A model generated the notes under the pieces. The model had not been told where the DNA came from, searched no databases, and saw only the letters and a list, made by a program, of their open reading frames with translations. Of a stretch of DNA of 64,000 bases, positions 1 to 64,000 are shown in pieces. This DNA is from a virus. The translations under genes were made by a program, and so were the position numbers. Numbering within the stretch: position 1 is the stretch's first letter; the number at the start of each line of letters is the position of its first letter. The stretch spans positions 46,070 to 110,069 of IMG/VR virus record IMGVR_UViG_3300032163_000003; one strand, written 5' to 3'.

Positions 1-17
1 GTAGAAAGAATTTCGAC

Positions 18-61
18 AAAAAAATTTACTTGGGAATTTTAATATCCAAGTAAATTTTTTT
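18..61 (-). terminator. intrinsic terminator hairpin after the tail-like gene
   Basis: Two perfectly complementary 16-nt arms at 18-33 and 46-61 enclose a 12-nt loop, right after the TAG stop of the next gene (63-65). The arms end in A/T runs, so the hairpin could stop transcription from either side. It marks the end of the minus-strand operon visible here. Confidence 0.75.
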
Positions 62-62
62 G

Positions 63-1307
63 CTAAATTGTATTATTGCTGCGGAATAAGTCTAGTTTGC
101 AAGTTGGAAACCACTCTCCAGCTTTTGTAAAAATGATATCACTGTTTTTGAGAATATATTTTCCCGCTAGATTTGTATACTGAAGATTCTTCGTTAACAA
201 TTTTACTGGTTCACCTACATTTAGAAGATTTAAGATTTTCAAGTTCTTTTCTATCTCAACTGAAATAGTAGTTATGTTGGATAGGTATTTTGATAACCTT
301 GAATTTATAAAAGTTTCATTCTCTTGATATCCAAGATGATCTGTGTAATACTTGGTTCGGTCTGTTATTGGATCAGTAGATACTTTATCATACTTATAAA
401 CTACTCCATAATCAGAAGTAACTTCATCTAGATCTTTATTAATTATATTATATAATGCATCTTTTGGTTTAACTAAGTGCTTTGTTTGTTTTGCTAAAAA
501 AGAAAACTTTGTATTTCCAGAGAAGTCACTTTTTATCGGGGCGTATGTGTAGAAATTTTTTCCTTCTTCACATCGTTTAAAAATTTCATCCATTTCCTCT
601 TTTGTAATATCTAAAGGAACTTGAAAAATTCCAAAAGTCTGATCTTTGTTTATTTCTTTTGATAGATTGTGTACACGAAACTCATTACTTAAGTTACAGT
701 GTACTTCTAACATTCCATCAAAAATTCCAAATGTTTCATCTAAATACAGAATTGCTTTGTATAAAGTGGTTGGAGGAATAACTACTTGATCTATCGTTTC
801 TGTATTTGCACCAGTATTTGTAAAATTCAAAGTAGCATCTGTTTTTCCAGTTAGTGCTTGAACTATATCTTTTACTGTTTGACCAATAAAAACATCGTTG
901 ACTAAAGTAGTAATGGTTTTGAATGGTTTTCTTGGAACAGTAATTATTCTAAACAGAGATCTATCTCTTTGAGAAGTAGCTGAAATTCGAACTTGTGGAG
1001 CAGCGGCATAACTGGTTTTAAGATACATCAAATCTAAATCTATTCGTTCTAAAGTTGCTTTCTCGGTTCCTCTTCCTTCTAGTTTAATACTTAGTTTTAG
1101 AGGATCTTTTGAAAAAACATTTTCTTTGAGAACTTGTTCTGGATCAATTAGAATATCTAAAGTGATTATCTGGTAAGGCGCAAATATTGAAGATGTAATT
1201 CTCACAGAAAGTAATTCTGGCGTATAATCATAATCCTTGATGATTAATTGCAGATCGTACCCTCTAGCGAGTACGTAACTTCTTGGGTCTTTTACTTGAT
1301 CAGCCAT
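63..1307 (-). CDS. putative tail/baseplate hub-type structural protein
   Basis: A 414-residue protein with no signal peptide or membrane segment. The N-terminal half is rich in alternating beta-strand segments (for example SVRITSSIFAPYQIITLDIL near residues 35-54) in the style of phage hub/late-control-D-like beta domains. I infer a baseplate or tail-hub role from this pattern and its size, not from a diagnostic motif. The ATG follows a GAGGAAA ribosome site and overlaps the stop of the upstream HNH gene (TAATG). It ends at a TAG just before a strong hairpin. It could be another virion protein; sequence-profile comparison with T4 gp27/gpD-like families would settle it. Confidence 0.35.
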   Translation of the reverse strand: MADQVKDPRSYVLARGYDLQLIIKDYDYTPELLSVRITSSIFAPYQIITLDILIDPEQVLKENVFSKDPLKLSIKLEGRGTEKATLERIDLDLMYLKTSYAAAPQVRISATSQRDRSLFRIITVPRKPFKTITTLVNDVFIGQTVKDIVQALTGKTDATLNFTNTGANTETIDQVVIPPTTLYKAILYLDETFGIFDGMLEVHCNLSNEFRVHNLSKEINKDQTFGIFQVPLDITKEEMDEIFKRCEEGKNFYTYAPIKSDFSGNTKFSFLAKQTKHLVKPKDALYNIINKDLDEVTSDYGVVYKYDKVSTDPITDRTKYYTDHLGYQENETFINSRLSKYLSNITTISVEIEKNLKILNLLNVGEPVKLLTKNLQYTNLAGKYILKNSDIIFTKAGEWFPTCKLDLFRSNNTI

Positions 1308-2092
1308 TACTTTGTTTCCTCAAACAATCTAAAAAGTTGTTCTTTTGTTATCCAACTTTTGTTTTTCTTTTTATCATTTTCATCCCAAGGAATAAGTTGA
1401 AGATTACATTTGTGACCGATTATGTATGGAGGAATATTACTTAAAAATCCGTCCTTAATACTAAAGGTATGATCTGCTTGAAAAGAATCTTTTACTCCAC
1501 ACCGGCCGGTTTTAGACAACTCTTCTGCCGAGAATTTGTCTTTTATTGATTTTTGTGTAAAGAAATAAACTTTTCTACGATATAAGTTAAAAAGTGATAT
1601 TTTTTCATCTGGAAGCCATGTCCCATTTTTTATTTTTGTTTCTCTCCCTTTCCTAATTACTTTTTCCTTTATCTCTGGGACAAGCATATTATGTGAAACA
1701 CCATAATTTTTTAAGAAAGTTTTTACTTGTTTTTCTGTTATAAATTTGATTTCTTCTTCTGTCTTGTTCTTTTTGGTTTGTTTTATTTTTTCAGAAATCC
1801 AAGGAACTTGACTTATATTTTTTACACCGTATTTTTCTAAAGTTTTTTGAATGTATATTTTTGTAGTCCCATATTTCTTTAAAATGGATTCTTTTCTTTT
1901 CTTAAAGATTTCTTTCTTTTCTTCTTCTGATTTTCTTTTCCATTTTTCTCTTACTTTGGTTCTCCAGTTTTCTTTTTCTTTCTCATTTCTGGATAGTAAC
2001 GTTTCGCTGCATTTTCCTCTGTTGTTGTAAAACTCATTTCCATACTTTTCTAAACATGTATTTCTAGCTTTTTCTCTGTTTGTTTTACTCAC
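1307..2092 (-). CDS. HNH-type homing endonuclease (free-standing)
   Basis: A 261-residue, very Lys-rich protein. The C-terminal third carries an HNH-like core: QADHTFSIKDGF, then IPPYIIGHKCNLQLIPW and an N..K pair, the pattern of phage HNH nucleases that use D-H...N-L....N. Upstream are short repeats around LEKYG and KKYG (residues about 15, 73, 86 and 128), like DNA-binding repeats of homing enzymes. The start is a GTG overlapping the stop of the upstream gene (GTGA), and the stop overlaps the next ATG (TAATG), so it is embedded between two ordinary genes. It resembles the HNH domain of the gene at 44.7-45.9 kb. Presumed role: spreading of its own gene by cutting intron-less alleles. Confidence 0.75.
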   Translation of the reverse strand: MSKTNREKARNTCLEKYGNEFYNNRGKCSETLLSRNEKEKENWRTKVREKWKRKSEEEKKEIFKKRKESILKKYGTTKIYIQKTLEKYGVKNISQVPWISEKIKQTKKNKTEEEIKFITEKQVKTFLKNYGVSHNMLVPEIKEKVIRKGRETKIKNGTWLPDEKISLFNLYRRKVYFFTQKSIKDKFSAEELSKTGRCGVKDSFQADHTFSIKDGFLSNIPPYIIGHKCNLQLIPWDENDKKKNKSWITKEQLFRLFEETK

Positions 2093-2502
2093 TTCTTCTT
2101 TGCCTCAGATTCCATTTTCTTTAATAAATCATAATAATTCCCTATTTCAGCAAGGTGGTCCTTTGCAATTTCTTTCGCTAGTTCTGGATCATCCGTATGC
2201 TCTTTTTCTACTTCGACTCCCATATTCAACTGCTCAGCATCAAACTGCTCATCTCCAATATCTCTATGTCTTCCAACTTGAAGAAGATTTGAGAGAAGAC
2301 CATACGCAATAGTTTCAAGTCTATCAACTGGCATTCCAATTTTATCTGAAAATTCATGCACGTCTTTATCGCTTGGTTCTGGGTGTTCTATAAAGAAATT
2401 CTTTACAATTTCAATCGTATGGGGATCTTCTAGAGTCTGTTCTACAACTCTATATCTTCGTAATTGTTTTTTTAACTGTTCAAAATAATACATATCTTCC
2501 AT
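2089..2502 (-). CDS. conserved phage protein, DUF5661-like
   Basis: 137 residues from the ATG at 2502, chosen because GGAGG lies directly upstream; a longer frame upstream lacks a ribosome site. The C-terminal region contains FDAEQLNMGVEVEKEHTDDP followed by LAKEIAKDHLAEIGNYY, which I recognise as the signature of the DUF5661 family of small helical proteins common in phages and bacteria. Function is unknown; in large phages such proteins sit near structural genes, which fits the neighbouring tail-like gene. Its TGA overlaps the GTG of the downstream HNH gene. Confidence 0.6.
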   Translation of the reverse strand: MEDMYYFEQLKKQLRRYRVVEQTLEDPHTIEIVKNFFIEHPEPSDKDVHEFSDKIGMPVDRLETIAYGLLSNLLQVGRHRDIGDEQFDAEQLNMGVEVEKEHTDDPELAKEIAKDHLAEIGNYYDLLKKMESEAKKK

Positions 2503-2572
2503 AACGTTCCCTCCATTATAATTTGTTCCCAAAAATGTACAAGAAAAGTGGGGGGTCATCCCCACCCACTTT

Positions 2573-3445
2573 TTAGAAGGTTGATCCTCGGAGAGCTCTA
2601 ATCATGCGCGTTGGTACAACTAACAATCTTTCTGCTATGTCATCCAACATCAGCTTTGCGTTCAAGTTTCCCTCCTTTGAGCTGAATTTTGCAATGGCTA
2701 AAAACAGATTCCAGTTTGTTATTTGGCTTCCTGCGCAGAGCTCGGAAAGAAAGGCAGATATACTATTCCGTCTATTCTTACCGGCTTTTTCTTCTATCAT
2801 CGCAAGGGACTTTAAGATTTCTTCATCAGTAAGTATTTTAGAACTTGTCTCCGAAATTATGTCGACAATATTCTCATTGAAGATCTCAAAGAACGATCCG
2901 ATGACACCACTTAAAACTGTTTTACTTTTTGATGTGTGAATCTGATGGTAGGAACCCATCTTTTGTTTAAAGGTTACACGATACTCCCCCATTATGGAGA
3001 ATCCAAAAGATACTCTTGCAACACCTGTGCCATCATAGCTATTTTGCACAGTCAATTGTGGGACAACATCTCCGTCTCTTGGGGTAGTAACAACGTTTTC
3101 AATTTCAATTTCATGCCAAAAATGAGTAAACCGAGGAGCGTTTAAAAAAGTTCTTTCTCTTAAAATTGGTTTTCCAGTTCCAACAATTGACTCTTTGATC
3201 ATGCATACTACAATGTCATTACCAATGAACTTATAATCTTCTGATACAAATCCACCCATTCTTCCGAACGTTTGAGAAGTTGGTGAAGCAAAAACAGTGA
3301 AGTAGGGGATGGCTGTAAACTTGTCTGCGTCTTCAATGTATGACCCAATGTATCGAACTGCGCCATACTTGTCCTCATACAAAAAGGTTCTGTTGTTGAT
3401 TTTCTTTAATCCATCTCTCACAGCTCGTTGTTCAAATGTTTCCAT
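2573..3445 (-). CDS. DUF932-like phage protein
   Basis: 290 residues from the ATG at 3445 (METFEQ), chosen because GGAGGAAGA precedes it. The centre reads PQLTVQNSYDGTGVARVSFG followed by a region with RVTFKQKMGSYHQIHT, reminiscent of DUF932/phage-plasmid proteins in which a native-substrate-like NSYDG segment is followed by a conserved His. Function is unknown for that family. The C-terminus is helical. Only 10 bases separate its start from the stop of the upstream Cys2His2 protein. Family assignment is moderate. Confidence 0.45.
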   Translation of the reverse strand: METFEQRAVRDGLKKINNRTFLYEDKYGAVRYIGSYIEDADKFTAIPYFTVFASPTSQTFGRMGGFVSEDYKFIGNDIVVCMIKESIVGTGKPILRERTFLNAPRFTHFWHEIEIENVVTTPRDGDVVPQLTVQNSYDGTGVARVSFGFSIMGEYRVTFKQKMGSYHQIHTSKSKTVLSGVIGSFFEIFNENIVDIISETSSKILTDEEILKSLAMIEEKAGKNRRNSISAFLSELCAGSQITNWNLFLAIAKFSSKEGNLNAKLMLDDIAERLLVVPTRMIRALRGSTF

Positions 3446-3455
3446 TCTTCCTCCG

Positions 3456-3839
3456 TTAATCATTGTTGTTGCTTCCGGAATCTGAACTTCCACTACTGGA
3501 ATCAGATTCTAGGATTGATTCTTGTTCATGTAGATCACATGACTCACACTTCTTGTCGCAGTCATCAAAAGATCCACTTGCACCACCTCCGCCGCTTTCT
3601 CCACCTTTTCCAGAGAAAGCCTCTTCTGCTAAAAGATCTCCTGCGTTCGGTGGAACTTCATGAAGCATCTCCATCATTGAGAACATTAGTAAAAGAGATG
3701 ATTCATTTAAAGACTCAATTCTTTCAACTTCTTGAATCTTCGCTCTTACCAACTGGGGATGCATTACTCGGAGATGCGCCCGAAAGTCTTTCATAAAAAT
3801 TTCCTTCTTACAAAATCTACACTTTACCTTTCTGTCCAT
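3456..3839 (-). CDS. C2H2-type zinc-finger protein with acidic Ser/Gly tail
   Basis: 127 residues. The N-terminus is a single Cys2His2 finger: CRFCKKEIFMKDFRAHLRVM followed by H, that is C-x2-C-x12-H-x5-H. After a short helical middle comes a low-complexity tail with GGESGGGGASG, a CDKKCESCD cluster and a Ser/Asp-rich end. The finger suggests nucleic-acid or protein binding; the tail looks disordered. It overlaps the upstream gene by 23 nt. No known family recognised beyond the finger. Confidence 0.6.
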   Translation of the reverse strand: MDRKVKCRFCKKEIFMKDFRAHLRVMHPQLVRAKIQEVERIESLNESSLLLMFSMMEMLHEVPPNAGDLLAEEAFSGKGGESGGGGASGSFDDCDKKCESCDLHEQESILESDSSSGSSDSGSNNND

Positions 3840-4206
3840 TCCATAACTCCTTTGAATGATTTTGGTGTAACTTAAAATACATGCTTAGAAGATTTTCACA
3901 ATCTTTGGAACAGTTTATTATTATAATACAATCTTTACAAATCTCTTTTTTTGCTACTTTCCATATGATTACTTCTTGTGTTAAGTCTATCAACCGAACG
4001 TTTGTAAGATCTCCCTGGTATTTGTGTTCAAATTTCCAAGAACAACGTTTGTCAACTTTTTCAACATGTGCTATATTCTCCTTGAAGAATTTGAAAAGAA
4101 TCTTCCGGAAACCCAGTTGCTCCTTAGATGTCTTAGTAAGGGCTTCAGATATCTTTAAAGCAGTTTCATCTTTTATGGAAGGTAATTTTTCTTTACTCGA
4201 TTTCAT
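3817..4206 (-). CDS. small protein with C-x2-C-x5-C-x3-C motif
   Basis: 129 residues, charged and helical, with CKDCIIIINCSKDC at about residues 90-103. This is the same four-Cys motif found in seven other proteins of this window (see findings), here near the C-terminus rather than at the N-terminus. The spacing suggests one bound zinc or another metal. Function unknown. It overlaps the gene on each side by 14-23 nt, so translation is probably coupled. Confidence 0.55.
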   Translation of the reverse strand: MKSSKEKLPSIKDETALKISEALTKTSKEQLGFRKILFKFFKENIAHVEKVDKRCSWKFEHKYQGDLTNVRLIDLTQEVIIWKVAKKEICKDCIIIINCSKDCENLLSMYFKLHQNHSKELWNGQKGKV

Positions 4207-4408
4207 GAACTCGACCTCCCATCGCCTTTACCCACGAAACCTGATCAGGAGTAGCCTCTTGAATGTAGGAACTCATAATAGTTCCAAACAATCTTAAAGC
4301 GTAAGTCTTTGCAAATTGTTTGGAACTAGATCTCACAATGGAACAATTTCCTCCATCCAGGGTCACATAATAGTCCTTCTTCCTGAGTAATGATAATTCT
4401 TCTTTCAT
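4193..4408 (-). CDS. small hypothetical protein
   Basis: 71 residues, mixed alpha/beta, no motif recognised. It starts on the base where the upstream RNA ligase gene stops and overlaps the next gene by 14 nt, so it belongs to the same translational unit. Function cannot be proposed. Confidence 0.5.
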   Translation of the reverse strand: MKEELSLLRKKDYYVTLDGGNCSIVRSSSKQFAKTYALRLFGTIMSSYIQEATPDQVSWVKAMGGRVHEIE

Positions 4409-5565
4409 TATCTATGTTTCTCCTTTTCTTTAATTAGTCCGGCTTGCTTCAAAACTATTGTTCCTACCTTGGACATCATACCTTTGGGAAAGTAATTGCT
4501 CATGAACCGCATTGTTTGGTTTTTGTCCTTTGTTACATCAAATCCCTCAGCCTTTGCTTTAACCCAAACTTCGTTAACATTCTTTACTAGAAGCATGTGC
4601 TCATTCGCCCAATCCCAAATCTTTTTGATCTTTAGTCGAGACTTATTTATTATGTCTTGAGCAAACTCTTCCAGAAGAAGGGTTTCTAAATCATCAACAG
4701 TTGGATCTTCTTTGTCCTCAAAAACATTCAAGGCAGTATTTTTTAGAATCAGGATCGGAATAGAACCAGAAGCAGCCCAGTGAATCTTCTCAATCTCTTC
4801 TGGTTTACATTTGAACATTCTCCAAGAAGGTTCTCCAACATGGGCATATAAAACCATTCCTTCGACAAATAGATCTTCATTATTTATTGCTGACATAACT
4901 TCACGCAATTGGTTATATCCTTCTGTAAGTTTTTCCCTTGTAGGATTAACCATTTCTCCACCCTTTGTTGGAAGTTTTGCTCCATCTATAAGATTAACAA
5001 GATTTGGAGGTTTAATTGCTCCGTCTTTTCTTCTGACGCCAAACAAGAAGTTTACTTCTAGCGGAACTTGATACTTGATGGTTATTGGATTTCTGGAACC
5101 AAATAGTTCAAAAGAAAGATTGAAGTCTGGATTTGCTTTAATCAATTCTTTAATCCACTTGTTCTCACTCATATATTCTATCCACATGGACTTAAAGGAG
5201 ACCAAAGTTGAGTCTTTAACAATTTGAGTCAACCTTGTTTTGTATGTAATGAATTCTTGTTCTTTGTAAGAATATCTATATTCGAGAATGTTAGTTCCGT
5301 CAAGTTTATCCCAGACTCTTACTTCCTGAATATCTGGCCAGTTATAAGTTCCTTGCTTATCAAATGGATAGTGAAGCTTTGGTGTTCCAAATATTACTTG
5401 CTCACAAGGTTCATCGTTGACTTGAAAAATAACCAAAGCTCCATATCTATGGTCTGGCTTTACGCACATAAATCCAGACAGTTTGTTGTTATTGTTGAAT
5501 GAATCCTCAGATTCGAATGGACTAATTTCTTTTGTATCAAGTATTTCAATCGCTCTTTCTTTCAT
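4408..5565 (-). CDS. RNA ligase (nucleotidyltransferase superfamily)
   Basis: 385 residues with the motifs of the RNA/DNA ligase superfamily: motif I VWDKLDGTN with the adenylated lysine at about K87, a motif III-like SFELFGSRN, motif IV EGMVLYAH at about residue 235, and motif V RMFKCKPEEI. It should join RNA ends using ATP through an enzyme-AMP intermediate. The large C-terminal part after motif V is helical and may position RNA. With a second ligase at 36.8-37.8 kb and many tRNAs, a likely role is repair of tRNAs cut by host anticodon nucleases. No kinase/phosphatase partner is visible in this window. Confidence 0.8.
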   Translation of the reverse strand: MKERAIEILDTKEISPFESEDSFNNNNKLSGFMCVKPDHRYGALVIFQVNDEPCEQVIFGTPKLHYPFDKQGTYNWPDIQEVRVWDKLDGTNILEYRYSYKEQEFITYKTRLTQIVKDSTLVSFKSMWIEYMSENKWIKELIKANPDFNLSFELFGSRNPITIKYQVPLEVNFLFGVRRKDGAIKPPNLVNLIDGAKLPTKGGEMVNPTREKLTEGYNQLREVMSAINNEDLFVEGMVLYAHVGEPSWRMFKCKPEEIEKIHWAASGSIPILILKNTALNVFEDKEDPTVDDLETLLLEEFAQDIINKSRLKIKKIWDWANEHMLLVKNVNEVWVKAKAEGFDVTKDKNQTMRFMSNYFPKGMMSKVGTIVLKQAGLIKEKEKHR

Positions 5566-5575
5566 TATAAAACCC

Positions 5576-6079
5576 CTATAACAACTCGTTTAATTTTTCG
5601 ATCATATTATCTTTTATCTTCTGAAACAACCTAGATCTTTTAGTTGGTTTGGGTTCAGGTATAGAAACATTAGTAACTGGAGGCGAATACTGTGGAATAC
5701 TAATACTCGGTGGATGAATTATAGGAACTCCGTGTTGTATAGACGGTGGAGGACTAGGTCCAGACTGGAAAATATAAGATGAAAATCCACTAGTACCCTG
5801 ATATCCGCTTACACCAGTATGTCCAGAAACGCCCTGATATCCGCTTACACCAGTATGTCCAGAAACGCCCTGATATCCGCTTACTCCAAAGATACCATAC
5901 ATTGGTTTATAATCTTTAGATCCAGTTATATTTGAAACCCAGTCTGTCTTTCCTTTTCCCCAACAACGCGGACACATTATGTCTGAGTCACCTACAGAAA
6001 TTATTCCTTCTCCCTTGCACTTACTACACTGAACTAGAGCTTCCTCCGGACATTGCTGGTCCTGATTCGACATTATCAT
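5576..6079 (-). CDS. DnaJ-type zinc-finger/DWV protein with collagen-like repeats
   Basis: 167 residues in three parts. Residues about 15-55 carry CSKCKGEG and CPRCWGKG followed by TDWVSNITG, the recurrent split finger plus DWV signature of this phage. Residues about 65-100 are Gly-x-y repeats (GVSGYQGVSGHT units). The rest is Pro-rich with a basic end. Collagen-like repeats in phages usually sit in virion fibres, which suggests a virion or surface role, but this is inference. It overlaps the upstream paralogue by 56 nt, an unusually long overlap. Confidence 0.6.
   Translation of the reverse strand: MIMSNQDQQCPEEALVQCSKCKGEGIISVGDSDIMCPRCWGKGKTDWVSNITGSKDYKPMYGIFGVSGYQGVSGHTGVSGYQGVSGHTGVSGYQGTSGFSSYIFQSGPSPPPSIQHGVPIIHPPSISIPQYSPPVTNVSIPEPKPTKRSRLFQKIKDNMIEKLNELL
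5796..5885 (-). repeat. 36-nt tandem repeat, 2.5 copies, in coding sequence
   Basis: Units at 5796-5831 and 5832-5867 are identical, followed by a half unit to 5885. Each unit encodes a 12-residue collagen-like block (GVSGYQGVSGHT), so it is an expandable coding repeat. Confidence 0.9.
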
Positions 6080-6518
6080 TGCTAAATCCCTTTGATCCTC
6101 CCACTACGTTTTGGATCCAGTCGACATATCCACGGCCTCTACACCTCACACATGTTCCAGATGTATGATTTCTTTTGTGAATTCGAAGAAACCAATATCT
6201 ACTAGATTTTGGAGTCCAACCATTTCCGTTACAAGTTTTACATATAATGTTACCTTGTTTTTTGATTCTTCTTTTGATTAAAAAATCTCTGAAATATGAT
6301 TCTACGATTTCAAGAGTAATTTCACATATGATTCCAAGTGAAATAATTAGTATTGTTTTGAATGGAATTGTAAGGGAAATAAACTTTCCATTCAAATCAA
6401 AATTAACACTCATACCAATTATCAAAGCGACTAGTCCCCATCTTATAACTGCGGTGGTAATTCTTTCTCTTCTTGAAGGTATTCGGAAAGGTCTCATGTT
6501 GGCCCATTCAATTGGCAT
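6024..6518 (-). CDS. membrane-anchored zinc-finger/DW protein
   Basis: 164 residues. Two hydrophobic helices at about residues 20-37 (TTAVIRWGLVALIIGMSV) and 53-73 (KTILIISLGIICEITLEIVE) are followed by a basic stretch, CKTCNGNG, a second half-finger CVRCRGRG, and VDWIQNVVGG. It is the only member of the finger/DWV family here with two membrane spans, which would place the finger at the cytoplasmic membrane. The Ser/Gly-rich end overlaps the next paralogue by 56 nt. Function unknown. Confidence 0.6.
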   Translation of the reverse strand: MPIEWANMRPFRIPSRRERITTAVIRWGLVALIIGMSVNFDLNGKFISLTIPFKTILIISLGIICEITLEIVESYFRDFLIKRRIKKQGNIICKTCNGNGWTPKSSRYWFLRIHKRNHTSGTCVRCRGRGYVDWIQNVVGGSKGFSNDNVESGPAMSGGSSSSV

Positions 6519-6574
6519 ATTTTTCTCCTAATAAAAATTATTTATCTTTTCAATTAGAAATATATATATAGAAT

Positions 6575-6883
6575 TTACAATCCATACCTTACGAACTTAA
6601 AATCTTCTTTTAAAATTTCTACCATCTGGTCATAGTCGCCAAATTTATAGAAATCTTTTACAACTGGATCCTTGATTCCACCGTATGACAACATATAGTC
6701 TGCGTCAAGAACAGTTTCAATTACTTCGTCTTTTTTCATGACTACTTTGTTAATATTTTTTCCCTCTGCTTCAGCAGTACATTGAAGACAATCATACGCA
6801 ATTGTTTGCCACGTTGCTTGTGCTGCTCTTTGAAATTCTTTTATTTGTTTTGGTGTAAGATTAAACCTTTTTCTTTCTTTCAT
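6575..6883 (-). CDS. hypothetical protein
   Basis: 102 residues, helical, no motif recognised. It starts inside the 3' end of the upstream gene (23-nt overlap) with an AAGGAGAAA ribosome site. Two Cys (DCLQC) near residue 33 could bind a metal with a partner. About 55 AT-rich bases without features follow before the next gene. Confidence 0.45.
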   Translation of the reverse strand: MKERKRFNLTPKQIKEFQRAAQATWQTIAYDCLQCTAEAEGKNINKVVMKKDEVIETVLDADYMLSYGGIKDPVVKDFYKFGDYDQMVEILKEDFKFVRYGL

Positions 6884-7247
6884 TTTTCTCCTTTATACTT
6901 TTTAAGTCTTTAAGAGTTTCTTCAACAACAGTAATAATTTTACTTGGTCTAGTTTTTATAACTCTTCCTTTGACTTTACATTCTTTGACTTGATCCCAAA
7001 GGTGACTTCCAATAATACCAAGATCTTTCGCAGTTCCTTTTGCAACTTCTTTATACTTTCCTTTTTTAATCCGTAAACTTACAGTCCATACGTTTTCAGC
7101 GTTAATATTCCAGTCACCTTTTTCCAAAAACGCGCAGTATCCATTTCTCATTTTTCGTTTACCTTTTCGAATGGACCAGTATGGACAATTACCTTTGTCA
7201 CTATAACAATAGGATCCGCGGGGTATCAGTCTCTTATCTTTTTTCAT
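6861..7247 (-). CDS. conserved small phage protein with Cys pattern
   Basis: 128 residues. The N-terminus has SYCYSDKGNCPYW and GYCAFLEKGDW; I recognise this YCY...CPYW...YC..L..GD layout from small uncharacterised phage proteins. The four Cys could form a metal site. The rest is basic. Function unknown. Confidence 0.5.
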   Translation of the reverse strand: MKKDKRLIPRGSYCYSDKGNCPYWSIRKGKRKMRNGYCAFLEKGDWNINAENVWTVSLRIKKGKYKEVAKGTAKDLGIIGSHLWDQVKECKVKGRVIKTRPSKIITVVEETLKDLKSIKEKNERKKKV

Positions 7248-7261
7248 TTTTTGATTTCCTT

Positions 7262-7897
7262 TTATAAATACCTGTAGCGGTATTTTCTCATAAATTTTCT
7301 GCCGTTTCCAGAGTTTTTAAACCTATAGTTTTTTGTTAGTGAGTGACAGTTTGGACAAACTAGTTCTAAATTTTCAGGACGATTGTGTTTCCAGATTCCA
7401 TCTTTGTGATGTAACTCAATAGGAATTGTTTTATAATATGGATTTTCTTTATTCCATCCACATTTCATACATTTGTTTCCATAAGTTTCAATAAAGTATC
7501 GTTTTATATGACTAGACGCTCCACCCTTCTTAGTTCCAGTTATCTTACCTTCAAACCACTGTTTAATAAAAACTTTGTATTTATAATCGTTAAAACAGTG
7601 AAGATTACAAAATTTCTTTTTACATGAGAGTTGTTTTCCACAAGATAAACAGTTTAAGAACTTTCTTTTTATTACGCCAGAACCGCCCAACGATTTACTT
7701 ATTTTTACTCTAGTTTCTCTTTTATGTTTTCTTCCTGGTGTATTGAATTTTGCAGCGCAAATTCTACTGCAGAACTTTGGATTTTTTGTTTCTTTTTTGC
7801 ATAACAAACATTTTCTGGTAGAGGTGCTTGGGCTCGAACCAAGAACCTGTTTCTTATAAGGAAACTGCTCTACCACCGTTGAGCTACACCTCCTCAT
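7262..7897 (-). CDS. HNH homing endonuclease reading through a tRNA gene
   Basis: The HNH domain is clear at the C-terminus: GNKCMKCGW, PIELHHKDG, NLELVCPNCHSLT. Cys pairs upstream (CLLCKK, CSRICAAKF, CLSCGKQL, CNLHC) look like zinc knuckles. The only in-frame ATG is at 7897, two bases in front of tRNA-Ile, and has a GGGAG site; residues 2-27 would then be encoded by the tRNA. There is no other ATG before the Cys region, although a TTG at codon 31 is possible. So either the protein starts at a non-ATG just after the tRNA, or tRNA and CDS truly overlap. Homologous to the HNH proteins at 24.8 and 26.2 kb. Confidence 0.7.
   Translation of the reverse strand: MRRCSSTVVEQFPYKKQVLGSSPSTSTRKCLLCKKETKNPKFCSRICAAKFNTPGRKHKRETRVKISKSLGGSGVIKRKFLNCLSCGKQLSCKKKFCNLHCFNDYKYKVFIKQWFEGKITGTKKGGASSHIKRYFIETYGNKCMKCGWNKENPYYKTIPIELHHKDGIWKHNRPENLELVCPNCHSLTKNYRFKNSGNGRKFMRKYRYRYL
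7816..7893 (-). tRNA. tRNA-Ile (UAU)
   Basis: Cloverleaf with acceptor GGAGGTG/CACCTCT (G1.U72), D stem GCTC/GAGC, anticodon stem GTTTC/GAAAC with loop CTTATAA, T arm CTTGG/CCAAG with TTCGAGC, and encoded CCA. Reads AUA, a codon common in AT-rich phage genes. It lies inside the 5' end of the HNH reading frame. Confidence 0.9.
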
Positions 7898-7921
7898 TTT
7901 AGATCTCCCTTCTAATAGTCT

Positions 7922-8272
7922 TTAACCAAGGTTGTTTACATCTACGGCAAGTTTTTTGTTTGGAAGAACAACAGCTCTCATGTCATCTACGAATAATGTT
8001 CCGTGAACAATTTGTGCTATTTTTATTGTTTTTCTTTTTAGCTTCCTAAGATCTTCAAACTTTATATCTATTCCATCTAGACTTTGCCAAAAGTATTTTA
8101 ATAGTTCTCCTTTTGACACTCCATATTCTCCTTCTGCATCAAAATATGGATCGTCCTCAAATATCCAATTTATAACTTTCGTTCCATTTTTGACGATAGC
8201 AAGAGATTTGTAACATGGCTCAGAACAAATAGATTTTATTATACAGTTGTTACATATTTTAAGGTATTTCAT
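7922..8272 (-). CDS. small protein with N-terminal four-Cys motif
   Basis: 116 residues; CNNCIIKSICSEPC at residues 7-20 is the canonical form of the C-x2-C-x5-C-x3-C motif that recurs in this phage. The remainder is alpha/beta with no recognised motif. It overlaps the upstream finger protein by 14 nt in a run of small Cys-rich genes. Function unknown. Confidence 0.55.
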   Translation of the reverse strand: MKYLKICNNCIIKSICSEPCYKSLAIVKNGTKVINWIFEDDPYFDAEGEYGVSKGELLKYFWQSLDGIDIKFEDLRKLKRKTIKIAQIVHGTLFVDDMRAVVLPNKKLAVDVNNLG

Positions 8273-8450
8273 CTTCCGGAATCTCCTTCTGAAATATCTC
8301 TTCTATCCAAATGATTTTCCCCTCTCCTTGACATCTTGGACAATCACATCCTTCACAGCCAACACAACCCAAAGCCTCGGTTTTTGGCCTTAACTTTCCA
8401 GTACCTTTGCACATAGGGCAATCAATCATTCCTTCTTGTTTTTCAGTCAT
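8259..8450 (-). CDS. small DnaJ-type zinc-finger protein
   Basis: 63 residues from the ATG at 8450, preceded by TTGGAG. It has CPMCKGTG, an inserted CVGCEGCDC, then CPRCQGEG and IIWIEEIF. The usual DWV is replaced by IIWIEEI, so this is a divergent member of the finger/DWV family. An acidic tail ends the protein. Function unknown. Confidence 0.55.
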   Translation of the reverse strand: MTEKQEGMIDCPMCKGTGKLRPKTEALGCVGCEGCDCPRCQGEGKIIWIEEIFQKEIPEDEIP

Positions 8451-8701
8451 AAAAATCTCCAATCCATATAATCACTCGGTTCTTCAATTCTAACATTAAA
8501 AAAATTTCTATCGTAATATAGTTTTAATGTTTTTGGAATTATCATTGATTTTTTAACTCCAACTACTTTTTCAACCCAGTCAATTTCTTGATGTCCACGA
8601 CATTGTTTGCATAATATAATTTCTAAATCCACTTCATTAAGAATCCTAAATCCTCGTCCATTACATCTATTACACTTTTCCTTTATTCTCAATTTCTTCA
8701 T
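8447..8701 (-). CDS. zinc-finger/DWV family protein
   Basis: 84 residues from the ATG at 8701 (MKKLRIKEK), chosen for its GAGG site. CNRCNGRG and CKQCRGHQ flank a 12-residue linker, then IDWVEKVVG. The C-terminal 35 residues are unlike other members and may provide specificity. It overlaps both neighbours, as do most members of the family. Confidence 0.55.
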   Translation of the reverse strand: MKKLRIKEKCNRCNGRGFRILNEVDLEIILCKQCRGHQEIDWVEKVVGVKKSMIIPKTLKLYYDRNFFNVRIEEPSDYMDWRFL

Positions 8702-9026
8702 CGGTTCCTCGATTAGAAAGTATATCATAATCTCTCTTGGTTACAAAATATCTCCTAGCACTTTTGTATGCTATAATCTTTTTGGGATATAACTTTCCGT
8801 GTTTGATCACAGCGATATATACTTCTACTTCTTTGTAAGATTTCAAATTACTTTCTTCTGTCTCGGTATTGAAATCACTTGCTAACCAGAAAAGTTTTTC
8901 TAACTCAGCAGCGGGATAACCCAGTTTAACTTCCATGCTGGCTATCCCAGACCACCAACTATTCGCCTCTCTTTCCAGAACGTCATGTCCTCTTTCAATT
9001 GTAGAAATTAAGATTTTCATTTTCAT
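8670..9026 (-). CDS. hypothetical protein
   Basis: 118 residues, alpha/beta, no family recognised. The ATG overlaps the TGA of the upstream gene (ATGA). Its last 32 nt overlap the next start. A conserved-looking HGKLYPKKIIAYKS strand pair sits near residue 78. Confidence 0.45.
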   Translation of the reverse strand: MKMKILISTIERGHDVLEREANSWWSGIASMEVKLGYPAAELEKLFWLASDFNTETEESNLKSYKEVEVYIAVIKHGKLYPKKIIAYKSARRYFVTKRDYDILSNRGTDEEIENKGKV

Positions 9027-9247
9027 CCATCTTTCTTAACAAAGGTTTTTCCTTCTTTTACATAGTACTGACCTAGTCCCATACCAAGTCCGACACCATG
9101 AGTCTTAAAACATTTTTTACATAATATTCCCCACCGCCACCACTTTCTACACGGATCCATTTTGGTTTTAGCGTCGTAGAATTGATGCAAATCTTTTCTA
9201 CCACATTCGTTGCATTTTGGGTCACTTCCTGACCATATTTTTGGCAT
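9023..9247 (-). CDS. zinc-ribbon small phage protein
   Basis: 74 residues. CNECGRKD and LCKKCFKTHGVGLGMGLGQ form a four-Cys ribbon followed by a Gly-rich strand. I have seen this CF..HGVGLG.G.GQ ending in small unannotated phage proteins. Role unknown. Confidence 0.5.
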   Translation of the reverse strand: MPKIWSGSDPKCNECGRKDLHQFYDAKTKMDPCRKWWRWGILCKKCFKTHGVGLGMGLGQYYVKEGKTFVKKDG

Positions 9248-9250
9248 TCT

Positions 9251-9436
9251 TTATTTCCTTCTTTCACACTTTATAGCCTCTCGTAAAACTTGTAATCCAT
9301 ATGGAAATCTCTCTTTATCGTTAATATCTAAAAGAATTGTTCTGTCCAGATTACCTATTACTGGAAAAGTTTTTCCTACTAAATCCTTAAAGTCCAAGCT
9401 TATATACTTTTCATTAACTATGGTTGCTTGTTTCAT
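9251..9436 (-). CDS. small hypothetical protein
   Basis: 61 residues, beta-rich, no motif. Its start overlaps the stop of the upstream gene by 4 nt, consistent with translational coupling. Function unknown. Confidence 0.45.
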   Translation of the reverse strand: MKQATIVNEKYISLDFKDLVGKTFPVIGNLDRTILLDINDKERFPYGLQVLREAIKCERRK

Positions 9437-9864
9437 AGAGGTTCTTCTCCAGGATATTTCTTGAACATTTTTTTGTTTTGATTTCTTTTAGTTGGGATTG
9501 CATCTTCTGGATATACCTCGTCTCGATAGTAATTGTCAAAAACTGCCTCTAGTTTATCAATAGCTTTAAGTATTCTATTATAATCAGATTTTTTATTAGT
9601 TTCACACTTTCTATGAAATTTCGCGAACTTACAAATTTTGCAATCTCCATCAGTGTCAATGCAAAAGTAGCACGTATCTCCGTATAATGGAAATATTTCA
9701 TGCGCTAATTTTAAAAGAAGATCTTTTTTATGTTCCATTACTGACTCTACTGTTTTGCATTCTGAAATTTGTTCAATGTAAAAATCGAAAGTATTTTGCG
9801 CACACTCTTTACAATATTCAAGACCTCTTACCATTTGCTTAAGAACGTTTTTCTTTACTTCCAT
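9433..9864 (-). CDS. Cys-rich hypothetical protein
   Basis: 143 residues from the ATG at 9864 with a GGAGAAGAA site; the open frame continues upstream through tRNA-Met, but that part is a tRNA translated by accident. Cys pairs YCKEC, CYFC and DCKICKF suggest a metal site. The C-terminal half is helical and charged. No family recognised. Confidence 0.5.
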   Translation of the reverse strand: MEVKKNVLKQMVRGLEYCKECAQNTFDFYIEQISECKTVESVMEHKKDLLLKLAHEIFPLYGDTCYFCIDTDGDCKICKFAKFHRKCETNKKSDYNRILKAIDKLEAVFDNYYRDEVYPEDAIPTKRNQNKKMFKKYPGEEPL

Positions 9865-9881
9865 TTCTTCTCCTTTTGCGG

Positions 9882-9953
9882 AAGCGGGGAAGGGACTCGA
9901 ACCCTCGACTTCGTGGTTATGAGCCACGCGTTCTACCTCTGAACTACCCCGCA
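9882..9953 (-). tRNA. tRNA-Met (CAU), initiator-like
   Basis: Acceptor TGCGGGG/CCCCGCT leaves an unpaired U1-U72, the initiator-type feature; the GCGGGG/CCCCGC core matches bacterial initiators. Anticodon stem CGTGG/CCACG with loop CTCATAA lacks the full three G-C pairs of classical initiators. T arm GAGGG/CCCTT. CCA is not fully encoded (CCG follows). Elongator or Ile2 (lysidine) use cannot be excluded. Confidence 0.85.
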
Positions 9954-9958
9954 CATTT

Positions 9959-10321
9959 TTATTTCCTCTTCGCTAATTTTTTCTGACACACTTTACAATT
10001 GTCTGGACTATTGTCATTACCCTCTTCTAAATCTGGATTTCCAATAATCATCCACTTTTCACAGAGAGATATTTTCTTAACAAAGTAATGCCACTTTCTC
10101 GTATTAACTAACCAAGTCCATCCTTCTCTTACATTATTAGGCATGGGATATAAACAACCTCCTGCTGCGGTTTTTCTATGTTTAAATCTAGTTAGTATTT
10201 TGATATGCTTTGCTAGAAGTTTCAAATGATTGTTAAAGAAGGGACAGTTCATTCGTTTATTACAAATCATACCAACAATACAAGTCTTACATGGTTTAGT
10301 TGGATATTTTGAAGTTTTCAT
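9959..10321 (-). CDS. protein with N-terminal four-Cys motif and C-terminal Cys cluster
   Basis: 120 residues. CKTCIVGMICNKRMNC near residue 11 is the recurrent Cys motif with a longer last spacing. The C-terminal part reads WHYFVKKISLCEKW and NCKVCQKK, a pattern I recognise from small phage proteins (SLC..W...NC..C.KK). Probably two metal sites. Function unknown. Confidence 0.5.
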   Translation of the reverse strand: MKTSKYPTKPCKTCIVGMICNKRMNCPFFNNHLKLLAKHIKILTRFKHRKTAAGGCLYPMPNNVREGWTWLVNTRKWHYFVKKISLCEKWMIIGNPDLEEGNDNSPDNCKVCQKKLAKRK

Positions 10322-10794
10322 TTTTTCTTCTTTTTTGACTTAAGTATCTTCATCTCGTTATAGTTTTTTTCGTCTCTGATTTTTCTTTCTTCATGCATCT
10401 TATCGATTTCTTTTTGATGTTGTCTTTCTTTGAAGATTTTGTTATCTAACATTTTATCTCGCTCGTCTTCTGTAAAGTCATCAGAAAGAAACAATTGTAC
10501 AAAATAAGAAAGTTCTTTTGAATCTTGCGGTAACTCTGGAAATATGTTCGCGCCACATTTTTTACATTTATATTTTATGTTTAGAACTGCGTATGAACTA
10601 CAGGCACAATCGCCCTCCAACTCGGCGTCGATGTTAACTTCTATATCTCCATCGCATTCAACCATGTCTGGTTCTGGAGTAAACCTACCTAGTGATATAT
10701 AGTACCTCGGATAAATCTTTACTGCTTTTTGATAGGGCGCTCCAGATCCTTTTTTTCTGGCGGGAATAAATTTTACAAATGATTTACATTTCAT
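10318..10794 (-). CDS. hypothetical protein with C-terminal coiled helix
   Basis: 158 residues. A CACSSY...CKKCG cluster (residues about 63-81) follows a beta-rich region, and the last 50 residues are a long charged helix ending in poly-Lys. It overlaps the next gene by 4 nt. Not recognised. Confidence 0.45.
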   Translation of the reverse strand: MKCKSFVKFIPARKKGSGAPYQKAVKIYPRYYISLGRFTPEPDMVECDGDIEVNIDAELEGDCACSSYAVLNIKYKCKKCGANIFPELPQDSKELSYFVQLFLSDDFTEDERDKMLDNKIFKERQHQKEIDKMHEERKIRDEKNYNEMKILKSKKKKK

Positions 10795-10795
10795 A

Positions 10796-10999
10796 TTACT
10801 TCCTCTTTTTCTTCTTGTCTTCTATAATTCCCCCATCTTTGATTTTTACGACTCTATCTTCCTTTAAAACTAAATGATCTTTTTTAACTTTGACACTATT
10901 AATAAAACAAGCTTCATCCCAACCTGAAGATAGATCTGTTCCTCTATAACGATCTTCGGATGTTTTTCCGCAAGCTAAACATACCCAGATAGTTTTCAT
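10796..10999 (-). CDS. conserved small phage Cys protein
   Basis: 67 residues. VCLACGKTSEDRYRG followed by GWDEACF is a pattern I recognise from small phage proteins, a CxxCGK.s.D..G...GWD..C layout. Probably zinc-binding through three Cys and one other ligand. Lys-rich end. Function unknown. Confidence 0.5.
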   Translation of the reverse strand: MKTIWVCLACGKTSEDRYRGTDLSSGWDEACFINSVKVKKDHLVLKEDRVVKIKDGGIIEDKKKKRK

Positions 11000-11013
11000 A
11001 AAACTTTCTCCTT

Positions 11014-11202
11014 TTATTTTAATATGTTACTAGCGTATATTAGAAACAAGGTCGCGAATATGCCAACTATTTGAAAAAAAGCTTTTATATTATTTTTAAC
11101 ATTCTTTTTTCTTTCTAACTTAAAATAGAACTTAGTATAATCATTACAATCCTTACTACAAATCTTTTGAATTAAGCAAGTATTACAAGGATTTATTATC
11201 AT
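11014..11202 (-). CDS. membrane-anchored four-Cys motif protein
   Basis: 62 residues. CNTCLIQKICSKDC (residues 6-19) is followed by a basic segment and a single C-terminal hydrophobic helix (about residues 42-60), so the Cys module would be tethered to the membrane as a tail-anchored protein. It is the only member of this motif family with a membrane segment. Overlaps the upstream gene by 4 nt. Confidence 0.55.
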   Translation of the reverse strand: MIINPCNTCLIQKICSKDCNDYTKFYFKLERKKNVKNNIKAFFQIVGIFATLFLIYASNILK

Positions 11203-11441
11203 AAGACTTTTTCCTCTTTAATTGTAAAGTAATAAGGACCGGAGTCCCACTCAAGTATTTTTATCCCGTTCCATTTATCTGCTTTTCGTTTAGCGTACTT
11301 CTCGGCGTATGTTTTGGCTTTGTCTCTATCGCTAAATAGTTTAACCCACATAAAGTCAGTATGTTCGGAACCCATAGGACCGCCGAGAGAACCAGCGTTT
11401 TCACAGATTAGTAGATAGATTTTGTTCATTTCTTTCACCAT
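11199..11441 (-). CDS. small hypothetical protein
   Basis: 80 residues, or 76 if the second Met is used; neither start has a strong ribosome site. Mixed alpha/beta with a conserved-looking LFSDRDKAKTYAEKYAK helix, the layout of many small phage proteins whose middle helix follows a beta strand. No function proposed. Confidence 0.4.
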   Translation of the reverse strand: MVKEMNKIYLLICENAGSLGGPMGSEHTDFMWVKLFSDRDKAKTYAEKYAKRKADKWNGIKILEWDSGPYYFTIKEEKVL

Positions 11442-12058
11442 GTTAAAGATTGTTCTTTCCGTTCTAATTTTCTTCCTAAGAAGAAGTTTGTAAATTCTAA
11501 CATTGGATGCATTTTTATGAAGTTAATTTCATAATTCCATTCATCTGTAATTAATTGTTTATTCTTTGATGTTCCTTTTGGTGTTCCTGGGGGTGTTGGT
11601 TTTCCTCTAACTCTTTTATATTCCTCTTCTGTTAACCAACCAAATAATTCAATTACTTTGTAGTCATCATAACATCCACCAAAAATCCAATAGTTTGGTT
11701 TCTGATCATATCCCCTTAGAGGTATTAAAATACTCCAATCTAACTGCTGGGAATAATAACCTCTTACTTTTTTCGAAAGAATATTTTTAGTTTTAACTTC
11801 AGTTTTAAATCCTTGAGTTATTACATCACAATCGTAATCCACTCGATCTTCGATAAAATCACAATGTCTAATTCCCATCTTTCTTACCCAGTCTTCGAAT
11901 CCAGTACATACATATGCATGTCTTTTGCTTTCACCAACTGGATCTTTTAAACCTTCTTTATTGAGAATGTTTTTTTGATACCGTCTTTCCGATATTTCTT
12001 GAATTTCTTTTGTAGTTGGGAAACGAATCATTTGGTTCACGGATTGTATGTAGGACAC
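11435..12058 (-). CDS. PD-(D/E)XK-like nuclease fold protein
   Basis: 207 residues. FEDWVRKMG followed by DYDCDVITQG and FKTEVKTK fits the D...(E/Q)xK core of PD-(D/E)XK nucleases, with D at about 76 and EVK at about 88-90. The C-terminal part is not recognised. Unlike the homing endonucleases it lacks Cys modules and Lys repeats, so it may serve DNA processing or host DNA degradation. The fold call rests on one motif. Confidence 0.4.
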   Translation of the reverse strand: MSYIQSVNQMIRFPTTKEIQEISERRYQKNILNKEGLKDPVGESKRHAYVCTGFEDWVRKMGIRHCDFIEDRVDYDCDVITQGFKTEVKTKNILSKKVRGYYSQQLDWSILIPLRGYDQKPNYWIFGGCYDDYKVIELFGWLTEEEYKRVRGKPTPPGTPKGTSKNKQLITDEWNYEINFIKMHPMLEFTNFFLGRKLERKEQSLTW

Positions 12059-12078
12059 CTATTCTCCTTTCAAAGTTG

Positions 12079-12606
12079 TTAAAACGTCTGAATTCTATCC
12101 GCAGGCTCTAAAATCGAAGTCTTCAAACTTCCCGCTTCAGTTGCTTTTTTAACCCAGTCTAGATCCCGAACTTTTGCTTTTAACTCTGAGACATCATTTT
12201 CCAATTTATCAGTTGTGTCTTCTAAGTCGGTTGTTCTTGAATCTAGATCTTCTTCAACCGTTTCTCTATCATCTGCCGATCCTTCTAGTTTATCTACTTT
12301 TTCCTTGATCTCGTCTCCGTTACATTCCAGTTTATCTGTTTTTGATTCTAGATCATCTAGTCTGGAATCAAGGCTTTGAGTTGTTGTCTCAAGTTCTTCT
12401 ACTTTACTTTCAGCATCGTCTAATCCAGATTCCAGATCATCTAATCTGGTTTCTGAGTTTTCCGATGTTGGTTGAACTTCATCTAAGGTTGACTCTAAGT
12501 CACTTACTTTTGACTCAGCATCATCTACTCTAGATTCCATATCTTCAATTCTTTTTTCCAAAGTGTCGATTCTTTGGAATAGTTCTGTTTTTTCTTCGTC
12601 TGTCAT
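12079..12606 (-). CDS. coiled-coil protein ending in a DWV segment
   Basis: 175 residues made almost wholly of 7-residue repeats (DLES, DAESKV, LEDD types), a long parallel coiled coil. The C-terminus reads VRDLDWVKKATEAG, resembling the DWV tail of the zinc-finger family but without a finger. It could be a fibrous virion part or a scaffold that shares the binding tail. The repeats have clearly expanded by duplication. Confidence 0.55.
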   Translation of the reverse strand: MTDEEKTELFQRIDTLEKRIEDMESRVDDAESKVSDLESTLDEVQPTSENSETRLDDLESGLDDAESKVEELETTTQSLDSRLDDLESKTDKLECNGDEIKEKVDKLEGSADDRETVEEDLDSRTTDLEDTTDKLENDVSELKAKVRDLDWVKKATEAGSLKTSILEPADRIQTF

Positions 12607-12615
12607 TGTTTCTCC

Positions 12616-12813
12616 TCAATCTTCTTGACCAGCTCTTCTGCTGTCAGCATATTTTACTGTTCCATGTTTTAAAGAAACTCGATATCCTCTCCATCTTAGT
12701 TCTTCAGCTACTTTTCTTGTGAAGTTTGGGGATAGACTTGTTTCAATTGGCGCAATAAGTTTCTTTAATTTTCTTGATTTCATTCTAGGAATACTTTGTT
12801 CTAAATTGTTCAT
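12616..12813 (-). CDS. small basic hypothetical protein
   Basis: 65 residues, basic, with NFTRKVAEELRWRGYRVSL which looks like a short helix-strand unit (helicase- or toxin-like basic motif), but no family is recognised. GGAGAAAC site; its ATG overlaps the TGA of the upstream small membrane gene. Confidence 0.45.
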   Translation of the reverse strand: MNNLEQSIPRMKSRKLKKLIAPIETSLSPNFTRKVAEELRWRGYRVSLKHGTVKYADSRRAGQED

Positions 12814-12932
12814 TGTTTCTCCTTCTTCGGATACAGTATGGTTACCCAGTCGGAATATGCTTTGTTGAATCCAACCAGGTAACCGTACCAGTACCCGAAT
12901 AGTGCGATTACAAGTAGTAGGATAGGTAGCAT
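12810..12932 (-). CDS. 40-residue membrane protein with DWV
   Basis: Starts MLPILLLVIALFGYWYGYLV, a single hydrophobic helix, and ends with AYSDWVTILYPKKEK. It sits 5 nt after the upstream stop and its TGA overlaps the next ATG, so position supports a real gene despite a weak ribosome site. The SDWV end recalls the DWV tails of this phage. Confidence 0.5.
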   Translation of the reverse strand: MLPILLLVIALFGYWYGYLVGFNKAYSDWVTILYPKKEKQ

Positions 12933-12937
12933 ATCAA

Positions 12938-13282
12938 TTATTTTCTTGCTCTTCGAATATCAGTAAGAGAAAGCCCATCTAATTCAGTAAGATTTAATCT
13001 TTTGTTTATGTTAATTAAAGGTTCAATATTTGGATAATATGCAGCATTTTTTATCAACTGCTCAAGGAAGAACTTAGACTTGATTGGATCTGAAAGTCTA
13101 AAATTATCGACTGCGTCTTGAGTTCTTTGGTCTAAGTTTCCTTCTTTATTAGAGTCTCTAAATTCTCTATAAGTAGTTTCTAAAAATTCTTGTCTAAGTT
13201 TTTGAATATCCAGTCGAGGTGTTAAAAGGTCCTCTAAAAACTGACTAATTCTTTCCAGCTCTTTCTCTATTTTTTCACTCAT
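12938..13282 (-). CDS. helical hypothetical protein
   Basis: 114 residues, largely alpha-helical, no motif recognised. It lies 12 nt downstream of the methyltransferase/nuclease gene, so it may be co-expressed with it; a specificity or inhibitor role would be speculation. Confidence 0.45.
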   Translation of the reverse strand: MSEKIEKELERISQFLEDLLTPRLDIQKLRQEFLETTYREFRDSNKEGNLDQRTQDAVDNFRLSDPIKSKFFLEQLIKNAAYYPNIEPLININKRLNLTELDGLSLTDIRRARK

Positions 13283-13294
13283 TCTTCTTTCCTT

Positions 13295-15814
13295 TCATTT
13301 TAAGAATCCAAACTTATAAACTCCCTCTCTTAATCGTTCACTAAACTTTTTATATAACTCATTAAACGTTTTTAACTCTTCTGGATAAATCTTCTTTAAC
13401 ATTGGTTTTAACTGAGCCCATCCAGAATCCCACGCATTTAGGTGACACTCTTTATATTCTTCATGAAATGTTTGTCTTACAGACATAGACTTTCTAATTA
13501 ACTCTTTTGCGTATTCTAAAATTCTTTTTGCGTCATCTGAAATATGAACTGTTTCTAGAAGTTTATATACATACCTATCTTCTGGGAATTGTTTGGAATC
13601 TTGATACATTTCATTAAATCCGCATTTATTCGCTAATTCTGACATCTCTTTGTTTGACATAAAAAAGAACTGGTTAAAGACTTTCCATAAATTATTTCTG
13701 TATGAAATATTTCTTAAACTAGATTGTTGGCTAGCACTTTCAAAAAGAGAGTAAATTATACAATCTAAATTCCATTGTTGATAATCTTTGTGATTGACAT
13801 TTGGTTTTAAATATTCGTCATTAGAATTCGACCAGTTATAGTAGAATGTTGATAACTTTCTTGCTGAGAATGCCGCTACAGTTTTTAGAAAATTTTCTTC
13901 GGTAATTGGGAATCCATTATATTCAACTGAGCCGGTTGCTGTAAGCATTGAAACTCGTAAAATACTTTCATACATTACATTCCCTGAATAATATAAAAAT
14001 CCCAACTGATTTGGAAGACTTTTTCCTTTTCTTCCATCATCTGAAATAACTAAAGCACTTTTTAATCTTAAACCATCAGAAAACTTAAGACCTTTTATTT
14101 CTTCTCTAACCCAGTCAGCACAATTTTCTAGGGCATCAACATTGTATAAGATTTTCTTTCCTACGGTTTCTATTTCTCCAAATTTTGAAACGTCTTTTAG
14201 TTCAACCTCAAAAACGTTTTTTTCTTCACTATTTCCTGATTCCCATACTGAAAACATTAATCCCCAATTTCCAGACACGTCGGCAAAATGGGAAGCATTG
14301 AATACCATTCCCCCTAAAAATTTAAACTTACTTAAAAACTTACTTCTAAAATCTTTAAATGATCTGGTTGTTAGAAACGACGTTGGAGAAAAGAAAGCTA
14401 TTTTTATATTTTCATTTTTGTACTGTTCTGGTAACTGTAGAATTCTGTATAAGAATTGAGCATATAGTTGAGAAGATGGAAGACCAAGTTTTTCTCTTAA
14501 CATGCATTCATTTATTTTGTTTCTTGATATTCCAGATCTAGATTTTTTACTAATATTTTTACTTTTTAGCTCTCCGGCGGTTCCATACGGCGGATTCATT
14601 ATTACTATAACAGATTTATTATCTTCTAAATTTTTAACTAAACTTCCTGCAAATTTTCTCAACTTTTCTTCTTCAAATGTTGGTCTACCTTGATCCCAAA
14701 CATCATCGTTTAAAAAGTCGTATTGAAAAGCTGGGGTTTTTTTATAATATCCCATATCATTAATTGTATCTACATCTCCATGCTCAAGAGTACATAGAAA
14801 TAAATTTTCAATTGGATAATCTTTAGAAAGATTTGCTGTTCCGCATCCAGGATAAAACCAAGTAAGATCGGTATAACAAGTTGATCCAAAAATTTTTGAA
14901 ATCATTTTATGAATTTCATCTGCCCAGATCTTAGGTGTAAAGAAAGCTCCAGTTCGACGTCTATACAACTCTTCTAAAACTCTATCTTTACAAGAAGTTA
15001 GAATTCTCAACTCTTCAGATGTATAATCTTGTTTGAACTGAGAAAAGAAAGAAACAAACAGATTTGCGTTTACTTTAAATGAATCTCCTCTACAGATTAA
15101 TGTATTCGCCTTTTTTGGATGCAAGAATACATTATCTTTATCTGTTAAACAACTAAAGAAAATATCAACCAATCTACTTATTCTTTTATTTTCTTTAATC
15201 TCAGTTGGTGCTTTTCTTTCTGTAATAACGTTATCCTTAAAGTATGTGAAAATTGGGACAATATTAGTTGGGCTAATACTAATAGAAAACGTTTCACCAG
15301 AATAGATTGCTTTCATTTTTTCTACCACCTGAGAGAAATCAAAATTTTTATCAATATCATAAATAAATGGTTGAATTTCAATGTCCGTAGAAAGTTCTTT
15401 TACTAGATCTGGATACTTACCTGGAGCTTTTGATGGTGCTATGTTCCAATCTAAGTTTCTAGACAAATACTTAAAAATGGACTTGACTGAATTACAAAAA
15501 CAACCGAACATATCACCTGCAAAAACTGAAGATGGAAATCCAGTACCTTTCTCTTCTAGTTTCTTTAAGTAAAACAGAAGTTGAACAAGAATTTCTGCTT
15601 GGTTGATTTTTTCTTTTAAGTTAAATTTGTGTTTAAATTCCATTAAAAATACATAAGGCTCGGATTCGAGAAGTCCATCAACTTTATTTGGGGATGATAT
15701 TGTTGATGGAAAGTAATGACTAAATGCTTGTCTATAAGCATTTTCTACATCTTTTTCACTCTTAGCTATTGACAAAGACTTAGCTAAATTTTTGTTCATA
15801 CTTTTCTTTGTCAT
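13295..15814 (-). CDS. type IIG-like N6-adenine DNA methyltransferase with nuclease-like N-terminus
   Basis: 839 residues. The N-terminus has VDGLLE...YVFLMEFKHK then a Q-rich helix (QAEILVQLLFYL), the D...ExK...Q layout of nuclease domains in type IIG enzymes. RRTGAFFTPK (about 285-294), PGCGTANL (about 320-327) and IVIMNPPYG (about 404-411) are methyltransferase motifs X, I and IV; NPPY marks adenine-N6 methylation. The C-terminal third would be target recognition. GGAGGAG ribosome site. It may protect phage DNA, degrade host DNA, or both. No separate restriction gene is adjacent. Confidence 0.75.
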   Translation of the reverse strand: MTKKSMNKNLAKSLSIAKSEKDVENAYRQAFSHYFPSTISSPNKVDGLLESEPYVFLMEFKHKFNLKEKINQAEILVQLLFYLKKLEEKGTGFPSSVFAGDMFGCFCNSVKSIFKYLSRNLDWNIAPSKAPGKYPDLVKELSTDIEIQPFIYDIDKNFDFSQVVEKMKAIYSGETFSISISPTNIVPIFTYFKDNVITERKAPTEIKENKRISRLVDIFFSCLTDKDNVFLHPKKANTLICRGDSFKVNANLFVSFFSQFKQDYTSEELRILTSCKDRVLEELYRRRTGAFFTPKIWADEIHKMISKIFGSTCYTDLTWFYPGCGTANLSKDYPIENLFLCTLEHGDVDTINDMGYYKKTPAFQYDFLNDDVWDQGRPTFEEEKLRKFAGSLVKNLEDNKSVIVIMNPPYGTAGELKSKNISKKSRSGISRNKINECMLREKLGLPSSQLYAQFLYRILQLPEQYKNENIKIAFFSPTSFLTTRSFKDFRSKFLSKFKFLGGMVFNASHFADVSGNWGLMFSVWESGNSEEKNVFEVELKDVSKFGEIETVGKKILYNVDALENCADWVREEIKGLKFSDGLRLKSALVISDDGRKGKSLPNQLGFLYYSGNVMYESILRVSMLTATGSVEYNGFPITEENFLKTVAAFSARKLSTFYYNWSNSNDEYLKPNVNHKDYQQWNLDCIIYSLFESASQQSSLRNISYRNNLWKVFNQFFFMSNKEMSELANKCGFNEMYQDSKQFPEDRYVYKLLETVHISDDAKRILEYAKELIRKSMSVRQTFHEEYKECHLNAWDSGWAQLKPMLKKIYPEELKTFNELYKKFSERLREGVYKFGFLK

Positions 15815-15845
15815 TTCTCCTCCTTTGTGGTAAGATTATTTCTTA

Positions 15846-16568
15846 TCAAATGAATTCCTTGACTATACTCTTCGCAAATCCCTCAAAGTAAAACTTCCAA
15901 TAATGGTCACGATCTATATCGCCAGCATCCATCACTCTCGCCATCGTCTTAGAGATCCTCGTGGGTCCATATCCTTTTAACATCACAGATCCTTCTTTGT
16001 CATCCTCCGGTACATAGTACAATAGAGAATTTTTAGAAGTAAAAACCTCTTCTCGGATCTTCTGTAATGACTCAAATACCGCCCACTTACTCAGAAAGTT
16101 TATTTTAAGAATTTTGGCAAAAATTTCATCAATCATTTCATACCTTTGGGGTACCCCTTTTATGGAGATCTCACTGTTCTGGTAAAGTGCCAAGAACTTA
16201 TCTCGGTTAAAGGACGACAGAAAAGTTTGAATGATTCCCCGCAGTTCCAAAGGTAAAAATTCGTCAGTTCCAACCATCGGTTTCGACACGATTATACCAT
16301 CATACTGTCTTAAGATCACCGACGATTCATCAATATTATTTCTCGTCAGATACTCGTTTATTGTTGATTCCGTTATTGTCCTCAGCATGGATGTTAGATT
16401 TGGATTGTCTCGCATTAGTAGCCCGATTCGAATATTTCTTTGCTCTTTATTATTCGGGTCAAGACCAGATAAGTCTACTCCAAGTCCTTTTAGAATATTG
16501 TAGTGACAAGATGATACGTCGTATAGAAATAAATCTCTTAAGAAAAGTTTCTCACTATTTATTTTCAT
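15846..16568 (-). CDS. conserved phage protein with polymerase-palm-like motifs
   Basis: 240 residues from the ATG at 16568. LFLYDVSSCHYNILKGLG resembles motif A of DNA polymerases (D.SS.Y..I), and ILRQYDGIIVS could be a second acidic palm strand; between them RNIRIGLLMRDNPNLT is a conserved-looking helix. I recall similar uncharacterised proteins in other large phages but know no function. It is much too short for a replicative polymerase, so a specialised transferase or an inactive remnant is possible. Overlaps the next gene by 4 nt. Confidence 0.45.
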   Translation of the reverse strand: MKINSEKLFLRDLFLYDVSSCHYNILKGLGVDLSGLDPNNKEQRNIRIGLLMRDNPNLTSMLRTITESTINEYLTRNNIDESSVILRQYDGIIVSKPMVGTDEFLPLELRGIIQTFLSSFNRDKFLALYQNSEISIKGVPQRYEMIDEIFAKILKINFLSKWAVFESLQKIREEVFTSKNSLLYYVPEDDKEGSVMLKGYGPTRISKTMARVMDAGDIDRDHYWKFYFEGFAKSIVKEFI

Positions 16569-16765
16569 TTCGGTTTTGGATCCAGTGTTCTTGCAAATTC
16601 TGGTGTATGACCATACCAATTTTCTCGACGACTTACTGCTACATCAAAGGATTTTAAGCAACCCGTTAAAAATTGAGCAAGAATAAAATCTGGAGTGTCT
16701 GATCCATTTTCCTTGCTATATCTATTAATTAAAAACTCCAGTTCCTTTTTAAACGTTACTTTCAT
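16565..16765 (-). CDS. conserved small phage protein (NGSDTPDFILA family)
   Basis: 66 residues with LINRYSKENGSDTPDFILAQ and RRENWYG, a pattern widespread in tailed phages. Function unknown. It overlaps the upstream finger protein by 17 nt and the downstream gene by 4 nt. Confidence 0.65.
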   Translation of the reverse strand: MKVTFKKELEFLINRYSKENGSDTPDFILAQFLTGCLKSFDVAVSRRENWYGHTPEFARTLDPKPK

Positions 16766-17096
16766 TTTTCTTGTCCTCTATTCGTCTCAAAAGTTTCCTA
16801 CGTTTTTGTTCCATCACAATTCCATCTGTTCCAAAAATATTACCTTCTGTGATTAATTTTCGAACTAGTTCTGTTAGTTGTCCTAGAAATGGAAGATCAC
16901 AACCAGCAGGTCGAGAACCGGTAATTCTACTTACCCAGTCTATCTTTCCTGTTCCTTTACATTTTGGGCATAGAAGGTAGTAGTATTCTTTCTTTTCTTT
17001 CTCTTTTTTTCTGCTGTCCCAACCTAGTACAGTCATTCGTCCAGGACCACATCCTTCCCCAGAACATAGATTACATTCTTCAGTATTGATTTTCAT
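16749..17096 (-). CDS. zinc-finger/DWV family protein (tandem copy 4)
   Basis: 115 residues from the ATG at 17096. CNLCSGEG and CPKCKGTG enclose a longer, Lys-rich linker, followed by IDWVSRITGSRPAG. The start MKINTEEC matches the two upstream copies, showing tandem gene duplication. The C-terminal half is divergent. Overlaps both neighbours by 17 nt. Confidence 0.6.
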   Translation of the reverse strand: MKINTEECNLCSGEGCGPGRMTVLGWDSRKKEKEKKEYYYLLCPKCKGTGKIDWVSRITGSRPAGCDLPFLGQLTELVRKLITEGNIFGTDGIVMEQKRRKLLRRIEDKKNESNV

Positions 17097-17346
17097 ATGG
17101 TTCACCAAATGCCCAGTCATTTCCTGTACTCATAATGAAAAAACCATACCCAGTTTCCTTTTCCCACCTTTTAACTAATGTTGTCATAAACGGAACTTCT
17201 CTTGGATCAAAAGATCTGGTAACTTTCTTTACCCAATCTATTTCACCAAAACCACAGCAACTCTTACATCTATAGATTGTACGTTCTTTTTTGAATACAT
17301 ATCCTCTGCCGTTACATTCTTTACAATCTTCAGTATTTATTTCCAT
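17080..17346 (-). CDS. zinc-finger/DWV family protein (tandem copy 3)
   Basis: 88 residues: MEINTEDC start, CKECNGRG, CKSCCGFG, IDWVKKVT, then a variable helical tail (MTTLVKRWEKETGYGFF). Overlap with both neighbours of 10-17 nt suggests coupled translation of the tandem array. Function unknown. Confidence 0.6.
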   Translation of the reverse strand: MEINTEDCKECNGRGYVFKKERTIYRCKSCCGFGEIDWVKKVTRSFDPREVPFMTTLVKRWEKETGYGFFIMSTGNDWAFGEPYENQY

Positions 17347-17573
17347 TTTGTTTTCTTCCAGTCGTAAAGCGTTATTGTATTAGTTTCATAATACCTATCA
17401 AGTAACTGAGAATCGGATGGAAATCTTCTTTCTCTATTTGGTCCAACAACATTTTCTAACCAATCTAATCCTCCGCAGCCAAGACATTTTGGACATCTTC
17501 GAAGAACTTTCTTGCGACTTAACAAATACCCTTTTCCGTTACATTTTTCACAGTCTTCAGTGTTTATTTTCAT
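17337..17573 (-). CDS. zinc-finger/DWV family protein (tandem copy 2)
   Basis: 78 residues: CEKCNGKG, CPKCLGCG, LDWLENVVGPNRERRFPSDS. The stretch after the finger (G-P-x-R..R.PS...L....E) is shared with copy 1, so these two are the closest pair. Confidence 0.6.
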   Translation of the reverse strand: MKINTEDCEKCNGKGYLLSRKKVLRRCPKCLGCGGLDWLENVVGPNRERRFPSDSQLLDRYYETNTITLYDWKKTKWK

Positions 17574-17576
17574 TTC

Positions 17577-17837
17577 TCACTCATATTTACTTACTCGGTA
17601 AGTAACTACTTTTCTAAGGAACTTTTCTTCTCCACCATTGTCTATTTCATATAGTCTAATTAACTGATCCGAACTTGGTATTCTTCCGGTTCTTTTTGGT
17701 CCAACAACTACTTCTACCCAATCCAGCTCTCTCTTTCCATAACATTTTGAACAACGAGTAATAGTATTTTCTTTAACTATTAAATATCCTTTTCCGTTGC
17801 ATTTTCTACACTTTTCTCTTTCTTCGTAATTTTTCAT
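17577..17837 (-). CDS. zinc-finger/DWV family protein (tandem copy 1)
   Basis: 86 residues: CRKCNGKG, CSKCYGKR, LDWVEVVVGPKRTGRIPSSD, then LIRLYEIDNG. First transcribed of four tandem paralogues. Confidence 0.6.
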   Translation of the reverse strand: MKNYEEREKCRKCNGKGYLIVKENTITRCSKCYGKRELDWVEVVVGPKRTGRIPSSDQLIRLYEIDNGGEEKFLRKVVTYRVSKYE

Positions 17838-17885
17838 ATCTTCTCCAAAAGTGGACGTCCAGATTTCTCCAGACGCCCAACTCGG

Positions 17886-18641
17886 TTATTGTTTTGTCAA
17901 CATAAAGATAATTACTGAATCTATCATAACAAGATGATTTGTATCCCTTGTAATTTTAATTCTTTCTGCAAACCAGTCAAACAAGTCTTTCTTTGTTTTG
18001 ATCTTACTTACATCCGCTTTCATTAGTTGTCTATATAAAATTTGTATTCCTTCAATATCGACGGGTTTTTCCAGTTCCTTCGCAATACGTTCAGGATCTG
18101 TGAAAACATATTTAATTCCTTTATCTTTATTCTTAATCTTTGTTTGAAAATAAGGAATTAATTTACCTTCAATATTGAGGCAGTATGATATAATGAGTCC
18201 AGTTTTAATTCGATAAACTTTTAATGTAACTCCTTGAACTTCAGTCTCCATAATCGTAGTGTAAATACCGTCATTGAAAACATCGAAATACATTGGTTTG
18301 CTATCGAGAATTGGAACGTGAGATGCATTCCTAAATAAGAATAAATCTCTAGTTGTTTCGTTCTTTTCTACTGATACGCAAATTGTATTTCTTGAATTTA
18401 CTTTGTCAATGACCATTTTTACAGATTTGACTCTTGGAGCAATTTCGTTCTTGTACTTCTCAATCCAATCAACAAACGGAACTGTTCGAAGATCATAACC
18501 TAATTGTCGAACCTCTTCTTCCATCTTTATTTGTTCCTCTTTTGGAAGTTCTGGTTCTTTTGGAGTTAGATCTTCTTTTGGTTTAGATTTGTGTTTGATT
18601 GATGTGTCTTTAATCAACTCAGATAAATTTTCTGTCATCAA
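17886..18641 (-). CDS. hypothetical protein
   Basis: 251 residues. A disordered N-terminus rich in Lys/Glu/Pro (TPKEPELPKEEQ) is followed by VPFVDWIEKYKN, then a beta-rich domain. VDWIEK recalls the DW tail but no finger is present. No family recognised. The sequence from 17838 to 17885 holds no gene. Confidence 0.45.
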   Translation of the reverse strand: MMTENLSELIKDTSIKHKSKPKEDLTPKEPELPKEEQIKMEEEVRQLGYDLRTVPFVDWIEKYKNEIAPRVKSVKMVIDKVNSRNTICVSVEKNETTRDLFLFRNASHVPILDSKPMYFDVFNDGIYTTIMETEVQGVTLKVYRIKTGLIISYCLNIEGKLIPYFQTKIKNKDKGIKYVFTDPERIAKELEKPVDIEGIQILYRQLMKADVSKIKTKKDLFDWFAERIKITRDTNHLVMIDSVIIFMLTKQ

Positions 18642-18659
18642 CGGAATACCTCCAACTGT

Positions 18660-19019
18660 TTAGTTATCGTCTGTCACTTTTATCCTGATCTTTTTAAATC
18701 CGTGGCTTATTTCTACATTCTCTGAATCTACTAACCAATGAAGATATAGAGCTTGCATATAGTGAGGAATATCATCAACAGCATAATTAAACATAGAAGT
18801 GTAATCTTCTACTTGGAACCAACCATCACTTGTCTTTGTCATTTTGCATCCATCCCAAAAATGCATTGACTGAGATGTTCCCCATTCCCCAGCTTTGTAC
18901 TCCTCTATGTACTTATTAAACTCTTCTCTAAATTCTTCAACTGTTTTATGTTTGGATTTAATAATTAAGAAGATAGACGCAGAAGAACTATTTGTCACAA
19001 AATCTAATTTGCTTTTCAT
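18660..19019 (-). CDS. small protein with N-terminal KLDFVTNSSS motif
   Basis: 119 residues from the ATG at 19019, which overlaps the upstream TGA. It begins MKSKLDFVTNSSSAS, the short Ser-rich motif also found at the start of the next gene upstream; the rest is unrelated. Similar FVTNSSS starts occur in many otherwise unrelated bacterial and phage proteins, so the motif may be a processing or recognition tag. Function unknown. Confidence 0.5.
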   Translation of the reverse strand: MKSKLDFVTNSSSASIFLIIKSKHKTVEEFREEFNKYIEEYKAGEWGTSQSMHFWDGCKMTKTSDGWFQVEDYTSMFNYAVDDIPHYMQALYLHWLVDSENVEISHGFKKIRIKVTDDN

Positions 19020-19402
19020 CCGTCCATCCAACTTTCAACGATTGATTCAATTTGGTTATTTATCCCAAGTTCTTTAAATTTGACTTGAAGATTTTCTTTA
19101 AACTGTTTTAATGTTTCATCTTCTTTCATTGAGAAGGGAGACCTGCCAATATAAATTCCACTCCCATCGTAGTCAGAATGGGTATCAAGATCAAACTTTG
19201 ATAGTAGCTCACCTATTACATATGTGAGACCTTCTTCCAAATCTTCTGTTACGTCTTCTGTTACGTCTTCTTTTTCTGCCAATTCTTTTATTTTTGTCAT
19301 CAATGTTTCATTTTCACGAATCTGCGACTCGTCTAAATAAGTTCCCCACATTACTACGCTTGTAGATGAACTATTCGTTACAAAATCCAACTTATGTTTC
19401 AT
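19016..19402 (-). CDS. small protein with N-terminal KLDFVTNSSS motif
   Basis: 128 residues starting MKHKLDFVTNSSSTS, then an acidic alpha/beta domain with no relation to its neighbour. See the neighbouring gene for the shared motif. Acidic segment EDVTEDVTEDLEEG is a small tandem repeat. Function unknown. Confidence 0.5.
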   Translation of the reverse strand: MKHKLDFVTNSSSTSVVMWGTYLDESQIRENETLMTKIKELAEKEDVTEDVTEDLEEGLTYVIGELLSKFDLDTHSDYDGSGIYIGRSPFSMKEDETLKQFKENLQVKFKELGINNQIESIVESWMDG

Positions 19403-19610
19403 TAAATCCTCCTAGCTTTGAAATACAGTTTGTGCATAATGGATAAAAAATTGTAGATGTTAACGGGGAAGAAAGCTTTTCAATACAATGAAGTTTGTTT
19501 GGTTTTATTTCATTCCCGCACATAAAACATAAAATTCCTTCCAATTCTATTGAAGGAAATAACAGTATCTCACCCTGGCTATCAGTCTGTTTTTGTGTCT
19601 CTGCTATCAT
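19392..19610 (-). CDS. small four-Cys hypothetical protein
   Basis: 72 residues from the ATG at 19610 (GGAGGAAAAG site). CFMCGNEIKPNK and PLCTNCISKLGG form a possible ribbon similar to bacterial HNH-less zinc modules; function unknown. Overlaps its neighbours by 11-29 nt. Confidence 0.45.
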   Translation of the reverse strand: MIAETQKQTDSQGEILLFPSIELEGILCFMCGNEIKPNKLHCIEKLSSPLTSTIFYPLCTNCISKLGGFNET

Positions 19611-19881
19611 CTTTTCCTCCATAGGGTTCGAAAGTGAATTTTTTCTTTTTCATGTCAAGGTATGTAACTAAGTATTCTGTTCCCTTGAACATGAAAGTTC
19701 TTCCGATTAGAGGAAGGTCAGAATCAGTTAAACACTTACATGTGAATCTTAGCTTCCCAATATTAATATATATAACTTCATACTCATTTCTTTCGATTAG
19801 AAATTTTTCTCCGATCAAGGGGATTTCAATCTTTTCTTCTGGTGGTCTAAGATCAATTCCTTTTCTCTTTATATCTTCCAT
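19582..19881 (-). CDS. protein with two tandem beta-barrel-like repeats
   Basis: 99 residues containing an internal duplication: IPLIGEKFLIERNEYEVIYI and LPLIGRTFMFKGTEYLVTYL, each followed by a K.RFTC/KKFTF strand. Each half of about 35 residues could be an SH3-like barrel. Function unknown. Confidence 0.45.
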   Translation of the reverse strand: MEDIKRKGIDLRPPEEKIEIPLIGEKFLIERNEYEVIYINIGKLRFTCKCLTDSDLPLIGRTFMFKGTEYLVTYLDMKKKKFTFEPYGGKDDSRDTKTD

Positions 19882-19917
19882 AACATGTTCAGAAACAATG
19901 TCGCTATAACTTTTTGT

Positions 19918-20283
19918 TCATTCATTTTTCTCTTCTTTCTTAATCCACTTTTCTTTAACTCCTTCGGACCTCCACTCTTCTGGATTCATTGCTAAGAAAA
20001 TTTCTAAAGCAGCTCCTGTTAACGCAAAAACTTTTATCAAATGTTCATACGTTCTAATTGGAAAAGAACTCATAACCGTAGATTCATTACAATGTTCGAA
20101 CCAAGGAGGTTTATTCGGAGTCCAATCATATACATACGCTTTCTTTGCTTTCTCTAAATATTCTTCTATGAAAGTTAAGAAACTAGCAATATTTAAAGTA
20201 TAATTTAATCTGTAATCACCGAAGGCTTCTCTTTGATATTCCCTTTCTTTCTTGTACACTTCAAATAGTTCTTCTACTGTCAT
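19918..20283 (-). CDS. conserved phage helical protein
   Basis: 121 residues. LNIASFLTFIEEYLEKAKKA, W....PPWFEHC and IKVFALTGAALEIF are conserved in a family of phage proteins I have seen, all helical; an all-alpha NTP pyrophosphatase-like fold is possible but no clear catalytic ExxE motif is seen. Role unknown. Confidence 0.5.
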   Translation of the reverse strand: MTVEELFEVYKKEREYQREAFGDYRLNYTLNIASFLTFIEEYLEKAKKAYVYDWTPNKPPWFEHCNESTVMSSFPIRTYEHLIKVFALTGAALEIFLAMNPEEWRSEGVKEKWIKKEEKNE

Positions 20284-20658
20284 CTACACCTCCACCCGTT
20301 TTTCATTTTCTTTCTTTCGTTCTAAGTAATATTCTAAACCACCCCAAAACTTCAACCATCCCATCGGTTTTTTTGGACTTGCAAAATCGTCCATCAATGT
20401 TAACGATACATTTGGAATTTCTTTTATTACTTGATATCTTCCTCTTCCTATCGTTTTTAGATATCCAGCTTTTTGTAGAATCAGTCTATAAGTGTCTCTT
20501 GAATCTAATCTATACCTTCCAAATCGTTTAACATTATTAAAAAACCCTTTTCTGGTTACTTCTTGATTTACTTTAGTATTAAAGAATTTGATAGTTTCTC
20601 GCCATATGTTGTAAGGATTCTTTTTCTTTTTATAAGAACTTACTTCCGTTGAATCCAC
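20284..20658 (-). CDS. winged-helix-like conserved phage protein
   Basis: 124 residues with VTRKGFFNNVKRFGR, DTYRLILQKAGYLKTIGRGRY and IPNVSLTLMDDFA, a pattern typical of a small phage family; the spacing suits a winged helix DNA-binding fold with RGRY as the wing. The GTG start with GGAG upstream lies inside the end of folE2. DNA binding is inferred. Confidence 0.45.
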   Translation of the reverse strand: MDSTEVSSYKKKKNPYNIWRETIKFFNTKVNQEVTRKGFFNNVKRFGRYRLDSRDTYRLILQKAGYLKTIGRGRYQVIKEIPNVSLTLMDDFASPKKPMGWLKFWGGLEYYLERKKENEKRVEV

Positions 20659-21490
20659 CTTGTACTCCTTTCCAGCATGTAGCTATAGCATTTGAAGTAT
20701 GAATATTTTCTTCATGCACACATCGAATAATCCAATCAAAGATTAATTCTTCTTGATTCAAAGCATTACATATTCTTCTTATTGAATCTTCTACAAATTG
20801 CATATTTGATGCAGCGATCCTAGCCACATCTTGTTCGTCCATTCTTCTCAATAGAGGATAAACTTTATTAGATACAGAATTTTCAACTAATTCTATTAGA
20901 GTTTCTAACCAAACAGTATGTTCTGGTTTAACTTCGACTAGTAATTCTGCATAAGCTCTTTGAGCATGAGGTATCCCATTTAGTCCTTTCTCTTTCAAAT
21001 CGTTACATAATGAAAAACTACAAGGACAATATGATGCATAAGGAACACGAACCTTTTGGGTAAATCGAAAATCATCGTAATCTAATCTTCCTGTAAAAGA
21101 ACATTGATAATATTGTGGAAATACTAAATTAGATTTGGGTGCTTTTTTATTTAAGGGCATTTCAAATTCGAATTTGATTAGACTGTGATTAGAATTAGTT
21201 TCTACAGCCGTTTTAAATTCTTTGAGAATATGTTTAATCAAATTATGTTTTAAAGGTTTATCTAAGTAGTTAGAAAGAGTTCTTAGAAGTTGAGACATCG
21301 AGATTCCTTTTATCTTAGGATCTAAGTCAGTTACCATTTCAACTTTAGATACCATTTCATGTGTTCCACCATATAAAGAATCAAGTTTAAAAGGGACTGA
21401 TACATTAGAAACGCCTACTTGGTTGATGTAAATTGGATAGTTTGAAGTTTCTGAATGTTGGATATCTGGAAGATTATCAATATCATTCAT
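20630..21490 (-). CDS. folE2: GTP cyclohydrolase IB (FolE2/MptA family)
   Basis: 286 residues. YCPCSFSLCNDL at about 156-167 carries the conserved Cys, and GIPHAQRAYAEL follows with the metal/catalytic His, both typical of FolE2. The enzyme opens GTP to 7,8-dihydroneopterin triphosphate, the first step to folate and to 7-deazaguanines (queuosine, archaeosine and phage DNA deazaguanines). No QueD/QueC/QueE or folate gene is recognised in this window, so the product could feed host or distant phage enzymes. Confidence 0.75.
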   Translation of the reverse strand: MNDIDNLPDIQHSETSNYPIYINQVGVSNVSVPFKLDSLYGGTHEMVSKVEMVTDLDPKIKGISMSQLLRTLSNYLDKPLKHNLIKHILKEFKTAVETNSNHSLIKFEFEMPLNKKAPKSNLVFPQYYQCSFTGRLDYDDFRFTQKVRVPYASYCPCSFSLCNDLKEKGLNGIPHAQRAYAELLVEVKPEHTVWLETLIELVENSVSNKVYPLLRRMDEQDVARIAASNMQFVEDSIRRICNALNQEELIFDWIIRCVHEENIHTSNAIATCWKGVQGGFNGSKFL

Positions 21491-21494
21491 TTTT

Positions 21495-22208
21495 TTAACT
21501 CCTCATTAAAATTTCTATATCTTTTTTTAGTTGTTCTAACGACGGGACTATATCCCGATTTTTTAGGCCTCCATATCTTATAAATTTCCATCCTTGCTCT
21601 TCACATCTTTTCTGTCTTTCTATATCTTTTTTGGGGTCTCCCAATGGACCTTCATGATAATACCACCCATCATACTCAACTACAATTTTATGTTCAAGAA
21701 TCACAGTATCTAAACTATAATTTAAAAATGGATAATTGATAATTATAGTTAGGTTAGGAAATAATAATTCAACGTTCTTACAAATTGTAGATTGTGGAAT
21801 AGAAGGATTTTTAATAAAACTAAGAGCATGTGAAGCTCCACCATTTTTCATCCGATGTCTTAGATTTTCTTTTCTTTTTTGGTTGATTCTCCAAGATTTT
21901 ATTTGACTATCTATACATCTGTTCCTTACCTCAAGATCTTTCCAAGACTTCTTATGTGATTTTGATTGTTTTTCTTTTACATCCAGTTTATTTTGAATTT
22001 TTCTTTGTATTTTAGACATTTTTCTTTTCATTTTTGGAGTATTAAGAAACTTCTTTCTGATTTTAGATAACTTATCTTTTACTTTATTCAAAGATTTTGA
22101 ATTCTTTTTCCTTAAAACTGGACAAGAATTTTTACTCTCGCTGCAGCACCACTTACCATTCCCAAACTGTTTTATTGCTTCTTGACCACAACCATAATTA
22201 CATAACAC
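21495..22208 (-). CDS. VSR-like (EDxHD) homing endonuclease with LCNYGCG module
   Basis: 237 residues. N-terminal Cys module MLCNYGCGQEA...WCCSESKNSCP, Lys-rich DNA-binding middle, and a C-terminal VSR-like core: VVEYDGWYYHEG, then ERQKRCEEQGWKFIRY. Free-standing between folE2 and the zinc-finger relic. Mobility by homing is inferred. Confidence 0.7.
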   Translation of the reverse strand: MLCNYGCGQEAIKQFGNGKWCCSESKNSCPVLRKKNSKSLNKVKDKLSKIRKKFLNTPKMKRKMSKIQRKIQNKLDVKEKQSKSHKKSWKDLEVRNRCIDSQIKSWRINQKRKENLRHRMKNGGASHALSFIKNPSIPQSTICKNVELLFPNLTIIINYPFLNYSLDTVILEHKIVVEYDGWYYHEGPLGDPKKDIERQKRCEEQGWKFIRYGGLKNRDIVPSLEQLKKDIEILMRS

Positions 22209-22266
22209 TTTTCTTCCTCCAATATACTAGTTTATTATTTATTCCCATTATCGATTTTTCTTTCTT

Positions 22267-22542
22267 TTAAAAAATCCCCAACCAAGGTCTCTCGTCAACA
22301 TATCTTCCTCCGCCCATCATATTATCTAACCAGTTTAACTTTCCAGCTCCATGACATTTTGTGCATTCTGCAAGTGCCTTATCTTGGATTGTTTTTATAG
22401 TAACTCTCCACAAAACACCTTCTCCATGACAATTGTTATATAAAACTTCTTCCTCTTCTAGAACTACTAGTTGACATGTAAATTGATTGAATGTTCCTTT
22501 TATCTTTTTCTTTTTAGTCGTTTGTATCGAGGGAAAAGATAG
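22267..22542 (-). pseudogene. start-less, finger-damaged zinc-finger/DWV relic
   Basis: In frame with, and directly after, the TAA stop of the upstream homing endonuclease lies a 91-codon open stretch without ATG, GTG or TTG near its beginning. It encodes NNCHGEG (first Cys of the pair replaced by Tyr), then CTKCHGAG, LNWLDNMMGGG and a stop. This is clearly a member of the finger/DWV family that has lost its start and a zinc ligand. Insertion of the endonuclease may have removed the 5' end. Readthrough of the stop would fuse it to the endonuclease. Confidence 0.6.
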
Positions 22543-23292
22543 TTAGTTTTCTCCTTTTGTTTGGTCCATCCCACAGACATTTTCTTTATCCTCTAGCAAC
22601 TTTTTAATATCTTCTTTTACTTGATCTAGAGTTGGAAATTTCTGAAAAATATTGTATCTTAAGAACTTCCATCCCTCTTCTTCAATTTCTTGTTGTCTTC
22701 TCTTATCGTATTCTTTTCGATCTTCTTTGTAAAAATGATACCAACCATCAAATTCTAAAATAATTCCTAAACTAGAATCAGCTATATCTACAACATAATT
22801 TCTTTTTCCTTTTCCTCTATAAATAGGAAATTTATGAATTGGTCGTGGAAGAAGTGTACAAGTCATATAGAAAAGTTCGTTTTCTGGTTTAGAATCATCT
22901 GAAATACAAGAACACATATAGACCGCTTGCCAATCCTTCATTCGTTTTGATTGTCTCTTCCTGCTTTCTTTCGTTACGAAACTAGCTGTGTAACTCGCTC
23001 CTCCATTTTTCATATATTCTGATTGAATTCTACATTCCTCGTGAGTTTCTTTAGTTCTACCAGTTATTTTTTCTGCTTGAATTCTTCTTCCTTCATGGTT
23101 CTCTTTTGTTCTTCCTATAAGTTTTTCTGCTTGTTTCTTTCGTCCTTCGTTATTTTCTTTCGTTCTTCCTCTTTTTGGGTCTCCTGTTCTTTTCTTTATT
23201 ACTGGACAAGAATTCTGACTCTCACTACAACATCGTTTGCCATTCTTTAACGTATGCTTCCCTTCTTGTCCACAACCATATTCACAAAGCAT
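22543..23292 (-). CDS. VSR-like homing endonuclease with LCEYGCG module and repeats
   Basis: 249 residues. Cys module MLCEYGCGQEG...RCCSESQNSCP; three tandem repeats of the GRTKENHEGRRIQAEK type at about residues 40-90 (NUMOD-like DNA-binding repeats); then a VSR-like core with IILEFDGWYHF and EEEGWKFLRY. Closely related to the gene at 61.2 kb. Presumed homing nuclease. Confidence 0.7.
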   Translation of the reverse strand: MLCEYGCGQEGKHTLKNGKRCCSESQNSCPVIKKRTGDPKRGRTKENNEGRKKQAEKLIGRTKENHEGRRIQAEKITGRTKETHEECRIQSEYMKNGGASYTASFVTKESRKRQSKRMKDWQAVYMCSCISDDSKPENELFYMTCTLLPRPIHKFPIYRGKGKRNYVVDIADSSLGIILEFDGWYHFYKEDRKEYDKRRQQEIEEEGWKFLRYNIFQKFPTLDQVKEDIKKLLEDKENVCGMDQTKGEN

Positions 23293-23293
23293 T

Positions 23294-23551
23294 TTAAGAT
23301 TCCTCTGATAAGTATCTAATAATTTCTTCTTCTACTTTATCCATATATGAAATATCAATATCTCCAATTTCATGTTCTCTATCTTCTGAACAATAGAAGA
23401 CTACATATGGACCATCTCCTCTGGGCTCCCAGGAATCGTTATTGTCATCTCGAACTATTTCTCCATCTTCAATCCTAAATGACATACAAGGTTTAATATA
23501 GTCCACTGCAACGTCCGCGCCACATTCTTTACATTTCTTTGTTTCTATCAT
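23294..23551 (-). CDS. acidic small zinc-binding hypothetical protein
   Basis: 85 residues; CKECGADV and FYCSEDREH with a free Cys (PCMSF) could bind one metal. Acidic throughout. The neighbouring endonuclease starts one base past its stop. Not recognised. Confidence 0.45.
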   Translation of the reverse strand: MIETKKCKECGADVAVDYIKPCMSFRIEDGEIVRDDNNDSWEPRGDGPYVVFYCSEDREHEIGDIDISYMDKVEEEIIRYLSEES

Positions 23552-23603
23552 TTTTTACTACTCCTTACTACTAGTTTTGTTTGTGTTCTCATCTTCCCTT
23601 CAG

Positions 23604-23678
23604 AGGCGGCAGAGGGACTCGAACCCCCGATGTCGGTTTTGCAGACCGATGCTTTAAAACCACCTTAGCTATACCGCC
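23604..23678 (-). tRNA. tRNA-Cys (GCA)
   Basis: Acceptor GGCGGTA/TGCCGCC, anticodon stem TCGGT/ACCGA with loop CTGCAAA, T arm GGGGG/CCCTC with TTCGAGT. D arm GCT/AGC is short with a long loop. U73 discriminator; CCA not encoded. Its U8-A9-G10 forms the stop codon of the upstream finger protein. Confidence 0.85.
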
Positions 23679-23962
23679 ACATCCTTTACATTTTCCATTC
23701 TTTTTCCAACAATTCTTTCAACCCAGTCAAGACGTCCATCTCCCAAACATTTTGGACAACGTCTTTTAAAGATTAATTCAGTTGAAGACAATTGGATCCA
23801 CTCTCGTTCTATTTCTATAAATTCAGTTGTAGTAACAAGATCTTGAGATTTTACATATATATATCTCCACTCCTTTCCTCTATATATTTCTAGAATCTTA
23901 TCAAATGTTGTAAGTGGACCAAACGTTCCTGCGCCTTCACAATATTCGCATATATAATCCAT
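23669..23962 (-). CDS. zinc-finger/DWV family protein ending in tRNA-Cys
   Basis: 97 residues. CEYCEGAG and CPKCLGDG are separated by a 50-residue insertion, then LDWVERIVGKRM. The TAG stop is bases 8-10 of tRNA-Cys (10-nt overlap), so tRNA processing would remove the stop codon from the message. Function unknown. Confidence 0.6.
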   Translation of the reverse strand: MDYICEYCEGAGTFGPLTTFDKILEIYRGKEWRYIYVKSQDLVTTTEFIEIEREWIQLSSTELIFKRRCPKCLGDGRLDWVERIVGKRMENVKDVAV

Positions 23963-23971
23963 TTTAAACTC

Positions 23972-24298
23972 CTACCTATGAAAACTAATATTTAAAGTAC
24001 CACTTAGATCACCTCCATCTACTAATTTAAATTCTTCTAATATTTCTTTTAATTGTAATTGTATATAAGATTTTTCCTTTTCCATCATTCTCAGGTCCCC
24101 CCAATAAATTTCTTTACGTATTATTCTATCTATCCATAAAACTTGTCCAAGTCCTCCACATACTGGGCAAATATCTATTAGTATATTTTTACATGAACCC
24201 GGATGGTCACATCTTTTATTGCCTATCCAATGATTTCTTAATGTATTGAGTAAAACTCCTCTACCGTTGCATTTATCACATGTATAATATCCTTCCAT
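23972..24298 (-). CDS. zinc-finger/DW family protein
   Basis: 108 residues from the ATG at 24298 (AAGGAC upstream). The longer open frame continues through tRNA-His by accident. CDKCNGRG, an inserted CDHPGSC, CPVCGGLG and VLWIDRIIRKE (DW replaced by LWID) make it a divergent family member. Confidence 0.55.
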   Translation of the reverse strand: MEGYYTCDKCNGRGVLLNTLRNHWIGNKRCDHPGSCKNILIDICPVCGGLGQVLWIDRIIRKEIYWGDLRMMEKEKSYIQLQLKEILEEFKLVDGGDLSGTLNISFHR

Positions 24299-24323
24299 TT
24301 TTTGTCCTTTTATTTGTAAGTTT

Positions 24324-24400
24324 TGGGGCGATCGATGAGATTCGAACTCATAACTCCTTGGGCCACAACCAAGTGTGGTAACCATTCCACTACGACCGCC
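24324..24400 (-). tRNA. tRNA-His (GUG)
   Basis: Has G-1 opposite C73, the histidine identity pair, encoded in the gene. Acceptor GCGGTCG/CGATCGC, D stem GTGG/CCAC, anticodon stem CTTGG/CCAAG with loop TTGTGGC, T arm ATGAG/CTCAT, CCA encoded. Confidence 0.9.
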
Positions 24401-24413
24401 GTTTTTATTTTCT

Positions 24414-24680
24414 CTAACCATTTTTTTCTCTCATGTTTTTATTAAGTTTGAAAACTCTCAACATATAATCATACTTCTTTTTTGGGAGACGACTTTTAAG
24501 AGGAATAAAATCTCCAACAAAAGTATGCCATGCCTTTCCTGTTCTTAAATTATAAGTTACATAATAGTAATCCATCTCATCTTCTTCAAAACCCAAAACC
24601 ATTTCAACTTCGAAGAAGTTAAGAACCAGTTGTCCCTTATATTTCTTACATCTTTTTTGAAAAAGTTTTTTATTATCCAT
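24414..24680 (-). CDS. hypothetical protein
   Basis: 88 residues, beta-rich first half (YYYVTYNLRTGKAWHTFVGD), no motif recognised. Lies between tRNA-Asn and tRNA-His. Function unknown. Confidence 0.45.
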   Translation of the reverse strand: MDNKKLFQKRCKKYKGQLVLNFFEVEMVLGFEEDEMDYYYVTYNLRTGKAWHTFVGDFIPLKSRLPKKKYDYMLRVFKLNKNMREKNG

Positions 24681-24723
24681 TCACACTTCCTTAACAATTT
24701 TTTACTTCTCCATTCTTTTGTTT

Positions 24724-24800
24724 TGGCTGCCACAGCAGGATTCGAACCTGCGCATAATTCGGTTAACAGCCGAATGCCTTACCAGCTTGGCTATGTGGCA
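24724..24800 (-). tRNA. tRNA-Asn (GUU)
   Basis: Acceptor TGCCACA/TGTGGCA, anticodon stem TTCGG/CCGAA with loop CTGTTAA, T arm GCAGG/CCTGC with TTCGAAT, G73, CCA encoded. An HNH endonuclease stops 4 nt upstream. Confidence 0.92.
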
Positions 24801-24804
24801 ACAT

Positions 24805-25383
24805 CTATTTTTCTCGTAGGTTAAATTTATAATTGGGTGTTAGCGAGTGACAGTTTGGGCACAGAAGTTCTAAATTTCCTTCTTTCGAATTAAATTTGTT
24901 TCCATCAATATGATGAAGATCTATTGGAACTTTCCCTGTAAATTGATTGATTTCTTCCCACCCGCATTTAGAACATTTGTTCCTGTGTTTTTCAATCATG
25001 TATCTTTTAACCATTCCGCTTGTACCATTTTTTACAGTTCCTGAAATTTCTCCGCTCAACCACTTTTTTATAAAATCATTATATCTAAATATTTCGTAAC
25101 ACTCATAACTACAAAATTTTGGATAGCTTATTTCTTTTCCGCAATTTTTACAGAAATACTTTCCTTTTATTTTATTTGGTTTCTTACTATTGGAATAGAT
25201 TCCTGCGCATGACCTATTACAAAAGTTACTAGTTTTACTTATTACTTTCTTTCCACAGTGTAGACAAAATCTTTCATTAATAGGATTTAAAACGCAGAAT
25301 TTTTCGTGAGATCTTATAGTTTGTGGGGTAGTTTTCCTTCCACAAAATCTACATACTGATTTAATTTTTGGTTGAGCTCTCAT
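24805..25383 (-). CDS. HNH homing endonuclease next to tRNA-Asn
   Basis: 192 residues with four Cys-pair knuckles (CRFCGRK, FCLHCGKK, FCKNCGKE, FCSYECYE) followed by the HNH: NKCSKCGW, PIDLHHIDG, NLELLCPNCHSLT. Same architecture as the proteins at 7.3 and 26.2 kb. Its stop is 4 nt before tRNA-Asn, which suggests the tRNA as homing target. Confidence 0.75.
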   Translation of the reverse strand: MRAQPKIKSVCRFCGRKTTPQTIRSHEKFCVLNPINERFCLHCGKKVISKTSNFCNRSCAGIYSNSKKPNKIKGKYFCKNCGKEISYPKFCSYECYEIFRYNDFIKKWLSGEISGTVKNGTSGMVKRYMIEKHRNKCSKCGWEEINQFTGKVPIDLHHIDGNKFNSKEGNLELLCPNCHSLTPNYKFNLREK

Positions 25384-25387
25384 ATTT

Positions 25388-25732
25388 TCACCACCACAAA
25401 TTTTGAAAATACTTTCCGAACAACCTGAATCCTTTACTAATTCTTTTCCAATCCTTTTTGGTTAGAACACATCCATAGTACAACTCTTCGTTTGAACAAA
25501 CTTCCATAGAATATATTATATGGTCTAATATTTCGTTCCATTCTTCTATAGAAGATAGAAAACCAGGATAACCACAATTTACTTCTTTGAATCTTTTCAA
25601 TCGCGGAAGAACAAATCTAGCTATTGTTGAATCCAAAGACCAAGTGTCGCTATCATCCCAACCTCTTTCCTTTCTTTGTTTTCTAAATAATCTTGCTCTT
25701 TTTGCTAGATCTCGTTTTTCTTTTTTATTCAT
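25388..25732 (-). CDS. conserved phage protein (GWDDSDTWSLD family)
   Basis: 114 residues with WDDSDTWSLDSTIARFVLPR and EEWNEILDHIIYS, a well-conserved small phage family of unknown function, all-alpha. It overlaps the next gene by 8 nt. Confidence 0.6.
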   Translation of the reverse strand: MNKKEKRDLAKRARLFRKQRKERGWDDSDTWSLDSTIARFVLPRLKRFKEVNCGYPGFLSSIEEWNEILDHIIYSMEVCSNEELYYGCVLTKKDWKRISKGFRLFGKYFQNLWW

Positions 25733-25949
25733 TCTTTCTTTTCCTTTTATCTTTTAATAGACACCAGTTTGGTATTCCTTCTCCTTCCCGAGAATCAAGA
25801 ACTTTATTTTCCCAACTATCTACTCTTTTTTCTTCATCTAGTTCTTCTACTCTAGAACAAAAAGAATGAAATTCAGTCTCAAATTTACTATGACATTCCC
25901 AACAATTTGATATTAGAAGTAGTTTTATTCTTCCAGTTCTTATTCCCAT
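25725..25949 (-). CDS. small Cys-containing hypothetical protein
   Basis: 74 residues with CWEC near residue 16 and two further Cys, a possible metal site. Very basic end (KDKRKRKNE). Just upstream of the large tRNA-like RNA. Not recognised. Confidence 0.4.
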   Translation of the reverse strand: MGIRTGRIKLLLISNCWECHSKFETEFHSFCSRVEELDEEKRVDSWENKVLDSREGEGIPNWCLLKDKRKRKNE

Positions 25950-25966
25950 TGATTCTCCTTTTTGTT

Positions 25967-26098
25967 TGGTGGCGGCGGGTGATTTCGAACCACCATTACC
26001 TAACTGAGGATTTCACTTCACAGTTCCAGAAGTACCGCGAATCCTCCATGTCTATCCCAACTAGGTAGGCTTGTTACCCCCTTAGCCGACAACCGCCT
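25967..26098 (-). ncRNA. 132-nt tRNA-like RNA with a 59-nt anticodon-loop insertion
   Basis: Ends form a tRNA: acceptor GGCGGTT/CGCCGCC (5 pairs, a U.G and one mismatch), D arm GGCT/AGCC with GG in the loop, T arm GGTGG/TCACC with TTCGAAA, A73, CCA encoded. The anticodon stem ACCTA/TAGGT encloses 59 nt instead of 7, and these contain GAGGATT/AATCCTC and ACTTC/GAAGT hairpins. It could be an interrupted tRNA, a chimera of two tRNAs after a deletion, or a tRNA-like regulatory RNA. No anticodon can be assigned. Confidence 0.6.
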
Positions 26099-26104
26099 TT
26101 AGTT

Positions 26105-26182
26105 TGGTAGCCCATGCAGGACTCGAACCTGCGACCTAGGACTTAGAAGGACCTTGCTCTATTCCACCTGAGCTAATGGGTC
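26105..26182 (-). tRNA. tRNA-Arg (UCU), with mismatches
   Basis: Anticodon loop CTTCTAA (reads AGA). Acceptor GACCCAT/ATGGGCT has an A2-C71 mismatch, and the anticodon stem AGGTC/GTCCT a U30-U40 mismatch; T arm GCAGG/CCTGC is perfect, CCA encoded. The last 24 nt of the upstream HNH reading frame lie in its 5' half. Confidence 0.8.
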
Positions 26183-26857
26183 TTTTCTATGAGTCTTTAA
26201 GTTAAACTTATAGTTCTTAGTTAAAGAATGATGATTTGGACACAAAAGTTCTAAATTTTCTTCTATTGAACTAAATCTATTTCCATCTATATGATGTAGT
26301 TCTAGAGGAATTAGATTAGTAAATTGATTTACTTCTGACCATCCACATACAGAACATTTATTGTTGTATTTTTTTAGGATGTACTTCCTTATAAGAGTAG
26401 AAGCACCACCTGATGTATTTCCAGAAATTTTTCCGTCTTTCCATTTACTTATATATTCTTTATATTTATACTCACTATGACAAAAACCATTGCAAAACTG
26501 TTTCATCCACTTAATAACTTTCCCGCAATTTTTACAGTAGCTTATTCTAAAAAATTTTGGTATTCTATTTTTGTTGTTATAGAAAGCAGCACATGTACTA
26601 TTACAAAATTTTTTATTGTGGTTTATTTCCTTGTTACACCATAGGCAATATTCTATCGTACATGTTTTTTTATGAAGAGGAAAAGCCATTGATCCAACTG
26701 TCTTATTACACACCGGACATAAAACTCTAGGTTTGGATTTAAGCGAGATTGAACTTCGATTTCTTTTTCCTGGACATTTATTAATACTATTACTACAACA
26801 TCGTTTCTTTCCAATTTTAAACTTTGATTCTTGACCACATCCGTATTCGCATAACAT
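26159..26857 (-). CDS. HNH homing endonuclease with LCEYGCG module, ending inside tRNA-Arg
   Basis: 232 residues from the ATG at 26857 (GGAG 8 nt upstream). Cys module MLCEYGCGQES...RCCSNSINKCP, three Cys knuckles, then HNH: NKCSVCGW, PLELHHIDG, NLELLCPNHHSLT. The last residues and the TAG are encoded by the 5' half of tRNA-Arg. Combines the N-terminal module of the VSR-like group with the HNH of the tRNA-linked group. Confidence 0.75.
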   Translation of the reverse strand: MLCEYGCGQESKFKIGKKRCCSNSINKCPGKRNRSSISLKSKPRVLCPVCNKTVGSMAFPLHKKTCTIEYCLWCNKEINHNKKFCNSTCAAFYNNKNRIPKFFRISYCKNCGKVIKWMKQFCNGFCHSEYKYKEYISKWKDGKISGNTSGGASTLIRKYILKKYNNKCSVCGWSEVNQFTNLIPLELHHIDGNRFSSIEENLELLCPNHHSLTKNYKFNLKTHRKDPLAQVE

Positions 26858-26914
26858 ATACATATCTCCTTTTAGTATATGTTCTATATACGAATACGAA
26901 TGGGAACACTCCTT

Positions 26915-26992
26915 TGGTCGGGGCGAAGAGATTTGAACTCTCGACTTGCAGTTTAAAAGACTGCTACTCTAAACCATCTGAGTTACGCCCCA
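26915..26992 (-). tRNA. tRNA-Lys (UUU)
   Basis: Acceptor TGGGGCG/CGCCCCG (U1.G72), D stem ACTC/GAGT, anticodon stem GCAGT/ACTGC with loop CTTTTAA, T arm GAGAG/CTCTT, CCA encoded. Its U8-A9-A10 is the stop codon of the upstream gene. Confidence 0.9.
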
Positions 26993-27231
26993 ATTTTCTT
27001 TACATAGACTACTGATCCATCATGCCATATTTCTCTGTTAAATATTTCAATATCTCTTTCTGGAATATAACCTTTAGGTTTAATTACATTAGTAACCCAA
27101 TCTACCTTTTTCTTTCCATAACAAACTGTACATGTTGCTATTCCTGTTGTTGTGAGAGTAGAAGCATTATACGGGTCGGTAAAAAATATACTCCCCTTTC
27201 CATTACAGAATTCGCATTTGTAGAATTCCAT
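26983..27231 (-). CDS. zinc-finger/DWV family protein ending in tRNA-Lys
   Basis: 82 residues: CEFCNGKG, CTVCYGKK, VDWVTNVIKPKG, then a short variable tail. TAA stop at bases 8-10 of tRNA-Lys, a 10-nt overlap exactly as seen for the paralogue at tRNA-Cys. Confidence 0.6.
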   Translation of the reverse strand: MEFYKCEFCNGKGSIFFTDPYNASTLTTTGIATCTVCYGKKKVDWVTNVIKPKGYIPERDIEIFNREIWHDGSVVYVKKIGA

Positions 27232-27247
27232 TTATTTCTCCCAAGAG

Positions 27248-27319
27248 TGTTCCCAGCGGGATTTGAACCCGCGTTGCCGAATTGAAAGTCCGGTATCCTG
27301 GCCTCTAGATGATGGGAAC
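27248..27319 (-). tRNA. tRNA-Glu (UUC)
   Basis: Acceptor GTTCCCA/TGGGAAC, anticodon stem CCGGA/TTCGG with loop CTTTCAA, T arm GCGGG/CCCGC with TTCAAAT, A73; CCA not encoded. Confidence 0.9.
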
Positions 27320-27326
27320 ATTTGGC

Positions 27327-27755
27327 TTATAGTTCTCTATTAGGAATTTCTTCTACGCATTCATATGGATATACAATCCAATCTGTGTTCAGACATTGGT
27401 CAACAAAGTAAGTTGGTCTAACAGGTGACCTTGGTTTGTAATGGATTGTTGCTATACCATGATTTCCCCTTGTGTAGTAAGGATCTTTGAAATCATATAT
27501 ACTTACCAATTCTTGTAACGTCTTTCCTGTATCAGTTATATCATCTACTATTAGCATATCTTTGTCTAAAGAATTTAAAAAGTTAGTTGTCAAGGTCAGA
27601 TTACAATAATGACTCAAGTAGACAGCCACAATCAATCCGCCTCTTGGAATTCCATATACATGAGTGTACTTACCTTTTGGAATCATTGCTACTAACTTCA
27701 AAATCTTATCATGAAACTCTTGTGGAGATAAAATAATTTTATTCCATTCGTGCAT
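27327..27755 (-). CDS. phosphoribosyltransferase
   Basis: 142 residues. GIPRGGLIVAVYLSH and DMLIVDDITDTGKTL (PRPP-binding loop, about residues 65-79) are typical of type I phosphoribosyltransferases of the xanthine/hypoxanthine group. It would add ribose-5-phosphate from PRPP to a base, probably in purine salvage. The substrate cannot be read from the sequence. Six bases upstream of tRNA-Glu. Confidence 0.7.
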   Translation of the reverse strand: MHEWNKIILSPQEFHDKILKLVAMIPKGKYTHVYGIPRGGLIVAVYLSHYCNLTLTTNFLNSLDKDMLIVDDITDTGKTLQELVSIYDFKDPYYTRGNHGIATIHYKPRSPVRPTYFVDQCLNTDWIVYPYECVEEIPNREL

Positions 27756-27773
27756 TGTTCTCTCCTCTATTGT

Positions 27774-27839
27774 TCATACTTCTTTTTTAACTTTTCTAAT
27801 TGTTTCCTTTCTTCTTTCTCTAAACTTTTTGATATCCAT
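27774..27839 (-). CDS. 21-residue basic peptide
   Basis: ATG preceded by a strong AGGAGG at good spacing; encodes MDIKKFRERRKETIRKVKKE plus V and a stop. Nearly all charged, likely one helix. The strong ribosome site in a short gap is the only support. Confidence 0.35.
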   Translation of the reverse strand: MDIKKFRERRKETIRKVKKEV

Positions 27840-27851
27840 TCGGACCTCCTT

Positions 27852-28079
27852 TTAAACAATTAAATCTAACTCAATTTTTTCTAGTTCATAATATTTCTTG
27901 TACGCATCAACGAAAGTTTTAAGACTGCTGATAAATTCCTTACCGCGTCCACGATCGTCGTCTTGTACTGCCCACGGTAGAGAAATGCGAATATGAGGAT
28001 CTTCCGAGTTTACTGCTTTATTCAGTTTCTCCAAAGCATCGTGAATCTTTACTATTTTTGACTTCTTTATTCTTTTCAT
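27852..28079 (-). CDS. small hypothetical protein
   Basis: 75 residues from the ATG at 28079 with AAGGAG upstream. Contains HIRISLPWAVQDDDRGRGK. Mixed alpha/beta, function unknown. Overlaps the upstream stop. Confidence 0.45.
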   Translation of the reverse strand: MKRIKKSKIVKIHDALEKLNKAVNSEDPHIRISLPWAVQDDDRGRGKEFISSLKTFVDAYKKYYELEKIELDLIV

Positions 28080-28300
28080 TAACAACTCCTTTGTGCTATT
28101 TCCTGTGTAAAAAGATTAAAGAAACGACCAGGTATGACTTTTTTAGCACACGGATCACACAAGTATTTGTCTACCCCACCAACTCGTCGATTGAAAGTAA
28201 TTCGAATCAAACTTCGTTGTATGTGTAAGCACTTGTTACACTTTCCATCAAATCCACTACGTTTTATATCTGTGATAAGGTTGGAATAAATTGTTGACAT
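28079..28300 (-). CDS. small zinc-binding protein
   Basis: 73 residues; CNKCLHIQ and YLCDPCAKK form a Cys4 site with a basic, beta-rich connection, similar to treble-clef fingers in phage proteins. Ends in a Cys. Function unknown. Confidence 0.45.
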   Translation of the reverse strand: MSTIYSNLITDIKRSGFDGKCNKCLHIQRSLIRITFNRRVGGVDKYLCDPCAKKVIPGRFFNLFTQEIAQRSC

Positions 28301-28326
28301 TATTTACCTCTTTTCAAACTGACAAA

Positions 28327-28411
28327 TGGTGCCCAAGGAGGGATTCGAACCCTCACAGGTTTCCCCACCGCTTTTTGAAAACGGCGCGTTTGCCAGTTAC
28401 GCCACCTGGGC
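28327..28411 (-). tRNA. tRNA-Leu (CAA)
   Basis: Class II tRNA with acceptor GCCCAGG/CTTGGGC, anticodon stem CCGTT/AGCGG with loop TTCAAAA, variable arm GGGGAAACCT, T arm GAGGG/CCCTC, CCA encoded. Reads UUG. Confidence 0.92.
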
Positions 28412-28817
28412 TAAATTAATGTTTCTACAAATTTTAAAACCTTAATTTTTCTTTCTTTACACTCTTTTTCCCAAGAAGAAATCCTTTCTTTAAACACATC
28501 TCTTAAAGCTGCTTTCGCTTCTCCCACAGAAGAGAATTGATATTTATATGCATTTCCCCTACCGTTTGACAAAATAAATACTTTTTGTTTAGTAATTTTA
28601 TTTGTCGCTTCTATTATGTCAAAATATTCAAGACCATTATTGCAAACATTCGGTGCTCTTATTTCTTCAACTTCTTTTACTTCTAAACATTCTTCTACTT
28701 TTCTCGATTACATGCTGGAAGAACTAAGCAGTTGGTGCATAGTCTTTTTGGGATAATAGGTTTGTCACCATATCGTGCTCTGAAATAAGAATCAGAGAAC
28801 GGAATCTTTTTCTTCAT
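28411..28817 (-). pseudogene. frameshifted four-Cys motif protein
   Basis: ATG at 28817 with GGAGAAA site opens a 40-codon frame containing CTNCLVLPAC that hits TAG at about 28698. Shifting one base at the GAAAAG run (28699-28704) restores the motif (N-R-E-K-V-E-E-C) and gives about 94 more codons with sensible protein (KVFILSNGRGNAYKYQF, then a helical end), stopping at a TAG whose G is base 1 of tRNA-Leu. Either one A is missing from the run, the gene is dead, or ribosomes slip there. Confidence 0.6.
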
Positions 28818-28836
28818 TGATATTTCTCCATTATCA

Positions 28837-28912
28837 TGGTGGAACCGGAAGGTATCGATCCTTCGACCTCTTGCTCTTCAGGCAAGCGCTCTACCAGCTG
28901 AGCTACAGTTCC
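28837..28912 (-). tRNA. tRNA-Phe (GAA)
   Basis: Acceptor GGAACTG/CGGTTCC, D stem GCTC/GAGC, anticodon stem CTTGC/GCAAG with loop CTGAAGA, CCA encoded. The T loop reads ATCGATA, so the usual T54 is A. Confidence 0.9.
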
Positions 28913-29056
28913 ATTTAATTACATGTGATAGGGAGTCCCGATTCTCCACCCCACTCTTTCTACCTTAACAGGTCCGTTCATCCTGTTTATTCTGGATTGC
29001 TTACCAAGCAGACGTGCAATTTATTGATCGTCTCGTACACCACACATGTAAAGATT
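28913..29056 (-). other. intergenic stretch with a doubtful 20-codon ORF
   Basis: Between tRNA-Phe and tRNA-Val. An ATG at 28981 opens a 20-codon frame (MNGPVKVERVGWRIGTPYHM) to a TAA at 28919, with a poor ribosome site. A short hairpin (GCTTGGTAAGC) lies at about 29010. Nothing else recognised. Confidence 0.2.
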
Positions 29057-29135
29057 TGGTGCACCCTGCAGGATTCGAACCTGCGAAACCTTTCGGATGT
29101 AAGCCGAATGCTCTACGCAACTGAGCTAAGGGTGC
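29057..29135 (-). tRNA. tRNA-Val (UAC)
   Basis: Acceptor GCACCCT/AGGGTGC, D stem GCTC/GAGC, anticodon stem TTCGG/CCGAA with loop CTTACAT, T arm GCAGG/CCTGC, CCA encoded. Confidence 0.93.
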
Positions 29136-29142
29136 AGTGCTC

Positions 29143-29229
29143 TGGCGGAGAGAGAAGGATTCGAACCTTCGGTTCTTTCGAACGCCGACTTAGCAGATCG
29201 GTACCTTTTAGCCTCTCGGTCATCTCTCC
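29143..29229 (-). tRNA. tRNA-Ser (GCU)
   Basis: Class II tRNA; acceptor GGAGAGA/TCTCTCC, anticodon stem CCGAT/GTCGG with loop CTGCTAA, variable arm with GTTC/GAAC, T arm GAAGG/CCTTC, G73, CCA encoded. Reads AGU/AGC. Confidence 0.92.
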
Positions 29230-29265
29230 GGTTTATTTTTTCTATCTAAGCATTCCTCATTCTTC

Positions 29266-29447
29266 TCAACCTTCAAGTCTTGCATACATATACCAAGATG
29301 GTGTTTCTTTCTTGGGTGGATTATATTCATTATTGTAATCTCTACAATACTTCTCAGCTTCTGCTTTAGTTTTAAACTCTATAGTTTCGTCAACTCTTTG
29401 TCCCAACCAGCTTCAGATTCGATGATAAATACTTTTACCTTTTTCAA
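29266..29447 (-). pseudogene. frameshifted small conserved phage protein
   Basis: From a TTG at 29447 after GGGGAATA, the frame encodes KKVKVFIIESEAGW; then the reading must shift by one base at the GGG run (29402-29404) to continue as GQRVDETIEFKTKAEAEKYC and end with WYMYARLEG. The joined protein matches a common phage pattern (IIESE.GWGQRVDE...WYMYA), and one extra G would restore it. Decay or a base-call error at a homopolymer. Confidence 0.55.
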
Positions 29448-29462
29448 TATTCCCCTTTGAGA

Positions 29463-29592
29463 TATAGCCTCAAACCCTAATAGTCTTTTGGGCGTCCTTT
29501 GTTAAGGTCTACTTTCTTAAACCGACCCTGCGCAAGGTGTCAGCAAAATACTATTTCGAACCTACTCAGAGTGTTTGGCGTCTGAGGCTATA
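29463..29592 (-). ncRNA. structured non-coding element in the tRNA cluster
   Basis: A 130-nt gene-free stretch closed by a 12-bp helix (TATAGCCTCAGA with TTTGAGGCTATA, one G.U). Inside is a second hairpin, GACACCTTGCGCAGGGTC. No cloverleaf fits. It resembles the situation in T4, where stable RNAs C and D lie with the tRNAs, but homology is not claimed. Confidence 0.4.
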
Positions 29593-29604
29593 CAATATTT
29601 TCGA

Positions 29605-29680
29605 TGGTGGAGGCGGACGGGGTCGAACCGTCGCTTTCTTGCGTGCAAGACAAGTGTTTTCCCAGTTAAACTACGCCCCC
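29605..29680 (-). tRNA. tRNA-Ala (UGC)
   Basis: Acceptor GGGGGCG/CGCCTCC, anticodon stem CTTGT/GCAAG with loop CTTGCAC, T arm GACGG/CCGTC, CCA encoded. Confidence 0.9.
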
Positions 29681-29690
29681 GTTTTATTTT

Positions 29691-29765
29691 TGGCTGAGGG
29701 AGAAGGGGTCGAACCTTCAATTTCTCGGGTCAAAGCCGGGCGTCTTTCCATTAGACAATCCCTCA
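29691..29765 (-). tRNA. tRNA-Gln (UUG)
   Basis: Acceptor TGAGGGA/TCCCTCA, anticodon stem CCCGG/CCGAG (one C-A mismatch) with loop CTTTGAC, T arm GAAGG/CCTTC, G73, CCA encoded. Confidence 0.88.
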
Positions 29766-29815
29766 ATAAATTTTTAACATAGTTATCTACTTGTTCTTTC
29801 CCATTAGACGACCGG

Positions 29816-30319
29816 TCAGTGAGCGGTTAAGAAGAATTCTGCAAACTCTTCCTTACCAAATCCGTCAAGAAGTTCCCAAAGTTCTGTTCTTGTAATAGAA
29901 TTTTCTTTATCGGTTGCCACAGAACCATATGAAGATTTTCCAGTAGAAAGATCTAAAAGAGTCATCTCTTTTGGATCAGTAGAGATCAACATAACTTCCT
30001 GCTTTCTATCAAAGAACTTTGTTTTGAGGATATATGATTCTTCTCCAAGTTCTTTAATAAACTTTTGTGTTGTCAACCATTTAAAGTTTTCACTCCAGTC
30101 ATTCCATTCATAATCCTCTAAGAAACTTACAACATTTTTAAGAGGAATATCTTTGTCTGTTCCAAATTCTATTGCAAAGTCAGTAAGAAGACCCTTTATG
30201 TCGTCACATAAATCATGAACTTTAATAAGATTTTGAAATGTAATGGGTTTTATTTTTACAAATTCTTGACTTCCGTGGGCGTATCTTTCACCTTGAATTT
30301 CCTTCTTCGCTTTTGCCAT
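29816..30319 (-). CDS. hypothetical protein
   Basis: 167 residues, acidic, alpha/beta, with GGAGAAT ribosome site. Contains EFGTDKDIPLKNVVSFLEDY and STGKSSYGSVATDKENS. No family recognised. Upstream of the largest compact tRNA block. Confidence 0.45.
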   Translation of the reverse strand: MAKAKKEIQGERYAHGSQEFVKIKPITFQNLIKVHDLCDDIKGLLTDFAIEFGTDKDIPLKNVVSFLEDYEWNDWSENFKWLTTQKFIKELGEESYILKTKFFDRKQEVMLISTDPKEMTLLDLSTGKSSYGSVATDKENSITRTELWELLDGFGKEEFAEFFLTAH

Positions 30320-30347
30320 TCTTATTCTCCTTTTGTTTCTTCCTGTG

Positions 30348-30554
30348 TCAATTTCTTTTCATGGATAGAAGAAAAATAACCGCGTAATCGCATGAATATT
30401 TACTAGATCTTAACCAGTTCTCCCTATTTAATCCACTAAGATAATTACTAACTTCGTCAAAATAAGTTGTACATATTGTAGAACATACGGGAAAAACTAT
30501 ACAATTAGAGCAAATTTTATTAATTATTTCCTTTGCTTGTCTTTCGATGTCCAT
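30348..30554 (-). CDS. small four-Cys motif protein
   Basis: 68 residues. CSNCIVFPVCSTIC (about residues 15-28) is a canonical C-x2-C-x5-C-x3-C motif; the remainder is short and helical with one further Cys. Nearly a bare motif, which suggests the motif itself is a folded unit. Confidence 0.55.
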   Translation of the reverse strand: MDIERQAKEIINKICSNCIVFPVCSTICTTYFDEVSNYLSGLNRENWLRSSKYSCDYAVIFLLSMKRN

Positions 30555-30562
30555 AAATATAC

Positions 30563-31666
30563 CTATTCATAATCTCTAATGGCAATTCCTACTCCAAAAA
30601 TAGGAACTCCTTCTTCGCTAAGTTCTTGATATCTAACAGTTAGTTCTTTACCGATGATATTATTTAAATCTTTCAACCACTCTCTTCTAAGCTCTCTAGA
30701 ACCTCTGGGTCGGACTTTAAGAGTTTTTCCATTTTCAAGATCACACACAAAAATTACACAACCTTCTTCTAATCCTTCTCCCTCACAACCGCCCACGATT
30801 TTGAACTCTTTATCTTCAAAGGTTTTGTATTTTTGTAAGTCTTTTGATCTATGATCAAAGATATATTTTCCATTTGCATTTCTTATAATTATTCCTTCAA
30901 ATCCTTGACTAACAAAAGCTTTATGCCAACCATATATTTCTTTTTCATTTTGAATTTCGACTGTAGGAACTCTTACTATATTAGCTTGATATCCATGAAT
31001 AGCAGTTGAGAACCAGTCATACCTCTCTCGAAAAGTCATACTAGGATCTGCCTTATCATATACCCAGTATTGTAATTGTTTTGTTGTTTCTCTCTCTTTT
31101 TTTAGATTTCTAATTATCTCTTGAAACGACCACCCAAATACAAAAATTTCACCATCCAAAATATCTTCTATATTTGCTGCTTTTGATATATCTGTAGTTA
31201 AGTGTCTTAGAGTAGTAAATTCTTTTCCCCCGCGACTTATGTATTTTATTTTATCTTCAGAAATTTTCTGAGCTAAACATCTCACTCCGTTTAATTTTGG
31301 TTGAGCGAAACATGGATATTTAATTTCACGTTTTCTATCTTGGAACTTTTGAGCAAGCATAGGAAGAATAATATCAGACTTTGTTTCCTCAGTTGGAATA
31401 GTTTCTATGTACTTTTGATCCTTCTTTGAAGTCCATAGAGATTTCGCGTCTGCACAAGCTTGTTCAAATGATGTTGTTTCATTTGACTTACCAATATTTT
31501 TTCCAGACTTTATATCTTTTGCTGATACTATAACTTTTCCATCTACATAACCATGACTTATTTCAATTGCAGGAGTCCCGTAATTATCTATTACTCGGAC
31601 TTTCCATTGTTTTAATTTTTTTGTAGAGCTTATTCCATACAACGTAGGAAATTCTTTTGTTTGCAT
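30563..31666 (-). CDS. ATP-dependent DNA ligase
   Basis: 367 residues. An N-terminal WGR-like segment (about 1-90) precedes the ligase core: motif I AQPKLNGVR with lysine about K124 (KxNG rather than KxDG), LDGEIFVFG (motif III), FEGIIIRNANG (motif IV) and DLQKYKTFEDKEF (motif V), then an OB-type domain ending GVGIAIRDYE. It seals nicks in phage DNA using ATP. The WGR-like domain is unusual for a phage ligase and may bind DNA ends. Confidence 0.8.
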   Translation of the reverse strand: MQTKEFPTLYGISSTKKLKQWKVRVIDNYGTPAIEISHGYVDGKVIVSAKDIKSGKNIGKSNETTSFEQACADAKSLWTSKKDQKYIETIPTEETKSDIILPMLAQKFQDRKREIKYPCFAQPKLNGVRCLAQKISEDKIKYISRGGKEFTTLRHLTTDISKAANIEDILDGEIFVFGWSFQEIIRNLKKERETTKQLQYWVYDKADPSMTFRERYDWFSTAIHGYQANIVRVPTVEIQNEKEIYGWHKAFVSQGFEGIIIRNANGKYIFDHRSKDLQKYKTFEDKEFKIVGGCEGEGLEEGCVIFVCDLENGKTLKVRPRGSRELRREWLKDLNNIIGKELTVRYQELSEEGVPIFGVGIAIRDYE

Positions 31667-31675
31667 ATTATCCTT

Positions 31676-31891
31676 TCAATATAAACTACGAATAACAGTA
31701 CTGATCTTTTTTCCAATTATAGATTGATCTATTCTACAATTTGCTCTTACATTTTCCCAATCTCTATTTTTTTCTTCGATATATCCACAAGAAGTACATA
31801 CTATTACTTTATCGACTAAATTATTATGTAACCACACCTCTGTAGTTTTTCCACAGTTAGGGCATTCTATGTTATTAATCATCCATCCCAT
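31676..31891 (-). CDS. zinc-ribbon protein
   Basis: 71 residues from the ATG at 31891 (GGAGGATAAAG upstream). CPNCGKTTE and VCTSCGYIEE form a classical Cys4 ribbon like those of transcription factors. Function unknown. Confidence 0.5.
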   Translation of the reverse strand: MGWMINNIECPNCGKTTEVWLHNNLVDKVIVCTSCGYIEEKNRDWENVRANCRIDQSIIGKKISTVIRSLY

Positions 31892-31933
31892 CTTTATCCT
31901 CCACACCACAAGTACAAACAGCCATTTTCACCT

Positions 31934-32119
31934 CTACTTATTCTTATGGTCAGTAGCGTACCAACCAGAACCTTTTAAATGGAAGGTACTTTTAGAAATG
32001 ATTTTCTTCATGTTTCCTAAACAGACTGGACAACATTTCTCACATGTTCCATTTGAATCTTTTTCTAACTTTTCTATAATCTTTCCACATTTAATGCATT
32101 CATATTCGTAAACTGGCAT
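31934..32119 (-). CDS. FmdB-type zinc-ribbon protein
   Basis: 61 residues: MPVYEYECIKCGKIIE, CPVCLGNMKKIIS and FHLKGSGWYATD match the FmdB-family putative regulatory ribbon nearly end to end. Common in bacteria and large phages; true function unknown. Confidence 0.75.
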   Translation of the reverse strand: MPVYEYECIKCGKIIEKLEKDSNGTCEKCCPVCLGNMKKIISKSTFHLKGSGWYATDHKNK

Positions 32120-32376
32120 TACACCTCCATAAATCTGGAGAATGATTCTAGCATGTTACTTTTATTTTTATCCAATTGAAACTTAGTACAATATCCAAAA
32201 ATAGAAACGCTTAGTTTTCTTACTTGGTTGTGCTTTATATGTAAATATGAATTACTTGAACAAGTTCCAAAAACGCTGTTTTCGACATTTCCTTTTTCAA
32301 AGAAAGAACACAAAGCACAACAATTTAAAACTTTATATCCAATTAGATTTAGTTCTTTTAGTTTATTCTCATCCAT
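32119..32376 (-). CDS. small Cys-rich protein
   Basis: 85 residues with CCALCSFF, FGTCSS and GYCTKF, spaced like a four-Cys iron-sulphur or zinc site seen in small phage proteins. The TAA/TGA and ATG of the neighbours overlap by one base. Function unknown. Confidence 0.5.
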   Translation of the reverse strand: MDENKLKELNLIGYKVLNCCALCSFFEKGNVENSVFGTCSSNSYLHIKHNQVRKLSVSIFGYCTKFQLDKNKSNMLESFSRFMEV

Positions 32377-32387
32377 TTATAACCTCT

Positions 32388-32470
32388 TGGTGCCGAAGAG
32401 GAGACTCGAACTCCTATGGTTTCCCGCTACTTTCTAAGAGTAGTATGTATACCAATTCCATCACTCCGGC
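32388..32470 (-). tRNA. tRNA-Leu (UAG)
   Basis: Class II; acceptor GCCGGAG/CTTCGGC, anticodon stem CTACT/AGTAG with loop CTTAGAA, variable arm, T arm AGGAG/CTCCT, CCA encoded. Reads CUA and family. Confidence 0.92.
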
Positions 32471-32478
32471 ATCTTAAT

Positions 32479-32841
32479 TTAACATACTCTTTTTATTAAC
32501 CGAACTTTCTTAGCCATTTTAGTGCCTTTTGGCCAAGTGCCACTTGACTTAAAAATAATTTTTCCATACTTCAAATCATTATAACCAAACTTTTGTTCAG
32601 AAGAAGGTTTAAAAACGTCCAGAACTTGAACTGACCAAATTTGCTCATCTTCTGTGTATAATTTAAAAATTTTTGCTGAACGAAGACTAGTAAAAAATGT
32701 TAAATAGTTTCCCATTTTTACTAGCCACTTCGGAGCGGTATTAAATCTATTTCGTCTATATCTTACTAGAGCTTTTCCTTCAACTATACAAGATTTTAAA
32801 CCACCTTTCGGTCCTACTTTTACAACTTTGTATCCTTTCAT
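32479..32841 (-). CDS. hypothetical protein
   Basis: 120 residues, basic and beta-rich. GYKVVKVGPKGGLKSCIVEG and an aromatic WSVQVLDVFKP segment recall uncharacterised phage proteins. Ends in a Cys. Function unknown. Confidence 0.4.
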   Translation of the reverse strand: MKGYKVVKVGPKGGLKSCIVEGKALVRYRRNRFNTAPKWLVKMGNYLTFFTSLRSAKIFKLYTEDEQIWSVQVLDVFKPSSEQKFGYNDLKYGKIIFKSSGTWPKGTKMAKKVRLIKRVC

Positions 32842-32844
32842 TAT

Positions 32845-33042
32845 TCACCTCAAACCTGTTATTGTTACATTATCAGCTAAACCAACGTTATCAAATATTT
32901 CTGTGAGTGTTCCTTCAACAGTAATCAGTTTTCTTTCGTTATTTGGAAGTAGTTCACCTGTTAAAGTTTCAAGCAGTTCTATAACTTTGTCTTCATCTTT
33001 CTTGTTTTTTAAAGTCAGTTCTATAATATACTTTCTAATCAT
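32845..33042 (-). CDS. small hypothetical protein
   Basis: 65 residues with a beta-alpha-beta layout (KYIIELTLK, EDKVIELLETL, LADNVTITGLR), ferredoxin-like in outline. Function unknown. Confidence 0.45.
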   Translation of the reverse strand: MIRKYIIELTLKNKKDEDKVIELLETLTGELLPNNERKLITVEGTLTEIFDNVGLADNVTITGLR

Positions 33043-33061
33043 TTTTCCTCCATAAAAAATT

Positions 33062-33149
33062 TGGTGCCCGAGACCGGACTCGAACCGGTATGGCGTTTAA
33101 CGCCGAGGAGTTTTAAGCCCCTTGTGCAAACCAATTCCACCACTCGGGC
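33062..33149 (-). tRNA. tRNA-Leu (UAA)
   Basis: Class II; acceptor GCCCGAG/CTCGGGC, anticodon stem AGGGG/CTCCT with loop CTTAAAA, variable arm GGCGTTAAACGCC, T arm ACCGG/CCGGT, CCA encoded. No intron. Confidence 0.92.
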
Positions 33150-33156
33150 ATATTTA

Positions 33157-33471
33157 CTACCTACAGTCCCATATTCGATATTGATATTTTTTATCTTTCT
33201 TTTGAAGTTTCTGCGCTTCTAACATAGCATTTTCATATGTTCCCTCTACTTCTTTAATAAATGTCCACTCTTTGTCTTTTCCTTGTTTGCTGATCGGAAA
33301 TTTTTTCATATTATTCTCCTTCAGTAGTTTTTCTACATGTCTAAAAGAAAGCAGAACACAATCCGGATCACAAGAAAACCCATCGCATTCTGTAACGTGT
33401 CCAACAAACTTATAATCCGGACATACTTTCTCTGCAAATTCAACAAATATTTTACATACTGGAGTTTCCAT
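33157..33471 (-). CDS. hypothetical protein
   Basis: 104 residues. C-C-C cluster in the middle (TECDGFSCDPDC) and a C-terminal YENAMLEAQKLQKKDKKYQY helix. A second start at the internal Met (NNMKKF) is possible, so this could be two overlapping small genes. Not recognised. Confidence 0.4.
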   Translation of the reverse strand: METPVCKIFVEFAEKVCPDYKFVGHVTECDGFSCDPDCVLLSFRHVEKLLKENNMKKFPISKQGKDKEWTFIKEVEGTYENAMLEAQKLQKKDKKYQYRIWDCR

Positions 33472-33490
33472 GATATTCTCCTTTTATTTT

Positions 33491-33568
<78 letters not shown>

Positions 33569-33571
33569 ATT

Positions 33572-33694
33572 TTATGCTTCAAACACATGTTTACATTCAG
33601 GACACGTTCGTTTTTCTTTTATCCCATTATCAACAGCTTTGAATTTATAACCGCATTTAGGACATTGCACCCTACTTATATCAAAACCATTCAT
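33572..33694 (-). CDS. 40-residue zinc-ribbon protein
   Basis: ATG at 33694 after GGAGATAGAATA. Encodes VQCPKCGYKFKA and RTCPECKHVFEA, a complete Cys4 ribbon (C-x2-C...C-x2-C) filling nearly the whole protein. It fills the space between tRNA-Asp and tRNA-Ile. Confidence 0.6.
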   Translation of the reverse strand: MNGFDISRVQCPKCGYKFKAVDNGIKEKRTCPECKHVFEA

Positions 33695-33723
33695 TATTCT
33701 ATCTCCTCTTCTTATAAAGTTAG

Positions 33724-33797
33724 TAGCAGTGGGTGGAGTCGAACCATCTACCTAAGCCTTATCAGGACTTTGCTCTAACCAGTTGAGCTACACTGCT
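33724..33797 (-). tRNA. tRNA-Ile (GAU)
   Basis: Acceptor AGCAGTG/CACTGCT, D stem GCTC/GAGC, anticodon stem AAGTC/GGCTT with loop CTGATAA, T stem GATGG/CCACC with one mismatch. A73; CTA instead of CCA, so CCA not encoded. U8-A9-G10 is the stop of the upstream methyltransferase gene. Confidence 0.88.
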
Positions 33798-34330
33798 AAT
33801 TTCCTTTCTTCTTTCGCCATCCTGTCATACAAAACTATATAAACTGCTGCTGACAAGTTCGTACAATGGATACTAGGAATAACTATAAATCTATGACAAT
33901 GCCTCAAGAAAGTTTGCGGTATTCCCCCATCTTCAGGACCAAAAACATACACAGCATTTTTTGGATGCTCAAAGTGTACTAGATTTTCAGAATTTTCTCT
34001 TACTTCGACTGCTACAGGAACAATACCTTTTGGAAAACGATTGAAGGGATATTCGTCGCTAATGATTTGTATTTCCTTATAATCCTTCATTCTCTCTTCT
34101 CTTGGTAATCGATACTTTCCATTTTCTGTTTCTAAGTTTAATCTGTTCCCAGTAAAAATCACTGCCTTCGCACCAAAACAAGAACAAGCTCTTACTACAT
34201 TTCCCAAGTTATGAATGTATTTTGGATTGTAGAGAATAATAGAGGGGGCTATATCTTCTTCAAATAGTTCACCTTCTTTTTTAACTTTAATCAAATCGCC
34301 GAACGTAAAATCTTGTAACGTTGCTTTCAT
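33788..34330 (-). CDS. SpoU/TrmH-family RNA 2'-O-methyltransferase
   Basis: 180 residues. Motif 1 NPKYIHNLGNVVRACSCFGA (about 35-54), motif 2 VYVFGPEDGGIP, motif 3 CTNLSAAVYIVLYDRM: the knotted SAM-binding fold of SpoU/TrmH enzymes. It should methylate a ribose 2'-OH in tRNA or rRNA. Its place among tRNA genes suggests that it modifies the phage tRNAs, perhaps to shield them from cleavage. The stop codon is bases 8-10 of tRNA-Ile. Confidence 0.75.
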   Translation of the reverse strand: MKATLQDFTFGDLIKVKKEGELFEEDIAPSIILYNPKYIHNLGNVVRACSCFGAKAVIFTGNRLNLETENGKYRLPREERMKDYKEIQIISDEYPFNRFPKGIVPVAVEVRENSENLVHFEHPKNAVYVFGPEDGGIPQTFLRHCHRFIVIPSIHCTNLSAAVYIVLYDRMAKEERKLAV

Positions 34331-34341
34331 TATTCACCCCA

Positions 34342-34773
34342 CTATTTATTAACAAGTATTATCGTTCCGCCATAGTCAATACAAACTTTATTTTCGTATA
34401 TGAAAGAATCATCTTCATCTTTACTATTTCCAACAACATAATGATTCAGAACTTTTCTAAGATTATAATCTTCATCGGGTTTGTGAATCATCTTTTTTAA
34501 CCAGTCTTTCTTTATAACTGAACTAAGTTTATTAATTTCATGATCAACTTCGTCAGTTATAATTTCTATAAATTTTTTTCCTTTATCTATTAAGATATAT
34601 TCGAATGACATAGTAGAAGATGATCGATCAGTACTACCAGAAATCCACATTACTTCTGGATCTTTTAAACATATTTCATTAATTAAGGTATCTTCTTTGC
34701 AATCTTTTGATGAGCAACATGGTTTGACTAAACATGTTTTGCAAACTAAAGTCTTTTTCACTTTTTTCTCCAT
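34342..34773 (-). CDS. four-Cys motif protein
   Basis: 143 residues. CKTCLVKPCCSSKDC near residue 11 is the recurrent motif with one extra residue. The remaining 115 residues are acidic alpha/beta and contain no recognised motif. Confidence 0.5.
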   Translation of the reverse strand: MEKKVKKTLVCKTCLVKPCCSSKDCKEDTLINEICLKDPEVMWISGSTDRSSSTMSFEYILIDKGKKFIEIITDEVDHEINKLSSVIKKDWLKKMIHKPDEDYNLRKVLNHYVVGNSKDEDDSFIYENKVCIDYGGTIILVNK

Positions 34774-34779
34774 TCTTGT

Positions 34780-34855
34780 TGGAGCGGGTAACGAGATTTG
34801 AACTCGTAAGCAACCAGTTTGGAAAACTGGCGTTCTACCATTGAACTATACCCGC
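34780..34855 (-). tRNA. tRNA-Gly (UCC)
   Basis: Acceptor GCGGGTA/TACCCGC, D stem GTTC/GAAC, anticodon stem CCAGT/ACTGG with loop TTTCCAA, T arm ACGAG/CTCGT, U73 as usual for Gly, CCA encoded. Confidence 0.92.
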
Positions 34856-34866
34856 TTTAGTTTGTC

Positions 34867-34953
34867 TGGCGGAGGGTGCAAGACTCGAACTCGCAAGTCT
34901 GTTACAACGGTGGGGTTCAGACCCACTCCCTTACCAATTAGGGTTAACCCTCC
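34867..34953 (-). tRNA. tRNA-Ser (UGA), C33
   Basis: Class II; acceptor GGAGGGT/ACCCTCC, anticodon stem GTGGG/CCCAC with loop TCTGAAC, 15-nt variable region, T arm GCGAG/CTTGC, G73, CCA encoded. Position 33 is C instead of U. The upstream endonuclease stops at its U8-A9-A10. Confidence 0.8.
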
Positions 34954-35660
34954 TCATATAATTTAATAAAATCTTTTCCATATGTGTCTATTACATACGA
35001 AAATATATTTTTCATTTCTTCTTTCATTAATACTACTAATTTTCCTGGAAATTGTTTAATCTTTTCGTTAGTTTGCTCACATAGAAATGATTTTACTTCT
35101 ATATAGGTATCATCAGGATATTTATAGTCTGGAACATATTTATAAACTTTTCCGTTCCAAAAGTAATCAAACTTTTTAGAATTTCTTTTAAACTGAATTT
35201 TGTTATCTAAATGATAGATAACAAAAGCCAATTCCCAAGATGAGTCACACCAGAATCCTTTGTACCAGCCTTTCTTCCCGATTCCAGATCCTTGTCTGTA
35301 TCCTCCATTATTAGATATTAAAGCTTTCTCTTTTATTTTTCTTCTTCGCTCTTTCTCTTTCTCTTCAGTTTTGGCCATTCCAGTAAGATGTAAACTAGAG
35401 ATTGACTTAGAAAGTTTCTTTTTAACTTCTATACTTCTTTCTTTTCCAAATATCTCCTCGTAATTTTTTCCTTTAAGTGGAGACAATTTTCCTAACCATG
35501 GTTTTGGATGCCCATTTTTCCACTTTGGACATTTTCCTTTTTTCTTTAAACTATCAAGTCTTCGTTTTTCTGGACATTTATTCATACTATTAGAACAGCA
35601 CCACTTTCCGTTCTTAAACTGATATTTTGCTTCTTTTTTACAACCATATAAACATAACAT
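34944..35660 (-). CDS. PD-(D/E)XK homing endonuclease with LCLYGC module, ending in tRNA-Ser
   Basis: 238 residues. Cys module MLCLYGCKKEA...WCCSNSMNKCP, Lys-rich middle with NUMOD-like segments, then a nuclease core FWCDSSWELAFVIYHL and YVPDYKYPDDTYIEVKSF (PD...E-x-K). The TAA stop is bases 8-10 of tRNA-Ser, and a 5' fragment of another Ser/Leu-type tRNA lies just upstream of the gene, as if it had been inserted at a tRNA. Confidence 0.7.
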   Translation of the reverse strand: MLCLYGCKKEAKYQFKNGKWCCSNSMNKCPEKRRLDSLKKKGKCPKWKNGHPKPWLGKLSPLKGKNYEEIFGKERSIEVKKKLSKSISSLHLTGMAKTEEKEKERRRKIKEKALISNNGGYRQGSGIGKKGWYKGFWCDSSWELAFVIYHLDNKIQFKRNSKKFDYFWNGKVYKYVPDYKYPDDTYIEVKSFLCEQTNEKIKQFPGKLVVLMKEEMKNIFSYVIDTYGKDFIKLYEEG

Positions 35661-35689
35661 ATTTTGATCTCCTATTTATTTGTTCTAAG

Positions 35690-35732
35690 AAGATCAAAAC
35701 TTGCGCCATAAACCAGACTCGGCCAACTCTCC
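35690..35732 (-). pseudogene. 5' fragment of a class II tRNA
   Basis: GGAGAGTTGGCCGAGTCTGG at the 5' end followed by TTTATGGCGCAAG matches the acceptor and D arm of tRNA-Ser/Leu types, but no 3' half follows; instead the homing endonuclease gene begins about 30 nt later. Read as a tRNA cut short by insertion of that gene or by deletion. Confidence 0.45.
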
Positions 35733-35740
35733 GTTTTCTT

Positions 35741-36058
35741 TTAAGAACTTATAGCTCCTGGTTGTCCTTCTACTGCAGGACCTACAGGTTCATATAAATA
35801 CCAACCAATTAAAATTATCGGAACAACTACTGTTTCAAAAAGAATTACACTCCAGATTATGTTTCCAACAATAACTCTGTACTCGACTTTTGGATTTCTT
35901 TTGTCTATATTAAAAAGACCGTATTGCTGAAACTTATATGTTTTTACAATCTCTTCTTCTCCTTCTTTAACCTTAACCGAAATATTCCTATCAAATCCAC
36001 AAGAAATCGTAGCAAGTAAAAACACTACCATTATTAAACAACAAATAATCTTTTTCAT
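35741..36058 (-). CDS. small membrane lipoprotein-like protein
   Basis: 105 residues. Basic start, hydrophobic segment and LLATISCG suggest a signal peptide with lipobox at Cys20 (the -3 residue is not ideal). A second hydrophobic helix IIWSVILFETVVVPIILIGW is near residues 68-87, with a short Gly/Pro end. Likely inserted in the host envelope during infection; lysis or exclusion roles are possible but not shown. Confidence 0.5.
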   Translation of the reverse strand: MKKIICCLIMVVFLLATISCGFDRNISVKVKEGEEEIVKTYKFQQYGLFNIDKRNPKVEYRVIVGNIIWSVILFETVVVPIILIGWYLYEPVGPAVEGQPGAISS

Positions 36059-36123
36059 AATTCTCCTTTCAGATCTTCATCTAAAATTTTGCTTCTTGTT
36101 TTATATCCATACTCGCAAAGCAT
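36055..36123 (-). pseudogene. relic of a homing endonuclease N-terminus
   Basis: ATG at 36123 encodes MLCEYGYKTRSKILDEDLKG then E, L and a TGA overlapping the lipoprotein ATG. The first six residues are the start of the LCEYGCG module; the rest of the endonuclease is missing. It shows that such genes come and go. Confidence 0.45.
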
Positions 36124-36125
36124 AT

Positions 36126-36395
36126 TTATTCTACTTTCCATACTTTAACTGAGAAGTTATCGTGAGGATAATTGTGCCATTCTCTCCAGTCGTTTGAACT
36201 AAGATTTTTGATCATTCTCTCATACATTTCAGAAGAAGAATGTTCTTCTTTACAAAAATCAACCATTCTTTTCCATTCAGAAACTAAACGATCTCTCTCT
36301 TCTAGAATAGCTTTTTCAGCTTTTTCTTGCGACGACAAAATTCTTACTACGTGTCCACTCTCACAGTCATATTCTTGAATAATCCAAACTTCCAT
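36126..36395 (-). CDS. small hypothetical protein
   Basis: 89 residues; VWIIQEYDCESGHVVRILSS followed by a long helix with AEKAILEERDRLVSEW. The beta strand then helix layout is common in small phage proteins, no function known. Confidence 0.45.
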   Translation of the reverse strand: MEVWIIQEYDCESGHVVRILSSQEKAEKAILEERDRLVSEWKRMVDFCKEEHSSSEMYERMIKNLSSNDWREWHNYPHDNFSVKVWKVE

Positions 36396-36827
36396 TTAGT
36401 TTCTCCTCAGTTCTTCTCTTACTTTCATCAAAATTTTTCCTAAATTATTCTCTCCTTTTCCTGTTCTTAAGTCTATTCCCCAATATGTATCATTCCAATA
36501 GTTTCCTTCTTGGAGAATAGAATCTCCAGTGTTTAGAAGCATCTGTTTTAGAACTAGGTTGTTCATAAACTTCTTACGAACTAATTCGTACATAATCCCA
36601 TACTTTATCTCGTTCCATCCGTTTCTTAGTTTTACTTTCTTTCCTAGTCTTTTTGTGTCACCTGGAGTTTCACAAACTAGAATTTGTTGTCTATAATTCT
36701 TGTCAAGAGATTTTGCTGCTTGATATGCGTGTTCCAAAGTTTTATATACAACCTCGTCATAGCTTACCAAAGAAGGATAGAAGTTTGAAAGGAACCTAAA
36801 CTCTTTCTGAAACTCTTTTACTATCAT
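36396..36827 (-). CDS. NADAR-domain (YbiA/RibX-like) protein
   Basis: 143 residues matching the NADAR family along its length: FLSNFYPS, TLEHAYQAAKS, a LRNGWNEIKYGIMYELV helix, and LNTGDSILQEGNYWNDTYWG with LGKILMKVR at the end. Known family members cleave N-glycosidic bonds in riboflavin intermediates or remove ADP-ribose from guanine in DNA. In a phage it may undo host ADP-ribosylation defence or act in NAD metabolism. The substrate is not determined here. Confidence 0.75.
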   Translation of the reverse strand: MIVKEFQKEFRFLSNFYPSLVSYDEVVYKTLEHAYQAAKSLDKNYRQQILVCETPGDTKRLGKKVKLRNGWNEIKYGIMYELVRKKFMNNLVLKQMLLNTGDSILQEGNYWNDTYWGIDLRTGKGENNLGKILMKVREELRRN

Positions 36828-37798
36828 TATTTCTCCTTTAACAAATACTTATTCGAAAGCCTCTTCAACCACTTTCTTCCCACATAGTTGTCTAACTGTT
36901 CCTTCTCAGACCTAATCACAATGCCTTCTCGAATGTGACAGCCGTTCCCAAGAACAGTTAATCCATCTGCTAGTTCTTCAATTACTTTTAATGAAAAAGG
37001 TCCTCTATATAGAACCGGAGGTGTCTTGAAATCTAGTTCCTTACAAATAGACTCTACCTCATCCCAGTCAAGAAACTTTCCATTTACCTGAATATCGAAA
37101 ACTATGAAGTTCTGGTTAGTAAGACCATATGTAAGATTCTGTACTGACTTTCCGTAAATCTCTGCGTATGGGATTGCGTCTTCCGAACGCCATTTATTTA
37201 GAACTTTGTCTTCTAATCCATACTTTGTAGCTATTAAAGAATATATGCTTCCACCCGGATGTTTCTTGATATTGAAATGACTTCCAACGTAAAAAACATT
37301 TTCGACAACACCAAATCTAAAGTTGGTTCCATGAATCTTTTCTGTTATGAAAACCTCTTCTCCAACCTTGAAAACGTCTGGAAAGTTTTGAATTCTTTCA
37401 ATGTCTGTCTTGTATGAAAATCCAGCTACGTTAGGAGCATTATCTCCACCAAAACTAACTGGATCTGGTGGTTCGTATTTTTTAACTCCTAATTCTTCTG
37501 TGACATCTTGTCCTTCTATCCAACCTTCCTTAGATGGAACTAGAAGACCCTGACTAAGAATCTTTCTTAGTTTAATAGTTTTGATTCTAAAGTGTCTATC
37601 TCTCAAAAACTCCCATTCAGAAGTTTCAGGAAGGATAGAATCAATTGGTATATAAGCGCCCAAACTTTTTCCTTCGAAGTCAGTTGTTTTTACTACACAC
37701 TGCCATTGTGTTTCACCTACAGTTGCTATAGATAGGGTATCAGCGTTTGGATGCTTTTCAAGTTTGAAAGAAACAACTTTAACTGAAAATTGACTCAT
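36827..37798 (-). CDS. RNA ligase, DRB0094/Rnl5-like
   Basis: 323 residues. N-terminal OB-like domain (about 1-90, with KLEKHPNADTL), then motif I ITEKIHGTNFRFG with lysine about K154, YAEIYGKSVQ (motif III), EGIVIRSEK (motif IV) and GRKWLKRLSNKY (motif V). The KIHGTN motif and the N-terminal OB domain are typical of the Deinococcus DRB0094 group, which seals nicked RNA or RNA-DNA. Distinct from the ligase at 4.4-5.6 kb. Confidence 0.8.
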   Translation of the reverse strand: MSQFSVKVVSFKLEKHPNADTLSIATVGETQWQCVVKTTDFEGKSLGAYIPIDSILPETSEWEFLRDRHFRIKTIKLRKILSQGLLVPSKEGWIEGQDVTEELGVKKYEPPDPVSFGGDNAPNVAGFSYKTDIERIQNFPDVFKVGEEVFITEKIHGTNFRFGVVENVFYVGSHFNIKKHPGGSIYSLIATKYGLEDKVLNKWRSEDAIPYAEIYGKSVQNLTYGLTNQNFIVFDIQVNGKFLDWDEVESICKELDFKTPPVLYRGPFSLKVIEELADGLTVLGNGCHIREGIVIRSEKEQLDNYVGRKWLKRLSNKYLLKEK

Positions 37799-38297
37799 TG
37801 ATTTTTTCCTCCTTTTTACTTCCCGAATCTAGTCTCATTCTGTGACATTTAGCGCAAGTAGTTATCCAATTTGATTGTTCCATCAAAGTATAATCTTTTG
37901 CGATAGATGTACAATGCATTGATAAAGACTGTTGTGTGTCTTGAATTTCTTCTTCATTTATTTTTCCACATAATTCACAGTTTTGTTTCCCAAACAACTC
38001 TTTAGCTTTGTCATGCTAGTAAAGACTACATCCTCCTTTCCATGACGAATGACTTTCTCCATATTTTCCAAATAAATAGTTATTTTTTCCAGAATTAGAT
38101 AGATTTTTTCTTCCAAGTTTTAATTCTCTAATCCTTCTTCTAACTTCTAATCTTTTAGTTGGGTTATTTTCCCCAGAAAAAGCTTTCCTTCTTTCTGAAC
38201 ATTTTTTGTAATGATCTGAACAGCATAACCTTCCATTCTTAAATTGATATTTTGCTTCTTGTCCACAACCATAATCACACAATCTCATTAAAGTCAC
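37779..38297 (-). pseudogene. HNH homing endonuclease with LCDYGCG module, split by an in-frame TAG
   Basis: The 5' part (from 38297) carries MRLCDYGCGQEA...LCCSDHYKKCS and NUMOD-like segments and hits TAG (about 38014-38016) after GGCSLY. Without any frame change the reading continues HDKAKELFGKQNCELCG, SLSMHC and WITTCAKCHRMR, which is the HNH half. A one-base change from TGG (W) to TAG would explain it. Ends 20 nt inside the RNA ligase gene. Confidence 0.65.
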
Positions 38298-38299
38298 CT

Positions 38300-38779
38300 T
38301 TACATAAAACTTTCTACCATCGATGGTCTATTACTTTTTAAATAATGAGCGATGAGTTTTCCAATTTCCTTCGCTTCAGCTTCAACATATCCGTCTTTTA
38401 TTAAATCTTGTTGAAATCTCAATACCGTCAGATATAAAGCATCTTGACTAATCCACTCTCTTCCAAGACTAGCTAAGAACATTTGAAAGATTTTTGGAAT
38501 TACTACGCCCTTATGCTTCCATTCAATCTCTCTTCTCTTTTGTACGTCTTTTCTCCAGCTGTTTAGATTCATACAACATCCTTCTTCAGCATAGAGTTCC
38601 TTTCGATAGATCTCTCCAAGATTTCCTGGAAGTTGCATGAGCATACATATATATCTTTTTCTATCTTCGTTCCATTCTAAAGCCGGACAAACTTCAGCTG
38701 AAGTATAAAGTCTAACTGCTGCTCCGCATTTAGCTTTGAAGCAGCAGAATCCACATCCAATACATTCATCTATTTTCAT
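38300..38779 (-). CDS. Cys-cluster protein (YkgJ-like)
   Basis: 159 residues. CIGCGFCCFKAKC at the N-terminus plus VCPALEWNEDRKRYIC, EEGCC and LNSWRKDV form the Cys arrangement of YkgJ-like iron/zinc-chelating proteins found in bacteria and phages. The C-terminal half is helical. Function unknown. Confidence 0.55.
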   Translation of the reverse strand: MKIDECIGCGFCCFKAKCGAAVRLYTSAEVCPALEWNEDRKRYICMLMQLPGNLGEIYRKELYAEEGCCMNLNSWRKDVQKRREIEWKHKGVVIPKIFQMFLASLGREWISQDALYLTVLRFQQDLIKDGYVEAEAKEIGKLIAHYLKSNRPSMVESFM

Positions 38780-38991
38780 TTTTTACCTACGACTTTCTCA
38801 ACCCAGTCCAAGTGTCCGGTCCCATTACATTTTTCACAAAACACCTCTGCTTTCCAAGAAATGTACCCAGAAAATCCAACAATATCAAAATCATGTTTTG
38901 TGTATCTTCCTTTTCCTTTACATCTTGGGCAGTTGTACTTGGGTTCTCCAATAAGAACATCGCACAACCAGAAAATTATTCTCTCTAACAT
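38776..38991 (-). CDS. zinc-finger/DWV family protein
   Basis: 71 residues. A hydrophobic N-terminus (ERIIFWLCDVLIG), then CPRCKGKG, CEKCNGTG and LDWVEKVVGKK as the very end. Here the DWV tail is the C-terminus itself, which suggests that the tail is a functional peptide. Confidence 0.6.
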   Translation of the reverse strand: MLERIIFWLCDVLIGEPKYNCPRCKGKGRYTKHDFDIVGFSGYISWKAEVFCEKCNGTGHLDWVEKVVGKK

Positions 38992-39014
38992 TTTCTCCCC
39001 CCTTAGTAATTTTT

Positions 39015-39089
39015 TGGAGCCACCAGAAGGATTCGAACCCTCGAAAGTTGATTACAGGTCAACCATTTTTCCATCTAAATTATAGTGGC
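39015..39089 (-). tRNA. tRNA-Thr (UGU), C33
   Basis: Acceptor GCCACTA/TGGTGGC, D stem ATTT/AAAT, anticodon stem GTTGA/TCAAC with loop CCTGTAA (C at 33), T arm GAGGG/CCTTC, U73, CCA encoded. The upstream HNH frame runs 38 nt into it. Confidence 0.82.
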
Positions 39090-39684
39090 TAAACTTTTCT
39101 AAGAATTCTTTTTCATATTTTTCTACTTTTTCAATTATTACTTCTTTAAACTTACAATGTATATACTTATGATGAGTTGGACAAAGAGGAATCAAATTTT
39201 CCGGATTTATATTTTGTTTATTTTCGTCTAAGTGATGAACATCAACAATAAGATTCTCTTCACATATTATGCATTTTTTTTCATGAAATTGAAAGCAAAC
39301 TTCTCTATACTTATACTTTCCATTATCCTCTTCATAGTTTTTGTTGAAAAACCTCCTGGCGCATCTATTAGAACATGTTTCAGTTAAAGTATAATATTTT
39401 ATAGGTTTTTCACAAATTGGGCAAAGTTTTAAATTTTTAGGGTTTAAGTAGCATGTTTCAGAATGTTTACTAATATTGGATGAAGTTTTTTCTTTTTTAC
39501 AAAATTCACACGGAACTTTTTTATATTGTCCATTGCTTTTAGTCCCATTCTTATACATTTGAAACTGACGTTCTGAATTCTTTTTTCTTAAAGATGGACA
39601 TCGTTGATAAATTTCATTACAACACATCTTTCCACTTTTTAGTTGATAAATCCCTTCTCTTCCACACCCATATTGACATAACAT
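39052..39684 (-). CDS. HNH homing endonuclease with LCQYGCG module, ending inside tRNA-Thr
   Basis: 210 residues. MLCQYGCGREG...MCCNEIYQRCP module, Cys knuckles (CEFCKKEK, CPICEKPI), then HNH: KKCIICEEN, VDVHHLDEN, NLIPLCPTHHKYIH. Its last 12 codons and the stop lie in the 5' half of tRNA-Thr. Confidence 0.72.
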   Translation of the reverse strand: MLCQYGCGREGIYQLKSGKMCCNEIYQRCPSLRKKNSERQFQMYKNGTKSNGQYKKVPCEFCKKEKTSSNISKHSETCYLNPKNLKLCPICEKPIKYYTLTETCSNRCARRFFNKNYEEDNGKYKYREVCFQFHEKKCIICEENLIVDVHHLDENKQNINPENLIPLCPTHHKYIHCKFKEVIIEKVEKYEKEFLEKFSHYNLDGKMVDL

Positions 39685-39731
39685 GGTGTATTCCTCTCTA
39701 TTTAGATCTTTATTATATGTTCTAACTTAAG

Positions 39732-39800
39732 GAGAAATTGGTAGAGTGCCAGATCTTCAACTCTACCAATCAACCGTTCCTATCATTAGACAATTCGGGC
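39732..39800 (-). pseudogene. tRNA-like 5' remnant with a long hairpin
   Basis: Minus strand starts GCCCGAATTGTCTAATGATA, like the 5' third of a tRNA of the Gln/Glu type, but the 3' half is absent; instead a perfect 10-bp hairpin (TTGGTAGAGT/ACTCTACCAA, 39738-39769) follows. Either a decayed tRNA or a terminator-like element. Confidence 0.35.
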
Positions 39801-39802
39801 TT

Positions 39803-40039
39803 TTATCTTTTAATTCTTTCAGAAGCATCCAACACTTCTGACAATTCTTTTCCGATTAAGTCACTCGAACTTTTATCTTTTACTTCTGCTAGAGGTTTTG
39901 CGCACCAAGGACAAAACTTAAAAACTTTTCCTGTGTACTTTGTTCCCCAAGAATGAATAGTTGGAGACACCATTACTTGAGCTGATATTATCTGGGGCAT
40001 TCCAATTTTAAAATCTTTACAATCACATTCCATACCCAC
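39803..40039 (-). CDS. small Cys-rich protein
   Basis: 78 residues from a GTG with GGAG upstream, or 76 from the next ATG. CDCKDFKIG, then FCPWCAKPL, similar to treble-clef fingers of many small phage proteins (FCPxCGKPL). Function unknown. Confidence 0.5.
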   Translation of the reverse strand: MGMECDCKDFKIGMPQIISAQVMVSPTIHSWGTKYTGKVFKFCPWCAKPLAEVKDKSSSDLIGKELSEVLDASERIKR

Positions 40040-40056
40040 AGTTTTCTCCTTTTAGA

Positions 40057-40124
40057 AAAGGGTGGGGAGATTTTACTCCCATCTTCTCATCTACCAGATG
40101 AGGCTTTAATTAAGCTACACCCTT
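40057..40124 (-). tRNA. minimal tRNA-Thr-like (GGU) with non-canonical loops
   Basis: All four stems pair perfectly: acceptor AAGGGTG/CACCCTT, D GCTT/AAGC, anticodon CTCAT/ATGAG (loop CTGGTAG), T GGGAG/CTCCC. But the D loop is AATTA without GG and the T loop is the 6-nt TAAAAT without TTC; there is no base 26 and no CCA. Only 67 nt to base 72. Outwardly like a mitochondrial-type tRNA. Confidence 0.6.
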
Positions 40125-40126
40125 GT

Positions 40127-40202
40127 TGGTCGGGGTGGCAGGACTTGAACCTGCGACATCTCGGTCCCAGGCCGAGGACTCTACCAACTGAGCTACACCC
40201 CG
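40127..40202 (-). tRNA. tRNA-Pro (UGG), C33
   Basis: Acceptor CGGGGTG/CACCCCG, D stem GCTC/GAGT, anticodon stem CTCGG/CCGAG with loop CCTGGGA (C at 33), T arm GCAGG/CCTGC, A73, CCA encoded. Lies 2 nt upstream of the minimal tRNA. Confidence 0.9.
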
Positions 40203-40207
40203 ATAGT

Positions 40208-40675
40208 TTAACAAATCTTAAATCCACCACAATCCAAAAGAAAGTTTCGAAACTCCTTTACATTTTCCTCGCTGAATGGATATTCAACATCGAGAGCCTC
40301 CCTTTTCCCTTTTCCTTTACACCCGTTACATTCCATATCTCCTGGACCAATATTTGGTGGGGGTTGTCTCTTTCCTGTACCTCCACAAACAGTACAATCT
40401 TCTAGAGGAATCTCCTCTAACATTTTGATATACTCTACCTCATACTTTTTCACTTCACCTGAATCTAAAAGTTCTGTGAGTCTTTTACTCAGTGCGAGAG
40501 ACCTAGTGCAATTTAGACCCCACCCATCATTACTATGTCCACCGTTGTCTTTTGAAATTAAGTCTGGTGCTGCTTGTACACAATAGTTCCATAAAGGTCT
40601 CCACCACCAAACATTGTTTCTAAAATATTCTCCAGTCTTAGATTTTGGTTTTCTTCCGTAAACATCCATTCCCAT
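40208..40675 (-). CDS. conserved phage protein with DnaJ-type finger
   Basis: 155 residues. MGMDVYGRKPKSKTGEYFRN and VWWWRPLWNYC are conserved in a phage/bacterial family of unknown function. CTVCGGTG and CNGCKGKG form a split finger, but the DWV tail is missing. It starts one base inside the stop of the upstream gene. Confidence 0.6.
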   Translation of the reverse strand: MGMDVYGRKPKSKTGEYFRNNVWWWRPLWNYCVQAAPDLISKDNGGHSNDGWGLNCTRSLALSKRLTELLDSGEVKKYEVEYIKMLEEIPLEDCTVCGGTGKRQPPPNIGPGDMECNGCKGKGKREALDVEYPFSEENVKEFRNFLLDCGGFKIC

Positions 40676-41124
40676 TATTCATCATCCTCTTTTCTATCAG
40701 TTAAAAGTTCAAAAGATTTGGCGTTCTCCAACGAAGAAGGGTATGAACCACCAAGACGCCTAAAAAATATCTGCTCTCCTTTGATGTTATATTGATACTC
40801 TGCCCAATCTCCGTAATGTTCTATATCACCAATTTCATAATCATCTGAGCAAATTATATTACCTCTTCTAGTACCATTTTTAATTTCTTGTTCTGTCAAT
40901 GAATGTTTTTTAGTTAATTCTTCTACACGTTCTTTATTTAATTCTTCCCTAATGGTTTTGTCTGCGAAATCGATTGAATGTTTCTTAGCAACAACAATGA
41001 TACTTTTCAGACTTTTGTCACATTCAAGAAGATCTATTCCTAACGAGCCAGGATATCCATCCCAGTGGGTAGCAATCATTAGTTTATCATCTATTGAAAT
41101 TATTGCTCTTGTTCCAATATCCAC
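40675..41124 (-). CDS. conserved phage protein (THWDGYP family)
   Basis: 149 residues; TRAIISIDDK, ATHWDGYPGSLGIDLLE and GDWAEYQYNI are typical of a small family present in many phages and bacteria. Function unknown. Often encoded beside the MGMDVYG protein, as here. Confidence 0.55.
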   Translation of the reverse strand: MDIGTRAIISIDDKLMIATHWDGYPGSLGIDLLECDKSLKSIIVVAKKHSIDFADKTIREELNKERVEELTKKHSLTEQEIKNGTRRGNIICSDDYEIGDIEHYGDWAEYQYNIKGEQIFFRRLGGSYPSSLENAKSFELLTDRKEDDE

Positions 41125-41336
41125 GGAATTCCTTTCTTCTCAAACTCTCTAATATTCTTGACTCGACTTTCAATAATATCATAAGAAAATCTAGCTCCAA
41201 AAATTTTTTGAATCCAGTCAAGACTTCCTACACCCCAACAAGTTTGACAAAGGATTCCCATTGGTTTGTTTTCATAACTTTTCAATAAGAATCCTTTGCC
41301 ATTACATCTTTCACAAATTTGCTCGTAGATTTCCAT
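41100..41336 (-). CDS. zinc-finger/DW family protein
   Basis: 78 residues starting MEIYEQICERCNGKG; CQTCWGVG, LDWIQKIFGARFS; a variable helical end. Near-twin of the upstream gene, a recent tandem duplication. Overlaps the next gene by 25 nt. Confidence 0.6.
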   Translation of the reverse strand: MEIYEQICERCNGKGFLLKSYENKPMGILCQTCWGVGSLDWIQKIFGARFSYDIIESRVKNIREFEKKGIPWILEQEQ

Positions 41337-41341
41337 TATAT

Positions 41342-41695
41342 CTACTCCATAATCTTTTTCACTATCTCGATTGGATCTCCAAGAGTTTTTCTTAGTTCTT
41401 TTGCTCTTTCTTGTTTCTCTTTGTACTTCTTTCTCAGTTCATCTAATCTTTCCTCTTTGGTTCTAGGATATGAATTAAAGACAGGAATTCCTTCTAAGTT
41501 CAGTTTCCATGAATTCCGACGTCTCTTTTTAAGAACATCAAAAGACCACTTTACACCCATAACTCTTTGAACCCAATCAATACTTCCAGCACCAAGACAA
41601 ACTTTGCAGAGGACACCTATCTTTTCGCCTTTACAGTCTTGAATTAGGTATCCTCTGCCATTACATTTATCACAAATTTGGTCATAAATTTCCAT
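41342..41695 (-). CDS. zinc-finger/DWV family protein
   Basis: 117 residues starting MEIYDQICDKCNGRG; CKVCLGAG, IDWVQRVMGVKWS; then a long charged helix. Directly downstream of rpoB-like gene. Confidence 0.6.
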   Translation of the reverse strand: MEIYDQICDKCNGRGYLIQDCKGEKIGVLCKVCLGAGSIDWVQRVMGVKWSFDVLKKRRRNSWKLNLEGIPVFNSYPRTKEERLDELRKKYKEKQERAKELRKTLGDPIEIVKKIME

Positions 41696-41698
41696 GAG

Positions 41699-44600
41699 TT
41701 AATCCTTACTATCTAACCCGATTACTTGTAAATACTTGTCAAATAATTTCACAGATTCGGGCACTTTATCTAAAGTTTCTGGTTTCCTGATAAACTCAGA
41801 TTCAACTACAGAACGTATATAGTCATTCTTTAAGTCTGTGCAATCTGACTTGGTAGTTAAAAACTCATGTAAGTTATATGTTGAGCCATGCGCAATCAAA
41901 CATGCTGTTTCCATTTCACCGCATCTTTGTCCACCTCGATTTTTTCTACCACCAAGAGGTTGTAGGGTTCTTTTATTGTAAACTCCAATTCCTCTTCCTG
42001 CTAATTTGGTCTCAGCAATATGGATCATTTTGAAGAAATACATATATCCGACTGCTATTGGATTTAAGACCCAACGATTAGAAATCGAGTCAAACATCTT
42101 ATACTCTGACGGTGTATTTGTATACTCCAATGCTTTCAAAACCATCTCTGCTGTGGTAGATTCAAACGGTGGTTCTACAACTGACAATTTATAAATGAAT
42201 GTTTCATCCACAGTGGTTTTATTTAATTGTTCTTCGAACTGCTTATAGTACCAGTTATCTTCTGTATTATCAATAATTTTTATGTAATCTAAGATGTATT
42301 TCTTTAATTCTTCTTGAGTCTTTTCTTCTGTTAACATAGTAACCAACTGCCGTTTCAAATCAACCAAAGACATCCCAAGATGTAGTTCAAAGATCTGACC
42401 TAAGTTCATTCTGGATATAACACTCAATGGACTGATGCAAATATCTACATATTTTCCATCTTCCATTCGTGGCATTTTTTCTTTTGGAAGAATTTTAACT
42501 ACACCTTTATTTCCGTGACGATTCCCAATTTTATCGCCAACTTCAATCTTTCTCATGTAGATTCCATACATCTCTACATAAACACCTTTAACTTCTTCTC
42601 CTTTGATTTTGTATTTTCTTCCTTTTTCTGTCTTAGAGAACATATTCAAATTATTCTCTTTTAGGAATTTTTTTACATCTTCTGGTGGTAAATGTTCCAA
42701 CAGAGTTTCTTCAATTTTCTTTTCTTCCTCTAGTTGTTTTTCTTTTATCTGTTCCACCCACTTATTATACTCTGGAATTGACCTGTTCCAATTATTTGGA
42801 TAAACTTTTAAATGAAATACGTACGCTGGTTTGTTAAATGAGTGTTTCGTTTCTTCTTCAAAAATAGACGAAAAGTTAACTGGTCCATCTGGTATTTCTT
42901 TCATGACTGCGTATGGAATATTTTCTTGGATGGCTGCTAGTTTAACTCTTTCGTTCTTATTATCTTCTCGATCTAGAATAGGAAGAGGTGTATACTTCTT
43001 TCTGTCAACACTCAAATCTAGAAGAACTTTATTCGGTGGTATTTCAAAAGACAAGTCAACAAAGTGCACGGAAGTAAACATTTGTTCTTGGACTCGTTCG
43101 GAAATGATAATTGAGTCCTCATAATTAAGTCCATGATATGGCATTACCGCTGTTAAATAGTTTCTTCCAAACTTTATTTGACCATTCTCGCAGAAGTTAC
43201 TTTCCGCTAGAATTTGTCCAGCTTTAACTCTTTCTCCAAGTTTAACATATGATGTCATGTAGTCTATATTTTCTACATGTGTATTTCTTATCGATATGTC
43301 AAAGGTATCATAGTCTTTATCGTCATATAAAAGAACTAAAAATTCGTCGTTCAAGAAGATAACTTGCCCATCTTTTCTAGCTACTTTTATGAACTGAGTC
43401 TTGTCAGTATATAACCGCTCGCAACCAGACTCAACCAATGGAAGTTCCGGTTTTTCTAACATAATCGCCTGTCTCATTTGAGAAGACGCCATTTGTAATC
43501 TGGTCTGGTCGTCATGTTCAGAAAATGGAACCATCGAAACCGGAATGGAGATAGTAGATTTCTCTTCTAGTTCTTCAGAAAATCTAAGATTAGGATCTAG
43601 TTTCGTATTAACTAAAAGGTTCTGCAGAACTCCACAGTTTTCCCTATCTGGTGTATCTACTGGACAAATTCTTCCAAACATTGATGGCCACAAGTCCCGT
43701 AAATGAACCGGAACATTTTCTTTTGTAAAACCATCTGGACCAACTAAACTTATTCTAGTTAGTTTAGATAACTCGTCAATCGGATTGATTGAAAAATCAA
43801 ACTGAATTATATTTGAGACGTTACAATCTTGGATGATTTGCTTTGAATTTACATTAAATTTTGGACTGCTTGATTTGAAGCACGCCAAACATAAGTTAAA
43901 CAAGTTCTTTGCAATTTTGGATAAAACTACATACTCAAAGCATCTAATTCTTTTATTTCTATAATCTTTATCGTCAACTGGATTTGAAATCGCATATAAC
44001 AGTTCTTCTATAACAGAATCTTTATGGAAAAACTGACTGCTCATTAAGTCAATTCTAGGAAGAAGATCTAAGGAGTATATTATTTTCTCCCCCCTTGTTA
44101 GGGGATCGATCGTTGAGTAATTTTTTCCTACATCGGTAATGAAATCTTCTTTACTATATCCAACTGATGATTCGTGATAAACTTTTAAGTCATATAAAAG
44201 TTTATCAGCGATGGAACTAGAATCTGTAATTATTGGCGCCTCAATTTTGTCTAATTCAAATCTTTTTTCAATTTCTTCGTATCCATAATATGCGAATAGA
44301 AGAATTGCAAAAGGAATTTTCTTACCCAAAATTGTTACATAGACGTAATCTACAAAAGTTGAGTCTGGCTCTTTTCTATGAGAAACCATTATAGTTCCAA
44401 CATTCGTTCTTAGTTTAATATCAGCTCCTCTTGTAACAATTGGAATATCAAACAACTGGAAAATTGGAACCTTCTTCTTTCCAGAAACTTTGATATAGTT
44501 TCCATCAACCAGTTTTGGAATCGCCATGGACAAATCAAAGTCGTGATTCCCTTTGCCAAGTAAAATAACTATACTTTTCTTTAAAGTTTTTTCAAGTTCG

Positions 44601-44773
44601 TCTGTTGATGGTCTTAAATCTTTAATCTCAAACTCTTTAATTACAAAACCAGAATCTTCTACTGGTCTTAGCATTTCTCGAATCTTGTCTTTTAGCTCGA
44701 GATATTCCTGTTCTCTAATTTTGAAAATATCTAAACTATTTTTTATTACAAAATTTGGATTTACTATTTTCAA
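41699..44773 (-). CDS. rpoB: multisubunit RNA polymerase beta subunit
   Basis: 1024 residues, shorter than bacterial RpoB (about 1340) but covering both lobes. Landmarks: MFGRICPVDTPDRENCGVLQ, AVMPYHGLNYEDSIIISER, GDKIGNRHGNKGVVKILPKE (about 745-764) and RTLQPLGGRKNRGGQRCGEM then the TTKSDC end, all parallel to RpoB. Unlike phiKZ-type phages, it is one chain rather than split in parts. With beta-prime next door it should form a phage RNA polymerase. No alpha, omega or sigma gene is recognised here. An endonuclease ends 38 nt inside its start. Confidence 0.9.
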   Translation of the reverse strand: MKIVNPNFVIKNSLDIFKIREQEYLELKDKIREMLRPVEDSGFVIKEFEIKDLRPSTDELEKTLKKSIVILLGKGNHDFDLSMAIPKLVDGNYIKVSGKKKVPIFQLFDIPIVTRGADIKLRTNVGTIMVSHRKEPDSTFVDYVYVTILGKKIPFAILLFAYYGYEEIEKRFELDKIEAPIITDSSSIADKLLYDLKVYHESSVGYSKEDFITDVGKNYSTIDPLTRGEKIIYSLDLLPRIDLMSSQFFHKDSVIEELLYAISNPVDDKDYRNKRIRCFEYVVLSKIAKNLFNLCLACFKSSSPKFNVNSKQIIQDCNVSNIIQFDFSINPIDELSKLTRISLVGPDGFTKENVPVHLRDLWPSMFGRICPVDTPDRENCGVLQNLLVNTKLDPNLRFSEELEEKSTISIPVSMVPFSEHDDQTRLQMASSQMRQAIMLEKPELPLVESGCERLYTDKTQFIKVARKDGQVIFLNDEFLVLLYDDKDYDTFDISIRNTHVENIDYMTSYVKLGERVKAGQILAESNFCENGQIKFGRNYLTAVMPYHGLNYEDSIIISERVQEQMFTSVHFVDLSFEIPPNKVLLDLSVDRKKYTPLPILDREDNKNERVKLAAIQENIPYAVMKEIPDGPVNFSSIFEEETKHSFNKPAYVFHLKVYPNNWNRSIPEYNKWVEQIKEKQLEEEKKIEETLLEHLPPEDVKKFLKENNLNMFSKTEKGRKYKIKGEEVKGVYVEMYGIYMRKIEVGDKIGNRHGNKGVVKILPKEKMPRMEDGKYVDICISPLSVISRMNLGQIFELHLGMSLVDLKRQLVTMLTEEKTQEELKKYILDYIKIIDNTEDNWYYKQFEEQLNKTTVDETFIYKLSVVEPPFESTTAEMVLKALEYTNTPSEYKMFDSISNRWVLNPIAVGYMYFFKMIHIAETKLAGRGIGVYNKRTLQPLGGRKNRGGQRCGEMETACLIAHGSTYNLHEFLTTKSDCTDLKNDYIRSVVESEFIRKPETLDKVPESVKLFDKYLQVIGLDSKD

Positions 44774-45908
44774 TAGTTGAGTCTCCTTTCTGGAGAAGAG
44801 TTGTTAGTTCTAATTTACTACTAACAACTCTTTTTTGTTTTACAATATTTTTAAAGAAACTTTCTAATTCTACTGATTTTATTTCTTTAATTAACTTTTT
44901 AAGAGAAATTGAGCAATTCTCTCGCTTACTTTTATTAGATAATTCTGGTATTACTTCTAAATTCTTCCAGTGACTTATTATTTTAGGGTGTACCTTATTT
45001 TTGAATCCCTGAAATATTGAGAATTTGTGGTCCAAGTTGTTGGTTTTACTTCGTAAACTAGAATGTGGAATTTTATCTTTATGTAGTTTGAAAGAGATAT
45101 AAGTTTCTTTTTCTACATCTTGTTTATATCTTGCGTAGATAGATAGTATTTCTGGATCTTTCTTTCTATAGTACTGAGGACAGGTTTTCTTACAAATATT
45201 TGAGCAATACATAAATCCATGTCCATATCGTTTATCTTTTACTTGTAAGGTTTTAGCTCTCCAGTAAATTTGATATGATGCTGGTTCAAACCAAGTTCTA
45301 CACACTTTACATCTAACTAAGATCTTTCCGTTTTCTTCTTTAATCTCCTCAAATTCAGAAAACCATGGATATCGTTTTGAGAACCTTTTGAATGTAAGTT
45401 TTGCTTGTTTCTTTCCCTTCATTCTAATGCTAATAGAAAGTTTAATCTCATCAGTATGTGTTTTATTAAACATTGGATGATTAAATCCAACCATTTTTCC
45501 TTTAACTCCAGCACCAATCTTTAATTTAATTATTGGGCATGAATTCTGAATTTCTGAACAACACAATTTTTCATTTTTTAGTTTGTATTTGGCAACATTT
45601 CCACAACCATAAAAACATAATATATTTTCTGTATTTTCGAGCTTGCAGCTTTTGTGTCGATTCCCTGTTTTCTTTCCTTCATGTTTTTCTCGATTTTTCT
45701 TTTTTGATTCTTTAGTGTGGTGCTTTCCATACATTGAATTCTTAGACCCTGGATTTCCGTATAACTTTCTAACAGATGAACATTTTCTGTAACTTTCACT
45801 GCAGCAAAATTTCTCTTGTAGTCCAACTTTAAACTTTGCCAACTGTCCACACCCATATCCACAGTAAATAGTTCCATCATTTTCAATTTTATAACTAATT
45901 TCCTTCAT
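44736..45908 (-). CDS. HNH homing endonuclease between rpoC and rpoB, two YGCG modules
   Basis: 390 residues. Two copies of the Cys module (IYCGYGCGQLAKFKV...FCCSESYRKCS and ILCFYGCGNVAKYKL...LCCSEIQNSCP), NUMOD3-like segments (SKNSMYGKHHTKES), a Cys4 zinc region (RCKVC...YCSNICKKTC), and an HNH-like end NNLDHKFSIFQGF...NLEVIPELSNKSK. It starts at the stop of rpoC and ends inside rpoB, so it depends on the RNA polymerase operon. Confidence 0.7.
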   Translation of the reverse strand: MKEISYKIENDGTIYCGYGCGQLAKFKVGLQEKFCCSESYRKCSSVRKLYGNPGSKNSMYGKHHTKESKKKNREKHEGKKTGNRHKSCKLENTENILCFYGCGNVAKYKLKNEKLCCSEIQNSCPIIKLKIGAGVKGKMVGFNHPMFNKTHTDEIKLSISIRMKGKKQAKLTFKRFSKRYPWFSEFEEIKEENGKILVRCKVCRTWFEPASYQIYWRAKTLQVKDKRYGHGFMYCSNICKKTCPQYYRKKDPEILSIYARYKQDVEKETYISFKLHKDKIPHSSLRSKTNNLDHKFSIFQGFKNKVHPKIISHWKNLEVIPELSNKSKRENCSISLKKLIKEIKSVELESFFKNIVKQKRVVSSKLELTTLLQKGDSTIENSKSKFCNKK

Positions 45909-48628
45909 TAAATTATCTCTCCACGAAGGATTTTATTTAGAATACCTTTATATTCTCCAGAATAAAGAATTCCTTGTAGAATATGTTTCTTTGGGTCAGA
46001 AAATCCAACACCGAGAAGCCAGTTTTCTTTTTCTGGAACGCTTTGTACACTATAAAAGATCGGTGCTACTGTATCTCTAACTTCTAGTAATCTCCACTTC
46101 TTATGACCAACCCACATCATCTGCGCAACAATGCATTCAAAATGAACATGGTAAATAGCTCGTTTATCGTTATACACTTTAAATAATTTCGCAACTGTTT
46201 CATGGGGTTTGTGCTTTCCACCAGATTGATGTAATAAATTTGACGCTTCTGACAAATCTGCTACGATATCTTTCTGGACCATTTCACCGTCTTCATCATC
46301 TTCTTTTGTTTGTCCTTTTGTTTTTGCTGCACCGCTTGTGTGGAATGTGCGCAGGATCAACTGCGTATTGGCTTCTCCAAGGCTCTGCGCTGCAATAATC
46401 CCAATATACTTACTATGTAAATTCTTTAGATCGCCATAACACTTTTTACAGACTTCTGGCGATTTACAAAAGATCGGACTTCGAACATAGATAAGTTTGT
46501 TAACGAAAGATACACAATTCTCAGGAGTTATTAGTTCTAACTTTTTATCTTTTGTTATATGGTATTTATAAACTAGCATTTTTGCTTTTCTCTCATCATT
46601 AACATAAACTTCGAGGGTATCTTCAGTTTCACAATCATCTAATGTTTCACTCATCTGCAAATTGGCGCAGGTAAATATTAGTTTTCTAGAAAGATATCCA
46701 GATGCTCCAGTTTTTAAAGCAACATCAAGAAGACCTTTTCTAGACCCATAAGAAGACGTAAAAAATTCTCTTTGAGTAAGTCCGTCTAAATAACTATTCT
46801 TAATTGGAATTGGAACAATCTGACAATCATAATTAGAAACAAATCCTCTAGTTAGAACTATCTGTCGAACTTGTTCCCAACTACCTCTAGCACCAGATTC
46901 TACCATATAAGAATAAGCAAAGTTCTTTTTCAGAAGATTCTCAATTTCCTTACTTTCGATAAGTTGCTGTTGTCCGAACATGTCATCAGCTTCGTATATT
47001 TTATCTCGAATTTTATCATGATCTTTAATTCTACAAGACGCTAGAGACAACGTTGTTCCGAATAATGTCGCATACTCAAAACCAAGTTGTTTGATATTGT
47101 CTAAAACAATTTTAGTAACATCTTCATTGTATTTTTCTTTAACATCAGTAAGGATAGAAATCAACTCTTTCTTTCTTACTGGTTTGTTAACTAAAGGATA
47201 ATCTTTTGGAAGATACTCATTAAACGTATAAATTCCTTCTGTAACTTCTTCCCCTTTATACATTAGTTTTTTCTGTAAGTGCGGAAATTTATTTGCTGTT
47301 AAAGCATAAACTCCAAGAATAATATCTTGACTTGGAAGCGTAGATAACTCTCCATTCGCTGGATTTGTAAGATTTTTAGTAATTAGAAATTTATCTGTTA
47401 TTTCTTGTTTTGCTTCTTGAGTAATTGGAATGTATACGGCCATCTGATCGCCGTCAAAGTCCGCATTATATCCGCTACAAACTAAAGGATGAATTTTAAT
47501 TACGTCATCCATTGTAACTTTAATTTTAAATCCAATCATGCTTAGTCTGTGTAGAGATGGTTGTCTATTTAGTAAACAAACTTCTGTCTCAGCCATCTTT
47601 TCACAAGTTTGAAACAAATCCAAGTTTTTAGAATTTATGGATTCATCGATAAAATCCACCGCTTCATTTAAAAGTTTAAATCTTCCCTGTTCAATTAACT
47701 TTTGTGCAATTGGGAGTTTATAAATCTCCAAGAAAACTAAATACGGTATGTAACACTCATCCAGATTAAGAGTTGGATCTGGTGTAATAATCGCTCTACC
47801 AGAAAAGTCAATTCTTTTACCTAGAATATTTTTCCTAATTAATCCTTCTTTTTTAGAAAGTTTTGAGATAATAAAATCATACAAAGTATCTACTACTTTT
47901 TGAAGCTTACTATAATACGCATAGAATAACTGTGGGCTATTCAATACGTTTACAGCTGTTCGCGCCATAGTAACTTTATTTTGTAGAATGTACATATAGC
48001 ACTGATTGATTGTATCTGCTCTCCAAAAACTTTTCTCAATATCTTTTGTTGTTGGTCTTAAATCTGGTGGTAACACTATGATATAATTAATAATTAACTT
48101 ATCAATATTATTCTTGATGATTCTCCAGTTTCTATCAATTTGTCCTAGTTTAGTAGATGAATCCTTAATCAGTTCATAAACAGCTTCTAATTTATCCCAA
48201 CTTCTTTGCGCCTGTGATGGCACACTTCCGCGATTTGTAATTACCAGTTCTCCATTTGTATCCAAATACAAAACTTTGTCTTCATTTTTCAAAAGACTAT
48301 CAATCATTTCTCTTAACTGGGATTTACTAACACTCATAATCAAATCATAAAACAATGGATTGATTACTGGGATTGGAAGTACAATTCTAGCAAATCTTTT
48401 CCTTCTTTCATCTGCACTTACAATATCTACATGACAGATGCTACAAGTTCCACCCGATTTTGAAATTCCATGATATGTACCGCATTGACAAGTATAATTT
48501 TTTAATGGTCCAAAAATCTGCTCAGAAAATAATCCTTCTGGGTGGAACTTCTTTTTATTCATGACTTTTTCTGTAGTGACTTCTTTTAAGTCTTTACAAA
48601 ATTCATTAATATCAAGAAGTTTTGGCAT
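45908..48628 (-). CDS. rpoC: multisubunit RNA polymerase beta-prime subunit
   Basis: 906 residues with the beta-prime landmarks: zinc ribbon YTCQCGTYHG...TCSICHVDI near residue 50-70, LGKRIDFSGRAIITPDPTLN, CLLNRQPSLHRLSMIGFKI, the catalytic NADFDGDQ at about 388-395, a trigger loop GSRKGLLDVALKTGASGYLS and GIIAAQSLGEANTQLILRTF near the end. All three catalytic Asp are present. Shorter than bacterial RpoC (about 1400) with reduced insertions. Partner of the neighbouring beta. Confidence 0.92.
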   Translation of the reverse strand: MPKLLDINEFCKDLKEVTTEKVMNKKKFHPEGLFSEQIFGPLKNYTCQCGTYHGISKSGGTCSICHVDIVSADERRKRFARIVLPIPVINPLFYDLIMSVSKSQLREMIDSLLKNEDKVLYLDTNGELVITNRGSVPSQAQRSWDKLEAVYELIKDSSTKLGQIDRNWRIIKNNIDKLIINYIIVLPPDLRPTTKDIEKSFWRADTINQCYMYILQNKVTMARTAVNVLNSPQLFYAYYSKLQKVVDTLYDFIISKLSKKEGLIRKNILGKRIDFSGRAIITPDPTLNLDECYIPYLVFLEIYKLPIAQKLIEQGRFKLLNEAVDFIDESINSKNLDLFQTCEKMAETEVCLLNRQPSLHRLSMIGFKIKVTMDDVIKIHPLVCSGYNADFDGDQMAVYIPITQEAKQEITDKFLITKNLTNPANGELSTLPSQDIILGVYALTANKFPHLQKKLMYKGEEVTEGIYTFNEYLPKDYPLVNKPVRKKELISILTDVKEKYNEDVTKIVLDNIKQLGFEYATLFGTTLSLASCRIKDHDKIRDKIYEADDMFGQQQLIESKEIENLLKKNFAYSYMVESGARGSWEQVRQIVLTRGFVSNYDCQIVPIPIKNSYLDGLTQREFFTSSYGSRKGLLDVALKTGASGYLSRKLIFTCANLQMSETLDDCETEDTLEVYVNDERKAKMLVYKYHITKDKKLELITPENCVSFVNKLIYVRSPIFCKSPEVCKKCYGDLKNLHSKYIGIIAAQSLGEANTQLILRTFHTSGAAKTKGQTKEDDEDGEMVQKDIVADLSEASNLLHQSGGKHKPHETVAKLFKVYNDKRAIYHVHFECIVAQMMWVGHKKWRLLEVRDTVAPIFYSVQSVPEKENWLLGVGFSDPKKHILQGILYSGEYKGILNKILRGEII

Positions 48629-48664
48629 TAAGCACTCTCCTTTAGGTTGTTGGTTTATCGTCTG

Positions 48665-48952
48665 TTATTGGTCCAAATCTTCTCTTCTCTGGTTCTCTAC
48701 ATCTTTAAAACTAGATGTGATAACGATTGGTCCTTCTTCTGTTTCTTTTACTAAGTCCCAAGAAATTACATCCATCGCTAATCTTCTTACGAGTTTGTTA
48801 ACTTTGGCTGTAACTATCCTATCAATTTCTGGCAATAAAACTTGCGCAATAATTTTTGCGTCTTCTAACTTAACTTGATTCACATCTTTCGAAACTTCTT
48901 CTTTGATAATTTGCTTTATCTCTTCAAGAACCACGTCATTAAGAAGTGACAT
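48665..48952 (-). CDS. small helical protein upstream of rpoC
   Basis: 95 residues from the ATG at 48952 (GGAGGAGAA upstream); a longer frame upstream has no ribosome site. Helical with KEEVSKDVNQVKLEDAKIIA; the end WDLVKETEEGPIVITSSFKD is beta-like. Function unknown; an RNA polymerase accessory role would be guesswork. Confidence 0.45.
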   Translation of the reverse strand: MSLLNDVVLEEIKQIIKEEVSKDVNQVKLEDAKIIAQVLLPEIDRIVTAKVNKLVRRLAMDVISWDLVKETEEGPIVITSSFKDVENQRREDLDQ

Positions 48953-49181
48953 TCTGTTTCTCCTCCTGTTTAGTCTTAATTCTTTTTCTCTTCTTCTCAA
49001 TTTGTTTTGTAAGATCTTCTTGAATTGCCTCTCCAAGAGACTTTGTAAATCCCAAAACAATCTTATTAATTCCATCAGTTATTGTTGGAATTGTTTTATC
49101 TATTACTTCTTTTGTAGTATTTAATAGTTCATTTTTTACCCTATCCATTTCTTTGTGGATTCCTCTTCTTTTTTTTGCCAT
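48939..49181 (-). CDS. small helical hypothetical protein
   Basis: 80 residues, basic ends, long amphipathic helix (ELLNTTKEVIDKTIPTITDG). Overlaps the next gene by 14 nt. Function unknown. Confidence 0.45.
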   Translation of the reverse strand: MAKKRRGIHKEMDRVKNELLNTTKEVIDKTIPTITDGINKIVLGFTKSLGEAIQEDLTKQIEKKRKRIKTKQEEKQNVTS

Positions 49182-49193
49182 AAACGATCCTTT

Positions 49194-49517
49194 CTACTTT
49201 ACTATTTTAAATTTTTCCCACGGTTTAAAGTAAGAGTAAGTTAAGTTATAAGTACAAATCAACGAAACTATCATTGGAAGTCCATCAACTTCGAACGGTC
49301 TTCCAACTACCTTATCAGATAAACAAAGAACATTCGTACCAGGATCTGCGTTTGGATGTTTCCCGTCTATAACTACTTTTTCAATATTTCTATTTTCATC
49401 CAGGTATACTTCAAATCCTTTGATCCAAAGACTCTTGTCTAGTTCTATCATTTCATAAATTTCGCCGGCGAATATTATCTTATCTGGAATCATTTTCATT
49501 TTCTTTTTTATTATCAT
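49194..49517 (-). CDS. small E2-like (UBC/RWD fold) candidate
   Basis: 107 residues. KHPNADPGTNVLCLSDKVVG resembles the E2 catalytic HPN......CL segment, putting the candidate thiol at about Cys70; a C-terminal ICTYNLTYSYFKPWEKF helix region resembles the N....Y..P ending of prokaryotic E2-like proteins. Nine bases downstream of a ThiF-like gene, the expected partner. Too short for a full E2, so it may be a minimal form or an unrelated beta-rich protein. Confidence 0.45.
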   Translation of the reverse strand: MIIKKKMKMIPDKIIFAGEIYEMIELDKSLWIKGFEVYLDENRNIEKVVIDGKHPNADPGTNVLCLSDKVVGRPFEVDGLPMIVSLICTYNLTYSYFKPWEKFKIVK

Positions 49518-49525
49518 AACTTCCC

Positions 49526-50401
49526 CTACGCTACTGCTTGTTCTGCGATCAATTCAATGGTCCTACTTCTTTCGTTTATCAGGATTACATAATTTTTGTA
49601 ATCAAGTGGATTAATCATTGTTATGAGACTTGAGATAACATCATTAAAAGACTTGAGAGCATTTTTTGGAAAGGGTTTCTGTGAGACAGGAAACTTTTTA
49701 TTTCCAACGTATATAATCACTCTAGATAATTTATTCATAAAAATAATTGGATCGATACAATCCAGTAGATTTGAAAATCTTTCTATCTCTTTTGAAGAAA
49801 CGTCGAATAAAATATCTTTTCTTTTAGTTAGTTGATTTAGACTTCTAGACATCATTGTTTCCAGGTAGTCTAACTCAATCGCGTAAACTTTCTGTTTTTC
49901 AACCATCTTTTCAATTAGGTTCTTTCTTACCAAAGACCCAGCAAATTCTGCTGCATCAATTACGTCTTTTCTCTCTATACTTAGAGGATATGTTCCAACG
50001 TAGTTCCTTCTATATTCCACAGATTTTCTACAATCCACCAACAAATATCTTGAAGAGATAGACAATCTGGCGTCAATTGAATCTTTTCTATCATATGTAA
50101 AATCTCTACAATCAACAACTAAATCTGTCTTTGGTAATTTAGTTACTCCCTCTTCAAATTTCTTATTGAATTTTACTACTTTAATATCTGTATTTCTTTC
50201 TTTAATCAGTTTTTCTAAAGCGTCAACTTTTGCTTTTCCTACATCCTCCTTTCTATATGGTGACAATTTTAGATTTTTTTGTTGTACCGTATCATAATCT
50301 ACAATAACTAGTTTCTTAATATTTTCTAGTTTAGATAGATTATCACAAAAATAACTTCCTAATGATCCTAATCCAACTACAGTCACGTTTTGGATCAACA
50401 C
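49526..50401 (-). CDS. second ThiF/E1-like adenylyltransferase
   Basis: 291 residues from a GTG. VTVVGLGSLGSYFCDNLSKL at residues about 6-25 is the nucleotide-binding glycine loop, VIVDYDTVQQKNLKLSPY is the acidic strand and N..R segment, as in ThiF/MoeB/E1 proteins. The second half is unlike known E1 domains. With the E2-like gene just after, it may form a separate E1-E2 pair. Which ubiquitin-like partner it uses is unknown; no second beta-grasp gene is visible nearby. Confidence 0.65.
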   Translation of the reverse strand: MLIQNVTVVGLGSLGSYFCDNLSKLENIKKLVIVDYDTVQQKNLKLSPYRKEDVGKAKVDALEKLIKERNTDIKVVKFNKKFEEGVTKLPKTDLVVDCRDFTYDRKDSIDARLSISSRYLLVDCRKSVEYRRNYVGTYPLSIERKDVIDAAEFAGSLVRKNLIEKMVEKQKVYAIELDYLETMMSRSLNQLTKRKDILFDVSSKEIERFSNLLDCIDPIIFMNKLSRVIIYVGNKKFPVSQKPFPKNALKSFNDVISSLITMINPLDYKNYVILINERSRTIELIAEQAVA

Positions 50402-50488
50402 TGCACCTACCTTTCTTTCTTGAATTTTGTCGTAAGATAGTTTGGTAGAAAATAACTGAATTACTTTTTAGTATATAATATGTAGATG

Positions 50489-50521
50489 TGAGAGACAAGA
50501 ACTTTTTGTCCTTGTCTCTCA
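50489..50521. terminator. 11-bp hairpin between the two ThiF cassettes
   Basis: TGAGAGACAAG/CTTGTCTCTCA with an 11-nt loop, seven bases after the stop of the upstream gene. A T-run follows on the plus-strand side only, so as a minus-strand terminator it is imperfect; it may stop antisense transcription or stabilise mRNA ends. Confidence 0.4.
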
Positions 50522-50527
50522 TTTTAT

Positions 50528-50989
50528 TTATGCTGCGATTTTCTTTGGTGTTAGAATGTTAACTTCTTTTTCAGTTGGGGTTGGGTTGAACTCCGATTTG
50601 TATATGAATAACTTTACAGCTTCTTTAAGAGGATAATTTAAAGGAATTCTCACCCCATTCTTTCTTACGAGAATTGTTTCTAAAGAAACATCTCCAATCG
50701 TTATAGTAAAGCGGTCTGGATTAATTTCGTCGGCAGATTTCGATGAAAGAACTGCTTTTAGAGCTCTCCCAAAGGATCTGTCTCTAGCATCTTTTTTATT
50801 GTGCATATCCATAACTGAACAAATAGATACTCCTCTCGAAAGAATTTTTCCTTCTTTTGAAAGAAGCAAGCAAACAGTAAAGACGTTTCCAACTATAGGA
50901 TCTTTATCACTATAGTAGAATTTAATTTTGTCTACTCCCGTTGCTTTTAATTTTGAAACAACTTCCGGCTTCATATTTGTCGTAAACAT
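50528..50989 (-). CDS. hypothetical protein in the ubiquitin-like cassette
   Basis: 153 residues. VFTVCLLLSKEGKILSRGVS followed by ICSVMDMHNKKDARDRSFGR and a helix: a beta-strand pair and D-x-x-N-K-K-D-A-R segment I have seen in conserved phage proteins of unknown role. Lies between the ubiquitin-like gene and the hairpin at 50.5 kb. No catalytic motif recognised. Confidence 0.45.
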   Translation of the reverse strand: MFTTNMKPEVVSKLKATGVDKIKFYYSDKDPIVGNVFTVCLLLSKEGKILSRGVSICSVMDMHNKKDARDRSFGRALKAVLSSKSADEINPDRFTITIGDVSLETILVRKNGVRIPLNYPLKEAVKLFIYKSEFNPTPTEKEVNILTPKKIAA

Positions 50990-51013
50990 TTTGTTATCCT
51001 CTTTTTTCTTTTC

Positions 51014-51484
51014 TCACCCCTTGTCACCAGCGGGCTTCAAGAATTCTAGGTTGTCTCCAGATTTAAGAATATACTCTCCGTTAACGCTCTTCCCATTAAC
51101 CAACCCAGTTGTCAGGTCGCTAATGCTGAATGCGTCTTTTAGGAGAGCAGCCACTGCCGCCACACTCTTTCCAGCAACGTTAAAGAAGTCACTAGAAGCA
51201 CCGCAAGAAACTCTCACTGTGGTAGTAGTTCTCTGACCCGCCGGAGCTTTAGGATCAGTTAAAGTTGTGAAGAATGTTCCCGATACTCCCTTTGCTCCAC
51301 CAACTACTGGACCTGGTTCAGGAAGTTCATCTTCTTCTACTTCTTCTACTTCCTGTCCATCTATAAGAGCTGCGATGACGTCGTCTTTTCTCCGCTTGCT
51401 CATTCCGAGAATACCTTCATCCCGGCACATTTCACGTAATTCAATCAGTGTGTATGCTTCCAGCTGCTCGTACGTATAAGACAT
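51014..51484 (-). CDS. SAP domain-beta-grasp ubiquitin-like protein (PRTRC-C-like)
   Basis: 156 residues. Residues about 5-45 (YTLIELREMCRDEGI...KDDVIAAL) form a SAP/Rho-N-like nucleic-acid-binding helix-loop-helix, joined by an acidic/Pro-Gly linker to a beta-grasp domain (TTVRVSCGASSDFF through SGDNLEFLKPAGDKG). The exposed C-terminal Gly and the AGDKG end match ubiquitin-like proteins that need no processing, close to the GTKG ends of PRTRC protein C. Its ATG overlaps the TAA of the E1 gene (TAATG), so the two are made together. Confidence 0.6.
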   Translation of the reverse strand: MSYTYEQLEAYTLIELREMCRDEGILGMSKRRKDDVIAALIDGQEVEEVEEDELPEPGPVVGGAKGVSGTFFTTLTDPKAPAGQRTTTTVRVSCGASSDFFNVAGKSVAAVAALLKDAFSISDLTTGLVNGKSVNGEYILKSGDNLEFLKPAGDKG

Positions 51485-52212
51485 TACATCCTCCTACTTT
51501 TGTTTTTTGTTGTTCTGACTTTTGCGTCCGACTTCATTTTTTCAATGTCAAAATATACTTCACATGGTACTACAGGTTTGTCCTCTGCAACTGAATTATA
51601 GAATGACCAGCACATTATTGTTGCAGCAGTAAGATTTGCGAAAAACAACTGGGGAGTTGAAGATGCAGCAAGTTCTTCACAACTCATTTCGTCTGGTGAT
51701 TTGTCTTTTGGAGTTTCAATTTCAGGATGGTAGTCAGTTAGACTTGGGGTTATATCCTTTCCATCTTTGCGGATATATGTTTGTACATTCCCGTCTATAA
51801 AGTCATTCCCTCCAGAAATTAAGATAACATTCTGCAGTTCTTCAGCGAAGTCAGATACTAACTTCCTAGTTTTATGGTTATCAACGCATAAAAAGATAAC
51901 ATCTTCACCATTTAAAACTTCGCGAATGTTTGAGAAGTTAACGTACTCTCCAAAAGTTTCGAAATCTAAGTTTGGATATTCTCTTTTCAAATCAGTGCTT
52001 TTTACAACTGCTTTGTTTCCAAATGTTCCAAACTCTTGTCTTTGCAAGTTCTTCTCTTCGTACTCATCCCCATCAATTAATTTAATCCTACTTCCATGAA
52101 AACTTGGAGCGTAGTTTAAGAATCTGCTTATCTTCTCAGATAAGATACTTCCGATACCACCTAGACCAACTATTGATATATTTCGTTTCTTTCTTGAGTA
52201 ACTAGGTTCCAT
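51484..52212 (-). CDS. ThiF/E1-like adenylyltransferase (PRTRC ThiF-like)
   Basis: 242 residues. ISIVGLGGIGSILSEKISRF (glycine loop, about 13-32), IKLIDGDEYEEKNLQRQEFG (Asp and N..R segment, about 43-62) and VIFLCVDNHKTRKLVSDF: the E1/ThiF core that adenylates a ubiquitin-like C-terminus. The C-terminal MSCEELAASSTPQLFFANLT contains a Cys that could be the thioester site. Overlaps the JAB gene by 11 nt and the ubiquitin-like gene by one base. Confidence 0.75.
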   Translation of the reverse strand: MEPSYSRKKRNISIVGLGGIGSILSEKISRFLNYAPSFHGSRIKLIDGDEYEEKNLQRQEFGTFGNKAVVKSTDLKREYPNLDFETFGEYVNFSNIREVLNGEDVIFLCVDNHKTRKLVSDFAEELQNVILISGGNDFIDGNVQTYIRKDGKDITPSLTDYHPEIETPKDKSPDEMSCEELAASSTPQLFFANLTAATIMCWSFYNSVAEDKPVVPCEVYFDIEKMKSDAKVRTTKNKSRRM

Positions 52213-53179
52213 GTGATTCCCCTATCAATTTCTTTTCTTCTGTTGGCTTAAAAGACTTGAACGCACACGTACCGCAAGGATTAAATTCTTTTATCACTCT
52301 CCTTTCTTGTTTTATATCTCCAGGCTTAGGAAGAATGTCCCGGAGAGTTGTTATATTTTCACCGAATGTTCCTAGTTCTTCATCCCACCTCCCATAGTCA
52401 AATGTAACTATTTCTTGTTTGGCTGGTTTAACTGAACCTATCCAGTTTGGATTATATCTTTCGAACTTCTTAGACCATTTAACAAATTTGTATCCCTCTT
52501 CATAACTCGGTTGTGTAAACAACGGAATATTTTCCAAGTCTTTAAACAAGTGAGTATAGTAGGGACTTCGATATATCGTTATTTCTGGTTTCTGAACTTC
52601 TTCTTGGACTTTTTGAATTCCATCGATATAATTCTGTGGTTCAACTTTAAATCTAGTTCCACCAACTACAATAGAAGCAACTATTTCAAATATAGGTTTC
52701 TTAATATTTCCAACTGTGATATGCAGACCGTCAGAATCTTTCTCATCCCCAACATCAATACTAGAATGTGACGCTGAAAAACTAGGATGACTATGGATAG
52801 TTGATAATCTTACATATCCTTCCATTGATGGGATTCTTATGTACTTTACGCTTGCTCCAGATACTTCCTGGGGAGGAATTATTATACGAAACTTTTTCTT
52901 TGTCTCGTTATAGTAAAGTATCGCATTACATTCTGAATGATACATATCATAAATTTTTCTGAAGAAAGTTATAATTCTTCCAAAAGTTCTTAGAGGAATT
53001 TTTGGAATATGTAACTTGGCGTATGGTTTTATTTCTTGTAGAAAAGATACCCCACTAACTTTTGTTATACTTTCAACTATTCCAACTTTCTTCTTTAGAA
53101 ATAATCCATTCTTCGAAATAATGTAAAGAATCTTATCATCTGGCAAGTTTGAACCATCATTTAAAACTACTTTAAACAT
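52202..53179 (-). CDS. JAB/JAMM peptidase (PRTRC-A-like)
   Basis: 325 residues from the ATG at 53179, chosen for its GGAGGTGAA site. JAMM metal motif STIHSHPSFSASHSSID gives H129, H131 and D142 with Ser139, and an upstream Glu (SECNAIL) is a candidate catalytic acid. It would be a zinc isopeptidase that trims or removes the ubiquitin-like protein. The C-terminal third ends with NPCGTCAF, a possible extra metal or Cys site. Confidence 0.75.
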   Translation of the reverse strand: MFKVVLNDGSNLPDDKILYIISKNGLFLKKKVGIVESITKVSGVSFLQEIKPYAKLHIPKIPLRTFGRIITFFRKIYDMYHSECNAILYYNETKKKFRIIIPPQEVSGASVKYIRIPSMEGYVRLSTIHSHPSFSASHSSIDVGDEKDSDGLHITVGNIKKPIFEIVASIVVGGTRFKVEPQNYIDGIQKVQEEVQKPEITIYRSPYYTHLFKDLENIPLFTQPSYEEGYKFVKWSKKFERYNPNWIGSVKPAKQEIVTFDYGRWDEELGTFGENITTLRDILPKPGDIKQERRVIKEFNPCGTCAFKSFKPTEEKKLIGESHGT

Positions 53180-53190
53180 TTCACCTCCGA

Positions 53191-55752
53191 TCATAGTATG
53201 ATGTTTTTTGATACTTCTGGATTTGAGTACCAACTGAACATATCTGGTACTACGTCTTGGGGTATATTCTTCATTCTTTGTGGTATAAGACCGTAGAAGT
53301 AGAAGTTTTGATACTTAGGAAATCCAGGTGTATTATACTTAACCCATTTTGTATTTGTGGAAAATAGTACTCGTTTCCATGTTCTTCTCCCATCAAAGAA
53401 AGTATGATACATTAAATCATAAGTGTCGTAATCGTAAGTAGAATTTCCCAGAACGTCTCCAAACTGTGGTGTAAACTTTGGAGTAAATTCATATCCAGAA
53501 GTGAGAGGCGGAGACGCATTAAACGCAAACAATCTCCTATTGCTTTCAGTTAACCAGAACGTATGAAAGTTACTACACAAAACTAAAGGAACATCAGTAT
53601 CCACTATAAAAGCGGAAATCCTACAAGGTTTCGATTTTAAGAAACCCGCCACCCTTTGTTTTGGAGTTACTTCCATTCCGATGGTTAAACCATCAACTGA
53701 GTAACTAGCTTTTCTAATACATCCTACTGATACTACTCCATGATATGCTTCAAAGATTGGAAATGTTTGCTCTGTATTCTTATCATCTCCAATTGTAGTA
53801 GTTACTTCAATTTTCCTTCCAGTCGCATTGAATATAAATCCAGTAATTTTTCTAATCTTTAAAAGATCTCGTGGAGAATTCCACGAAGTAGCAATTACAT
53901 TATCACCAACTCTTAAATCAATATCTACATCACAAGACGGAAGAAAAAATCTTTTTCCGTCTTCAAGAAGCATCTTTGGAATATGGCTTGCCCAGTTATA
54001 GTATTCAGTACTAAAGTAATTAACACGGTTAGGAATAATAACATCTCGATTTTTTGTAATAAAGATTATCTGTGAATCGTCCGATACTACAACTTTGTTT
54101 CCAATCCGAACTGCTGGAATAGGCAGAAGTTCTTCTTCAATCTTTTTAATTGTATCAGAAATTTTTCCTAAAACATTAATTTTTATATTACTTTTTGTAG
54201 TATCTATTTTTGTAAAACAAAGCTTTCCCTCTTTAAAGTCTTCAAATGTGCACATACTACCCATAAATATTTTTCTTGGAAGATGATCAGATGCTTTAAT
54301 TAAGAATTTATCCCCTTTTTGAAACTTAATTCCTTCAAATTCTAATTTGTCTTTATCAATAATATCGAAATCTACAAAGTCCATTAGGTATACAACTTGT
54401 CCACACTTCATCTCTGAAAGACCATCCCTTGATATTCTTACTTCATCAGCGCTCAGAAGTTTTTCGTATCCAGGAACTTTAAACGCTATTAGATCTCCTT
54501 GTTTAATTGTCTTTCCGTTCTTAGTAACTATAGAATTAAGAGGTTTCTTTTTCAAAAAGTTAATTATTTTTCTCTTTAACCTAACATCGATCTTATGTTC
54601 CGATTTACTTCCCTCTTCATCTTCTAGTTCTAGCTGATCAATATAATCTTTTGTAGATTTCAAAGCACTGATGTAGTAATTCTTCTTGTCAATGACTAGT
54701 TGATCTCCTACACTAATGGTGAAAGTCTGTGAACTGTCATTGACTGAGTCCTCATGATTCAACTCTTCATCTTCTTCCTCATAAGATTTAAGTTCCTTAG
54801 ATTTAAGATTTCTATCATCTAAGAAAAAACTTTCTGCCATTGATCTTTCAATACCTAATTTTTTACCTCTTTGACCAGAAATAATTTGTTGTATCTTCTT
54901 AATGACTGGTTCATCTAAACCATCTTCATTTTTGGAAGAATTCATACCAATTTCTACAAACAGATTTCTTTCATGCTGAAACCATGGAACTTTAAAAACA
55001 AACATTGGATCTACTTTTGAGAAGTACTGCCATTCAAGTAAATTTCCAATTTGTGGAACATCTTTATACATCATGTGAGATGAATGATAGTCACGATTAA
55101 AGTTATTAAGCCACACCCTATTCAGTACATGGTCAATTCTTTCTGATAGAGTAACTTTTTCTTGAAGAGGTCCAAGAGATTCTATAGCTTTATCTGACTC
55201 ATGCCCTCGTATGCACATAGTTCCATTAGCTTCTACATTCAACATATTGGATTTTAACAGAAAATCATGAACACTTGTTAGAGGAGCAGTTCTGTAGAAT
55301 ACCCTGCATCTGCCGTATCTTAGATCAAACGTAAGGTCAATGATAAAAATTACATATGGAAAAGCAAGTCTCAAAACATGTGGTGGTTTTCCAAGTTTGT
55401 AATTTTTGTATCCGTACGCTTCTACCTTTCCTTCTTGCTTTAACGACTCAAGAGAAAAAGATAGGTCTAGATCAACTCGTACTGATCTAGTAACTGGGCT
55501 TTGTTCAATTACTAAACAAACATTATTATTCCACGGAGTAAAAGAAAAGTGACGACAATTTTTTGGAAGAACATCTGGACAATTAAAACCAATAAAACTT
55601 TCTGATAGAAGATTAATCAATGTCTCAGACTCAACCATCGATTGTCTTCTAAATGGGAGTACTTTATTTGTTTTATCTGTTATGAATTCTATTGAGCTAG
55701 TGTATTTGTCCAACAAAAGTACGCCGCTCTTTAACTGAGTTTCTTCATTCAT
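53191..55752 (-). CDS. large protein with N-terminal E2-like domain (PRTRC-B-like)
   Basis: 853 residues. In the first 220, VFYRTAPLTSVHDFL, then MLNVEANGTMCIRGHE with Cys180, then VWLNNFNRDYHSS match the order of PRTRC protein B (APFFNV..G.VC.G...W...F.S.FTH), an E2-like fold. So Cys180 is the likely thioester cysteine. Residues about 350-850 are acidic then beta-rich repeat-like domains (VGDQLVI, QGDLIAF, KGDKFLI, VGDNVIA), probably barrels, with no recognised relative. Such a fusion would bring conjugation to a large binding platform, perhaps RNA polymerase or virion. Overlaps neighbours. Confidence 0.6.
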   Translation of the reverse strand: MNEETQLKSGVLLLDKYTSSIEFITDKTNKVLPFRRQSMVESETLINLLSESFIGFNCPDVLPKNCRHFSFTPWNNNVCLVIEQSPVTRSVRVDLDLSFSLESLKQEGKVEAYGYKNYKLGKPPHVLRLAFPYVIFIIDLTFDLRYGRCRVFYRTAPLTSVHDFLLKSNMLNVEANGTMCIRGHESDKAIESLGPLQEKVTLSERIDHVLNRVWLNNFNRDYHSSHMMYKDVPQIGNLLEWQYFSKVDPMFVFKVPWFQHERNLFVEIGMNSSKNEDGLDEPVIKKIQQIISGQRGKKLGIERSMAESFFLDDRNLKSKELKSYEEEDEELNHEDSVNDSSQTFTISVGDQLVIDKKNYYISALKSTKDYIDQLELEDEEGSKSEHKIDVRLKRKIINFLKKKPLNSIVTKNGKTIKQGDLIAFKVPGYEKLLSADEVRISRDGLSEMKCGQVVYLMDFVDFDIIDKDKLEFEGIKFQKGDKFLIKASDHLPRKIFMGSMCTFEDFKEGKLCFTKIDTTKSNIKINVLGKISDTIKKIEEELLPIPAVRIGNKVVVSDDSQIIFITKNRDVIIPNRVNYFSTEYYNWASHIPKMLLEDGKRFFLPSCDVDIDLRVGDNVIATSWNSPRDLLKIRKITGFIFNATGRKIEVTTTIGDDKNTEQTFPIFEAYHGVVSVGCIRKASYSVDGLTIGMEVTPKQRVAGFLKSKPCRISAFIVDTDVPLVLCSNFHTFWLTESNRRLFAFNASPPLTSGYEFTPKFTPQFGDVLGNSTYDYDTYDLMYHTFFDGRRTWKRVLFSTNTKWVKYNTPGFPKYQNFYFYGLIPQRMKNIPQDVVPDMFSWYSNPEVSKNIIL

Positions 55753-56090
55753 TTCTCCTCCTGAATATACTTCTTTAAATTATCTAAAACACCTGTTAAT
55801 AATTTTGAATATTCTGTCGTTGGTTTTGTAGTTAGTTTCTGAAAAACAATGTCAAGAGTAGATTCTAAAAAGTTTGAAATTAGATCTTCTTTTTCATTCT
55901 TTGCAAGTGGATACATCATTACTTTATCTTTGGTAATATCTATCCCTTCAAATTTTTCTTCGATGTTTTCGAACTTCAATCCACAAATTCTTAGAATACA
56001 ATATCCGTCACAAGTATTTATCCATATTGCGCCATTCTCCTGATCTACTTTGATTTCCATTATTCCATGAATGGGTTTAGAGATTGTCAT
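55749..56090 (-). CDS. hypothetical protein
   Basis: 113 residues; beta-rich first half (GAIWINTCDGYCILRICG), helical second half. Directly before the E2-like gene with a 4-nt overlap, so likely part of the same operon. Not recognised. Confidence 0.45.
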   Translation of the reverse strand: MTISKPIHGIMEIKVDQENGAIWINTCDGYCILRICGLKFENIEEKFEGIDITKDKVMMYPLAKNEKEDLISNFLESTLDIVFQKLTTKPTTEYSKLLTGVLDNLKKYIQEEK

Positions 56091-56381
56091 TTATTTCACC
56101 GCAGTTCTTACTTCTCCCTTATACACAAGGGATTTGAATGGAAGACTTCTCCAATCGTTTTTCTCTGTATCAAAAACGCGAAGAATTTCATTCTTTGTCA
56201 TTTGTTTTAGAATTTCTTGAAGACTAGTTTTCTTCGGTTTCTTATCTGGAGGAATTTTGTTAAAGTTTAGAGTACATTTCATTACTCTTCTTTCGCCATT
56301 TTTCTTGATAAACTCCACTTCAACTAAGTCATTCTTTTGGAGTTTATCTAAAAAGTACATCGCTGCGCCTAAAGTAGACAC
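56091..56381 (-). CDS. SH3-fold small protein, DUF2693-like
   Basis: 96 residues. VEVEFIKKNGERRVMKCTLN and ILRVFDTEKNDWRSLPFKSL match the phage family with F.KKDG..R.M.CTL and D.E...WRS, DUF2693-like. Function unknown. Confidence 0.6.
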   Translation of the reverse strand: MSTLGAAMYFLDKLQKNDLVEVEFIKKNGERRVMKCTLNFNKIPPDKKPKKTSLQEILKQMTKNEILRVFDTEKNDWRSLPFKSLVYKGEVRTAVK

Positions 56382-57407
56382 TTACTTTCTCCTTTCTGAA
56401 TGAGTTAAATCATTAAACAAATTTGGATTTTCATTCGTCAATTTACTCATGCACATACACGTCCAGTTACAAAGTTTACAATATTTCTTTTTATCTTCTT
56501 CTAAATTTTCTTTAAGATTTGAATTTAATTTTCCACATTCATCTAAATAGTCTACTAATCTAAAAGATGGCGTTTTACTCCCGCGAATTCTCAAGCAAAG
56601 TCTCACGGTCCCATTAGAATCAATAGTCAAATTATGGACGCCTTTTTCAATTTCGCAATCCAAATCAGAAGGAAGACTTTGATATATCTTAGGTAGTAAC
56701 AAAGTTTTCATATGAATATTAACTTCGTCGTCATCGTCTAAAACGTTTAAAATTGGTAGTGCTTCTTCTTTACTTACTAACATACTCTCATCTGTTACAT
56801 TTGAAAAATCATAGTGCTGAGATTTTGCAATATCAAGAAAAGTTATAGAACTACTTATTCCTCGTTTGGTTAATTCTTGAACTAAAGGATATAAATATTT
56901 TATGTTATATTTGTCTACTGTTATTTCCGCAACAAGATCCTTTACTTTATCTCGATATTGATACAGTCTTTCTAGACCCGCCAAACTCTTTTTCACAATA
57001 TCTCCAGTAGTCTCTTTATCAAAAATTATTGGATCAACAGACGAAGTTAATCCTTCGAGATAACCTACTTTGTCAAACAGATTAGCAATTCTCTTTTGGA
57101 CTTGCTCTGAGTTATTCGTTATGACTGTATAGAAAATTTTATTGTCATGACAATACTGAATAATTTCTGACAAGTCATCTCGAAGTGTTGGTTCTCCCCC
57201 ATAGAATATCATAAAGCAATCTGGATTATGTAACTTTAATCTTTTTAAACTTTCTAATATAAAGTCTAGAGACATTTCATTCTTTAAATAATAATCATAT
57301 GGGGGATATTCTTTTGGTTGATTATAGGAGGACGCTATTCTACAATAAGAACATTTCAAATTACATTTTCTCGTAACAATCCAATTAACAATTCGAACTT
57401 TTCCCAT
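56382..57407 (-). CDS. radical SAM protein with SPASM-like C-terminus
   Basis: 341 residues. CNLKCSYCRI (Cx3Cx2C, about residues 14-21) binds the 4Fe-4S cluster; MIFYGGEPTLRDDL is the GGEP motif. The C-terminus has CEIEKG, VRLCLRIRG and CKLCNWTCMCMS, a Cys set like SPASM or twitch domains holding auxiliary clusters. Such proteins often modify peptides. It sits next to the ubiquitin-like cassette; a target among the small proteins here is possible but unproven. Confidence 0.75.
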   Translation of the reverse strand: MGKVRIVNWIVTRKCNLKCSYCRIASSYNQPKEYPPYDYYLKNEMSLDFILESLKRLKLHNPDCFMIFYGGEPTLRDDLSEIIQYCHDNKIFYTVITNNSEQVQKRIANLFDKVGYLEGLTSSVDPIIFDKETTGDIVKKSLAGLERLYQYRDKVKDLVAEITVDKYNIKYLYPLVQELTKRGISSSITFLDIAKSQHYDFSNVTDESMLVSKEEALPILNVLDDDDEVNIHMKTLLLPKIYQSLPSDLDCEIEKGVHNLTIDSNGTVRLCLRIRGSKTPSFRLVDYLDECGKLNSNLKENLEEDKKKYCKLCNWTCMCMSKLTNENPNLFNDLTHSERRK

Positions 57408-57420
57408 CCTAATACCCTCA

Positions 57421-57855
57421 TCATACTTTTTTAAGAAGAGTTACTGAATTCGCAACTAATGTTCCCTTCGGAGCTATTTGAAATTCATCTCCTTTCAACT
57501 CTCCCTTTAGCGACTTTTTAGTTTTTGCCTTCCACCAACGATGCATAAATATCCAGAACATAATTGAATTTTTAATCTCAACTAAGTTATTGATTATAGG
57601 GATATATTTGGGTACATTCTCAACCCCAGTAGCTTTACATTCGTAGATTTCTCCTCTGCTAGAGCCAAGTTGGTTATACATCCATTTACTAGCTTCGTCA
57701 CAACTATCGAATATGAATAACTTAGTCCCCCGGCCTTTTGTTTGTTTTCCAACTGCATATTCTTTTACACATCTGTTTAATCTTTGACATTTTGTCCATG
57801 CAGAATACAACTTGCCATCTTCTTTAACTACAACTTTATAGTACGTTTTTTCCAT
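57421..57855 (-). CDS. conserved phage protein
   Basis: 144 residues from the ATG at 57855 (GGAGGAAATT). TYYKVVVKEDGKLYSAWTK and KLFIFDSCDEASKWM, IYECKATG match a conserved phage pattern (Y.V...DG...SAW..... F..L.EA......). Function unknown. Confidence 0.5.
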   Translation of the reverse strand: MEKTYYKVVVKEDGKLYSAWTKCQRLNRCVKEYAVGKQTKGRGTKLFIFDSCDEASKWMYNQLGSSRGEIYECKATGVENVPKYIPIINNLVEIKNSIMFWIFMHRWWKAKTKKSLKGELKGDEFQIAPKGTLVANSVTLLKKV

Positions 57856-58045
57856 AATTTCCTCCACAGTTTACTGGAACTACATAAAAATCCATCTGTT
57901 TGTTTGGAACTGCAACAACCACATGTAATCTTCCATTTTTGTAAGTAGAAGATACTCTATTCCACTTCTTAGAAGGTCTAAGAATTTGTTTAACATTTGA
58001 ACTAATCTTTCTTAAGTTCACAACATCAAATATTTCTTCCTGCAA
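57836..58045 (-). CDS. small hypothetical protein
   Basis: 69 residues; LRPSKKWNRVSSTYKNGRLH and VVVAVPNKQMDFYVVP form a beta sheet. Overlaps the next gene by 20 nt. Not recognised. Confidence 0.4.
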   Translation of the reverse strand: MQEEIFDVVNLRKISSNVKQILRPSKKWNRVSSTYKNGRLHVVVAVPNKQMDFYVVPVNCGGNYGKNVL

Positions 58046-58075
58046 ATATTCTCCTATTTTTTTTCTGATACCTTT

Positions 58076-58300
58076 TCATTCTTCCTCCTCTTCAAATTCT
58101 TCCTTATTTTCATCTTTCTTTTCGTCAAATATCCATGTTATCTTAACTGGTTTTCCTTTATGTTTAAAATTTTCTTCGTGGAGACCAGTGTGGTTAGGAG
58201 ATAATTGACAACGAATAGTACAATCATTGTCGCCATAGTCGTCACTAAGAAATAACCGAGCATTACATTGACCATCTACATCCTTAGGTTCACCAAACAT
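58076..58300 (-). CDS. conserved small phage protein
   Basis: 74 residues: GQCNARLFLSDDYGDN, TIRCQLSPNHTGLHEE and VKITW are conserved in small phage proteins (C..L...DDYGDN..T..CQL..NH.G.H.E). Three Cys/His groups suggest zinc. Acidic end. Function unknown. Confidence 0.55.
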   Translation of the reverse strand: MFGEPKDVDGQCNARLFLSDDYGDNDCTIRCQLSPNHTGLHEENFKHKGKPVKITWIFDEKKDENKEEFEEEEE

Positions 58301-58983
58301 TATTTCTCCTTTCTAACTTCTATAAACTTTCTTATTTTATTTTCTATTTCTTTCATGTTTTTAAGTTCTTCTTCCCAAATAACTAAAGTACTATATCCGA
58401 ACTTAGAAAATATTTTCTTTCGTTCTTCTGGATCTTTTCCTCTATGCCAATAAGTTCCAAAGTGTTCTATTAATAATTTCTTTCCGTTTATACAAGTAAA
58501 ATCTGGATTCTTTCCGTTAATCCAAAAGGAATAATTTCCTGTATATTTCCATTCTCCTGGAAAAAGTTTATCTAGAATATTCAGAATCAAAGTTTCTGGT
58601 TTATTAGGTTTAACACGAAACCTCTTCCAAAATTCTTTACAAAATTCTGGGTCTTTAAAATTTTCTTTTGCTGACTTACTTTCTTTCCTTCTTTGTTCTA
58701 TTGTTTGTTTTCTTCCTCTTTGACCATCTCCAATTTTTGCTCTCCAGTCTTCTGAGTATGGTGGTCTTTTTCTTCCCATTAGTGGAGCAATTCTTTTCTC
58801 AATTATTTCTTTGGGTTGTACCTTTCCTGTATGTGAAATACATGATTTTTCCTTTATCTCTTTTGCTCTTTCTTCTCCATAAATATCTTCCCACGTTCTA
58901 CCTTTTTTGTTAGAAGTTTGGAGTCCTAATTTTCCTTTATTCCACGGAATATATCCTTTCTGAAATCCATTTCTATTTTTCAT
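58300..58983 (-). CDS. EDxHD/VSR-like homing endonuclease
   Basis: 227 residues. Lys-rich N-terminus with NUMOD-like segments, then KPETLILNILDKLFPGEWKY, NPDFTCINGKKLLIEHFGTY, WHRGKDP and a C-terminal STLVIWEEELKN. This is the EDxHD layout of VSR-like phage homing enzymes. Unlike most in this window, it lacks the LC.YGCG module. Lies just downstream of the SbcC-like gene. Confidence 0.7.
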   Translation of the reverse strand: MKNRNGFQKGYIPWNKGKLGLQTSNKKGRTWEDIYGEERAKEIKEKSCISHTGKVQPKEIIEKRIAPLMGRKRPPYSEDWRAKIGDGQRGRKQTIEQRRKESKSAKENFKDPEFCKEFWKRFRVKPNKPETLILNILDKLFPGEWKYTGNYSFWINGKNPDFTCINGKKLLIEHFGTYWHRGKDPEERKKIFSKFGYSTLVIWEEELKNMKEIENKIRKFIEVRKEK

Positions 58984-58998
58984 ATAATAGATATTTCC

Positions 58999-61188
58999 TT
59001 AATAAAACCTTAGATTTTCATCTGCTTCAATTGAGTCGATTTGTCTATGTGAAATTATATAAATCGACTTATCGCAAATTAGAGATCTTAAAAGATTAGA
59101 GATATATCCAATGTTTTCATCATCCAATGAATCGAAAATTTCATCAAACAGAAGAATATTGAATTTAATATTTTGTATATTACTTTGTAAATCACAGAGA
59201 GTTAAGATCATACAAATATCTATAACTCTAGTTTGACCTCCAGATAATTTTTTTCTAGAATTTGCTTTCGTTTTACTGTCTAGTACATGTACAGAGATCT
59301 TATCTCTAAATTCTCCAGCCTTCGTTTCAGCTTGCGTATCTACAGAAGCTATATACCTCCCCCCTATTTTTTCTAAGTAGTTAGAAATTGTCAAATTCAT
59401 AAACGGAATTGCGTCGTCGATTAGCATACTTGGAATACCTGAAGAAGAAAAAGCATTTTTCCAGAAACTAATTATTTCTATCTCGACCTGTACAGATTCT
59501 CCAACCTCTTTCAAAGACAGAATTTCTTTCTCTATTTTTTCCTTTCTCTTTCCAAAGTCTTCCAATATTGTGCCATTAAATTCTTCAGCAGTTTTTCCCT
59601 CAACTAACTTATTTCCCATTTCAAGATCGTGTTCTAACTTCTTTCTCTCATCTAAATAATCTTTAACTTTCTGAATTGTGTCCTTTAACTGTTTTTGTAG
59701 TTGGGTAAGCTCATTACCCCTTTTGTATAAATCTGCTGTCTGTTCTTCGTTTCTCTTTTTCACTTCATTAATCTTCTTTGATTCTAACTCAGAAAGATCA
59801 GAGAGTTTCTTATTTAGTTCTTCTGTAATCTGTTTACTTTTAACACCATATTCCTCAAGAATCTTTCCTTTCTCAGACTGTAGTATTTCTTTGTTCTTTT
59901 GGACAACTTTTCTGGATCTTTCTAACTGAGGCACTAAAGGTTTGATTTGTTCCTTAACTACTTCAATTTCTACTAGAATTGCTTCTGCTTTATTCTCAAT
60001 CTCACTTTTGTGCTTCTTCAGTTCCTCTACAACGTCAAGATTAATTGGTTGCTTACAAGTTGGACAGATAGTTTTCTTCGAATCCAAATTTCCAAGTTTT
60101 GAAAGATCTTTTTCTAAAGATTCTTTTTTACTTTCAAGAACATTAATTCTTCCTTCTTGACTTGTTATAGATTTATCTAAAGCTGCGATTTCTTCCTCTA
60201 ACATACTTATAACATTTCCCAACTCGTCAGTAACTTTTATTGTTTCTAAATCTCTTTGTTGAGAACATTTTGATAATTGTCCTTGTGCTTCCTTTTGATA
60301 CTCTGATTCTACTAACTTTTTTTGACTTTTAATTCCTTCAATAATTGAGTTTAAAGAATTCATTAAAGTTGCTACTTCATGCTTACAAGATAATATTTCT
60401 TCACCAACTTTTCTTTCTCGAGACTCCAGATCTTCTAGGGGTTGTTCGGAATCAATTTTTGCTTTTATAAGTTGGAGAGACATTTCTAACTTTTGAATTT
60501 TTTCAGAAAGTAAAGATAGTTGCTCTTCTTTATCTTTATAAAACTTGACTTTTTCAACTAGTATCTTATCAATAGACTCAGTTGTCTGTTCTAGAAGCTT
60601 AGTTTGAACATCATATTTATTATGTAAGTCTGTAACTTTATCTCCAATCTTCTTCAAAACTTCATTAGATTCATTATACCACAGAACAAAATCATCTAAC
60701 TGTAAAACTTTCCTAAAGATATCTTTTTGTTCCGCGTCAGTCAAATCTGTGAAGAATGTTTTTACTTTCTGAGAGAATAGTAGCGTATTCATAAATAATT
60801 TTTGAGGAACTAGAATTCTCTCAACTTCTGGAAGTACTTCTGTATGTCCTTTCTTTGTTATTTGTCCATTTTTAGTTAGAAGAACACTGTTTCCATGCTT
60901 AGAATGTTTGCAATATCTATCGACTCGATATTCATCTTCGTCAATATCAAACAATAGCCAAACATGACAGTTCTTTTCAACTTCATCATTAACTACATCA
61001 TCTCCTCGCAATCCCTTACTCCCGACCCCGTAGAGAGCGTAAGGTATTGCGTCAAACATTGTAGACTTTCCACTCCCATTAGGACCGGTTACAAGAACTA
61101 CTTTATTGTTTTCAAATGTTAATTCCATGGGGTCTTTGAAGCAACAAAAGTTTACCATTCCAACTGACCTAAAGACCACATTTCTCAT
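58999..61188 (-). CDS. SbcC/Rad50-like ATPase (T4 gp46-type)
   Basis: 729 residues. Walker A GPNGSGKST at about 34-42; a long coiled coil interrupted by the zinc hook CPTCKQPI at about 374-381; signature LSGGQTR at about 647-653; Walker B LLFDEIFDSLDD at about 672-683. It forms the ATPase of the recombination nuclease that processes phage DNA ends, with the SbcD-like protein at 62.9-63.9 kb. A VSR-like endonuclease ends 4 nt inside its start. Confidence 0.9.
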   Translation of the reverse strand: MRNVVFRSVGMVNFCCFKDPMELTFENNKVVLVTGPNGSGKSTMFDAIPYALYGVGSKGLRGDDVVNDEVEKNCHVWLLFDIDEDEYRVDRYCKHSKHGNSVLLTKNGQITKKGHTEVLPEVERILVPQKLFMNTLLFSQKVKTFFTDLTDAEQKDIFRKVLQLDDFVLWYNESNEVLKKIGDKVTDLHNKYDVQTKLLEQTTESIDKILVEKVKFYKDKEEQLSLLSEKIQKLEMSLQLIKAKIDSEQPLEDLESRERKVGEEILSCKHEVATLMNSLNSIIEGIKSQKKLVESEYQKEAQGQLSKCSQQRDLETIKVTDELGNVISMLEEEIAALDKSITSQEGRINVLESKKESLEKDLSKLGNLDSKKTICPTCKQPINLDVVEELKKHKSEIENKAEAILVEIEVVKEQIKPLVPQLERSRKVVQKNKEILQSEKGKILEEYGVKSKQITEELNKKLSDLSELESKKINEVKKRNEEQTADLYKRGNELTQLQKQLKDTIQKVKDYLDERKKLEHDLEMGNKLVEGKTAEEFNGTILEDFGKRKEKIEKEILSLKEVGESVQVEIEIISFWKNAFSSSGIPSMLIDDAIPFMNLTISNYLEKIGGRYIASVDTQAETKAGEFRDKISVHVLDSKTKANSRKKLSGGQTRVIDICMILTLCDLQSNIQNIKFNILLFDEIFDSLDDENIGYISNLLRSLICDKSIYIISHRQIDSIEADENLRFY

Positions 61189-61919
61189 TTTGTTTTCTCC
61201 AATATCATTTGCATATCTTCTTTTACTTTTTCTTTCGACGGAAATTTATCGAACATAGTATATCTTATAAATTTCCATCCTTCTTGTTCTATTTCTTTTT
61301 GTCTTTTTTCATGATACTTTCTATGATCTTCTGTATCAAAGTGATAATAACCATCAAACTCTATTGCGATCTTATATTCTGGAATAACAACGTCTACATC
61401 ATAGTTAAGAATTTGATAAGTATATTCTGAAGTTGGATAAAGTTCTTTGACTATCATTCTAAGAGTTAGTTCATCTTTAGATACTCTCTTGATAAGTTTA
61501 TGGATTCGTGTCACTTCACGTTTCATAACTTCTGATTTCTTTTTTCTACCCTCTTCTGTAAGAAAGCATTTTCCTCTCAATTTATAATATCTTCTCTTTT
61601 TACCTTCTTCTGTTACGAAACTAGAAACGTAGAGAGCTCCACCATTTTTCATCCATTCAGACTGTCTTCTTACTCCTTCGTGTGTTTCTTTAGTAAATCC
61701 TTTAATAGAAGGGGATCTTCCTTTTAATTTCTCTGATACTTTCTTAAATCTCTCGTCATTCTCTTTAGTTCGTCCGATCATTTGTTTAGATAACTTTTTT
61801 GCTTGTCTCTTAACTCCTTCATTGTTTTCCTTGGTTTTTCCTCTTTGATTATGTCCATTGATATATTTATTTCCTTCTTTTATAACTCTTTGACCACACC
61901 CGCATAGACATAAATTCAT
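61185..61919 (-). CDS. VSR-like homing endonuclease with GRTKEN repeats
   Basis: 244 residues. N-terminus MNLCLCGCGQRVI is a variant of the Cys module. Repeats GKTKENNEGVKRQAKK, GRTKENDERFKKVSEK and FTKETHEGVRRQSEWMKNGG follow, then the VSR-like core VVIPEYKIAIEFDGYYHFD and EQEGWKFIRYTMF. Close relative of the gene at 22.5 kb. Lies between the methyltransferase-like and SbcC-like genes. Confidence 0.72.
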   Translation of the reverse strand: MNLCLCGCGQRVIKEGNKYINGHNQRGKTKENNEGVKRQAKKLSKQMIGRTKENDERFKKVSEKLKGRSPSIKGFTKETHEGVRRQSEWMKNGGALYVSSFVTEEGKKRRYYKLRGKCFLTEEGRKKKSEVMKREVTRIHKLIKRVSKDELTLRMIVKELYPTSEYTYQILNYDVDVVIPEYKIAIEFDGYYHFDTEDHRKYHEKRQKEIEQEGWKFIRYTMFDKFPSKEKVKEDMQMILEKTK

Positions 61920-61921
61920 AG

Positions 61922-62530
61922 TTAAGTCCTCTCTACTACAAACTTTAGATAAATGTCTCTACTATCAAACAAATACGGAGTTACAAGCTGAACTATTTTA
62001 AACCTCCCTTCATATTCAAAGAAGTATTTTACTCTGTCTACTGTCCATATACTGGAGTGGGGGGAGTCGGGTTCATTTACAAGTTCTGTAGTAGTAATAA
62101 TATCTTCTTTGTCAAAATCTTTACTATTTACATCTTCTTGTAAGATTCTTTCTGCTAAAAGTTTATAGTCGGGAACAATCACTTCTACTTTCCCTCCTGG
62201 AACTATTGCAGAAGAAAGAAGATAGATAAAGTATAGAACGTCTGTTCTTTTTACATGCTCTAAGAATCTATAGATTACGATTCTATCAAACTGGATAATA
62301 CTTCTAGACAAAAAGTCAAAACAATCTTGGTTTATATAGCAAACTCTTCTTCCCTTCTTTCCTCCCTTTAGCCAACTGTGGTATTCAGACTCCAAAAGTT
62401 CGGGAGACGCAGTTGTGTAGTACATTTTATCCAAGTTTACTAGAAAGAAATCTTCTGGAAGTTCTTCCGGAAAAATCTTTCCGGCTGCTATGTTTAGAAT
62501 TATCTGGCTCTCTTGATTTGTTTTTTCCAT
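61922..62530 (-). CDS. SAM-dependent methyltransferase-like protein
   Basis: 202 residues from the ATG at 62530 (GGAGAAG upstream). LNIAAGKIFPEELPEDFFLV is a degenerate glycine loop, then VNLDKMYY, YRFLEHVKRTDVLYF and IVPGGKVEVIVPDY: the class I methyltransferase pattern also seen in sugar-linked and glycan modification clusters. Target unknown. Confidence 0.5.
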   Translation of the reverse strand: MEKTNQESQIILNIAAGKIFPEELPEDFFLVNLDKMYYTTASPELLESEYHSWLKGGKKGRRVCYINQDCFDFLSRSIIQFDRIVIYRFLEHVKRTDVLYFIYLLSSAIVPGGKVEVIVPDYKLLAERILQEDVNSKDFDKEDIITTTELVNEPDSPHSSIWTVDRVKYFFEYEGRFKIVQLVTPYLFDSRDIYLKFVVERT

Positions 62531-62672
62531 TTAAACTTCTCCATTCTTCTACAAAGTTCTTTACAAAGTTCGATACTGGTTCACACTGCTCACTACATAT
62601 TGATGCAACAATACATTGATAACATCTACTAAAATGAGCATTCTTTGGGATTGAAATGTTCTTCTTATCCAT
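62427..62672 (-). CDS. four-Cys motif protein
   Basis: 81 residues. CYQCIVASICSEQC (about 17-30) is a canonical repeat of the Cys motif. The last 35 residues overlap the methyltransferase-like gene by 104 nt, more than any other pair here; they are Ser/Arg-rich and may just be frame noise after a lost stop. Confidence 0.5.
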   Translation of the reverse strand: MDKKNISIPKNAHFSRCYQCIVASICSEQCEPVSNFVKNFVEEWRSLNGKNKSREPDNSKHSSRKDFSGRTSRRFLSSKLG

Positions 62673-62883
62673 CTTCTTTCATCCTTGGATCTTTTTTCTG
62701 ATTAGCTTGCCAAATAATAGTTCCATTATTACAAAAGTTCATCTTTTGAAGACAGTCCATACAGTAGACATTCATTTTATTATCCCAGTGAAAAATATTT
62801 TCTAAGGTTCCCGGACCATATTTTTTCTTACACCAATTACAAGTAAAATCGTCATTACTGAAACAAATAATATCATTGATCAT
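62665..62883 (-). CDS. small zinc-binding protein
   Basis: 72 residues: TCNWCKKKYG and VYCMDCLQKM form a treble-clef-type Cys4 site. Function unknown. Confidence 0.5.
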   Translation of the reverse strand: MINDIICFSNDDFTCNWCKKKYGPGTLENIFHWDNKMNVYCMDCLQKMNFCNNGTIIWQANQKKDPRMKEDG

Positions 62884-62890
62884 TTTTCAC

Positions 62891-63937
62891 CTACTTTGTC
62901 TTTTCAGCAGTTGATAAAATTATCCCAAACGCTTTTTCCTTATAAATTCCCCATTTCTCTTTTGGAATTTCTTTAATTTCCAAAAATCTATTTAGTTTGT
63001 CTTCAGTAGACATGGAAGAAGTTATTCCTCTATTTGTTATATCTACTTCAGATTTATCGGAAAAACTTATTGAAGTTCTTTCCTTGGTGTCTAAACTTTT
63101 ACTAATCTCATTCCAATCAGTAGCTTTATCCTTAGTTACAAGTTTAACATAATGACCTTCAACTGAAAGTTCTTTTGCCTTTTCAAACATTTCTTGTTTG
63201 TTTTCTTTGGTTACAATAAGTTCAAAATGTTTCTTGTAACCCACTGTCGGAATGCTTTTAATAACACTAGTATCAGTATCAACTACCAAGAATCTTTTCT
63301 CTTCATGTTTTTCTCCCCAATCTTTCTGTGTTGGAGAACCCACATAATATATTTTGATTTTTTCATTCTCTAGTAATTGTGGTTTGTGGTAATGTGCTAG
63401 TAGACACACTTTGTACCTTCCAATTAGATCTTTTGCTCTAATGTCTGATACAATACTCACCCCCGAATTTAGAGTTGCTTCGCTAAGTCCAAAGTGTGCT
63501 ACTAGATATTCTGCTGAGTTCTTTTTGATTTCTTCTACCATCTTAGTAGAATAAGGTACAAATAATATCTTTTCAGAAAGTTCATTTGACACTTCGGGGA
63601 ACCTAAATACATTCTTTTCATTGAATACTCTTAGAGAAGAAAATACATTCTCTCCCTTTCCAGAAAGATCGTGATTTCCATCAATCATGAAGAAGTTAAG
63701 TTTTGGGAAATCCCTAAAGAAATCAAGTAAGATGTTTTGTGCTAAACTATAAATTAACGACTTGTTATGTAGCAAATCCCCTCCAATTATTATTTTATCT
63801 ATCTCATTTTGAATACAGTAATTAGCGAGTTCATAAACAGAAGTTTTAATTTCGTAAACTCTTTCTGGGAGATTGCTTACAATTTTATCTTGAGAATAAC
63901 CACTTAAGTGAAGATCTGCAGTATAAGCAAATCGCAT
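62891..63937 (-). CDS. SbcD/Mre11-like nuclease (T4 gp47-type)
   Basis: 348 residues. Metallophosphoesterase motifs in order: D8-x-H10 (TADLHLSG), IIIGGDLLHNKS (about 48-59), FMIDGNHDLSG (about 82-92), VAHFGLSE and LLAHYHKPQ. It is the nuclease subunit that pairs with the SbcC-like ATPase in recombination and end processing. The two are separated by four small genes and an endonuclease. Confidence 0.9.
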   Translation of the reverse strand: MRFAYTADLHLSGYSQDKIVSNLPERVYEIKTSVYELANYCIQNEIDKIIIGGDLLHNKSLIYSLAQNILLDFFRDFPKLNFFMIDGNHDLSGKGENVFSSLRVFNEKNVFRFPEVSNELSEKILFVPYSTKMVEEIKKNSAEYLVAHFGLSEATLNSGVSIVSDIRAKDLIGRYKVCLLAHYHKPQLLENEKIKIYYVGSPTQKDWGEKHEEKRFLVVDTDTSVIKSIPTVGYKKHFELIVTKENKQEMFEKAKELSVEGHYVKLVTKDKATDWNEISKSLDTKERTSISFSDKSEVDITNRGITSSMSTEDKLNRFLEIKEIPKEKWGIYKEKAFGIILSTAEKTK

Positions 63938-63946
63938 TCTGTTCTC

Positions 63947-64000
63947 CTATGACATTCTTGCTGTAGAAATAAGTTTAGGTTTTAAGTTATCGGGAAGTTT
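63947..64000 (-). CDS. C-terminal end of an upstream gene (partial)
   Basis: The last 17 codons before a TAG: KLPDNLKPKLISTARMS. Too short for identification. Confidence 0.4.
   Translation of the reverse strand, partial: KLPDNLKPKLISTARMS

Follow-up and report, generated by a model that had tools for sequence, protein, structure and literature searches.

Results

A tailed phage carries, upstream of its RNA polymerase genes, a block with what look like all the components of a ubiquitin-like protein (Ubl) conjugation and deconjugation pathway, together with a second E1-like and E2-like set. Judged from its sequences, the block appears to work like a PRTRC-type Ubl pathway, yet by the curated models it is not a PRTRC member. 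The window, that is, the whole stretch of 64,000 nucleotides analyzed here, comes from a tailed-phage contig. The block lies at 49194-55752 on the − strand and encodes an E2-like protein, a JAB/JAMM protease, ThiF1, a SAP/Rho_N-Ubl fusion, ThiF2 and an HPN...C E2-like protein; downstream are rpoC and rpoB. All six open reading frames (ORFs) of a first-pass annotation of this DNA lie where it had placed them, on the − strand:

55749..57407, −: conserved upstream genes by synteny (a 113-aa protein, WYL_2/Sm-like, radical SAM; PF10902, PF04055)
56382-57407, −: radical SAM protein, in the conserved upstream part of the block
56091-56381, −: WYL_2/Sm-like protein, in the conserved upstream part of the block
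53191..55752, −: E2-like protein, 853 aa; PRTRC-B/Prok-E2_D-type N-domain and C-terminal tandem SH3/KOW-like barrels (modelled)
52202..53179, −: JAB/JAMM metalloprotease, PRTRC-A-like (TIGR03735, 4e-9); predicted Ubl maturation/deconjugation
51484..52212, −: ThiF1, E1-like adenylating enzyme (PF00899, 1e-18; TIGR03736, 4e-12); candidate catalytic C178
51014..51484, −: SAP/Rho_N-like domain plus beta-grasp Ubl modifier, 156 aa, ending AGDKG (Rho_N and ThiS profiles)
50528..50989, −: conserved 153-aa protein, no assigned function; same-position homologues in several relatives (a subset only)
49526..50401, −: ThiF2, E1-like domain plus C-terminal beta-grasp-like domain (AlphaFold2 topology, structural E1 matches)
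49194..49517, −: small E2-like protein, 107 aa; UBC-type HPN....C active-site motif
45908..48628, −: rpoC, phage RNA polymerase beta' (PF00623, 6.5e-34, and other Rpb1 domains); downstream of the block
41699..44773, −: rpoB, phage RNA polymerase beta (PF00562, 6e-45); downstream

Between the 107-aa gene and rpoC are two small ORFs.

Linkage to the RNA polymerase

Of 37 distinct viral contigs belonging to this RNA polymerase clade, 34 have the complete block ahead of rpoC, with its gene order kept. The position beside rpoC/rpoB, pointed out in the first-pass annotation, is thus a strong linkage. Because the same genes precede rpoC in the same order in 34 distinct contigs, the association is more than chance. 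Identity to the ten closest relatives is 48-58% for ThiF1 and 53-58% for rpoC. The block is missing from one close relative (L107). A minimal four-gene form (Ubl-JAB-E2-ThiF) turns up in records of other phages that yielded no comparable RNA polymerase, and for this reason we call RNA polymerase a plausible rather than a firm target of conjugation. Short cassette forms are present in the cultured Bacillus phage KLEB27-3 and Vibrio phage D69. In bacterial genomes, a JAB scan returned two metagenome-assembled (MAG) contigs and a ThiF2 scan none.

The large E2-like protein

The 853-aa protein carries NVEANGTMC, whose last residue is C180, followed by W214 and N219, as first described. Its conjugating domain spans residues 1 to about 260, with C180 as predicted catalytic residue alongside N172, W214, N219 and D221; N172, C180, W214 and N219 are invariant in all 39 homologues. 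PF14460 matches 6 of 13 relatives (best E 1.3e-4) and TIGR03737 (PRTRC_B) matches relatives at 8e-12 and 3e-4; the latter profile has no match anywhere in the window's record. In hhalign the family aligns with a short phage E2 family at 7e-9, and the equivalent of C180 is also present in 24 short E2s. The AlphaFold2 model is compatible with a UBC fold, and the top Foldseek matches of the full-length model include no UBC. The UBC assignment of the N-terminal domain is hence compatible with the data, coming from family membership and a compatible model, not from a decisive structural match. The first-pass reading hung on this fold around C180 and on a beta-grasp fold in the 156-aa protein; neither was contradicted here, and the latter is matched by Ubl profiles.

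The E2 also has the long beta-rich region noted before, which can now be described more precisely: AlphaFold2 models it as tandem SH3/KOW-like barrels. The best Foldseek matches are to Spt5 (5e-7), with a TM-score that is low (0.13) because the barrels are matched piecemeal; chain Z of the matched structure is Spt5 (PMC11832416). At the sequence level the E2 matches NusG weakly (E = 0.08), no NGN domain was identified in it, and a profile search for internal repeats in the tail gave modest matches (1.3e-4 and 1e-3). The Spt5-like model of the tail hints at docking on RNA polymerase. Scans of viral contigs with the single sequence of the 853-aa or the 107-aa protein found no close relatives; these were recovered only through scans with JAB, ThiF2 and rpoC. 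PDB sequence profiles queried with the E2, the small E2 and the Ubl returned nothing informative except Rho.

JAB, ThiF1 and the predicted SAP-Ubl tag

The JAB protein has the motif IHSHP.......S..D. We prefer its start at ATG 53179 because relatives begin with MF(K/S)V; this resets the start and gives a protein of 325 aa in which H129, H131 and D142 are numbered as before. In this form the residues E83, H129, H131, S139 and D142 are invariant (50/50 and 44/44 in two homologue sets), in keeping with the JAB protein originally proposed. Its match to TIGR03735 (PRTRC_A; E 4e-9, 36.2 bits) lies under the curated cut-off of 101.8, as does that of ThiF1 to TIGR03736 (PRTRC_ThiF; E 4e-12, 45.9 bits) under its cut-off of 144.75. 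Both ThiF proteins match PF00899 (1e-18 and 9e-18). In ThiF1, GxGG, D47, D49, N55, R58, Q59, K67, D111 and C178 are kept in 48/48 homologues, and the adenylation site and Cys recur in 43-44 of 44 members of a second set. Judged from these residues, ThiF1 is predicted to be an E1 with an intact adenylation site and a conserved Cys.

The 156-aa protein ends in AGDKG, and its N-terminus matches PF07498 (Rho_N) at 4e-6. Family profiles find Rho_N in 12 of 13 members and ThiS in 6 of 13, which agrees with the SAP-Ubl fusion of the first-pass annotation, and hhalign connects the protein with other phage Ubls (2e-7). On this profile evidence we take it to be a probable beta-grasp Ubl with a C-terminal Gly. 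All 42 clade members have the KG, which is bare in 25 and followed by variable extra residues in the others (C in 11). A tandem SAP-Ubl polyprotein is encoded by the relative L130, and cultured Bacillus and Vibrio phages have head-to-tail poly-Ubls; these precursors and the residues after KG imply maturation by JAB. One ORF (in L132) that matched both Ubl and ThiF2 was set aside; it looks like a shortened Ubl that reads on into ThiF2, probably through a frameshift. With the KG of the Ubl kept and the catalytic residues of E1, E2 and JAB invariant or nearly so, the predicted activity is that of the complete conjugation/deconjugation set proposed earlier.

The second set

ThiF2 consists of an E1-like domain (1 to about 210), structurally matching Cap2/MoeB/ThiF/UBA5, and a beta-grasp-like domain (about 226-287) with the AlphaFold2 strand/helix order b-b-a-b-b at 228-286. 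Its tail is of the type G-[AGS]-A: the final Ala is present in 44 of 45 proteins and the Gly two residues earlier in 42 of 45 (the window has AVA). In seven deeper relatives the tail domain is a separate small gene with a similar end, which it matches modestly (E = 3e-4). At the sequence level no known Ubl matches the tail domain, and hhalign of this domain with the Ubls of the first pathway was not significant. ThiF2 also lacks the strictly conserved E1 active-site Arg and varies at the Asp position (D41/N4), so a role as a non-catalytic partner is possible.

The 107-aa protein has the motif HPN........LCL. HP(N/H) and Cys are found in all 39 proteins scanned (33 by strict pattern, 6 by eye) and in 17/17 of a separate alignment. 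Profile searches with this protein gave no match, and hhalign against the large E2 family was not significant. A second E1/E2-like pair, as first described, is present, and it also holds a putative tag: because ThiF2 carries the beta-grasp-like domain, the set would be an E1-Ubl fusion plus an E2.

Discussion

On balance, we favor the view that the block encodes two phage Ubl conjugation pathways, steered by the SAP domain and the Spt5-like tail to RNA polymerase or nearby proteins. From the conserved components we infer the chemistry, partners, targets and effect of both. In the first pathway, JAB would trim SAP-Ubl or tandem SAP-Ubls to the C-terminal Gly. ThiF1 would adenylate SAP-Ubl and bind it as a thioester on C178, from where it would move to C180 of the E2 and then onto target amines; JAB would also strip it from targets. 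In the second pathway ThiF2, with its own beta-grasp domain and Gly/Ala tail, would partner the HPN-Cys E2. The SAP/Rho_N domain of the tag may direct conjugation to nucleic acid, and the barrel array of the E2 to RNA polymerase elongation complexes. If so, the phage (or host) RNA polymerase or surrounding proteins would be the likeliest substrates. More tentatively, phages of this clade may modify their own RNA polymerase or associated proteins by two dedicated pathways. In one, a DNA-binding SAP-Ubl would be handed over by an E2 travelling with the elongation complex by way of its Spt5-like array; the other would be a self-contained E1-Ubl fusion with a UBC-type E2.

The same machine could instead be aimed at host factors (in defence or takeover) or virion proteins, its position by rpoC reflecting shared expression timing only. 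We consider this rather improbable, even though short-form cassettes occur in records of other phages where such a polymerase is absent and E1/E2/JAB systems serve host-phage conflict, as in CBASS (PMC10097602). In 34 of 37 contigs the genes keep their order and stay next to rpoC despite divergence to 24-58% identity, and among the sets compared it was the polymerase-linked form that showed the long barrel tail and the SAP-like domain. A sulfur carrier of the ThiS/ThiF kind, for example for tRNA modification, would fit the best matches of the Ubl (ThiS/MoaD-type families), the MoeB/ThiF-like ThiF1 and the phage's 22 tRNA genes. Yet an invariant-Cys E2, JAB and poly-Ubl precursors are superfluous for sulfur transfer, the Ubl ends in KG instead of GG, and no rhodanese or sulfurtransferase is among the genes examined; we regard this explanation as very improbable.

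It is also unlikely that, rather than forming a second pathway, ThiF2 serves ThiF1 as a pseudo-E1 partner and the 107-aa protein serves the large E2 as an E2-like scaffold, the beta-grasp domain of ThiF2 recruiting the E2. The missing active-site Arg would suit such a role, heterodimeric eukaryotic E1s offer an analogy, and a ubiquitin-fold domain is established for canonical eukaryotic E1s (PMC12355090). A recruiting domain, however, would not need the near-invariant G-[AGS]-A end. Deeper relatives have the domain as a free small protein with a similar end, and HPN and Cys are retained in the small E2 in every case.

Two conjugation pathways therefore remain our preferred reading, and they suggest phage protein tagging for control of transcription or of the host. 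Most of what is known of prokaryotic Ubl tagging comes from operons in bacteria and from their defences against phages. An intact phage-borne cascade tied to RNA polymerase would invert these usual roles and, if the tie is real, offer a simple system in which to study control of transcription by Ubl tagging. To our knowledge, a transcription-linked Ubl system in a virus of bacteria would be the first, if true. A search of the open-access literature (subscription journals and preprints were outside its scope) found no phage PRTRC-like or polymerase-linked Ubl systems. New here are the ThiF2 domain modelled as beta-grasp-like and ending in G-[AGS]-A, which makes the second set a putative E1-Ubl fusion plus E2, and the E2 tail modelled as SH3/KOW-like barrels with Spt5 as best structural match. 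Also relevant to the evolution of ubiquitin systems are the E1-Ubl fusion with its split counterpart in relatives and the poly-Ubl precursors of phages. KLEB27-3 and D69, cultured phages with short cassettes, render the question testable now.

Comparison with known systems

ThiS/ThiF sulfur carriers have a GG end and neither E2 nor poly-Ubl, whereas the window has a KG end and an E2. The modelled E2 tail resembles the tandem SH3/KOW-like barrels of Spt5/NusG, best of all Spt5, but at a low TM-score, with no NGN identified in the window's E2 and with the barrels joined to an E2 domain. The TAPI/TAPK tail genes of lambda-type phages likewise combine a JAB protease with a Ubl (PMC1779556); they lack E1/E2 and lie in a tail cluster with NlpC, while the window has a full cascade adjoining RNA polymerase.

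In CBASS, the conjugated residue of cGAS is a C-terminal Gly or Ala (PMC10097602). The E1 domain of ThiF2 is structurally near Cap2 of the Cap2/Cap3 pair, and in both systems the conjugated end may be Gly or Ala; the ThiF2 tail, however, belongs to a beta-grasp-like domain that is part of the E1 protein. As for type II/III hallmarks, there is no CD-NTase among the block's proteins, and its E1 and E2 are separate genes without a Cap2 fusion.

Bacterial operons of types 6a-6e join E1, E2, Ubl and JAB, type 6e with one to three Ubl repeats (PMC1779556). These and Bub/Bil follow the same logic, with E1/E2/Ubl/JAB in a single operon. Compared to them, the window's system is phage-borne, with E1 apart from JAB, an E2 of a different family (D), a SAP-Ubl, a KOW-like E2 tail and two sets.

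Closest in type is PRTRC (TIGR03734-03738; PF14460), whose JAB (PRTRC_A) and ThiF proteins are related to those of the window, as its E2-like protein (PRTRC_B/PF14460) probably is. The PRTRC resemblance first proposed holds at this level but not as membership: JAB and ThiF1 are homologous but under the curated cut-offs, a PRTRC_C Ubl is absent from the window's record, a Bacillus phage giving no more than weak repeats for it, and ParB has no match in the 110-kb record, possibly a fragment. To the PRTRC plan the window adds the SAP-Ubl, the barrel-tailed E2, a second E1-Ubl/E2 pair and the linkage to RNA polymerase.

Genome context

The window comes from a tailed phage. It spans positions 46070-110069 of a 110-kb IMG/VR record, which also encodes a large terminase, a T4-like baseplate and a tail spike alongside virion genes. 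The window itself has 22 tRNAs and encodes SbcC/SbcD, DNA ligase and RNA ligase. A GTP cyclohydrolase I of the folE2 type lies at 20630-21490, and a NUMOD3/homing-endonuclease-like ORF (44736-45908) separates the beta' gene from the beta gene. All six ORFs that the first-pass annotation had claimed at 49194-55752 are there, on the minus strand. The polymerase genes rpoC and rpoB come after them.

The tag and its tandem forms

In the family of the 156-aa SAP-Ubl protein, the N-terminus is Rho_N/SAP-like in 12 of 13 members and the C-terminus ThiS-like in 6 of 13. Against other phage Ubls the protein gives an alignment at 2e-7. Within the clade that shares the window's rpoC lineage, every Ubl has a terminal KG (42/42), which is bare in 25, followed by an extra Cys in 11 and by other tails in the remainder; distant Ubls end in KG plus 0-3 residues.

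One related contig, L130, carries a tandem pair of SAP-Ubl units, each closed by AGRKG. Outside the clade, Bacillus phage vB_BauM_KLEB27-3 (L072:2718-3425, OM634661.1, gp199) encodes four head-to-tail Ubls of ~57 aa, every unit closing with AGVKG, plus a short tail. KLEB27-3 is a cultured phage, and the product of this gene, which adjoins PRTRC_A, E2 and ThiF genes, is a polyubiquitin-like precursor. Vibrio phage D69 (L006:5295-6086, OZ195729.1), also outside the clade, has three tandem Ubls that each close with GTKG, in a cassette with E2, JAB and a ThiF ORF seemingly lacking its first part. Taken together, KG ends and tandem Ubls are the pattern that a JAB-matured ubiquitin-like precursor would show. 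Near JAB-E2-ThiF sets, six further records (L029, L033, L035, L038, L046 and L059) have ORFs whose two KG-type motifs end in RTGTKG or a close variant; these are probably di-Ubls.

Enzymes of the block

Three of the enzymes were placed as follows.

51484-52212, minus strand: ThiF1, E1-like enzyme (PF00899, 1e-18; PRTRC_ThiF, 4e-12)
best start 53179, minus strand: JAB protein; E, H, H, S and D unchanged in every homologue of two sets (50/50 and 44/44)
49526-50401, minus strand: ThiF2, E1-like domain; matches to MoeB, MccB, ThiF, UBA5 and Cap2

Across 48 homologues of ThiF1 the nucleotide-binding glycines, D47, D49, N55, R58, Q59, K67, D111 and C178 are invariant, and the polymerase-clade proteins keep these residues in 43-44 of 44. 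Family searches with the 853-aa protein alone gave no match. Six of its 13 close homologues match Prok-E2_D (PF14460), and the short phage E2 family aligns with its N-terminal profile at 7e-9. One member of that short family exceeds the curated cut-off of PF14460 (13/24 have E <= 0.01) and one matches PRTRC_B at 8e-12. C180 of the 853-aa protein is invariant (39/39). The N-domain model, with a helix, strands, the N172-C180 loop and then helices, is compatible with a UBC fold but not decisive for it, since the tail accounts for most Foldseek matches of the full-length model.

In the putative second pathway, ThiF2 residues 228-286 are predicted as strand-strand-helix-strand-strand (pLDDT about 73-95 by blocks), which in the model is the beta-grasp order. 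Ala is the last residue of ThiF2 in 44 of 45 sequences and Gly stands two residues earlier in 42 of 45; the window has AVA. In CBASS, Ala at the C-terminus is an accepted end for conjugation (PMC10097602). Seven deeper relatives, with rpoC 38-43% identical, have an E1 part of 175-200 aa and after it a separate ORF of 84-116 aa (ends TGAA, TGTA, NSA, SSA, DAA and similar), an HPN-Cys protein and rpoC. The profile match between the fused domain and the free small protein is modest (3e-4); the two agree in position, length and tail. HP(N/H) and Cys are present in the 107-aa protein of all 39 clade members seen and in 17/17 sequences of an alignment. ThiF2 lacks the Arg conserved in E1s (for MoeB, PMC12355090 gives G41, R73, K86 and D130), so it might depend on ThiF1 or be inactive.

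Conservation and distribution

In our first scans about eleven contigs shared the order radical SAM, WYL_2, 113-aa, E2, JAB, ThiF1, Ubl, (153-aa), ThiF2, 107-aa, rpoC, rpoB. An rpoC-based scan gave 73 distinct loci, 37 of them with an rpoC identity to the window of 49% or more and 6.5 kb or more of upstream sequence. All six core genes are present in 34 of these 37; both ThiF2 and the 107-aa gene are missing from L112, the 107-aa gene from L125 and the block from L107. Among the ten closest relatives ThiF1 is 48-58% identical, rpoC 53-58% and E2 24-28%. Judged by gene order in 34/37 and by ThiF1 being conserved about as well as rpoC, the block is old, under selection and tied to this polymerase, though not strictly required with it.

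E2-like genes are duplicated in tandem in L096, L125 and the 527-kb contig L018, which has neither ThiF2 nor RNA polymerase near its cassette. Five contigs (L146, L152, L155, L157 and L159) carry a second rpoC, about 30% identical, besides the cassette-linked rpoC or close kin, which suggests two RNA polymerases per phage. An E2 of this cassette's family, in some cases with ThiF/JAB, occurs on Paenibacillus peoriae plasmid NZ_CP011513.1 (L071) and in about 57 other plasmid records. These plasmids are large, mostly non-mobilizable, many of Bacillota, and possibly phage-plasmids. In Bacteroides crAss-like phages (H26-H44), a protein with a ThiF domain carries the annotation 'thiamine biosynthesis protein' in many of 26 records. 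At L078:3964-6249 an intein with an HNH endonuclease splits an RtcB RNA ligase.

Possible link to transcription

Foldseek matches of the full-length 853-aa model fall mostly on its C-terminal tail, which is predicted to form numerous small barrels. In the PDB the tail's top matches lie in two Pol II pre-termination complexes, in both to chain Z, which is Spt5 with its KOW domains (PMC11832416), at 5e-7 and a probability of 0.99 but a TM of 0.13. Tandem Tudor domains rank next, and a NusG sequence match to the E2 is weak (0.08). Given the Spt5-like tail, a tag that carries a SAP/Rho_N domain and a block placed ahead of rpoC, the most economical idea would be docking on RNA polymerase. Against it, there are records with short cassettes in which we found no such polymerase, though these records may be incomplete.

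Relation to known systems

The resemblance to PRTRC proposed in the first-pass annotation holds, membership does not. The window's JAB (PRTRC_A) and ThiF score under the curated cut-offs, and searches for PRTRC_C and ParB found neither; on these sequence comparisons we would call the block PRTRC-like without classing it as PRTRC. It belongs among the prokaryotic Ubl conjugation systems, as a new form.
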